Source: Acidobacteriaceae bacterium
GTDB lineage: Bacteria; Acidobacteriota; Terriglobia; Terriglobales; Acidobacteriaceae
Length of the DNA stretch: 32,589 nucleotides
Direction: 5' to 3'
Assembly: GCA_003131635.1 (NCBI GenBank)
Contig: PKVZ01000266.1
Location: 1-32,589, forward strand
Positions 1-32,589 of this stretch are shown piece by piece (positions within the stretch are counted from its first letter, which is position 1; each line of letters starts with the position of its first letter). Made by a program: the position numbers and the translations under genes. The notes beneath the pieces were generated by a model. It had not been told where the DNA came from. It did no database searches and was given only the letters and a program-made list of their open reading frames with translations.

Positions 1-734
1 AGATTTTCCGCCTTCACCCGTCGCAGGTAATCCAGAATATCCGGCTCCAACCAGGCCTGCCCCGCAGCCCCACTGCGGCTCTGATAAACCAGAACATCAT
101 TCGCATGGCCGATCTCCGCTGAAACCAGCCTTTGCACTTCCCGCAGTTGTTTCACGTAATCACTCGTATTCGCCATGGAAAGCGGAATACTGTGCGCGGT
201 ATAAACAATCTGTACGTTTTTCCCCGCCTCTGCTGGAATCGCGCCCAACGCGTCACGCACTCTCTCCACCGTGGCCTCGATAAAATCGGGATGGTTGAAG
301 AATGCCCGCAGTTTATCCACTTCCGGCGCCCCCGGGCCAACTTCGCTTTGTGCCCGCGCAATGTCCTCGCGATACTGCCGGCATCCTGAATATGAGCTGT
401 AGGCTGAAGTCACAAAACCGACGGCTCGTCGGATCCCATCCTTTTCCATCTGCCTCAGAGTGTCTGCCAGGAGCGGATGCCAGTTTCGGTTCCCCAAATA
501 GATTGGCAGGCTGGGCCCGTTTCGTTCCAACTTCGCTTGCAATGCGGTAATCAGATCGCGTGTCTGCTGGTTGATCGGGCTCTTGCCTCCGAAGTGGTAA
601 TAGTGCTCGGCTACAGTGAGAAGACGCTCGCGCGGAATATTCTTCCCCCGCAATACGGTTTCGAGGAAGGGAATCACGTCTTCCCGGGATTCTGGCCCGC
701 CGAAGGATACAACAAGAATTGCGTCGTAGTTCAT
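1..734 (-). CDS. hemH: Ferrochelatase, 3' end cut by window edge
   Basis: The protein inserts Fe2+ into protoporphyrin (or coproporphyrin) in the last steps of heme synthesis. Reading the minus strand from an ATG at 734 gives a product starting MNYDAILVVSFGGPE, the usual ferrochelatase N-terminus. It contains YTAHSIP, which carries the family's conserved active-site His, and continues to the window edge. About 244 codons are visible, so the C-terminal part (families are usually 310-360 residues) lies outside. The stop of the upstream gene is only 17 bp away on the same strand, so the two could be co-transcribed. Identification is firm from motif order. Whether it makes heme by the protoporphyrin or coproporphyrin route cannot be told from this fragment. 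Confidence 0.93.
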   Translation of the reverse strand, partial: MNYDAILVVSFGGPESREDVIPFLETVLRGKNIPRERLLTVAEHYYHFGGKSPINQQTRDLITALQAKLERNGPSLPIYLGNRNWHPLLADTLRQMEKDGIRRAVGFVTSAYSSYSGCRQYREDIARAQSEVGPGAPEVDKLRAFFNHPDFIEATVERVRDALGAIPAEAGKNVQIVYTAHSIPLSMANTSDYVKQLREVQRLVSAEIGHANDVLVYQSRSGAAGQAWLEPDILDYLRRVKAEN

Positions 735-751
735 AGGATCGCGTTTGCCGA

Positions 752-1993
752 TCAGTTATCGTTTGAGCTTATCGTGGGTTCCGCATTCCTGGGTATGGAC
801 AATGGCCGATCCAATGTAATATCCATCTCGGTAAAGCGGGGCAACACCACGTCGCGTCCTCTGCGCGACACCATGTATATCCCGGAAACAGCACCGGCCG
901 CGATTCGTCCTATCCCTGCTGTGGAAGCATCTGTCGCCGTCGATACGACGGCCTCGATAATCAACTGCAACGTGTCGTCCGCTTCCTTGGCGAGGCCGGC
1001 AGTCACGCCGATGTTGATGGCCATCCAGGCCTTACCTGGATGGTCGCCTCGGAGCTGTCCTTCAGGGTCAATCCTCGTGTGCGACATGCGGTCCAATTCC
1101 GCTCCTGCGAGCGATGCGGCTATGGGCACCGGATGCCCGTGCGGCTGCGTCACTCCAGTGAACGCCAAGGCTAGCGATCCAGCCCGGCTTCCCCATCGCG
1201 GAGGAGTCTTCCTGACAACTTTGCCCTCAAACATCGTACCCGCCTGTAGGACCACCCGGGAATTCAGGAGGGCAGGCTCAATCAAGCGCGCCCGCAACAC
1301 ATCTCCCGGCTTGCTCCGGGATGCGCTGACATCTGTCAGGAGAAGCATTTTGCACGCTGTGCCAGCCGGAAGCGTATCCGTGCCGGACAAATCAGGCGCT
1401 CCGCCGGTGCTAGCGGAGGACGATTCCTGGCTTTCATCAACGGCTTCTAAAATCACTATGGGTGCAGCCATCTTTTCCGACTCATGCGCCCCTCTCGATT
1501 CATTCACCTCCACGTTGCCGCCCTGCGGCCCCGTCTTCTGTCTCGCCTGAGCATGAACTTCCCGTCTCCGGCTAATCGAGATCAGCGTGACCTGCAGTCG
1601 GCTCTCACCGCTCGCCGCAGAAATCGTTGCGATTTCAAATACCGGATAATTCTCATGGCGGGGTGTGAACAATCCAATGACTCCGGGCCAATGATCGTTC
1701 GCAGCCCGTCGCCGTTTCTCCATACGATCCACAGTTAGGTGAACGGGACTCCCTGCGGCAAATAGTTTTCCATTCGAAGAATAAACATCCCGTGCCAACT
1801 TGCCCTCTACGACGTCCCCTGGCTTCAATTTGGAAGCCTTCCACGGGTTGTCGAGTTGTACTTTAACGTAGAGGCCCGAATGCGCGGATGCCAGACCTTG
1901 TGCACTTCCTGATGGGCTGTCGGTTGCCCAGCAAACCACCGATCCCGCCAACACCGCTCCTGCCAGCAGCACACGCCGCATTTCTATTCGCAT
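752..1993 (-). CDS. Secreted/periplasmic protein with a duplicated beta-rich domain, function unknown
   Basis: This is a 413-residue protein I do not recognise as a named family. The start was placed at the ATG at 1993 because GGAAGG lies about 11 nt upstream; ATG at 1981 is an alternative, and the longer ORF to 2083 has no better support. Residues 5-23 (MRRVLLAGAVLAGSVVCWA) look like a signal peptide. Two similar segments follow, near residues 51-90 and 211-260, each with an S-K-(L)-K-P-G-D-V core, then a short strand pair and a segment with A-G-S/T. This suggests two copies of a small beta domain. The middle, about 140-205, is polar and probably disordered. It lies just upstream of hemH on the same strand, but that spacing alone gives no function. 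A periplasmic or outer-membrane-associated role is inferred only from the signal peptide. Confidence 0.7.
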   Translation of the reverse strand: MRIEMRRVLLAGAVLAGSVVCWATDSPSGSAQGLASAHSGLYVKVQLDNPWKASKLKPGDVVEGKLARDVYSSNGKLFAAGSPVHLTVDRMEKRRRAANDHWPGVIGLFTPRHENYPVFEIATISAASGESRLQVTLISISRRREVHAQARQKTGPQGGNVEVNESRGAHESEKMAAPIVILEAVDESQESSSASTGGAPDLSGTDTLPAGTACKMLLLTDVSASRSKPGDVLRARLIEPALLNSRVVLQAGTMFEGKVVRKTPPRWGSRAGSLALAFTGVTQPHGHPVPIAASLAGAELDRMSHTRIDPEGQLRGDHPGKAWMAINIGVTAGLAKEADDTLQLIIEAVVSTATDASTAGIGRIAAGAVSGIYMVSRRGRDVVLPRFTEMDITLDRPLSIPRNAEPTISSNDN

Positions 1994-2154
1994 CAATCTG
2001 CTACCTTCCGCCATCCGATTCAGTCCAATGCAGAGTGGAACTATGATACCTGTCTGGCGCACTTGCGTTTGAAAGATCCACACAAAATGACGGCCCTACT
2101 AAAATCGGTAAAGCCGCATGTTAGGCTTTTGCGGGAGCCTATGGGGACGTCCGA

Positions 2155-3360
2155 GTGATTCGCCGGGTCTTTAAAGCTTTTCAATATCGCGATTTTCGCC
2201 TCATGTGGATTGGCGCCTGCACTTCCAGCATCGGCACCTGGATGCAGATCGTCGCCCAGGGTTGGCTCATCTACCGTCTGAGCCACTCGGCATTCCTGCT
2301 GGCCTTGGATCAATTTCTTGGCGGCATCCCCATCTTTCTTTTCTCGCTGATTGGAGGCGTCGTAGCCGATCGCGTGGAGCGCCGGAAAATTCTGCTCGGC
2401 TCCCAGTACGTGCAGATGGCTACCGCCGGCTTGCTAACTATCCTGGTTACAACCGGCATGGTGCACGTTTGGCACATTCTCTGTCTTTCATTCATTTCTG
2501 GGCTGGCCCAGGCCTTCGGCGGTCCGGCCTACCAGGCGCTGATCCCAACCCTGGTCGAGAAAGACGACATGCCCAATGCCATCGCGCTGAATTCCATCCA
2601 GTTCAACGTGGCGGTCATGGTCGGGCCGGCACTCGCGGGCCAGGCTTTAGCCAAGCTGGGGGAAAAATGGTGTTTCGGCTTGAATGCGTTGTCTTTCCTG
2701 GCTCCCATCATCTCGCTTTCGCTCATCAGCGCCCGCTTTCTCCCGGCAAAGACTACGGAGACTATGTTCGCCAGCCTGAAGCAGGGAATTCGGTTCGCCC
2801 GTAAGCAGAGTTCGATGGAAGCCCTCATCCTGCTGGCGTTCTGCATGACTGCGCTGGCCATGCCGATGCGCACCTACATCCCCGTATTCGTAAAAGACAT
2901 CTTCCATCGTGGTCCGGAAACTTACGGGAATCTCCTCGCACTGATGGGGCTTGGCTCGATCTTCGGTTCGTTGATGATCGCCAGCGCGGGCAACTTCAAA
3001 CGGAAGGGGCTCGTGGCGCTGCTCGCGCTGATCTGCCTGGGTGCTGGAATTTCCGGATTCGCCCTTTCAAAATCCGTACCCCTCAGCGGACTCATCCTCG
3101 TGCTGGTGGGCGCTTCGATGATGGCAGTCTTCGCTACTGTAAATTCTCTGGTGCAGTTGATCACGACCAACGAAATGCGTGGCCGCGTGATGAGCGTCTA
3201 CAACGTCGCCTTCCGCGGAGGCATGCCCATGGGCAACCTCTTATCAGGATGGCTGGTTCCCATCTTTACCGCACCCGTAGTCCTGGGCGTGAATGGATTC
3301 TTGCTTGTCCTTTTGGCCCTCTACTTCCTGCTCCTGCAGCGCCGCATGGCTGCTCTCTGA
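2155..3360 (+). CDS. MFS transporter of the EntS-like (MFS_3) group
   Basis: A 401-residue major facilitator with about 12 hydrophobic segments in the inner membrane. The N-terminus (F-R-L-M-W-I-G, then S-S-I-G-T-W-M-Q) and the loop after TM2 (GGVVADRVERRKILL) are typical of the EntS/MFS_3 group, which includes the enterobactin exporter and macrolide exporters. The start is GTG 2155, with GGGGA seven nt upstream. The ATG at 2203 would cut into the first membrane segment. It is divergent from the secreted protein on the left, with 161 bp between starts, and ends 131 bp before the first hydrogenase gene on the same strand. Substrate cannot be read from the sequence. Siderophore or drug efflux is the family-level expectation only. 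Confidence 0.88.
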   Translation: MIRRVFKAFQYRDFRLMWIGACTSSIGTWMQIVAQGWLIYRLSHSAFLLALDQFLGGIPIFLFSLIGGVVADRVERRKILLGSQYVQMATAGLLTILVTTGMVHVWHILCLSFISGLAQAFGGPAYQALIPTLVEKDDMPNAIALNSIQFNVAVMVGPALAGQALAKLGEKWCFGLNALSFLAPIISLSLISARFLPAKTTETMFASLKQGIRFARKQSSMEALILLAFCMTALAMPMRTYIPVFVKDIFHRGPETYGNLLALMGLGSIFGSLMIASAGNFKRKGLVALLALICLGAGISGFALSKSVPLSGLILVLVGASMMAVFATVNSLVQLITTNEMRGRVMSVYNVAFRGGMPMGNLLSGWLVPIFTAPVVLGVNGFLLVLLALYFLLLQRRMAAL

Positions 3361-3477
3361 CTTCTTTGTTCCTTTGCTTGGCGAACCCGATCTAAAACCC
3401 TGAGAATTATGTAGAATACGCCCGTGGGTGACGGATCGGCGCGCTTCTAGCATTACTTTCTTTTCGCCGATTCCTTC

Positions 3478-3484
3478 GGAGGGG
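3478..3484 (+). promoter_or_regulatory. Strong Shine-Dalgarno that sets the TTG start of hhyS-1
   Basis: GGAGGGG lies seven nt before TTG 3492. No ATG or GTG nearby is equally well placed, so this site supports TTG as the start codon of the first small subunit gene. Confidence 0.7.
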
Positions 3485-3491
3485 AAGTCGA

Positions 3492-4535
3492 TTGCCTGAC
3501 ACCGCCCAGAGTCGAGAAGGCAACACACCGGTTTCGCAGCCGATCCCGGAAATCGATATCCTCTGGATCACCGCCGGCCTGGGATGCGATGGAGACACCA
3601 TCGCCATGACTGCCGCTACCCAGCCCAGTATCGAAGACATTGTCCTCGGCGCAATGCCCTGGATTCCCAAAGTCCATTTGCATAATCCTTTTCTCGCCAT
3701 GGCGAATGGCGATGATTTCCTGAAGCCTTTTCATCTCGCCGCCGCAGGCAATCTGTCTCCTTTCATCCTGGTCGTCGAAGGCTCGATTCCAAATGAAAAC
3801 AACAAGCAGGAGGGCTACTGGGCGTCTCTTGGTACAAATCAGGAAACCGGCCAGCCGATCACTACCTGCGAATGGATCGATCGCTTGGCGCCCCGCGCCT
3901 GGGCGGTGTTGGCGGCGGGAACTTGTGCGACCTACGGCGGAATCCACGCGATGGAAGGCAATCCTACGGGCTGCATGGGCCTTCCCGATTATCTCGGGTG
4001 GCAGTGGAAGTCAATGGCAAATATCCCGATCGTGTGCGTCCCCGGGTGTCCGGTGCAGCCGGACAACTTCATGGAAACGCTTCTTTACCTTCTGTACATG
4101 GCCTCCGGTCGCGCCCCCATGATTCCGCTCGATGAAGCTCTGCGTCCCACTTGGCTTTTCGGCGCCACCGTTCACGAAGGTTGCGATCGCGGAGGTTATT
4201 ACGAGCAGGGAGAATTTGCCGACGAATACGGATCGAAACTGTGCATCGTAAAGTTGGGATGTTGGGGTCCGGTGGTGCAGTGCAATGTGGGCAAGCGCGG
4301 ATGGATGGGCGGGATCGGCGGGTGTCCGAATATCGGGGGTATTTGCATCGGATGCACCATGCCCGGTTTTCCAGATAAATTCATGCCTTTTATGGACCAG
4401 CCTCCGGGTTCACTTCTGTCATCCAATGCGGTAATGACTTATGGCAGGGCGATCCACGCGTTACGCAGGTTTACGCAAGCTTCGCTAAACAAAGAACCCA
4501 GTTGGCGGCGGAAAGCGTCGAAGCCCGACGTCTAA
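3492..4535 (+). CDS. hhyS: Group 1h [NiFe]-hydrogenase small subunit, paralog 1
   Basis: This is the electron-transfer subunit (347 residues), carrying three Fe-S clusters. The proximal-cluster motif at residues 31-35 reads GCDGD, so C32 is followed by D35 where most hydrogenases have a second Cys. This 3Cys:1Asp pattern is known from the Cupriavidus necator actinobacterial-type hydrogenase. Further ligand candidates are C145 (GTCATYGG), C186 (PGCP), H228/C231, C251, C257, C278, C285 and C288. There is no Tat signal or C-terminal anchor, so it should be cytosolic. It is roughly 75% identical by eye to the second copy at 7111. It differs in having C126 (TTCEW) and C182 (VCVPGC), where the second copy has Asn at both. 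No large subunit follows it; a sensor kinase does. It may share HhyL or act in sensing. The start is TTG, with a strong Shine-Dalgarno. Confidence 0.95.
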   Translation: MPDTAQSREGNTPVSQPIPEIDILWITAGLGCDGDTIAMTAATQPSIEDIVLGAMPWIPKVHLHNPFLAMANGDDFLKPFHLAAAGNLSPFILVVEGSIPNENNKQEGYWASLGTNQETGQPITTCEWIDRLAPRAWAVLAAGTCATYGGIHAMEGNPTGCMGLPDYLGWQWKSMANIPIVCVPGCPVQPDNFMETLLYLLYMASGRAPMIPLDEALRPTWLFGATVHEGCDRGGYYEQGEFADEYGSKLCIVKLGCWGPVVQCNVGKRGWMGGIGGCPNIGGICIGCTMPGFPDKFMPFMDQPPGSLLSSNAVMTYGRAIHALRRFTQASLNKEPSWRRKASKPDV

Positions 4536-4560
4536 CGCCGCGGATTCGCCAGAAGTTTTT

Positions 4561-4565
4561 GAGGT
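4561..4565 (+). promoter_or_regulatory. Shine-Dalgarno deciding the kinase start
   Basis: GAGGT ends five nt before ATG 4571. The further upstream in-frame TTG at 4502, which would overlap hhyS-1 by 34 bp, has no purine-rich site before it, so 4571 is preferred. Confidence 0.55.
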
Positions 4566-4570
4566 CGGTA

Positions 4571-6184
4571 ATGGTACCCGTTGGAAGCAGGGAATTAATT
4601 CCCCAACTCGACCAACTTGAATCGAACCGCGCGGACGTCATCACTCCCGCGGAGGCGGAATCTCTCCTCATTGATCTTGCCGCAGTATTTCTTAGCAACT
4701 CCGCCCGCCAGTCCGCATCCGCTGATTCGCTTAGCGAAGACAAAGAAGATCAGGAAGAGGAGTTCCCGAAGGCCGACGCGATCTATCGCGCTCTGGTCGA
4801 GCAAATTCCCGCCGTAATCTTCATGGCTCACCTCGACCGCGGAATCGGAGAAGCCTACGTCAGTCCTCAAATTGAAGCGAGTCTGGGCTTTTCTCAGGAA
4901 GAATGGCTGGAGGATCCCATTCGCTGGTATCAGCAAATCCATCCCGATGACAAACAGCGCTGGAGCGTTGAGGCGGCTCAGATGTTTCTTTCCGGTACGC
5001 CGCTGCGCTCTGCTTACCGCGTGATCGCACGCGATGGCAGGGTGGTCTGGTTTCATTGCGAAGCCAAGATGATCCGCAAGAAAAGCGGCCGCCCATGGTT
5101 CATCCACGGCATTGGCTTTGACATCACCGAACTCAAGCAGGTAGAGGAAGAGTTGCAGCAGGAACGTAATGTGGCTTCCGCAATTCTTCACACGGTTGGA
5201 TCACTGGTGGTGGTTCTCGATCCGCAGGGCCGCATCGTCCGCTTCAACCGAGCTTGTGAGCAGGTGACCGGATATTCCTTCGCCGAGGTCGAAGGGAAAT
5301 ACCTCTGGGATCTTTGCGTCGTTCCGGAAGAAGCCGGGCGTTTCAAACTGATCGTCGAGCAGTTGCGCGTGGAGAACAGCACAAAAGATTATGAGACTTC
5401 GTTGGTCGGGCGCGATGGTTCACGCCGGCTGATCGCCTGGTCCAGCACAATTCTTCCGGGAGAAAATGGATCTCCCGCCTACATTATCGCAACCGGAATC
5501 GACATCACCGAGCGCAAACGGCTGGAGAAGGCAATCCTCGAAATCAGCGCCGCCGAACAGCGTCGCATCGGTCAGGACCTGCACGACGGTTTGGGGCAAC
5601 ACCTTACCGGGATCGCATTCATGAGCAAGGTTCAGGAACAGAAGCTCGCCGAGAAAGGCCTTGCCGAAGCTACCGAAGCGACCCGGATCGTCGGATTGGT
5701 GAATGAGGCCATCAATAAAACCAGGCAGTTGGCGCATGGGTTGCTTCCCGTGGCTTCCGATGCTCACGGTCTCATGTCAGCCCTGAAACGTTGGGCCGCC
5801 GAGGTAGAAGATCTCTTTCACATTTCTTGTCGCTTGTGCGCGAATGGCCCGGTTCTCATCCATGATGCCAACGTCTCCACTCATCTTTATCGCATCGCTC
5901 AGGAAGCGGTGAATAATGCAATCAGACACGGGCAAGCGAAGAATATCGAAATCAGCCTTTCCGCAAGGCAAGGATACGGAACCCTAAGAATAGAAAACGA
6001 TGGTTCCAGCCTGCCCCAAAACGCCACCAACCGCTCGGGCATGGGTATGCAAATCATGAATTATCGAGCGCGCATGATCGGTGGATCGTTGAAGGTCGAG
6101 ACCGGCGGCAATTTCGGAGTTACCGTCACCTGTCTATTTCCGCTTCCGGACGCCAAAATTAAGATGGAAGAAGGTCGTTCATGA
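4571..6184 (+). CDS. Cytosolic PAS-PAS sensor histidine kinase (NarL-system, HisKA_3 type)
   Basis: A 537-residue kinase without membrane segments. Residues 1-65 are polar with no recognised domain. PAS domain 1 spans about 70-190, ending in the linker G-F-D-I-T-E-L-K. PAS domain 2 spans about 200-318, ending G-I-D-I-T-E-R-K. The HisKA_3 dimerisation helix has the phosphoacceptor H338 in QDLHDGLGQHL. The HATPase domain follows, with N-box EAVNNAIRHG and glycine-box GMGMQI. It shares a 4-bp ATGA overlap with the downstream response regulator, so the two form one translational unit. It starts 35 bp after hhyS-1 ends, which makes co-transcription with that small subunit likely. The PAS domains could sense redox state, a gas or a flavin or heme signal, but no cofactor-binding residue is diagnostic by eye. 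A role in hydrogenase control is inferred from position. Confidence 0.93.
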   Translation: MVPVGSRELIPQLDQLESNRADVITPAEAESLLIDLAAVFLSNSARQSASADSLSEDKEDQEEEFPKADAIYRALVEQIPAVIFMAHLDRGIGEAYVSPQIEASLGFSQEEWLEDPIRWYQQIHPDDKQRWSVEAAQMFLSGTPLRSAYRVIARDGRVVWFHCEAKMIRKKSGRPWFIHGIGFDITELKQVEEELQQERNVASAILHTVGSLVVVLDPQGRIVRFNRACEQVTGYSFAEVEGKYLWDLCVVPEEAGRFKLIVEQLRVENSTKDYETSLVGRDGSRRLIAWSSTILPGENGSPAYIIATGIDITERKRLEKAILEISAAEQRRIGQDLHDGLGQHLTGIAFMSKVQEQKLAEKGLAEATEATRIVGLVNEAINKTRQLAHGLLPVASDAHGLMSALKRWAAEVEDLFHISCRLCANGPVLIHDANVSTHLYRIAQEAVNNAIRHGQAKNIEISLSARQGYGTLRIENDGSSLPQNATNRSGMGMQIMNYRARMIGGSLKVETGGNFGVTVTCLFPLPDAKIKMEEGRS

Positions 6185-6873
6185 TCGCAAAATCCGTTGG
6201 TGGCAATTCCACGGCCAGAAAAAAAATGGTGTTCGTGGTTGACGATCACCCCATTGTGCGGCAGGGCTTGACATTACTGATCAATCAGGAATCGGATCTC
6301 GCGGTGTGTGGTGAAGCCGAAGAAATGCACTCGGCTTTGTCGGCGATTCTAGCCGTGCGCCCAGATATTTTGATTGTGGACATTTCGCTGAACGGCCCGG
6401 ACGGCTTGGAGCTTCTTAAAAACATTCGCCTAAATTCACCGCGTCTGCCTGTCCTGATTCTTTCGATGCATGACGAGTCCATCTACGCGGAGCGGGCGCT
6501 GCGCGCGGGCGCCAACGGTTACATTATGAAGCAGGAGGCCACCGAAAAAGTGTTGGTCGCGCTTCGGCGCATCTTGAGCGGAGAAATCTACGTCAGCGAA
6601 AAGATCGCCAACAGCATGCTGCAACATTACGTTCGCGGCGCCAATCCGTCAGAACATTCTTCGGTCTCCGAGTTGACCGACCGCGAACTGGAAGTCTTCC
6701 GCTTAATTGGGGAAGGTCATGGAACGCGTCAAATTGCCGAGGCGCTGCATCTCAGCGTCAAGACTGTCGAGTCCTATCAGGCGCATATCAAAGAAAAACT
6801 TTCTTTGCGAAGTGCGCGGGAACTCGTACAGCACGCTGTCGAATGGAACGTCCGCGAAAAGACCGCCTCTTAG
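6181..6873 (+). CDS. NarL/FixJ-family response regulator
   Basis: A 230-residue DNA-binding response regulator. The receiver domain runs from about residue 16 to 135, with the acidic pair D21/D22, phosphoacceptor D67 (LIVDISLNG) and the conserved Lys in GYIMKQEA. The LuxR-type HTH is at about 165-225 (LTDRELEVFRLIGEG, then the recognition helix around LSVKTVESYQ). It overlaps the kinase gene by ATGA, so it is almost certainly that kinase's partner. GAAGAAGG upstream serves as Shine-Dalgarno. It sits between two hydrogenase small-subunit genes and just upstream of the 237-bp gap before hhyS-2, so the main hydrogenase operon is the most obvious target. This target is inferred, not shown. Confidence 0.94.
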   Translation: MIAKSVGGNSTARKKMVFVVDDHPIVRQGLTLLINQESDLAVCGEAEEMHSALSAILAVRPDILIVDISLNGPDGLELLKNIRLNSPRLPVLILSMHDESIYAERALRAGANGYIMKQEATEKVLVALRRILSGEIYVSEKIANSMLQHYVRGANPSEHSSVSELTDRELEVFRLIGEGHGTRQIAEALHLSVKTVESYQAHIKEKLSLRSARELVQHAVEWNVREKTAS

Positions 6874-7110
6874 TCAACCTCCTCGACCTGCCCTAAGGGA
6901 TTCCCTGATGTGGTATTTAGGACTTCCTTGGAGAAATAAAACAGGGCCACTGCCCTTGTCCACTTTCGGCAATGGGTCGATTCTATCCTTCGATTTTAAT
7001 TTTTAATTCTAACCGTCAGCGTTACTGGGATTTGCGATCTCCGGCAGTCGCACGCAGGAGTTTGCAATTCAGAGCAATCGGTCTGTGTTTCGGAAAGGAG
7101 CAATCCAGCT
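6874..7110 (+). promoter_or_regulatory. Likely promoter/operator region of the main hhyS-hhyL operon
   Basis: This 237-bp non-coding gap is the largest inside the hydrogenase locus. It contains a hyphenated palindrome AGGGA-T-TCCCT at 6896-6906, embedded in CCCTAAGGGATTCCCT from 6891. A short hairpin, AGGGC-CACT-GCCCT, follows at 6943-6956; it is not followed by a T-run, so it is a weak terminator candidate. An AT-rich stretch lies near 6991-7010. AAAGGAG at 7094-7100 is the Shine-Dalgarno of hhyS-2. I cannot assign a convincing -35/-10 pair. The palindrome is a candidate site for the NarL-type regulator encoded immediately upstream. Confidence 0.45.
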
Positions 7111-8175
7111 ATGGGAACCTCTACTGTTCCGTATGGTCGATCCACCCAAAAGGCTCCAGCGGTCAAAGAAGTTCATATTTTATGGATCACCGCTGGCTTG
7201 GGCTGCGATGGAGACTCAGTCTCGATCACGGCAGCCACTCAACCCAGCGTGGAGGACGTGGTGTTGGGCGCGATCCCTGGCTTACCCAAGGTTCATCTGC
7301 ACAATCCTGTCCTGGCTTACGAAGTCGGGGATGACTTCATGAAGTTTTTTTACGATGCCGAAGAAGGCAGACTGGAACCATTTGTCCTCGTCGTCGAAGG
7401 CTCGATCCCCAACGAGAACATCAAGCGAGAAGGCTACTGGGCGGCCATGGGAACCAATCCCGAGACGAACCAGCCCATCACCACTAACGAGTGGATCGAC
7501 CGGCTTACGCCCAAGGCGCTGGCAGTGATCGCCATCGGAACCTGCGCGACTTACGGCGGTATTCACGCCATGGAGGGAAATCCCACCGGTTGCATGGGCT
7601 TAGCCGACTATCTTGGCTGGGACTGGCGCTCCAAGGCTGGATTACCAATCGTGAACGTCCCGGGATGCCCGGTGCAGCCCGACAACTTTATGGAGACCGT
7701 GCTGTACCTCCTCTATCAGGTTGCTGGTTTAGCGCCCATGATCCCCTTGGACGATCAACTGCGCCCGACCTGGCTTTTCGGCAAGACCGTGCATGAGGGC
7801 TGCGACCGCGCGGGCTACTATGAGCAGGGCGATTTCGCGGAAGTCTACGGCTCTCCGAAATGTATTGTGAAGCTCGGATGCTGGGGCCCGGTGGTCAATT
7901 GCAATGTTCCCAAACGTGGGTGGATGGCGGGCATTGGCGGTTGTCCAAACGTGGGTGGCATTTGCATCGGCTGTACCATGCCAGGTTTCCCCGACAAGTT
8001 CATGCCCTTCATGGACGAACCGCCAGGGGCTCACGTATCGAGCTCGGGGATAAGCGTATATGGCCGCGCCATTCGATCGCTGCGCAGCATTACCCAAAAC
8101 ACCGTCAACAAAGAACCCAAGTGGCGGCACCCGCGGGCGGAACTGACCACCGGTTATCACCCGCGATCTTATTAG
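7111..8175 (+). CDS. hhyS: Group 1h [NiFe]-hydrogenase small subunit, paralog 2 (partner of HhyL)
   Basis: This 354-residue Fe-S subunit passes electrons from the NiFe site of HhyL. It has the group 1h proximal motif GCDGD (C32, D35), GTCATYGG, the PTGC and PGCPVQPD segments, and VHEGCD. The C-terminal Cys-rich stretch (KLGCWGP, GGCPN, ICIGC) binds the medial and distal clusters. No Tat signal is visible, so it should be cytosolic, as is usual for this group. An AAAGGAG lies ten nt upstream of ATG 7111. The gene is followed after 68 bp by hhyL, the standard S-then-L order, so this copy is the obvious structural partner. It lacks the two extra cysteines of the first copy. High-affinity, oxygen-insensitive H2 oxidation is known for the group and is inferred here. 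Confidence 0.97.
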   Translation: MGTSTVPYGRSTQKAPAVKEVHILWITAGLGCDGDSVSITAATQPSVEDVVLGAIPGLPKVHLHNPVLAYEVGDDFMKFFYDAEEGRLEPFVLVVEGSIPNENIKREGYWAAMGTNPETNQPITTNEWIDRLTPKALAVIAIGTCATYGGIHAMEGNPTGCMGLADYLGWDWRSKAGLPIVNVPGCPVQPDNFMETVLYLLYQVAGLAPMIPLDDQLRPTWLFGKTVHEGCDRAGYYEQGDFAEVYGSPKCIVKLGCWGPVVNCNVPKRGWMAGIGGCPNVGGICIGCTMPGFPDKFMPFMDEPPGAHVSSSGISVYGRAIRSLRSITQNTVNKEPKWRHPRAELTTGYHPRSY

Positions 8176-8243
8176 AAAAAGATTTTCTTAGAAGCTCGGC
8201 TACTGGTTACACGACCGACTGCACAGCTAAAGGAGCGATTACT

Positions 8244-10040
8244 ATGAGCACCATCACTGCGCCGACGAAAGACGTTCCCAGCAAATCGAGGAATTTGGTT
8301 GAAATGAATTGGGACCCGATCACGCGCATCGTCGGCAGCCTGGGGATCTTCACCAAGATTGACTTCGACGCCAGGAAAGTTGCCGAGTGTCACAGTACGT
8401 CTTCCATCTTTCGCGGATACAGCATTTTCATGAAAGGCAAAGACCCGCGCGATGCCCACTTCATCACCAGCCGCATCTGCGGTATCTGTGGCGACAACCA
8501 TGCCACTTGCGCGACCTACGCGCAAAACATGGCATTCGGAGTAAGGCCACCCGACATCGCGGAATGGATCGTCAATCTCGGCGAAGCCGCCGAGTACATG
8601 TTCGATCACAACATTTTCCAGGACAACCTGGTGGGTGTTGATTTCTGCGAGCAGATGGTGAAAGAAACTAACCCGAAAGTTTTGGCCAAGGCCGAATCCA
8701 CTCCGGCCCCGCACTCGAATGAACACGGCTTCCGCACCATCGCAGATATTATGCGGGCGCTCAATCCCTTCACCGGATCTTTTTACCTTGAAGCTCTGCA
8801 GATGAGCCGCATGACCCGCGAGATGTTCTGCCTCATGGAAGGCCGCCACGTGCATCCTTCCACGCTTTATCCCGGCGGAGTCGGAACCGTACCCACCGTG
8901 CAACTTTTCACCGATTACATCGTCCGCCTGATGAAGTACGTCGAGTTCATGAAGAAGGTTCTCCCGCTGCACGACGACTTATTCGACTTCTTCTACGACG
9001 CATTGCCGGGATACGAAGAAGTTGGCCGCCGCCGCATTCTGCTGGGCTGCTGGGGTTCGTTTCAGAATCCCAAGGTTTGTGACTACAAGTACGAACACAT
9101 GACGGAATGGGGACGCGCTATGTACGTCACCCCCGGCGTAGTCGTCGACGGCAAGTTGCTCACAACTGACTTAGTCGACATCAACTTGAATATGCGGATT
9201 TTGCTGGGCAGTTCGTATTACGACGATTGGAAAAACTCGGAAACTTTTGTGAAAACCGATCCTCTCGGCAATCCGGTCGACAAGAACCATCCCTGGAACC
9301 AAACCACAATCCCTCGGCCGCAGAAGCGCGATTTCAACGGCAAGTACACATGGGTAATGTCGCCACGCTGGCTGGATAAACGCACCGGCGATCACCTGGC
9401 TCTCGATACCGGCGGCGGGCCGATTGCTCGGTTGTGGGCAACGGCCCTCGCCGGAATCGTCGACATCGGCTACATCAAAGCCACCGGCAACAGCGTGAAG
9501 ATTTATCTGCCGAAAACCATGTCGAAGCCCGAGGTCGAGTTCGAGTGGAAGATTCCGAAGTGGAGCAATGCCATCGAGCGCGACCGCGCACGAACTTACT
9601 TCCAGGCCTACGCTGCTGGGTGCGCGCTTTACTTCGCGGAGCGAGCGATGGAAGAGCTTCACGCCGGCAAGACCAAGACCTGGTCTGATTTCAAAGTGCC
9701 GGAAGAGGCCATCGGCTGTGGCTTTCACGAAGCAGTCAGAGGCGTTCTTTCTCATCATGTGGTGATCCGCAAAGGCAAGATCGCCAATTATCATCCGTAT
9801 CCTCCGACACCATGGAATGCCAATCCGCGGGATATTTACGGCACGCCCGGTCCGTATGAAGATGCGGTGCAGAATACTCCCATCTTCGAGGAGAACGGTC
9901 CCGATAAGTTCAAAGGTATCGACATTATGCGCGCCGTGCGTAGCTTTGATCCGTGCTTGCCCTGCGGCGTGCACATGTATCTCGGCGGTGGAAAGGTTCT
10001 CAAGACCCAACATTCGCCGATGTTTGGCGTGCAGCGTTAA
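8244..10040 (+). CDS. hhyL: Group 1h [NiFe]-hydrogenase large (catalytic) subunit
   Basis: This 598-residue subunit holds the NiFe(CN)2CO site that splits H2. The N-terminal ligand motif RICGICGDNHATC gives C79 and C82. The C-terminal motif DPCLPCGVH gives C571 and C574. After H577 there are 21 more residues, the tail normally removed by a nickel-dependent protease once nickel is inserted; such a protease gene is present at 13078. The start is ATG 8244, with AAAGGAG eight nt upstream. The same frame stays open back to 7860, inside hhyS-2, but that extension is spurious. The length and the L1/L2 forms match the actinobacterial-type (1h, formerly group 5) enzymes, which can oxidise atmospheric H2 during starvation. 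That affinity is a family property, not something the sequence proves. Confidence 0.97.
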   Translation: MSTITAPTKDVPSKSRNLVEMNWDPITRIVGSLGIFTKIDFDARKVAECHSTSSIFRGYSIFMKGKDPRDAHFITSRICGICGDNHATCATYAQNMAFGVRPPDIAEWIVNLGEAAEYMFDHNIFQDNLVGVDFCEQMVKETNPKVLAKAESTPAPHSNEHGFRTIADIMRALNPFTGSFYLEALQMSRMTREMFCLMEGRHVHPSTLYPGGVGTVPTVQLFTDYIVRLMKYVEFMKKVLPLHDDLFDFFYDALPGYEEVGRRRILLGCWGSFQNPKVCDYKYEHMTEWGRAMYVTPGVVVDGKLLTTDLVDINLNMRILLGSSYYDDWKNSETFVKTDPLGNPVDKNHPWNQTTIPRPQKRDFNGKYTWVMSPRWLDKRTGDHLALDTGGGPIARLWATALAGIVDIGYIKATGNSVKIYLPKTMSKPEVEFEWKIPKWSNAIERDRARTYFQAYAAGCALYFAERAMEELHAGKTKTWSDFKVPEEAIGCGFHEAVRGVLSHHVVIRKGKIANYHPYPPTPWNANPRDIYGTPGPYEDAVQNTPIFEENGPDKFKGIDIMRAVRSFDPCLPCGVHMYLGGGKVLKTQHSPMFGVQR

Positions 10041-10063
10041 GTGTGAAATGGGCGGGAAAGCGA

Positions 10064-10098
10064 AAGGAGTGAGGGCCGCGGAGTAGCCCTCACTCCTT
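10064..10098 (+). terminator. Long perfect hairpin between hhyL and the accessory genes
   Basis: AAGGAGTGAGGGC (10064-10076) and GCCCTCACTCCTT (10086-10098) form a perfect 13-bp stem with a 9-nt loop, 23 bp after the hhyL stop. No U-tract follows on the plus strand, so it is not a classical strong terminator. A partial terminator, or an mRNA-stabilising 3' end that raises hhySL over accessory-gene levels, fits better. Confidence 0.6.
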
Positions 10099-10150
10099 AG
10101 GGTTATCTGATAGAACGAGTATCTGATAAACCCTTGGCTCAACAAAATTT

Positions 10151-10714
10151 ATGACAGATGACAAAGATTTCCAGATAAAAGTTCAGCGTATCGGAGAGTT
10201 AGTCCGCGACTTGGAAAACATCGCGGACCCGGAGTCTCGCGCGAGCGCAAAGACGTTAGTCCAGCTCCTTCTGGATTTGCATTCCGTCGGTTTAGAGCGA
10301 GTGATGGAAATCGTCGCCAGCAGCGGCGATTCAGGGCAACGCACTATCGATGACTTGGGTCGTGATCCTCTGGTCCGCAGCATCCTGATCCTCTATGGTC
10401 TTCACCCTTTGGACATCGAGAGTCGTGTGATACAGGCTGTCGAGAAGATTCAACCCCGGGTGCGCAAGGGTGGTGGTGAATTAGAGTTAGTCAGCTTTGA
10501 AAGTAACGTAGTTCGCCTGCACCTGCAAGTTATCGGCCATGCATGTGGATCGACAGCGAAGACTCTCAAGTCCATGGTCGAGGAGGCACTCTATGAGGCT
10601 GCACCCGACATGAACGCCTTGTCGATTGAGGGCCTCGAGGAAGAGGCCGGTTCGGCGGGATTTGTGCCGCTAGGCAAGTTGGGCGGCGCGATTGCAAACG
10701 CCCCTGTGTCTTGA
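10151..10714 (+). CDS. NifU-like protein of hydrogenase clusters (no CxxC)
   Basis: A 187-residue protein. Residues about 1-95 are helical and unassigned. Residues about 95-165 resemble the NifU C-terminal scaffold domain (RKGGGELELV, then VIGHACGSTAKTLK). In true NifU/Nfu proteins the matching site is CxxC, binding a transient Fe-S cluster. Here the first Cys is Gly and only the second remains, giving GHACGST. I recall this same form in NifU-like proteins encoded beside group 1h hydrogenases, so it looks like a subfamily trait rather than damage. A role in Fe-S delivery to the small subunit is inferred from similarity and position. The Shine-Dalgarno is poor, and the start ATG 10151 was chosen because it gives the full open frame after the hairpin. 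Confidence 0.8.
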   Translation: MTDDKDFQIKVQRIGELVRDLENIADPESRASAKTLVQLLLDLHSVGLERVMEIVASSGDSGQRTIDDLGRDPLVRSILILYGLHPLDIESRVIQAVEKIQPRVRKGGGELELVSFESNVVRLHLQVIGHACGSTAKTLKSMVEEALYEAAPDMNALSIEGLEEEAGSAGFVPLGKLGGAIANAPVS

Positions 10715-10780
10715 GCGATTCGTCTTAAGTCGCAGCAATTGAACCAGCACGCAGTTAAATAAGTTGATCACAGGCAAAGA

Positions 10781-11437
10781 ATGAAAGCAGTCCAACCGGG
10801 ATACGAGAGCGCATTCGGATCGCTCCGCCAGTTCATCCGGCCGCGCAAGCGGGATGCGGAGCGCTGTGAGCTTTGCAGCGCCGAAGTCGTATCCGATCAC
10901 CCTCACCTGATTGAGCCCGGCACCCGGAAGCTGCTGTGTACCTGTAACGCCTGCGCCATTTTATTCAGTGGCATGGGGACAAAGTACAAGCGTGTGCCCC
11001 GGCGCGTTCTGGCCCTGGCGGATTTTCATCTCTCCGATGGCCAGTGGGAAAGCCTTATGGTGCCCATCAGCATGGCGTTCTTTTTTCGCAGCACACCCGA
11101 CGCGAGAGTGGTCGCATTCTATCCAAGCCCTGCCGGCGCAACAGAATCTCTGCTGCCGCTTGAAACTTGGAAGGATATCGAAGATGCAAATTCTATCCTT
11201 CTTGAAATGGAATCTGACGTCGAAGCTCTCCTGGTCAATCGCGTTGGACATGCGCGCGGATTTACCGCTCCGGAGTATTATGTGCTCCCCATCGATGAGT
11301 GTTACAAACTAGTTGGCCTGATTCGCGCCAACTGGCACGGCCTGTCCGGTGGAACCGAAGTCTGGCAGCAAATTGGCGGCTTCTTCGATGGATTAAAGCA
11401 ACGGGCCACGGTGATTAAAGAGGAAGCGAATGCCTGA
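10781..11437 (+). CDS. Hydrogenase-linked conserved protein, DUF5947-like, with zinc-ribbon motifs
   Basis: This 218-residue protein is probably soluble. Near residues 28-66 it has CELC and CTCNAC, spaced like a metal-binding ribbon. The rest is a mixed alpha/beta domain with a conserved-looking FFRSTPDARVVAFYPSPAGATES segment and a late PIDECYKLVGLIR-W segment. From memory it matches the DUF5947 family, seen in group 1h hydrogenase operons of Actinobacteriota; I cannot run the search to confirm. It overlaps the next gene by 8 bp (ATGCCTGA), which points to translational coupling. A metal-dependent assembly or electron-transfer role is possible but unproven. Confidence 0.75.
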   Translation: MKAVQPGYESAFGSLRQFIRPRKRDAERCELCSAEVVSDHPHLIEPGTRKLLCTCNACAILFSGMGTKYKRVPRRVLALADFHLSDGQWESLMVPISMAFFFRSTPDARVVAFYPSPAGATESLLPLETWKDIEDANSILLEMESDVEALLVNRVGHARGFTAPEYYVLPIDECYKLVGLIRANWHGLSGGTEVWQQIGGFFDGLKQRATVIKEEANA

Positions 11438-12080
11438 CCTCAGCTTCCAAATCGAGAAGGCAGAACCGCAGCGCTTCACCGTGGCGCCCACGCTGCTGTT
11501 CAAGCTTCGCATCACCAACGCCACACCGGATGAAACCGTACATTCGGTCGCGTTGCGCTGTCAGATTCAGCTGGAGGTGACGCGAAGGCAATATACTCCG
11601 GACGATCAAGGCCATCTTAAAGATCTTTTCGGCGAAGCGGAACGCTGGAGCCAGACTTTGAAAACCATGCTGTGGACTCATGCCAGCGTGGTCGCCCCCG
11701 CCTTTACCGACAACACTTTGGTCGACGTTCCCGTGCCCTGCACATTCGATTTCAATGTGGCGGCAACGAAATATTTTTACGGCCTGGCCGATGGCGATGT
11801 TCCGTTGAATTTTCTGTTCAGTGGAACCGTTTTCTATGCCGACGGAGAAGGAAATCTGCAGGTGGCGCCAATTCCCTGGGATAAAGAGGCGCGTTTCCGC
11901 CTTCCTGTGAAAGCCTGGCACGAAATGATGGATATCTATTATCCCAACGGCGCCTGGCTTTGTTTGCGCCGCGATGTCTTCGAACGAATTTATCAATATA
12001 AGGTCGAGCACGGAATCCCCACCTGGGAGCAAGCGTTGGAGAGCTTGCTTCCCGCGCTTGAAGAAACGGTGAAGCGATGA
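11430..12080 (+). CDS. Hydrogenase-linked conserved protein, DUF6084-like
   Basis: A 216-residue protein starting MPDLSFQIEKAEPQRF, then VAPTLLFKLRITN. It is beta-rich at the start and ends in a helical segment. There is no signal peptide, membrane segment or Cys motif. It resembles DUF6084, which accompanies DUF5947 in actinobacterial hydrogenase operons (recognised from memory). GAGGAA lies just upstream of ATG 11430. The gene overlaps its left neighbour by 8 bp and its right neighbour by 4 bp (ATGA). That tight coupling suggests the three products work together or in fixed ratio. Function is unknown. A scaffold or chaperone for the hydrogenase is only one possibility. Confidence 0.75.
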   Translation: MPDLSFQIEKAEPQRFTVAPTLLFKLRITNATPDETVHSVALRCQIQLEVTRRQYTPDDQGHLKDLFGEAERWSQTLKTMLWTHASVVAPAFTDNTLVDVPVPCTFDFNVAATKYFYGLADGDVPLNFLFSGTVFYADGEGNLQVAPIPWDKEARFRLPVKAWHEMMDIYYPNGAWLCLRRDVFERIYQYKVEHGIPTWEQALESLLPALEETVKR

Positions 12081-13081
12081 ATACCAAACTCATCGACGCC
12101 ATCGCCAAAGCCGTGCTCTACGAAGGGTACATGCTCTATCCCTACCGTCCGTCTTCGGTGAAGAATCGTCAGCGCTTCAATTTTGGTGTCCTCTATCCGC
12201 AGTCTTACAGCGAAGCGCAGACTGGCTCGGATGCCTCGACGATGCAAACGGAATGTCTGATCCAGGGCGGCTCTCCGGCGGTCGAAGCAAGAGTACGCTT
12301 CCTGAAGTTAGTAGCTCGAACCGTGCGCGACCTGGCCGATCCCGCCATGATGCCATCGGCGCCTTGGCAAGAGGCCATCGAGTTTGAAGTGACCGTGCCG
12401 GAACGCAATTTGCATGCACTGACTGCAGAACCGTTGCAGTGGAGTTTTGTTTTCCCCGCAAAAGAGGAAACGGAGTCTTTGCGCGATGAAAGCGGCGATC
12501 ATGTCGGGAGGGTCGATCGGAAACAAGAATCGGTTCACGGTAGAGTCGAAATAAGCGCGATGCGCGCAGCCGACGATCTATTCAAACTGCAGGTACGCGT
12601 GACTAACCTCACTCCCTGGGAGGGCAACGCCGATCAGACTAGCCGGGACTCAGCGCTGATGCGGTCGCTCGTCTCTGCCCACACTTTGCTGGGCGTTGCG
12701 GACGGTCAATTCGTGTCCCTGCTCGAGCCGCCGCAGGATCTGCAGACTCTCGCCGCCAGCTGCGAAAACATTGGAGCGTGGCCTGTTCTGGTCGGAACGG
12801 AAGGCGAGTGCGACACCATGCTCGCCTCACCCATCATTCTTTACGATTACCCGCAAATTGCCCCGGAGAGCCCGGGCGACTTGTTCGACGGGACGGAGAT
12901 TGATGAGATCCTCGCGCTGCGCATCATGACCATGACGGACGACGAGAAGCGCGAGATGCGAAATACCGATGTCCGCGCCCGCAGGATTCTCGAAAGAACC
13001 GAAGCTCTACCGATCGAGCACCTCGCGAAGCTTCACGGAACCCTCAGAGACTTGCGCTCATTGAAAGAGGAGATGTCATGA
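12077..13081 (+). CDS. Conserved hydrogenase-linked protein of unknown function
   Basis: This 334-residue protein has no signal peptide, transmembrane segment or recognised catalytic motif. Its N-terminus, with AVLYEGYMLYPYRPSSVKN and then FNFGVLYP, is distinctive and looks conserved in style. The segment near residues 205-275 (LVSAHTLLGVADGQFVSLLEPP, then GTEGECDTMLASPIILYDYPQIAPESPGD) includes several acidic residues. The C-terminus is charged and helical. The gene overlaps both neighbours by the 4-bp ATGA, so it is translated as part of the DUF-protease block. I believe similar proteins occur at this place in group 1h operons of other phyla, but this needs a profile search. No function is assigned. 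Confidence 0.75.
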   Translation: MNTKLIDAIAKAVLYEGYMLYPYRPSSVKNRQRFNFGVLYPQSYSEAQTGSDASTMQTECLIQGGSPAVEARVRFLKLVARTVRDLADPAMMPSAPWQEAIEFEVTVPERNLHALTAEPLQWSFVFPAKEETESLRDESGDHVGRVDRKQESVHGRVEISAMRAADDLFKLQVRVTNLTPWEGNADQTSRDSALMRSLVSAHTLLGVADGQFVSLLEPPQDLQTLAASCENIGAWPVLVGTEGECDTMLASPIILYDYPQIAPESPGDLFDGTEIDEILALRIMTMTDDEKREMRNTDVRARRILERTEALPIEHLAKLHGTLRDLRSLKEEMS

Positions 13082-13944
13082 ACGAATGGGAATGGCATCT
13101 CCTGGAAGCCAAGAAGCCGATGGACGACCTGCGTATTTCCGGCATTGGTGTGCGTCCCGGCAGCCGCGTCAAGCTTCGTCCTCGCGCGGGCGGGGATGTC
13201 ATGGACATTGCTCTTACGGGCAAGACTGCGATCATTGAGTCGATCGAGCAGGATTACGAGGGCAAGATTCATCTCGGTATCGTCGTCGATGATGATCCAG
13301 GTAGAGATATTGGCATGTTGCGCCAACCTGGCCACCGTTTTTTCTTTACTCCGGAGGAAGTTGAGCCTCTGGCTCCCGGCGACGATGACAAAACCCATGC
13401 GGTGAAACCGCCCAGCATTCTCGTCGCCGGTATCGGCAACATTTTTCTTGGCGACGACGCTTTCGGGGTCGAAGTGGCGCGCCGCTTGTCCAGTCGCGAG
13501 TTGCCGGCAACCGTTCGAGTGACCGACTTCGGTATCCGAGGCTACGACCTGGCCTACGCTTTACTTGACGGATACGACACAACCATTCTGCTGGATGCAT
13601 GTCCGCGGGGCGAACCAGCGGGCACTCTCTACGTCATTGAACCCGATCTCAGTGACCTTGGCGGTCCCGATGAGCAGCAAAGTGCGGTCGAAGCCCATAG
13701 TATGAACCCCTTGAATGTGCTGCGGCTGGCCAGTTCCATGGGTCCTTTGAAACGAGTGCTTCTTGTCGGCTGTGAACCCGGCACGCTCGGCCCGGAAGAA
13801 GGTCAGATGGGCCTGAGCGAGCCGATCGCAGCTGTCATTGATGAAGCGGTGAAATTAGTCGAATCGCTGATCAAAAAAATATTGATCGGGGATGAAGTGT
13901 TGCAGCAGGACCTGGCAGCAAGACCTGGCAGCAAAACTGAATGA
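13078..13944 (+). CDS. Hydrogenase maturation protease with extra N-terminal domain
   Basis: This 288-residue endopeptidase probably cuts the 21-residue tail from HhyL after nickel insertion. Residues about 113-270 are the HyaD/HybD/HycI-type domain: GIGNIFLGDDAFG, LLDACP and AHSMNP. D127, D173 and H207 align with the nickel-binding E16, D62 and H93 of E. coli HybD. Residues 1-100 are an additional domain (GSRVKLRPRAGGD, IESIEQDYEGKIHLGIVVDDD, PGHRFFF) absent from classical 150-170-residue proteases. It may recognise HhyL or sibling proteins. The start overlaps the previous gene by ATGA, with GGAG upstream. The last residues are affected by a 13-bp tandem duplication (separate entry). Confidence 0.92.
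   Translation: MNEWEWHLLEAKKPMDDLRISGIGVRPGSRVKLRPRAGGDVMDIALTGKTAIIESIEQDYEGKIHLGIVVDDDPGRDIGMLRQPGHRFFFTPEEVEPLAPGDDDKTHAVKPPSILVAGIGNIFLGDDAFGVEVARRLSSRELPATVRVTDFGIRGYDLAYALLDGYDTTILLDACPRGEPAGTLYVIEPDLSDLGGPDEQQSAVEAHSMNPLNVLRLASSMGPLKRVLLVGCEPGTLGPEEGQMGLSEPIAAVIDEAVKLVESLIKKILIGDEVLQQDLAARPGSKTE
13909..13934 (+). repeat. 13-bp perfect tandem duplication at the end of the protease gene
   Basis: GACCTGGCAGCAA occurs twice in a row (13909-13921 and 13922-13934). Because 13 is not a multiple of three, it shifts the reading frame of the tail: the present end is LAARPGSKTE, while one copy would give LAAKLNETN and a stop nine bp later. The catalytic domain is not touched. Confidence 0.85.
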
Positions 13945-13966
13945 GACAAATTGAAAGGAGATTGCC

Positions 13967-14179
13967 GTGGCCATGCGATCGTCTGAAGATACCAATCACT
14001 TTGGAACTGACAAGGAGACGTTGTACCTGCTCGGTGGGGCGGCCCTCATTCTGTTTGGGACTGGAATGATCCTTTCCAACCCAATCGTCCGCCGTTATCT
14101 CGGGCAAATCGGGGTGGGCAGTCTTCTAACAGCGGCGTTACCCGATTTTGACAGGTACTTAAAACTGCGGAACATGTGA
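13967..14179 (+). CDS. Small single-pass membrane protein, DUF6893-like
   Basis: A 70-residue peptide. Residues 19-37 (LYLLGGAALILFGTGMILS) form one membrane helix. The tail ends LPDFDRYLKLRNM, close to the LPD-x-x-RY-(L/I)-(K/R)-(I/L)-R ending I recall for DUF6893 peptides next to actinobacterial hydrogenases. The start is GTG 13967, with AAAGGAG six nt upstream. It follows the protease gene by 22 bp and precedes the YceI gene by 3 bp, so it is inside the operon and not an accident. A membrane tether for the otherwise soluble hydrogenase, or an assembly-site marker, is the natural guess. No interaction is shown. Confidence 0.8.
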   Translation: MAMRSSEDTNHFGTDKETLYLLGGAALILFGTGMILSNPIVRRYLGQIGVGSLLTAALPDFDRYLKLRNM

Positions 14180-14182
14180 GGG

Positions 14183-14767
14183 ATGAGACGACTAATGGGA
14201 CCATCGACGGAGACTAGCGTTCACTACGTCACTGACGCGAGAGCTAGCGAGTTCACGGTGCAAGTTTTCTCTGGAGGATTGCTGTCGGTGCTCGGGCACA
14301 GTCCCAAGATCGCTATTCGCGATTTCTCGGGCGCAGCAGAAGTCGACCCGGAGGACATCGCGCATTCCTCCCTCCAAGTCACAATCAAAGCGGATTCTTT
14401 AGCAGTCAGGGACGACATTTCCGACAAAGACCGGCATGAAATCGAGCGCGCCATGAAGCAGGATATTCTTGAGACTGCGGAATATCCGGAGATTATTTAC
14501 GAGTGCTCGAATCTGGCTGCCACCAAGGCCGGCGAAGGTCAATATTCGGTCACACTGAATGGCAATTTGACCGTGCACGGTGTAACTCACTCGCAGATTG
14601 TCACTGCGCGAGTCGCCGTCACCGAGGATTCCTTGCGCGCATTCGGAAAGTTTTCACTGCTGCAGACCGACTATGATTTGAAACTTGCATCTGTGGCCGG
14701 AGGCGCGCTGAAGGTGAAAGACGAATTAAAGTTTTCGTTCAATATCCTGGCTCGAAGGAAAGAGTAA
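14183..14767 (+). CDS. YceI-family lipid/isoprenoid-binding protein lacking a signal peptide
   Basis: This 194-residue protein is a lipocalin-like barrel of the YceI family, whose members bind polyisoprenoids including quinone-type molecules. Family marks include FSGGLLSVLGHSPKIAIRDFSG, DRHEIERAMKQDILETAEYPEI and LTVHGVTH. Most YceI proteins are exported. Here the N-terminus (MRRLMGPSTETSVHYV) has no hydrophobic segment, so the protein should stay in the cytosol with the hydrogenase. ATG 14183 sits almost on the purine-rich GAGGG. ATG 14195, four codons later and with better spacing, is a fair alternative. The position between the membrane peptide and hypC suggests a role linked to the enzyme, perhaps binding menaquinone; this is inference. 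Confidence 0.85.
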   Translation: MRRLMGPSTETSVHYVTDARASEFTVQVFSGGLLSVLGHSPKIAIRDFSGAAEVDPEDIAHSSLQVTIKADSLAVRDDISDKDRHEIERAMKQDILETAEYPEIIYECSNLAATKAGEGQYSVTLNGNLTVHGVTHSQIVTARVAVTEDSLRAFGKFSLLQTDYDLKLASVAGGALKVKDELKFSFNILARRKE

Positions 14768-14771
14768 CTCT

Positions 14772-15065
14772 ATGTGCCTCGCCATACCGGGACAAGTCAT
14801 CGAGCTTTTTCCCGACCAGCCGAATATCGCGGTGATCGATGTAGTCGGTGTCCGGCGCAAGGTTGACTTGGGACTCTTGCAGGACAACTTGCCGCTGAAG
14901 GGAGACTGGGTGCTCATCCATGTCGGCTTCGCCATGAGCAAGATCAGCGAACAAGACGCTCTTGACCAGATGCGCACGCTGAGAGCGTTGGGCGAAGCGG
15001 AAGCGGCTATGCAAGAAATTCAAGGCTACGGCCTGGAAAACACAGAGAACCCGGAAGCCTCGTGA
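14772..15065 (+). CDS. hypC: Hydrogenase maturation chaperone HypC
   Basis: HypC (97 residues) works with HypD to carry iron while the CN and CO ligands are added, then delivers it to the large subunit. The N-terminal MCLAIPG supplies the essential C2, and the VLIHVGFAMSKISE stretch is classic HypC/HybG. Length is normal for the family. It starts four bp after the YceI stop and precedes hypD by 34 bp, so hypCDE is contiguous here. There is no second hypC in the window, so this one presumably serves both small/large-subunit combinations. Confidence 0.96.
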   Translation: MCLAIPGQVIELFPDQPNIAVIDVVGVRRKVDLGLLQDNLPLKGDWVLIHVGFAMSKISEQDALDQMRTLRALGEAEAAMQEIQGYGLENTENPEAS

Positions 15066-15099
15066 AGCACCTCAAAACTAGTTTGCCAAAGGATCGAGC

Positions 15100-16230
15100 A
15101 TGAAGTTTGTCGACGAATTTCGCGAGCCCGAGGTCATCACCAGAACCTCGGCCGAGATCCGCCGTCTCGCTGATCCCAGCCGCCATTACCGCATCATGGA
15201 AGTATGCGGCGGACACACTCATGCCATCTACCGCTTCGGCCTCAAAGATCTCCTGCCATCGAACATCGAACTCATTCACGGTCCGGGTTGCCCCGTCTGC
15301 GTGCTGCCGATGGGCAGGATCGATGATGGCCTGGCCATCGCACAGAATCCCGAGGTCATCTTCACCGCCTTCGGTGACATGATGCGGGTGCCGGGCACTC
15401 TGGGCAGCCCTTTAGAGCATAAGGCGCGCGGCATGGACGTGCGCATTGTTTACTCTCCTGCTGATGCCCTCAAGTTGGCCGAAAAAAATCCCGACAGGCA
15501 CGTGATGTTTTTCGCCATTGGATTTGAGACTACAGCTCCATCGACGGCGCTCACGCTGCTGCGAGCAAAGGCTCAAGGCGTCCACAATTTTTCGGTGTTC
15601 TGCAATCATGTCACGATTATTCCTGCCATCCGCGCAATTCTCGATTCTCCCGACATGCGCATCGATGCATTCATCGGGCCGGGACACGTGTCCACGGTGA
15701 TCGGATGCCGGCCGTACGAGTGGATCGCGAAGAATGAAAATAAGCCGCTTGCCGTCTCCGGATTCGAACCGCTGGATATTCTGCAGTCCATCGTGATGGT
15801 GCTGCGCCAACTGAAAGCGGATGAGGCCAGGATCGAGAATCAATACAAGCGCGTGGTTCCTTGGGAAGGCAATCGCGCCGCTCTTCGGGCCATGGCGGAA
15901 GTCTTCGAGTTGCGGCCCTATTTTGAATGGCGGGGACTCGGCTTCATTTCTCAATCAGCCTTACGCCTGCGGGAAAGTTATGCGGAATGGGATGCGGAGC
16001 GGCGCTTCGAGATTCCTGGAGTGCGAGTAACCGATCCCAAGGCCGCGCAATGCGGAGAAGTGCTCAAAGGAGTGCTGAAGCCTCATCAATGCAAGCTCTT
16101 TGGCAACGAATGCACCCCCGAACATCCGATTGGTGCACTCATGGTTTCATCCGAGGGATCATGCGCAGCATACTTCAATTACGAACACCGCAAAACGGCG
16201 ATGGTGACCAGCATCAGTTCGGGGGCTTGA
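15100..16230 (+). CDS. hypD: Hydrogenase maturation protein HypD
   Basis: HypD (376 residues) is the Fe-S scaffold on which Fe(CN)2CO is assembled with HypC. Visible motifs are EVCGGHTHAIYRFGL, HGPGCPVCVLP, FAIGFETTAPSTAL, FCNHVTIIPA and GPGHVSTVIG. The C-terminal cysteines (QCGEVLKG, HQCKLFGNEC, SEGSCAAYF) bind the [4Fe-4S] cluster. It follows hypC and overlaps hypE by four bp (TTGA). AAAGGAT precedes ATG 15100. Full length and all expected motifs are present. Confidence 0.97.
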   Translation: MKFVDEFREPEVITRTSAEIRRLADPSRHYRIMEVCGGHTHAIYRFGLKDLLPSNIELIHGPGCPVCVLPMGRIDDGLAIAQNPEVIFTAFGDMMRVPGTLGSPLEHKARGMDVRIVYSPADALKLAEKNPDRHVMFFAIGFETTAPSTALTLLRAKAQGVHNFSVFCNHVTIIPAIRAILDSPDMRIDAFIGPGHVSTVIGCRPYEWIAKNENKPLAVSGFEPLDILQSIVMVLRQLKADEARIENQYKRVVPWEGNRAALRAMAEVFELRPYFEWRGLGFISQSALRLRESYAEWDAERRFEIPGVRVTDPKAAQCGEVLKGVLKPHQCKLFGNECTPEHPIGALMVSSEGSCAAYFNYEHRKTAMVTSISSGA

Positions 16231-17294
16231 ACGTTACCGAGGCCGCCGCTCCGCCGCAAGCCCAACCGGCTAAGGTCCGCTTCCGCGAACCGCAGATCGA
16301 GATGGCCCACGGAGCCGGAGGTAAAGCCAGCCGCAGGCTCGTGGAAGGCCTCTTTGCTCCTCTCCTTTTTGCATCGCCTTCCGAACCATTAGGAGACGCC
16401 GCTCATCTTGATTTTGGCGGAACGAAGATCGCCATCACTACAGACAGCTTCGTCGTCAAGCCCCTGAGCTTTCCCGGCGGCTCCATCGGAGAACTTGCAG
16501 TGAACGGAACGATAAACGATCTCGCCGTTTCGGGAGCCAGAGCCGAGGCCATGGTCGCCACTTATGTGCTGGAAGCCGGATTACCCACGCCTGTGCTTGA
16601 GGCTGAGGTGCGTGCCATGGGATCCGCGGCGCGACGAGCCGGAGTTACGATTGCGGGCGGCGACACCAAGGTTGTCGAGCATGGCAAAGCCGATTCCATG
16701 TATATCTCCACAACCGGCATTGGACGGCCTATTCATGGTTTGAAGATCGATCCAAAAACGGTCCGTGCGGGAGATAGGATTCTGCTCTCTGGCCCGATCG
16801 GCGATCATGGCATCACAATTCTCTTAGCGCGCGGAGAACTCGATCTGGAAGCCGACCTCCGCTCCGATACTCGTTCTGTTCTGCCCCTAGTTGATGCTAT
16901 GGCCCACGAAGCTGGGCCCGGCATCCGCTGGATGCGCGACCCGACGCGTGGCGGCGTGGCCACATCGCTGAACGAACTTGCCCGCGACTGCGGACTCGGC
17001 ATTGTTCTCATGGAAGAAGCGATTCCAGTTCGCGACGCCGTGCGCGGCGCCTGTGAACTGTTAGGCCTCGATCCCTTGCACATTGCGAATGAAGGCCAGT
17101 TCCTCGCCGTGGTTGCACCGGAATACGCGGACGCCGCACTTAACGCACTGAGCGCGGCGCCCGGCGGTGAGGATGCGCAGATTATCGGAGAAGTCCGCGA
17201 ACAGCCGTGCGGCGCGGTTCTAGTCACCACGCGTTATGGTGGCAGCAGGATTGTGGATATGCTGGTCGGTGATCCCCTCCCGCGCATTTGTTAA
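16227..17294 (+). CDS. hypE: Hydrogenase maturation protein HypE (TTG start)
   Basis: HypE (355 residues) dehydrates the C-terminal thiocarboxamide, made by HypF, to thiocyanate, which gives the CN ligands. It shows EMAHGAGGKASRRLVEGLF, TDSFVVKPLSFPGGSIGELAVNGT split around the ATP site, AGGDTKVV, MRDPTRGGVAT and the invariant end PRIC with the modified terminal Cys. The frame is open back to 15927, but that would overlap hypD by 300 bp. The only start codon near the hypD stop is TTG 16227, overlapping it as TTGA. This is consistent with translational coupling. The 30 residues before HGAGG are longer than usual and Ala/Pro-rich. Confidence 0.95.
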   Translation: MNVTEAAAPPQAQPAKVRFREPQIEMAHGAGGKASRRLVEGLFAPLLFASPSEPLGDAAHLDFGGTKIAITTDSFVVKPLSFPGGSIGELAVNGTINDLAVSGARAEAMVATYVLEAGLPTPVLEAEVRAMGSAARRAGVTIAGGDTKVVEHGKADSMYISTTGIGRPIHGLKIDPKTVRAGDRILLSGPIGDHGITILLARGELDLEADLRSDTRSVLPLVDAMAHEAGPGIRWMRDPTRGGVATSLNELARDCGLGIVLMEEAIPVRDAVRGACELLGLDPLHIANEGQFLAVVAPEYADAALNALSAAPGGEDAQIIGEVREQPCGAVLVTTRYGGSRIVDMLVGDPLPRIC

Positions 17295-17313
17295 GATTTG
17301 TTTGGTTGGTGCC

Positions 17314-18498
17314 ATGGCCACAATATGTGGGCTGGCAGCTCAAGTGGAAGAGCGCCTGCTCGCGCGGAACCGGATCATCGAAGATTTTTTTTCTCGGGAA
17401 ACACCCCGCTTGGCGGAGGCCTGCCGCTCGATGTCCGAGCGCTTTCTCAGCGGAGGCCGCTTACTCGCATTTGGACGCGGTCCGTATGCAACCGATGCCC
17501 AGCATGTTTCCGTTGAATTTGTTCATCCTGTGATCGTCGGAAAGCGCGCGCTTCCGGCCCTCGATCTTTCCATGCTTTTCCGTCCGTGGTTGGAGGCGAT
17601 TCTTCATCCCGAAGATATCGTCATGGGATTCGGGCCCCCTGAGGGAGACGCTGAGATTCGTTCTGCTTTGAATTTTGCCCATGTACGAAAAGCGTTGACT
17701 TTCGCTCTTCCTGGCTTGCAAGGTTCCTATGCCGTCGAAGCATTCACGCCGGATCCATTTATTCATCAGGAAATGATTGAAATTCTTTACCACACATTGT
17801 GGGAGAGCGTACACGTATTTCTGGAACATCGGGAGTTGGGCCACGACGTTGGAGACGCCGGCTTTCTTTACCCGTTTCTTGGCCAGGAAAAGCAACAAAC
17901 CCCTGACTTACTGTCGGAAGTTGCCGCCTCGATTGGGATGAAGGTGCAGGACGATTCGAGACTGCGCGCACAAGTGGCGCGTGAGCAGGCTGAACAAATA
18001 AGTAGCGCGACGCTGGCGATTCATGAGCGCCTCGCAAAAGGCGGCAAGCTTATTCTGTTCGGCAATGGCGGATCGGCGACAGACGCGAATGATTTTGCCA
18101 TCGATTGCATATTGCCTCCGGCCGGTTATCGCCCCATTCCGGCCGTCTCGCTTTCGCTGGAACCCGCGAACATCACGGCCGTCGCCAATGACGTGGGCAC
18201 GGAAGTGATTTTTCTGCGGCAACTCATCGCGCAGGCCCATCCGGAGGATGTCGCCATCGCTATTTCCACCAGCGGCGGCTCCCGTAATATTGTCATGGCG
18301 CTGGAAGAAGCCCGCAAGCGGAAATTGTTGACGGTTGCGCTGCTGGGTTATGACGGTGGCGAGATTCGGCGCAGAGCTCTGGCCGACTTTCCACTGGTCG
18401 TCCAATGCGACTACATCCCTCGCATTCAGGAAGTGCAAGCGTCTATCTACCACATCCTCCGCGATACGTTGGAGGTGCTAAGCCGTGGCCAAGCTTGA
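17314..18498 (+). CDS. Tandem SIS-domain protein (GmhA-like, two domains)
   Basis: This 394-residue protein has two sugar-isomerase (SIS) folds. The C-terminal one (about 240-394) closely follows phosphoheptose isomerase GmhA: LILFGNGGSATDA, AVANDVGTEVIF, AIAISTSGGSRNI. The N-terminal one (about 47-165) has LLAFGRGPYATDAQHVSVEF but lacks the STSG loop (it reads MGFGPPEG), so it may be a degenerate partner. GmhA is about 190 residues and works as a tetramer, so the fusion looks like a built-in pseudo-dimer. ATG 17314 begins 19 bp after hypE; an upstream in-frame start at 17236 would overlap hypE by 59 bp and is not preferred. Why a sugar isomerase-like protein sits among hyp genes is unknown; I recall SIS genes in other group 1h clusters. 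Confidence 0.85.
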   Translation: MATICGLAAQVEERLLARNRIIEDFFSRETPRLAEACRSMSERFLSGGRLLAFGRGPYATDAQHVSVEFVHPVIVGKRALPALDLSMLFRPWLEAILHPEDIVMGFGPPEGDAEIRSALNFAHVRKALTFALPGLQGSYAVEAFTPDPFIHQEMIEILYHTLWESVHVFLEHRELGHDVGDAGFLYPFLGQEKQQTPDLLSEVAASIGMKVQDDSRLRAQVAREQAEQISSATLAIHERLAKGGKLILFGNGGSATDANDFAIDCILPPAGYRPIPAVSLSLEPANITAVANDVGTEVIFLRQLIAQAHPEDVAIAISTSGGSRNIVMALEEARKRKLLTVALLGYDGGEIRRRALADFPLVVQCDYIPRIQEVQASIYHILRDTLEVLSRGQA

Positions 18499-18721
18499 AC
18501 TTTTTGGCACAGCGCGGTGCCCGCATACTCAGGAAATGCGCGAGTGGTTGGAATGGAAGCGCTGCGATTTCGTTGAGTACGACGTCGAGGCCGACACCGC
18601 TGCCCGTGGCCGCATGCGCGAATTGGCTGCGGGACAACGCGGCGTGCCCGTCCTGGTGGAAGATGGCAAGGTGGTCCAGATCGGCTGGCAAGGCCGCAGT
18701 TGCTTCGTGGATGTGGAGTAA
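18485..18721 (+). CDS. Glutaredoxin-like protein with CPHT motif
   Basis: A 78-residue thioredoxin-fold protein: LFGTARCPHTQEMREWLEWKR split around the active site, then FVEYDVEAD, the cis-Pro loop GVPVLVEDG, and GWQGRSCFVD. The active site is CPHT, a one-cysteine form. The overall shape resembles the UXX-star (seleno)protein group, in which Cys can be replaced by selenocysteine; here it is plain TGC. The start is GTG 18485, with GGAGGTG seven nt upstream, and it overlaps the SIS gene by 14 bp. It likely handles thiol redox or Fe-S transfer during hydrogenase assembly. That role is inferred from position only. Confidence 0.82.
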   Translation: MAKLELFGTARCPHTQEMREWLEWKRCDFVEYDVEADTAARGRMRELAAGQRGVPVLVEDGKVVQIGWQGRSCFVDVE

Positions 18722-18723
18722 GA

Positions 18724-21003
18724 ATGCCCAGCGCTTGTTCCATTCGTGTTCGCGGAGTGGTGCAAGGCGTCGGCTTTCGTCCCTTCGTATATCGATTGGC
18801 CCGCGCCAAAACGCTCGCCGGATGGGTGCTCAATGGCGAGGGAGGGGTTGAGATTTTTCTGGAAGGCGCCGAGAAGGGATTGCTGGCATTTGTCCGGGAT
18901 TTGAAATCGCAGCCTCCGCCAGCGTCCAGCATCACTGACATCCAAGTCCTTAGCGCGGATCCGGTTGGCCTGATTGGATTCACGATTCGCGAAAGCCATC
19001 GGCACGAGCGCCTTACCGTCCGCATTTCGCCGGACCTTCCCGTTTGCGATGAGTGTCTGAAGGAATTGTTTGACCCAGCCGACCGGCGGTTTTGGTACCC
19101 CTACATCAGCTGTACGAATTGCGGTCCACGATACACGGTCGTCTTGCGACTGCCTTATGACCGGGCGAACACCACAATGCGCGATTGGCCGCTCGACGAC
19201 TACTGCGCCGCAGAATATCGAGACCCCGGCAATCGCCGCTTCGACGCACAGCCGGTTGCCTGCGCCGCCTGCGGACCGAGCTACTATTTGCGCCGAGGGG
19301 ATGAAGACGTACGCGGAAGCGAAGAGAGCATCCGTTACGCTGCGCAGCTCCTTAAGAGCGGAAGCATTCTCGCGGTGAAAGGACTGGGCGGTTACCACCT
19401 GGTGTGCGATGCCTCGAATCCCGCAGCCGTGGCGGCTTTGCGTGAACGCAAATATCGCAAGGAAAAGCCTTTCGCGATTATGGCCAGAGATCTGAAAGTT
19501 GCGCGCGGCTTGATCGAGCTTTCCGCCGAGGCTGAAGGACCGCTCCAATCTAGCGCACGACCCATTGTGCTCGCGCCAGCGAAATCCGACCTCACCCAAG
19601 TAGACGCACAGGTTGCTCCAGAAAGTAACGAGTTCGGTGTTATGTTGCCCTACACGCCTCTGCACTATTTGCTCTTCGCAGCGGGTGCACCGGAAGTCCT
19701 GGTAATGACCAGCGCGAATCGATCGAGCGAGCCGATCGCTTACGAGGATGAAGAAGCGCTCGACCGGCTCTCTGAAATCGCAGATGCATTTTTGATGGGA
19801 GAGCGCCCGATTGCTCGAAGAGTGGATGACTCGGTGGTGCGCGATGGAGTGTTCGGCCCCGTCATTGTTCGGCGCGCGCGGGGCTATGCTCCAGGCGCGG
19901 TAGCGACCTTGCCAATTGGGCGACCGATTTTGGCTGTTGGCGCCGACTTGAAAAACACTATCACACTCGTTGTCGATGGCCAGGCATTTATGAGTCAGCA
20001 CATCGGTGACCTGGGCCATTACGAATCGCTGCACGCATTTGAAGAAACAATTCAGGATTTAATTTCGATGTATGAAGTAAGGCCTGAAGAACTGCTTGTC
20101 GCCCACGATTCCCACCCGCAATACGCCTCCACCTCCCACGCCTTGGCGCTTGGTATTCCGCAAAGTCTCGCGGTGCAGCATCATCGCGCCCACATTGCTT
20201 CGGTACTCGCAGAGCGGGGTGAATGGGAGAAGCGAGTCGTTGGAGTCAGTTTCGATGGCACGGGTTATGGAGATGACGGCAGCATTTGGGGTGGCGAGAT
20301 TTTTGTCGGTAGTATCAAACAGGGCTTTGAGCGCGTCGGGCATTTGCGGACTGCGGCACTGCCAGGCGGAGACGCAGCGGCGCAATATCCCGTGCAGGCT
20401 GCGGCTGGCTTTCTCGTGCAGCTAGATTCGCTGCCCGATTTAACTGCGCCACCTTTCAACTTCTCATCGCGTTACCGGCAGGCTGTCGATTTAGTCCAAA
20501 AACGTGTCCGGACATTTTCCACCAGTTCGATCGGACGACTATTCGATACCGCGGCCGCACTGCTCGGCTTTACGCGCGAAGTCACGTTTGAAGGCCAGGC
20601 CGCGATGTGGCTGGAACAACTCGCCCGCGCCGCGCCGGCAACCCAGGCGTATCCGTTTCCACACGTGGAGCATGAATTGGACTTTCGGCCGCTGCTTCAA
20701 TCCGTCGTTCGCGAAAGGATTCGCGGTCGTTCCGTGCCAGAGATTGCGCGTGCCTTTCAACTCGGCTTGGCTGATGGCCTGCGCGATGCTGTGGTTAGCA
20801 TTGGCGAACGCTACAATCTTAGTATTGTGGTTCTTTCGGGAGGCGTTTTTCAGAATGAGTTACTCTTGAAAGATATCAAGTCGCTGTTGGAGGCCGAACA
20901 TTTCGAGATTTGGACGAACCACGCGGTTGCGCCCAACGACGGCGGCATCAGCTTAGGGCAGGCGGCCATAGCGGCATTTGCCGGATTGGATCGAAACAAT
21001 TAA
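18724..21003 (+). CDS. hypF: Carbamoyltransferase HypF
   Basis: HypF (759 residues) turns carbamoyl phosphate into the carbamoyl group passed to HypE for CN synthesis. Domains in order: acylphosphatase-like (about 4-90, VRGVVQGVGFRPFVYRL), two zinc-finger-like modules (C108/C111 with C130/C133, then the C161, C180/C183 region), a YrdC-like domain (about 200-385, from SILAVKGLGGYHLVCDA), and a Kae1-like carbamoyltransferase domain (about 405-750, VQHHRAHIASVLAERG, SFDGTGYGDDG, SGGVFQN). In the second zinc module the first expected Cys is D158. ATG 18724 has GGAG six nt upstream and follows the glutaredoxin stop by two bp. Confidence 0.96.
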   Translation: MPSACSIRVRGVVQGVGFRPFVYRLARAKTLAGWVLNGEGGVEIFLEGAEKGLLAFVRDLKSQPPPASSITDIQVLSADPVGLIGFTIRESHRHERLTVRISPDLPVCDECLKELFDPADRRFWYPYISCTNCGPRYTVVLRLPYDRANTTMRDWPLDDYCAAEYRDPGNRRFDAQPVACAACGPSYYLRRGDEDVRGSEESIRYAAQLLKSGSILAVKGLGGYHLVCDASNPAAVAALRERKYRKEKPFAIMARDLKVARGLIELSAEAEGPLQSSARPIVLAPAKSDLTQVDAQVAPESNEFGVMLPYTPLHYLLFAAGAPEVLVMTSANRSSEPIAYEDEEALDRLSEIADAFLMGERPIARRVDDSVVRDGVFGPVIVRRARGYAPGAVATLPIGRPILAVGADLKNTITLVVDGQAFMSQHIGDLGHYESLHAFEETIQDLISMYEVRPEELLVAHDSHPQYASTSHALALGIPQSLAVQHHRAHIASVLAERGEWEKRVVGVSFDGTGYGDDGSIWGGEIFVGSIKQGFERVGHLRTAALPGGDAAAQYPVQAAAGFLVQLDSLPDLTAPPFNFSSRYRQAVDLVQKRVRTFSTSSIGRLFDTAAALLGFTREVTFEGQAAMWLEQLARAAPATQAYPFPHVEHELDFRPLLQSVVRERIRGRSVPEIARAFQLGLADGLRDAVVSIGERYNLSIVVLSGGVFQNELLLKDIKSLLEAEHFEIWTNHAVAPNDGGISLGQAAIAAFAGLDRNN

Positions 21004-21005
21004 CC

Positions 21006-21368
21006 ATGCATGAGCTTTCGATCACGATGAGTATTATTGAGTTGGCTCAAGAAGAATCAGACCGGCGTGGCATTCAAGTAAGTGCCGTGCATCTGAAGCT
21101 TGGAGCGCTCTCCGGCGTAGTGAAAGAAGCGCTGCTGGGATCTTTTGAGATGGCGTGTGAAGATACTCCGTTGAAAGGCGCGCGGCTGCTTATCGAGGAA
21201 CTGCCGGTTCTCATATTTTGCAGAACGTGCGAGGCGCAGCGTCCCATCAGCTCCGTCCAATTATTTTGTTGTGCGGAGTGCGGTACTCCATCGGGCGAGA
21301 TTGTGCAGGGCAAGGAACTCGAAGTGGTTGCACTGGAGATTGAAGAATGGGATCGCAGCCCCGTTTAA
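21006..21368 (+). CDS. hypA: Nickel chaperone HypA
   Basis: HypA (120 residues) passes nickel to the hydrogenase large subunit together with HypB. It begins MHELSI, where H2 is the nickel ligand, and has the GALSGV segment. The zinc site is built from two CxxC pairs, CRTC and CAEC. Length is normal. It starts two bp after hypF and overlaps hypB by 22 bp, so expression is coupled to both. No clear Shine-Dalgarno is present, which fits translation re-initiation after hypF. Confidence 0.95.
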   Translation: MHELSITMSIIELAQEESDRRGIQVSAVHLKLGALSGVVKEALLGSFEMACEDTPLKGARLLIEELPVLIFCRTCEAQRPISSVQLFCCAECGTPSGEIVQGKELEVVALEIEEWDRSPV

Positions 21369-22030
21369 TCGAGGTCAGGAAGAACGTTCTGAAGCAGAAC
21401 GATCTAACCGCGCGTGCTCTGCGTGAGCAATTCCGCGCGGCAGGCGTGTTTGTCGTCAGCCTTGTGTCCAGCCCGGGCTCGGGCAAGACCATGTTTTTGG
21501 AAAAGACGCTCACTCTGCTCCGTCAGCATTACCGCGTAGCCGCGCTTGTCGGAGATCTCGCTACCGAGAACGATGCCATCCGATTGGCCCGCTCCCGGGC
21601 CCCGGTTAAGCAAATCACCACGGGCACGCTTTGTCATCTTGAAGCCGCAATGGTCGAGAACGCGCTCCAGGAATGGGATCTCAACCAACTTGATTTCCTG
21701 TTTATTGAAAATGTTGGCAACCTGGTCTGTCCTTCGTCCTACGACCTTGGCGAGAATCTTCGGCTTGTTCTCATCTCGGTAACGGAAGGCGAGGACAAGC
21801 CGCTCAAATATCCGACAATTTTTAACAGCGCCGATGTTGCCGTGGTCAGCAAAATTGACCTGGCGAAGGCGGTCGAATTCGATTGGACAGCTGCGTATGG
21901 TAATGTCCAGGCTGTGCGGCCGGGCATGCTCGTGTTTAAACTTTCCGCGAAGAGCGGCGAGGGAATGGAGGAGCACCTCGATTTTCTCAAAAAGCGTTTG
22001 CATGAATCACGAGCAGCCGAAGTAATCTAA
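21347..22030 (+). CDS. hypB: Nickel-inserting GTPase HypB
   Basis: HypB (227 residues) is a SIMIBI-class GTPase that drives nickel release from HypA to the large subunit. The P-loop is SSPGSGKT (41-48). The metal site is GTLCHLEAAMVENAL, the switch region is IENVGNLVCPSSYDLGE, and the base-recognition motif is SKIDLA. It lacks the His-rich N-terminal stretch and the N-terminal CxxCGC motif of some HypB proteins, so it is the short form without nickel storage. GGAG lies eight nt upstream of ATG 21347, inside hypA. The nickel permease gene follows after 19 bp. Confidence 0.95.
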   Translation: MGSQPRLIEVRKNVLKQNDLTARALREQFRAAGVFVVSLVSSPGSGKTMFLEKTLTLLRQHYRVAALVGDLATENDAIRLARSRAPVKQITTGTLCHLEAAMVENALQEWDLNQLDFLFIENVGNLVCPSSYDLGENLRLVLISVTEGEDKPLKYPTIFNSADVAVVSKIDLAKAVEFDWTAAYGNVQAVRPGMLVFKLSAKSGEGMEEHLDFLKKRLHESRAAEVI

Positions 22031-22049
22031 GCGGGGCTATCGGATCTCC

Positions 22050-22853
22050 ATGATCAGTTTTCTATCCATAATCGCGGTGGGATTTTTCCTCGGGATGCGC
22101 CACGCCACCGATCCTGACCATGTGATTGCGGTGACCACAATCGTAAGCCGCCAGCGCAACTTACTGAAAGCCGCGCTCACTGGGATCTTCTGGGGAATTG
22201 GCCACACCTTCACAATTTTTGTCGTGGGCACCGCCATCATTCTTTTTGATGTGGTCATTCCCGCCCGCATCGGGCTTTCGATGGAGTTTTCGGTGGGGCT
22301 CATGCTGATTGTGCTCGGCGGAATGAACATTGCGAGCTTCATGCGCACGGCGCGCACCATCGCACCCCCCGGGGAAGAATCTGACCTGGTTCATTCTCAT
22401 CCCCACATTCATGGCGACTTTGTGCACAACCATGCTCATAGCCACGGTCCGGAAACCCATTCGCACATCGATCAGACACCTCTGACCTTGCTGGACCGGT
22501 TGTTTGGCAAGATCGGTCTCTACCAACAGTTGCGCCCGTTGGTCGTGGGAATCGTTCACGGACTCGCTGGTTCGGCCGCGGTTGCGCTCCTCATTCTCAC
22601 CACCATCCGCAATCCGCATTGGGCAATTGTTTACCTCCTCGTCTTCGGAGCCGGCACGGTTGGCGGAATGATGCTAATTACGATGAGCATTGCTTCTGCC
22701 TTCAAGTTCTTTGGAAAAAAGAACGAAAAATTTTCTCATCGGCTGGGATTGGCTTCGGGCGTACTGAGCTTGGCTTTCGGTCTTTTCCTCGCCTATCAGA
22801 TCGGTTTCGCCAATGGATTATTTTCCGGCCACCCGCAATGGACGCCTCGATAG
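22050..22853 (+). CDS. High-affinity nickel transporter (NicO/HoxN-type)
   Basis: A 267-residue inner-membrane nickel (or cobalt) permease with six or more hydrophobic segments. The family signature HX4DH appears early as RHATDPDH (H18, D23, H24). A cytosolic or periplasmic loop at about 115-139 carries ten His residues in alternating pattern, ending HSHID. Later segments include GIVHGLAGSAA. It sits 19 bp after hypB, so nickel import is wired into the maturation operon. The 3' end overlaps the TonB-dependent receptor gene by 16 bp. Nickel is preferred over cobalt as substrate because of the context. Confidence 0.92.
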   Translation: MISFLSIIAVGFFLGMRHATDPDHVIAVTTIVSRQRNLLKAALTGIFWGIGHTFTIFVVGTAIILFDVVIPARIGLSMEFSVGLMLIVLGGMNIASFMRTARTIAPPGEESDLVHSHPHIHGDFVHNHAHSHGPETHSHIDQTPLTLLDRLFGKIGLYQQLRPLVVGIVHGLAGSAAVALLILTTIRNPHWAIVYLLVFGAGTVGGMMLITMSIASAFKFFGKKNEKFSHRLGLASGVLSLAFGLFLAYQIGFANGLFSGHPQWTPR

Positions 22854-25183
22854 AGATCAAACTCTCTCGGGCTCAGTTCGACTGCTTAGGCTGCAAGCCG
22901 CGATGGTTGGCGCGAGTCGTCGCCTTGTTATTTCTGCTGCTGATGCCGGGCGCCATCCTCGCGCAGGAGATTCTCTTAAGAGGCCGTGTCGTCGATCCCG
23001 AAGGTAAAGCCCTGCCAGACGCCTCGTTCCAAATTGTTGGTCAGCATCAGGTTCTCGCCCACGCAGTCTCGGGACCCGACGGGCAGTTTGTGGCGAAGCT
23101 CAGGTCGCCCGGAGAATTCATCATCAAAGCTGAGGCCCCGGGATTCCGTCCGGTCGTCCGCTCAATCACGGTCCGATCTATTGGCAACTCGGGGATCGAG
23201 ATTAGGATGGACCAACTTTCTCCTCGAACCGAAAATGTCACCGTGACCGCGGACCTGAACGAAACCAACGTGCTTTCTCCCGATCCCGGTGAGAAGGTCT
23301 TTGTTCGGCAGGACCTCCTTGACGCAAATCCCGGGCGACCCGGCGCTCCCGTGTCAATTCCTGGATACCCCATAGAAACCGCCTCCAGCGGCCTCAAAGC
23401 TCCGCAGTATTTTGCGCCGGGCGTAGCCGGTGATCACGGTGAGCCGATTGCCCAGTACATCGCGGTGGGCAGCTACCTCGTGCCCAATAATCTGTCGGCC
23501 AACGCCCACGGCAATGGATATTCCGACCCCAACATCTTCATCCCGGAAGTTTTGGAAAGCGTTCAGGTCGATGGCGGAGCGTTCAACGTTCGTGAAGGGA
23601 ATCACTCGGTGAATCTCGCCGCCACATACGGGTTCCGGTCGCGCCTTGATCCCTTTATCACCTTCACCGGGGACTATCGGGACATTGATCTGGTTGCCGG
23701 TCTCAGCCCTTCCATTAACTCATGGATGGCCTTCGAAGGCTCCTATGGCAATGGCTTCTTAGACAGGCTGGAACATCGTCAGCAATACAAACTCAATGGC
23801 GAACGATTGTTCCAACTCGGCGAACACCGTCTCACTTTTTTTGGAATTGGCTATTACGGAGTTTCCTATGTTCCCGGACTTGTCCCGATCTTTGCGGAAA
23901 ATCAATACGACAGCAATTTTCCGAATTACGGTGACACCATCGATCCGCGGCAGAAAGACCAGACCCATACCGCACTCATCGCCTTAAACGATATTTGGCA
24001 ACTCAGCGGCAATCGGGAACTCCAACTCTCAAGCTTTTTTCGTACTTATAATCTCTCGTTGTTCTCAGACTTTGGTCAGGGCCTCATCCGGCAAAGTGAA
24101 TTTCGTACGGTTGTTGGCGGCAGCGCGAACTATGTGAACAAACTCGGCGAATACTTGTCGCTATTGGGAGGCTTTGAATATAACCGCGACGCGCCGCGAC
24201 AGGATGATCTCGATCACTACGGATTCTTCGACCGCAGCGCCCCCAGCTATTATGGACCTTTCACTCCGGTTGACGCGAATAACATCACAATCGGATCGCT
24301 AACCCCCTATATTGCTGCCGAGGGCGGCCTGGCGCGCTACTTCCGCTACTACCTTGGCTGGCGTCGCGATGAAATCGAGGTCGGGAATGACGACATTCTG
24401 CACTCGCAGAATTCGTTTCAGAAATGGGCAGGCGTTAACTCGCCCAAGGCTACGGTTTCTTTCCTTCCCAAAGAGTCGTGGTACGTTCCCCTCATCTCTC
24501 TCAGTTTCGGTCAAGCCTTCTTTACCGAGGATCCCCGCATCGGCACTGGAACTACAGCCGGCAGTCCAGTAGCTACATCGCATTCGTATCAGATCGTCGC
24601 CAGCAAGACCATCGCCAGGACGGATTTCCGCCTCACTCTGGGCCACGTCACGAGCAGCGCAGAACTGGCCAAGCTAGACCCCGATACCGGGCTGCAGTTC
24701 AACCAAGGCCCAAGCCGCCTTCGATTCATGACAGCCACAGTGCGCCGGAACTTCAGCCAAGGCTCGCTGTTGGCAACTTTCTCCAAAGCCGATGCGCGCG
24801 ATCTCGACACGGGACAACCCACCCCTGAGGCGCCGAGAACAATTCTTGATTTACTGGGAACAATTCAAAAGCTCCCCTTTCGGCTGCAAGCGCGCGGGGA
24901 ATTCGAATACGTGGGCACCAAGCCTTTGGGTACAGGATGCAACCCAGCAAACCTGAATGCCGAATGCACAGGAACTCCGGTCAAGGAGTTTCGAGGCGCA
25001 ATGGTTCGGCTGTTCCTTGATGGCCGCCTTACTGCTGGCGTCAATTTTCTCATTGCCGGCGGCTACACCGGACAGACAACTGAGAACTTCTATCCGTCCG
25101 ACATCCAGGAAGTTGTTGGCGTTCGTATCCCTGCCTACGCGAGCGTGAGCCTTGCCTACCGCTTTGGACGCGCTGCGCCGTAA
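22838..25183 (+). CDS. TonB-dependent outer-membrane receptor, possible nickel uptake
   Basis: This 781-residue outer-membrane protein has a signal peptide that ends near residue 42 (GAILAQ). Residues about 46-125 are a carboxypeptidase-regulatory-like beta domain. Residues about 140-260 resemble a plug domain (FAPGVAGDHGEPIAQYIAVG, split by Gly/Asn turns, then ESVQVDGGAFNVREGNHSV). The rest is a beta barrel ending in alternating aromatic strands (VSLAYRFGRAAP). No clear TonB box is visible by eye. ATG 22838 lies inside the nickel permease gene (16-bp overlap), so the two may be co-translated. The longer frame from 22619 is antisense-free but lies inside the permease and is rejected. Nickel or nickel-chelate import is inferred from that overlap, not from a motif. 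Confidence 0.85.
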   Translation: MDASIEIKLSRAQFDCLGCKPRWLARVVALLFLLLMPGAILAQEILLRGRVVDPEGKALPDASFQIVGQHQVLAHAVSGPDGQFVAKLRSPGEFIIKAEAPGFRPVVRSITVRSIGNSGIEIRMDQLSPRTENVTVTADLNETNVLSPDPGEKVFVRQDLLDANPGRPGAPVSIPGYPIETASSGLKAPQYFAPGVAGDHGEPIAQYIAVGSYLVPNNLSANAHGNGYSDPNIFIPEVLESVQVDGGAFNVREGNHSVNLAATYGFRSRLDPFITFTGDYRDIDLVAGLSPSINSWMAFEGSYGNGFLDRLEHRQQYKLNGERLFQLGEHRLTFFGIGYYGVSYVPGLVPIFAENQYDSNFPNYGDTIDPRQKDQTHTALIALNDIWQLSGNRELQLSSFFRTYNLSLFSDFGQGLIRQSEFRTVVGGSANYVNKLGEYLSLLGGFEYNRDAPRQDDLDHYGFFDRSAPSYYGPFTPVDANNITIGSLTPYIAAEGGLARYFRYYLGWRRDEIEVGNDDILHSQNSFQKWAGVNSPKATVSFLPKESWYVPLISLSFGQAFFTEDPRIGTGTTAGSPVATSHSYQIVASKTIARTDFRLTLGHVTSSAELAKLDPDTGLQFNQGPSRLRFMTATVRRNFSQGSLLATFSKADARDLDTGQPTPEAPRTILDLLGTIQKLPFRLQARGEFEYVGTKPLGTGCNPANLNAECTGTPVKEFRGAMVRLFLDGRLTAGVNFLIAGGYTGQTTENFYPSDIQEVVGVRIPAYASVSLAYRFGRAAP

Positions 25184-25212
25184 TATACGAGTACGCGCAA
25201 GAATCGTAACAT

Positions 25213-27066
25213 CTAACAGCAACCCATCTTCACTTCACCTTCGACGGTAAGTGGAGGACCGAAAGCCTCCACCGGCGCGGGAGCGCCGTTCAGCACCGCA
25301 ATCCAACGCCGCACCGCATCAAACACTACCAGAATTACACCTGCAATAAAGATGCTCATGAGCACCGTATCCAGATAGCCGGTAAACACCTGTCCCGGCT
25401 TGGAGGTCAGCGGCCAGAAAATGTTTTTGATCGAAAGCACGCCCGCCGTCAGTGTAGTGACGCCCACGAAACACATGGGAAGCGCCGTGATCCATGCATA
25501 CTTCTGCTTGCCCATGTTAATCAGGAAAGTCGTAGTCACCGCCAGAGCAATCGTCGCGAGCAGTTGGTTGCCGGTTCCGAACAACGGCCATATCGTTGAA
25601 ATATTCCCCGTATAAATCAAATACCCCCAGCCCATCACCACCACAAAACTGGTCAGCAAATTTCCCGGCAGCCACGAACTATTGCCAAACGGCTTGTACA
25701 CCTTACCCATGAGTTCCTGCAGCACGTAGCGCGCCACGCGCGTTCCCGTGTCCACCGTAGTCAGGATGAAAAGGGCTTCGAACATAACGGCGTAGTGATA
25801 CCAGTAGCCCATCAGCCGATCCATGCCGGGCAGGCCGCGGAAAATCTGCGCCATCCCGATCGCCAGCGAAACCGCGCCCCCCGTGCGCCCCGCCAAATGT
25901 TCTCCAACTTCGCGCGAGAACATATCGAGATTGACCGTGCTCAATCCCAGATGGCTGAACACCGCGGGCGTGGTGTTGATCGCAAAGTAATCTCCAGGGG
26001 AAAGAGAGCAGGCCGCAATTAGCGCTAGAACCCCGACCAGCGACTCCGCAATCATCGCACCGTATCCGATGAAGCGCGCATCGCTCTCCTTATCCAGCAT
26101 TTTGGGCGTCGTGCCCGAAGATACCAGCGAGTGAAATCCTGAGATCGCGCCGCACGCAATCGTCACAAAAAGAAATGGAAACAAATTCCCTTTGATGATT
26201 GGTCCACCGCCATGCACGAACGGCGTGAAATTCGGAAACTGGATGTTGGGGTGAACCACGAAGACTCCGATAACCAGTACAGCGATGGTGCCCAGCTTAA
26301 CGTAGGTTGAAAGATAATCGCGTGGTTCCAGTACGAGCCAGACGGGAAGAACCGACGCCACCAGCCCGTAGATGCCCATCAGAATCGTGATCTGATGCGG
26401 AGTAAAAGTAAGAGCTCCTGCCCACGCTGTCTGCGCCACCCAGTGGCCCGCGACCACGCCGGCGATCAAGAGCACCACACCAAAAATACTGGGACCAGTG
26501 ACCGTGATCTTTCCAGCATGGCTCTTGAACATCCACCACCCCATAATGACCGCGATGGGGATGGTCATGCCGATAGTGAACACTCCCCATGGACTGTTTG
26601 AGAGCGCGTTGACCACCACAATGCCAAGCCCGGCCAGCGTTACCAGGAGAATAAAGAGCACCGCGATCATCGCTACCAGTCCGGCAAACGGACTGATCTC
26701 CGTGCGCGCTACATCCGCCACCGAGCGCCCGCGGTGCCGCACCGAAGCCACCAGCACGGTGAAGTCCTGCACGCACCCGCACAGCACGGCGCCAATCAGA
26801 AGCCAAAGAAAGCCAGGCGCAAATCCGAACTGCGCCGCCAGGGTCGGCCCAATCAGCGGTCCCGCCCCCGCAATCGCCGCGAAGTGATGTCCAAACAGCA
26901 CCCATCGCGGCGAAGCTACATAATTGTGCCCATCGGCAAATGTGTGCGCCGGAGTGGTGCGTCGATCGTCAAGCGCCATGGCCTTCGCGGCAATGAACGC
27001 GCTGTAGTAACGGTAGGCCAAAGCGTAGACGCACAATGCACCCAACAAAACCGGAAAAGTATTCAT
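25213..27066 (-). CDS. cstA: Carbon-starvation protein CstA (peptide/pyruvate transporter)
   Basis: A 617-residue inner-membrane protein with many transmembrane helices. The N-terminus (YYSAFIAAKAMALDDRRTTPAH, split here at RR/TT, and DGHNYVASPRWVLFGHHFAAIAGAGP) is typical of CstA/BtsT. Later sections LVSSGTTPKMLDKESDARFIGYG and LFGTGNQLLA are also family marks. CstA takes up peptides or pyruvate when carbon is short. ATG 27066 was chosen over TTG 27078 because GGAG sits six nt upstream. It is convergent with the TonB receptor, 29 bp from its stop, and lies downstream of the porin on the same strand. The C-terminus ends MGCC, an unusual Cys pair. Confidence 0.93.
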   Translation of the reverse strand: MNTFPVLLGALCVYALAYRYYSAFIAAKAMALDDRRTTPAHTFADGHNYVASPRWVLFGHHFAAIAGAGPLIGPTLAAQFGFAPGFLWLLIGAVLCGCVQDFTVLVASVRHRGRSVADVARTEISPFAGLVAMIAVLFILLVTLAGLGIVVVNALSNSPWGVFTIGMTIPIAVIMGWWMFKSHAGKITVTGPSIFGVVLLIAGVVAGHWVAQTAWAGALTFTPHQITILMGIYGLVASVLPVWLVLEPRDYLSTYVKLGTIAVLVIGVFVVHPNIQFPNFTPFVHGGGPIIKGNLFPFLFVTIACGAISGFHSLVSSGTTPKMLDKESDARFIGYGAMIAESLVGVLALIAACSLSPGDYFAINTTPAVFSHLGLSTVNLDMFSREVGEHLAGRTGGAVSLAIGMAQIFRGLPGMDRLMGYWYHYAVMFEALFILTTVDTGTRVARYVLQELMGKVYKPFGNSSWLPGNLLTSFVVVMGWGYLIYTGNISTIWPLFGTGNQLLATIALAVTTTFLINMGKQKYAWITALPMCFVGVTTLTAGVLSIKNIFWPLTSKPGQVFTGYLDTVLMSIFIAGVILVVFDAVRRWIAVLNGAPAPVEAFGPPLTVEGEVKMGCC

Positions 27067-27200
27067 CCGTCGCTCCAAATCAAGCAGGGGAGTGGCTGTC
27101 TAGCCAACTCAATCGAAGGCATCCTACCACAAGGCAGTTCTCAGTTGCTGGGTCCCAGTTTCCTGGTCAAGCTGCAACCGTACTACATTGCATTTGAGCG

Positions 27201-27232
27201 ACTCCTGCGGGATATTTAAGTCCCGCAGGAGT
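27201..27232 (-). terminator. Perfect 12-bp hairpin between the porin gene and cstA
   Basis: ACTCCTGCGGGA (27201-27212) and TCCCGCAGGAGT (27221-27232) form a perfect stem with an 8-nt AT-rich loop. It lies 18 bp beyond the porin stop and 135 bp before the cstA start, both on the minus strand. There is no strong T-run after it on that strand, so it may reduce rather than stop read-through. Confidence 0.6.
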
Positions 27233-27250
27233 TGCCTTCCTGGAATCCAA

Positions 27251-29329
27251 TCAGAAGGTAAAGATTGGTCCAAACTCATTCCGCCAGTTGTGGGCCTGTC
27301 GAGTCGTCAGACCCTCAAACGGCAGATACTCTGGTTTGATCACACCGCCGGCTTCGTGGTTGTTAGCGGTGAATGTGACGATATAACTGGCTTCATGGAC
27401 GAAGGTCACCCATTTGTTCAGCCGGTATGTGAGCGACACGGTATCGAGGTCCGTGCGGCCGAGGTGGCTGCCAAACTGGGCGTCTTTATAAGGGGCCCGG
27501 TCGGTGCCGTACTGCAGGTGCAGAAGCCATCCCGAATTCTTGCCTTCCGGGTTGGCGTGGAAGATGCGCGAAAGCGGGAAGCTGAGCTCGGTGAATCCTC
27601 CCACGCCGCCGCTAGGTTGCAGGTACGCGGATTGAAGCGGCGTGCCCTTGCAGTTGATGGTATTCGCGGGCTGGCCGGTAGTGGTTGCGCCGGTGCACCC
27701 GAACAGAATCGAGCGGCCGCTTTCGGAGATTCCGGTCAGAACGCTGTCGGGATCGACGAGCGGTCCCAGGTTGGAGAAGACGTCGTTGAGCTGGCCACCG
27801 AAGAAGAATCGTAGGTCATCGCCGCGATAGAACTTGGCGACCCACGTGAACCACGGGGTGGGCAACTGAATTTCAGCGGTATAGACGTTTTGCGGATTGC
27901 CGATCTGGTAGCCGCGCGGGAAGAACTGCTCCAGCGTGCAGTTGCCGGAAGCTTCGGGGCAGTTCGTCGCTCCGGTGACGGTCTGGCTGACGTTGAAGCC
28001 AACATTAGGAACAGTGGTGCTATTGAATACTGTGATCGGGCAGGGAAGCGCTGTGCACGTGGGAGAGGTTTCGTTGATGACCTGGGCAGCGTGCGGAATG
28101 ATCTCGTTTACGCGAGAGTGGTGGCCGCTGAAGATGAGCTGCGCAGGCACCACGCCCTTCCAATTCTTGTTCAGGGGGAACTGGAGGACGACGCGGGACT
28201 CCAGTCCGGGTTGGTTGGATTCGGGACCGGCGATGTCGCCTTCACGCAGACGCTGATCGGTGGTCAGAGCCGAAGACGCGGCGACGGGAACGACGATGGC
28301 GAATTCGGGCTGAATTTTGAAGTCCCCGGCGTGGAATTGAATACCGGTGCGGAATTGCGGGGCGCGCTCATACATCGAGCCCATGGCTACACCGAGGCCG
28401 GTGGTTTCGAACAGGTTCGGCAGACTGGAGGACATGATGGACCAGTCCTGGCCGAACTCGGCGAACCAGGGCAGGCCGCCGAGGGTGTGATCAAGACGCA
28501 TCCATGCGAGGCGCAGGCTGAACTGGTTGGAGCGCAAGGCGCTGATGTTGCGGTTGCTGACGTCGGTGAAGTCGCCTTCAAAGTCGCCTTCCACCCGTCC
28601 GGTGATGGTGAAGCCCGAGTTCTTCGGCACCCACTCTGTCTGCAGGCCTATCCGGAAGCTGCGGGCTTTCACGTGGAATTCAGGATCGGAAGTGGGCCCG
28701 GTATCGGCCAGCAGCAGGGGCAGCGGCCAGTCGAGCGCGCCAAAGGTTGGACCGCCGCTGGAGGCGGTGTCAGAAATGGCGCTGGCTTTGTAAAAGCCGT
28801 AGATCTTCATGTTGGCGCCACTGCCCAGGTGGATATCTGGAATCATGCCCCCCTGCTTAGGCATATCAATGGGCAGAACCCGCAAAGGAGCCACTGCCGG
28901 AATTACACCGAAACCGCGCTCGGGCGTAGGCGGAGTTCCGGTGGGAGTCTGCCCGCTCTGCGTTGGATTCTGGCTTGGGTTCTGGGGATGGAACACCGCG
29001 TTAAACAGACGACGCTGCGCCGAAGGTTCGGAGACCGCTGTGATGGTCGGCTCTGCGGCGGCGGCAGCAGGGGCGATGGTCGAGGCGAACTCCTGCTGGC
29101 TAATGAGACCTTTTTCCACGAGAAGTTTGGCGAGGCGTGCATTGGCATCCTCGGGCGAAGCCGCCTGATTGATCGAGGCAACTTCCGCCGGAGTCAGAAT
29201 GCCCTTCGACTCCAGCAAAACCGCGAGTGGGTTGTTGACACTAGGGTGACTTTCCTGCTGTGCGAAGGCCGTGGAGGCCAGGGCGAGCAAGGAAGCCCAC
29301 AAGATCAAAGATGCGACAACATTCTTCAT
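27251..29329 (-). CDS. Outer-membrane porin, DcaP-like
   Basis: A 692-residue protein. The signal peptide MKNVVASLILWASLLALA is followed by a cut near A23 (AFA). Residues about 30-90 form a helical, possibly periplasmic or peptidoglycan-proximal, region (LLESKGILTPAEV, LVEKGLISQQEF). A Pro/Thr-rich linker follows. The barrel starts at MKIYGFYKASAI and ends in FGPIFTF, with a C-terminal aromatic for outer-membrane insertion. The pattern recalls DcaP-type trimeric porins for dicarboxylates and other anions. ATG 29329 was chosen because AGGAG lies upstream and the signal peptide starts there. The frame continues upstream to 29422 without support. Substrate is unknown; neighbours suggest organic acids. 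Confidence 0.82.
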   Translation of the reverse strand: MKNVVASLILWASLLALASTAFAQQESHPSVNNPLAVLLESKGILTPAEVASINQAASPEDANARLAKLLVEKGLISQQEFASTIAPAAAAAEPTITAVSEPSAQRRLFNAVFHPQNPSQNPTQSGQTPTGTPPTPERGFGVIPAVAPLRVLPIDMPKQGGMIPDIHLGSGANMKIYGFYKASAISDTASSGGPTFGALDWPLPLLLADTGPTSDPEFHVKARSFRIGLQTEWVPKNSGFTITGRVEGDFEGDFTDVSNRNISALRSNQFSLRLAWMRLDHTLGGLPWFAEFGQDWSIMSSSLPNLFETTGLGVAMGSMYERAPQFRTGIQFHAGDFKIQPEFAIVVPVAASSALTTDQRLREGDIAGPESNQPGLESRVVLQFPLNKNWKGVVPAQLIFSGHHSRVNEIIPHAAQVINETSPTCTALPCPITVFNSTTVPNVGFNVSQTVTGATNCPEASGNCTLEQFFPRGYQIGNPQNVYTAEIQLPTPWFTWVAKFYRGDDLRFFFGGQLNDVFSNLGPLVDPDSVLTGISESGRSILFGCTGATTTGQPANTINCKGTPLQSAYLQPSGGVGGFTELSFPLSRIFHANPEGKNSGWLLHLQYGTDRAPYKDAQFGSHLGRTDLDTVSLTYRLNKWVTFVHEASYIVTFTANNHEAGGVIKPEYLPFEGLTTRQAHNWRNEFGPIFTF

Positions 29330-29625
29330 TTGGCTCACTCTCCTAAAAGATTTAACGCCGTTATGAAAACAACGAATGATTGCACTCCAGCTAGATGGAG
29401 AGGAGCCGGGAGGAAACTTCATACTTTCTGACCGGATGCGAAGTCAAGTAATTTCTACGCAATGGCGACAAAGACAGTGTCATCTTCGGTACGGGAGGAT
29501 AGGCCGCTCTTCCATAAAGCGAAATAAAGGCTACAATGGCGGGCTGAAACGGAAGCCGAGCGTTGGGCCGACGTGGCTGGAGGCTGGCGAGAAGGAAAAG
29601 CTCGCCGGGAGGGAAGAGAACGAAC
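29330..29625. promoter_or_regulatory. Divergent control region between the porin and atoE
   Basis: This 296-bp region separates two divergent transport genes. On the plus strand TACAAT at 29532-29537 is a possible -10 for atoE, with only a poor -35 before it. GGGAGGG near 29607 is the likely Shine-Dalgarno of atoE. On the minus strand the porin Shine-Dalgarno is the complement of CTCCT near 29340. I see no strong operator palindrome. The distance suggests shared or divergent regulation of both genes. Confidence 0.4.
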
Positions 29626-31041
29626 ATGGCTATGACCCATGAAAAGAGTCCGGCAACTCAAGAGCAAGGCCTTGTCCGCTTTGGGCTGAGGCTCGCTACC
29701 TGGAGTGAGCGCTGGTTTCCTGATCCGCTGATTTTTGCGTTGCTGGGAATCGTCGTGGTCTTTGTAGTCGGTCTTTTCCTGCATCAAAGTCCCGGCAAAC
29801 TAGCAATTCAGGGTGGGAAGAACTTTTGGACCCTCGTGCCTTTCACCATGCAGATGGTGATGATCATTGTGGGGGGATATGTCGTTGCCTCCACGCCGAT
29901 TGTGTATCGCCTAATACAGGCTCTCGCCGGAATTCCGAAGACCCCGCGGGGAGCGGTTGCCTTGGTGGCGCTGTTCTCCATGCTCACGGCGCTGATTTCC
30001 TGGGGCTTGAGTCTGATTTTCAGCGGACTCTTCGTCCGCGAACTGGCTCATCGCGTCAAAGGACTGGACTATCGCGCCGCTGGCGCAGCTGCTTATCTCG
30101 GGCTGGGAGCTGTCTGGGCGTTGGGGTTGTCTTCTTCCGCTGCCATGCTGATGGCGACCAAATCGGCCATGCCGCCCACTCTTTTCAACATCAGTGGACT
30201 CGTCCCGCTCACCCAAACTCTGTTCCTGTGGCAAAGTATGGCGACCACGGTGATCCTCATCGTGCTGTCGGTTCTTATCGCCTATTTATCCACGCCGTCG
30301 CCGGAGAATGCCAGAACAGCGGAATCGTACGGCATTCAATACGAGCCGATTCGCTCCAGCCTGGAAGACAAGACCAAGCCCGGCGAATGGCTGGAATACA
30401 GTCCGCTGCTGACGATTCTGGTGGTCGCGCTTCTGCTGTGGTATTTGGCGGATGTGTTCCGCACTTCACCGCAAGGCGCACTCGCGGCGCTAGACCTCAA
30501 TACTTACAACCTCATCTTCATCACGGTTGGTCTTTTATTTCACTGGCGCCCGAAGCGTTTTATGCGTGCGGTGGCGGAGTGCATTCCGGCCACTGGCGGT
30601 GTGATCATCCAGTTCCCGTTTTACGCCGTAATTTTCGGGATGATCGTAGGAACCGGAATCGCCGATACCCTGGCGAAACTGTTCGCCTCTATCAGCACCC
30701 ACAACACTTATCCGTTGCTGGTGGCAATGTATTCGGCTGTGCTCGGTGTATTCATTCCCTCCGGCGGCAGCAAGTGGGTCATCGAAGCGCCCTACGTTCT
30801 GCAGGCCGCGAATCTGCATCAGGTCCATCTGGGCTGGGTGGTGCAAATCTACAACGCGTCGGAAGCGCTGCCGAACCTGGTCAATCCCTTCTGGATGCTG
30901 CCTCTGCTCGGCATTTTGAAATTGAAGGCCCGGGATATTGTGGGATACGGCGTGCTCCAGTTAATGGTTCACATCCCGGTCGTGTTCTTCCTGTGCTGGC
31001 TGTTCGCTCGCTATATCCCATACCTGCCGCCCATGAAGTAG
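29626..31041 (+). CDS. atoE: Short-chain fatty acid transporter, AtoE family
   Basis: A 471-residue inner-membrane carrier for short-chain fatty acids such as acetoacetate or butyrate (family knowledge). The sections FTMQMVMIIVGGYVVASTP, TPRGAVALVALFSMLTALISW (split) and PSGGSKWVIEAPYV are typical of AtoE. About 10-12 hydrophobic segments are visible. ATG 29626 was chosen because GGGAGGG lies about 12 nt upstream and the family start fits there; ATG 29632 is a close alternative, and the extension to 29563 is not needed. It converges with the last MFS gene, 26 bp from its stop. No CoA transferase (atoDA) is next to it, so the fate of the substrate cannot be read here. Confidence 0.9.
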   Translation: MAMTHEKSPATQEQGLVRFGLRLATWSERWFPDPLIFALLGIVVVFVVGLFLHQSPGKLAIQGGKNFWTLVPFTMQMVMIIVGGYVVASTPIVYRLIQALAGIPKTPRGAVALVALFSMLTALISWGLSLIFSGLFVRELAHRVKGLDYRAAGAAAYLGLGAVWALGLSSSAAMLMATKSAMPPTLFNISGLVPLTQTLFLWQSMATTVILIVLSVLIAYLSTPSPENARTAESYGIQYEPIRSSLEDKTKPGEWLEYSPLLTILVVALLLWYLADVFRTSPQGALAALDLNTYNLIFITVGLLFHWRPKRFMRAVAECIPATGGVIIQFPFYAVIFGMIVGTGIADTLAKLFASISTHNTYPLLVAMYSAVLGVFIPSGGSKWVIEAPYVLQAANLHQVHLGWVVQIYNASEALPNLVNPFWMLPLLGILKLKARDIVGYGVLQLMVHIPVVFFLCWLFARYIPYLPPMK

Positions 31042-31067
31042 CGGCCGGCAGCGCGATCTGAATTGGA

Positions 31068-32459
31068 TTAACTTGCGAGCGCCACTCCGGCCTTAGCTTC
31101 GTTGGCGGCCTCGAATGCGCGTTCTTTCTCGCCCACTTCGTCCAGTTCAAGATCTTTTGTCTCCGGCGAATACAGCAGGCTCACGAACGTCATGACCGCG
31201 CCGATGGTCAGGATCACGGCTGGCGATAACCACATATCCTGCTTCTCGATCGCGGCGATAAACGGAATCTTGTGAGCCCACCACACGTAAGCGCTGAACC
31301 ACGCGCCCAGCAATGCCCCGGAGGAGTAGCCAAAGCCCACCCCTGCGGCGCGGCGTCTCGTTGGGAATCGCTCACACAGATAAGCCGGAACAACTCCCCA
31401 TGCCAGCTTAAGCATGGCTGCCATCACCGTGCCGAGTACGGCCATCCATAGATTGTGCTCAATCGCCGCATGATAAAGAACGTAGAAAACCGGAATTCCA
31501 AACACCACCAGAAAGGCGCAATACCACTGTGTCAGTATCTTTCTCCCGGTCTTATCCGAAAGCCAGCCGTAGAAGTTGTACCCCAGGAACGCCATAAACA
31601 AGGCGAAGCCATAAATCAAGCTGTAAGTCGTGGTATTGAAGCCGCGTCCTTTGAGCGTCAGGATGTTGGGAAGAAATCCGTAAACCGAATAGTCGGTCAG
31701 GAACAACCCCGTCATGAAAAAGAAGACTTGGAGAAAGTCAAATAGTTGAGGTGGTTTAAACAAGCTCAGGAAAGGAGACTTCTCAATTTTGCCTCTTGCC
31801 TTAGCCTTCTCGAATTCCGGCGACTCGTGCAGGTTGCTGCGAATATAAAGCGCCAGGAACACCGGAACGACCCCGGTCATGAAAACGATTCGCCATCCAT
31901 AAGTCAACATGGTTTGGCTGGTGGTAAGGAATGAAACCAGAGCAAACACCAGCGAGCCGAGGACATAACCCAGAGGGAATCCCGACTGGATGAAGCCGCC
32001 GATCATCCCGCGCTTTTTTTGCGGAGCATACTCAATGGCGAAGGTGTGTCCCACGGCATATTCGCCGCCGAAAAATATTCCCATCAGCAACCGCAGACAA
32101 CAGAAAATAACGTAGGACCAGACGCCGATCTGCGCGTAGGTTGGCAGGAAGCCACCCAGGAGGGACATCAGGCCCACCCCCCCGATGGTGAACACCAGTA
32201 GAAACCTTCGGCCAATCTTGTCGGCGTAGCGTCCGAACAGCGCCGAACCGATCGGCCGAGCCGCCATCGTGATCGAGTAAGTGAACACAATCACGATGTA
32301 CTGCCAGGCGGCGCTGCCCTTGGGCGAAATGAAAATTTTCACCAGAATTGGAGCCATCACAAGAACCAGCGCCATGTCGTAGGCGTCCAGCATGAACCCC
32401 AGGAACTGGGAGATCATGGCCATTTTTGCGTCTTTCGATAGTCGTTGCTGCTCGGGCAT
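31068..32459 (-). CDS. MFS symporter, SHS-like (small organic acid/H+)
   Basis: A 463-residue major facilitator with about 12 membrane helices. The N-terminal GFMLDAYDMALVLVMAPIL, the loop GRYADKIGRR and the segment GGEYAVGHTFAIEYAPQKKRG match the sugar/sialate/lactate:H+ symporter (SHS) and metabolite:H+ groups. Lactate, pyruvate, sialate and aromatic acids are all transported by relatives, so the substrate is open. CAGGAG sits six nt before ATG 32459. The C-terminal tail is charged (DLELDEVGEKERAFEAANEAK). Upstream palindromes at 32544-32570 may be its operator. Confidence 0.88.
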   Translation of the reverse strand: MPEQQRLSKDAKMAMISQFLGFMLDAYDMALVLVMAPILVKIFISPKGSAAWQYIVIVFTYSITMAARPIGSALFGRYADKIGRRFLLVFTIGGVGLMSLLGGFLPTYAQIGVWSYVIFCCLRLLMGIFFGGEYAVGHTFAIEYAPQKKRGMIGGFIQSGFPLGYVLGSLVFALVSFLTTSQTMLTYGWRIVFMTGVVPVFLALYIRSNLHESPEFEKAKARGKIEKSPFLSLFKPPQLFDFLQVFFFMTGLFLTDYSVYGFLPNILTLKGRGFNTTTYSLIYGFALFMAFLGYNFYGWLSDKTGRKILTQWYCAFLVVFGIPVFYVLYHAAIEHNLWMAVLGTVMAAMLKLAWGVVPAYLCERFPTRRRAAGVGFGYSSGALLGAWFSAYVWWAHKIPFIAAIEKQDMWLSPAVILTIGAVMTFVSLLYSPETKDLELDEVGEKERAFEAANEAKAGVALAS

Positions 32460-32543
32460 GAGGAACTCCTGAAACGGAGAGATGGGCCGCCCTGGATGGC
32501 CCGCCGGCGAGATATAACTATATATGATCGAACACTCTTGCCC

Positions 32544-32570
32544 GTGATACGCATCACACTAGTGTGTGAT
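32544..32570 (-). promoter_or_regulatory. Overlapping palindromes upstream of the SHS-type MFS gene
   Basis: GTGAT-ACGC-ATCAC (32544-32557) overlaps ATCACAC-TAGT-GTGTGAT (32553-32570). The latter contains the perfect 12-bp palindrome CACACTAGTGTG at 32555-32566. They lie about 85-110 bp before the start of the minus-strand gene, next to an AT-rich stretch (32513-32526) that could hold its -10. This looks like an operator for a dimeric repressor or activator; the regulator is not identified. Confidence 0.5.
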
Positions 32571-32589
32571 CGGCACCCGCGTGCCGCAG

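Follow-up and report, generated by a model that had tools for sequence, protein, structure and literature searches.

A second small-subunit gene of a group 1h [NiFe]-hydrogenase, hhyS1, together with the genes for a PAS1-PAS2 histidine kinase and a NarL-type response regulator, appears to make up a signalling unit dedicated to this hydrogenase of the atmospheric-H2 type. The unit lies in a stretch of 32,589 nucleotides from an Acidobacteriaceae bacterium, referred to as the window. A main sink of atmospheric H2 is formed by soil bacteria that carry group 1h hydrogenases, and to our knowledge the regulation of these hydrogenases in soil bacteria is largely unknown. Comparison across genomes identifies hhyS1-kinase-regulator as a conserved system rather than a chance arrangement. 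We give somewhat better than even chances to the explanation that HhyS1 pairs with the shared large subunit HhyL as an H2/redox gauge, which is read by PAS1 and controls hhyS2-hhyL. The signalling unit, the partner domain, and the target promoter are well supported by sequence comparison; the HhyS1:HhyL pairing, H2 as the signal, the electron flow to PAS1, and the sign of regulation are what we infer.

All genes of the locus are on the forward strand. The hhyS1 gene (3492..4535, 347 aa), which encodes a kinase-clade group 1h small subunit, starts with TTG and is preceded by a Shine-Dalgarno-like GGAGGGG. It is followed after 35 bp by the gene for a soluble histidine kinase (4571..6184), whose domains match PAS_3 (PAS1, 4775..5122), PAS (PAS2, 5147..5503), HisKA_3, and HATPase_c. 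The AF2 model of the kinase has good domains in an uncertain arrangement (pLDDT 75, pTM 0.36) and was used for fold only. The kinase gene overlaps by 4 bp with that of a regulator (6181..6873) composed of Response_reg and GerE/LuxR domains, and the pair is hence a two-component system of the NarL/FixJ type. The second small-subunit gene, hhyS2 (7111..8175), encodes the catalytic, HofK-type subunit with a C-terminal LTTGY tail, and hhyL (8244..10040) directly follows it. Downstream are the group 1h accessory genes for a NifU-like protein, DUF5947, DUF6084, a 334-aa protein of unknown function, and a maturation protease (10151..13944), in an order identical to that on C. necator pHG1, and then YceI, hypC, hypD, hypE, a SIS protein, hypF, hypA, hypB, and a NicO-type nickel transporter (14183..22850). 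A PF00374 search found one group 1h large subunit in the genome; the second match is weak, partial, and located elsewhere. The layout noted in an earlier sequence-only reading, namely a PAS-PAS kinase and regulator 35 bp after the first small subunit and a large subunit only after the second, is thereby confirmed.

The two small subunits align without gaps over 327 aa at 74% identity, close to the 75% estimated by eye, and each has all twelve cluster ligands, as had been claimed. Specifically, C32, D35, C145, C186, H228, C231, C251, C257, C264, C278, C285, and C288 are present in both copies, D35 being the Asp of the proximal cluster. The closest solved relative of both is HofK from Cupriavidus necator (5AA5), and HofK/HhyS best matches, the Asp of the CDGD motif, and a full set of 4Fe4S ligands place both in group 1h. 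In the tree, all kinase-linked HhyS proteins form one clade (support 100/99) apart from the hhyL-linked HhyS proteins, which include C. necator HofK and those of Mycobacterium. This clade covers Acidobacteriota, Planctomycetota, Verrucomicrobiota, Chloroflexota, and Myxococcota. As the outgroups are too distant (branches of 7-10), the tree is in effect unrooted and we claim neither side as ancestral. The cluster ligands are kept across 40 HhyS1 sequences, with the proximal Asp replaced by Glu in seven relatives, and of the 143 positions that never vary in catalytic HhyS, HhyS1 retains 124. The LTTGY tail occurs in only 1/40 HhyS1 versus 93/99 HhyS2 sequences. The hhyS2 gene shares its cluster with hhyL and the genes for DUF5947, DUF6084, and the protease. 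HhyS1 would be a small subunit that was duplicated and then adapted to a kinase.

We inspected the gene order in other genomes. The order hhyS1-kinase-regulator-hhyS2, which the sequence-only reading had proposed to look for, is kept in about 30 loci, mostly continuing into hhyL, and in one more with an insertion; Edaphobacter aggregans and E. lichenicola also have the hhyS1-kinase unit. This recurrence rules out that the linkage is an accident of a single genome. The hhyS1 gene lies within the hydrogenase cluster in the window, but in three genomes (G519, G465, and G075) the hhyS1-kinase unit is located apart from hhyS2L, so the linkage does not merely reflect the clustering of the hydrogenase genes. 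Wherever the sequence downstream of a kinase-clade HhyS extends beyond about 1.3 kb, a PAS1 kinase is encoded nearby. Random placement or ligand loss among relatives, which had been named as evidence against a linked function, was not seen, for the PAS1 kinase is near and the ligands are kept.

Sequence comparison singles out the first PAS domain as the invariant partner of HhyS1; PAS2 and the catalytic part, by contrast, are freely exchanged. PAS1 is the most conserved region of the kinase, with 56% of its columns conserved at 90% or above; by this measure PAS2 reaches 11% and the catalytic part 18%. It stays constant while the rest of the kinase varies among HisKA_3, HisKA, HisKA+REC hybrid, and HisKA_2/HWE types, and PAS2 is absent or substituted in several relatives. 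The co-occurrence that the sequence-only reading had proposed to test is found: PAS1 is present in 24/24 HhyS1 genomes versus 3/375 others within the class (p=1e-35), and in 9/9 versus 0/288 within the phylum (p=2e-17). Among genomes with a group 1h hydrogenase, it is found in 24/24 with HhyS1 and 2/18 without (p=9e-10). PAS1 is conserved specifically with HhyS1 and persists when the rest of the kinase is swapped, which argues for a direct HhyS1-kinase contact. In a mirror-tree test of co-evolution, the distance correlation between HhyS1 and PAS1 is strong (0.83; partial 0.57), but equals that between HhyS1 and HhyS2 (0.83), so we do not take it as proof. Sequence inspection found no recognisable cofactor site in PAS1, and the nearest solved PAS domains are generic.

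It is very unlikely that the kinase senses an unrelated signal to regulate the hydrogenase, with hhyS1 as a passenger or decaying duplicate held by linkage. PAS1 kinases without HhyS1 do exist, in G644 (which has no group 1h hydrogenase), in G643, and as a second copy in G609, and G552 has lost hhyS1 and PAS1 while retaining kinase, regulator, and operator. A passenger, however, would hardly keep its ligands in 40 sequences, form one clade across five phyla, and retain its PAS1 kinase even away from the operon. The joint absence of hhyS1 and PAS1 from G552 also weighs against a passenger, although a single deletion could explain it.

The predicted target of the regulator is located 5' of hhyS2. 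A 17-bp palindrome, CTAAGGGATTCCCTGAT, at 6893..6909 in the window, with the family consensus ATCRGGGAWTCCCYGAT and inverted-repeat halves GGGA...TCCC, is likely the operator of the regulator, judged by motif comparison. Upstream of hhyS2 in 33 loci with an orthologous regulator, it has a mean of 1.5 mismatches, compared with 6.1 for shuffled sequences; 25 of these loci have at most two mismatches and 30 at most three. Upstream of hhyS1 the palindrome was looked for and is absent (random level), and where a genome lacks the regulator, the match 5' of hhyS2 is likewise at the random level. The one clear exception to the pattern is a locus of G643 (L023), whose kinase-regulator pair is on another contig. 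The orphan hhyL of G063 carries the palindrome as well (0/5000 shuffles); the regulator linked in G063 itself is of a distant kind (about 30% identical), and such distant regulators do not use the same palindrome. A regulon search in 19 genomes allowing at most two mismatches gave few matches outside hhy, nearly all with two mismatches and differing from genome to genome, and we therefore claim no further target. A candidate promoter at 6956..6984 (forward strand) has a conserved CTTG(T) -35-like and a GATTCT -10-like element with a 17-nt spacer; by itself it is weak.

The position of the predicted operator bears on the alternative that HhyS1 is mainly an electron-transfer subunit leading from HhyL to another acceptor, with kinase and regulator merely toggling the two forms. 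The full Fe-S relay, the loss of the LTTGY tail as if to meet a different partner, and the role of HhyS1 as the sole small subunit in G063 fit this alternative. The predicted operator, however, precedes hhyS2 rather than hhyS1, which makes the regulator unlike a switch of hhyS1, and the conservation of PAS1 through kinase swaps points to a direct kinase contact. We hence regard the alternative as quite improbable.

Both small subunits probably share the hhyL product as their partner, as judged from gene content. G063, a 99% complete genome, has an intact HhyL and no hhyS2, so that it encodes no group 1h small subunit other than HhyS1; it is a single case, and its HhyS1 has Glu in place of Asp as the proximal-cluster ligand. 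The locus L013 has the order HhyS1-kinase-HhyL in a genome with no second HhyS, and basal clade members have the order HhyS-HhyL-...-PAS1 kinase. HhyL was found somewhere in every examined HhyS1 genome except G666, a metagenome-assembled genome with HhyS1-kinase but no PF00374 match. G666 favours the alternative that HhyS1 works without HhyL: as an Fe-S protein of its own, with three clusters, it would dock on PAS1 and convey the redox state of the cytoplasm, or O2, to a kinase controlling the hydrogenase. So do the hhyS1-kinase units far from hhyL in G519, G465, G075, and others, the tighter linkage of HhyS1 to PAS1 than to hhyL, and the Asp/Glu variability of the proximal ligand within the clade. 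We consider this alternative unlikely: aside from the presence of HhyL in all other examined genomes, the clade includes HhyS-HhyL and HhyS-kinase-HhyL loci as well as G063, and the invariant positions kept extend beyond the ligands to the entire subunit. Moreover, hydrogenase small subunits normally require the large subunit for stable folding.

In the preferred explanation, HhyS1 would join the single HhyL of the genome to make a second form, HhyS1:HhyL. H2-derived electrons, or the redox state of the Fe-S chain, would be read through the PAS1 contact, which would set kinase activity, and the regulator would bind the 6893..6909 palindrome and control the hhyS2-hhyL operon. The catalytic subunit would thus be common to gauge and enzyme, with the small subunit deciding between them. 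Of the two roles suggested earlier, a swap onto HhyL and an Fe-S input to the kinase, the evidence favours a fusion of both over electron transfer alone. The earlier interpretation stands in part, having missed the two most telling facts, namely PAS1 as the specific partner and the predicted operator before hhyS2. The broader statement, that HhyL harvests energy with HhyS2 and gauges H2 with HhyS1 while PAS1 serves as electron or contact reader in at least four kinds of kinase and five phyla, has about an even chance of being right.

These results suggest that soil Acidobacteria made part of a hydrogenase into a gauge setting the amount of enzyme. If true, a high-affinity group 1h hydrogenase would here serve for the first time as the basis of H2 sensing, with a gauge that could work at atmospheric H2 levels. 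The kinase-linked HhyS branch, its partner domain, and the predicted operator are directly testable in cultured Edaphobacter strains. Counts of hhyS genes or undifferentiated 'hhyS' transcripts mix the enzyme with the presumed gauge. We found no description of an HhyS1-kinase system in the literature searched. HydDB lists class 1h among the H2 scavengers rather than the sensors (PMC5037454), and acidobacterial surveys describe one hhyL with its operon and name neither the kinase nor a second hhyS in their text (PMC5900883, PMC8027828).

Both small subunits match HofKG (5AA5) and HhySL of Mycobacterium, Streptomyces, and Pyrinomonas by sequence and ligands, and the downstream accessory genes are the same. 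In contrast to these, HhyS1 belongs to a separate clade and lacks the LTTGY tail, and no kinase was found beside hofKG/hhySL in C. necator, Methylocystis, or Mycobacterium. The regulator resembles those of the DosR/NarL/FixJ type in its Response_reg and GerE domains and its HisKA_3 kinase. Like the DosR box, the operator predicted here has GGGA...TCCC halves arranged as an inverted repeat; it differs in being 17 bp long and found only before hhyS2 or an orphan hhyL. DosST/DosR modulates hhy in M. smegmatis (PMC13098282), and a domain search found no GAF domain in the present kinase. The PAS1-PAS2 model superposes on the tandem PAS of FixL (8js5/8js6) with a TM of about 0.8 over the target at 22% identity. 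In contrast to FixL, PAS2 is absent from some relatives, and by eye the heme histidine appears to be missing in both domains, a conserved W131 in PAS1 and a Phe in PAS2 being near its position.

As in HoxBC-HoxJ-HoxA of C. necator (HupUV-HupT-HupR, group 2b), the gene of a cytoplasmic [NiFe] small subunit is beside that of a PAS histidine kinase, and the regulator is predicted to control the hydrogenase from which the cell gains energy. The accepted input of HoxBC-HoxJ is continuous H2 turnover (PMC10073562; HydDB class 2b, PMC5037454). HhyS1 is only 32% identical to HoxB and groups with HofK, far from the HoxB/HupU lineage, and unlike HoxBC with its own neighbouring large subunit, HhyS1 has none adjacent in a genome with a single HhyL. 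PAS1 was rejected as close kin of HoxJ because the HoxJ PAS domain aligns with PAS2 (22%); the HoxJ kinase is of the HisKA type, and HoxA is annotated as a sigma-54-dependent regulator, unlike the NarL-type regulator here. The likeness in logic without close homology that had been proposed earlier thus holds, and by analogy the system would resemble HoxBC-HoxJ in its working, but be made from other families.

The locus comprises hhyS1 (3492-4535), a kinase gene (4571-6184), a gene for a NarL-type response regulator (6181-6873), hhyS2 (7111-8175), and hhyL (8244-10040). The sequence-only reading described these five genes exactly, and its by-eye estimate of roughly 75% identity between the two small subunits agrees with the calculated 74% over 327 aa. 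Every Fe-S ligand is kept in both the kinase-linked HhyS1 and the catalytic HhyS2, and HofK, the small subunit of the Cupriavidus necator actinobacterial-type hydrogenase (5AA5), is closest to both. The genome belongs to Terriglobia (Acidobacteriaceae-type), its closest relatives in the named collection being Acidobacteriaceae and Edaphobacter records. It encodes a single large subunit of group 1h; one further PF00374 match is weak and partial. The genes 3' of hhyL are those usual for group 1h, and C. necator pHG1 has them in the same order; a 334-aa protein encoded at 12077-13081 has no Pfam family and is kept in most group 1h operons examined. Two long reading frames elsewhere in the window, 477-1550 (+, 357 aa) and 27251-29422 (-, 723 aa), have no Pfam match.

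A scan of a species-level genome collection, together with searches of 297 phylum genomes and 399 class genomes, recovered 48 loci with kinase-clade HhyS, which were subjected to gene-order analysis; the sample includes metagenome-assembled genomes, which may be missing genes. The order hhyS1-kinase-regulator-hhyS2 occurs in 30 of the 48 loci, most continuing into hhyL, and one further locus (L058) has an insertion ahead of hhyS2. A kinase with the same first PAS domain (PAS1) is present in every locus having more than about 1.3 kb after the kinase-clade HhyS, usually as the next gene. Four gene orders were found. The first, hhyS1-kinase-regulator-hhyS2-hhyL, is that of Acidobacteriota. In the second, hhyS1-kinase is apart from hhyS2L, either on one contig (6.50 Mb vs 3.78 Mb in G519) or on different contigs (G465 and G075); a planctomycete locus (L015) and a verrucomicrobial locus (L032) are similar. 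The third is hhyS1-kinase-hhyL, in a genome without a second HhyS (L013). The fourth, hhyS-hhyL-...-kinase, occurs in Planctomycetota, Chloroflexota, and Myxococcota (L018, L022, L024, and L033), and the HhyL of these loci also form a clade (support 98/98). In the unrooted HhyS tree, all kinase-linked HhyS lie on one side of a 100/99 branch, and the ordinary hhyL-linked HhyS, including HofK and those of Mycobacterium and Methylocystis, lie opposite.

Judged by its conservation, HhyS1 is not decaying. The ligands are kept across 40 acidobacterial HhyS1, with C288 missing in one sequence and the proximal Asp replaced by Glu in seven; D35 is an unusual proximal-cluster ligand, and its replacement is confined to one part of the kinase clade (L016, L020, L058, and L117-L120). 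Of 143 positions invariant among catalytic HhyS, HhyS1 retains 124, and it has features of its own. Gly267 is found in 40/40 HhyS1 and 0/99 catalytic HhyS, other specific positions are I92, W137, Q263, S331, and H322, and the C-terminal LTTGY tail is present in 1/40 HhyS1 vs 93/99 catalytic HhyS. The window's HhyS2 carries this tail.

When the kinase is divided into parts and each is compared across loci, PAS1 accompanies the kinase-clade HhyS whichever of the four orders is present (118-235 bits; the L012 copy is incomplete), while other parts vary: PAS2 is absent from some kinases (L008, L009, and L140), and the catalytic part is HisKA_3 in most loci, HisKA in six (L013, L015, L022, L024, L032, and L127), HisKA plus a receiver in L018 and L115, and HisKA_2/HWE in L033 and L038. 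Among 27 aligned kinases, columns at least 90% conserved make up 56% of PAS1, 11% of PAS2, and 18% of the catalytic part; sensor domains usually show the opposite pattern. PAS1 also bears marks missing from generic relatives, e.g. Trp at alignment position 64 (98%, vs Val) and Phe at position 17. At phylum level, PAS1 (at least 70% identity) occurs in exactly the nine HhyS1 genomes, the next best match being at most 49%. At class level it occurs in 27 genomes, including 24/24 with HhyS1; the others are G422 (contig end), G643, and G644. Fisher p values for co-occurrence are 2e-17 (phylum), 1e-35 (class), and 9e-10 (within carriers of group 1h HhyS), and overstate certainty because genomes are not independent. 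In G552, hhyS1 and PAS1 are both lost and the rest is kept (L157, G552:C59, 4921-6009: kinase-regulator-hhyS2-hhyL, with regulator and operator retained); being neighbours, the two could have been removed by one deletion. Comparison across genomes shows PAS1 to be the specific partner of HhyS1. Solitary PAS1 kinases exist in G644, G643, and G609. The G644 kinase and regulator (L204, 8167-10460), whose genome lacks group 1h hydrogenase altogether, may be either a relic or a re-used sensor; G609 has a second, solitary PAS1 kinase of 423 aa (L206, G609:C116, 8718-9989), whose catalytic part shares only about 30% identity with that of the window kinase.

An alignment of the sequence between regulator and hhyS2 brought out a palindrome, ATCRGGGAWTCCCYGAT, which in the window reads CTAAGGGATTCCCTGAT (6893-6909). 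Where the regulator is orthologous (33 loci), the closest match ahead of hhyS2 averages 1.5 mismatches (shuffled 6.1), with at most two in 25/33 and at most three in 30/33. The 31 non-redundant sites carry 1.55 bits per column vs 0.12 in the upstream flank. Ahead of 46 kinase-clade HhyS, and likewise of 59 hhyS2 without the regulator, matches are at the random level (5.9 mismatches vs 6.2 shuffled). The one clear exception among the latter, L023, is on a contig of G643, whose kinase-regulator pair is on another contig, as would be expected for action in trans. Since the palindrome precedes hhyS2 and not kinase-clade HhyS, the enzyme operon, rather than its own, is the regulator's most likely target. 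About 45 bp separate the palindrome from a conserved -35-like element downstream, a spacing that would fit an activator. Ahead of hhyS2 linked to distant regulators (about 30% identity; L016, L117, L118, and L045), TACGTAG repeats exactly 22 bp apart are found in the few sequences available, a lead to a different likely operator paired with a different regulator family.

G063 (99% complete) offers the strongest hint that HhyL can function with HhyS1. Its one intact HhyL retains the RICGIC and DPCLPC motifs and is encoded on a 73-kb contig downstream of an unrelated kinase gene, with no adjoining small-subunit gene (L167, G063:C172, 415-2214); the sole group 1h small subunit in this genome is an HhyS1, encoded in an hhyS1-kinase-regulator unit on a different contig. 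The orphan hhyL has the palindrome 192 nt upstream (two mismatches; 0/5000 shuffles), although G063's linked regulator belongs to the distant group. The third and fourth gene orders, in which a large subunit directly accompanies kinase-clade HhyS, are the main reason for thinking that such HhyS still pairs with HhyL. An hhyS1-kinase unit without any large subunit is found in G666, a draft genome of unknown completeness.

Gene-order and sequence comparison shows HhyS1, the PAS1 kinase, and the regulator as one unit, with the hhyS2L promoter as its predicted target. HhyS1 would dimerize with the shared HhyL and receive H2-derived reducing equivalents from it; PAS1 would sense the state of HhyS1 via contact or electron transfer, and regulator phosphorylation would come next. 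As the regulator sets HhyL supply, sharing HhyL would create a feedback loop. The kinase is modelled as soluble, with tandem PAS domains resembling FixL and, by eye, without the FixL heme histidine.

HydDB assigns kinase-linked sensing to group 2b (putatively also [FeFe] C1) and lists 1h as scavenger (PMC5037454). In their texts, studies of acidobacterial group 1h enzymes report a single hhyL with its operon and name neither a second hhyS nor a kinase (PMC8027828, PMC5900883), and in the literature searched, of partial coverage, no description of an hhyS1-PAS1 kinase-regulator system was found. The likeness to the H2-sensing logic of HoxBC-HoxJ in Cupriavidus, proposed without homology in the sequence-only reading, is borne out as one without close homology: the window system works in a similar way to HoxBC-HoxJ-HoxA, but does not belong to that kind, as its HhyS1 is of a different small-subunit lineage, the unit has no large subunit of its own, the kinase has different PAS domains, and its regulator is NarL-type instead of sigma-54-dependent.
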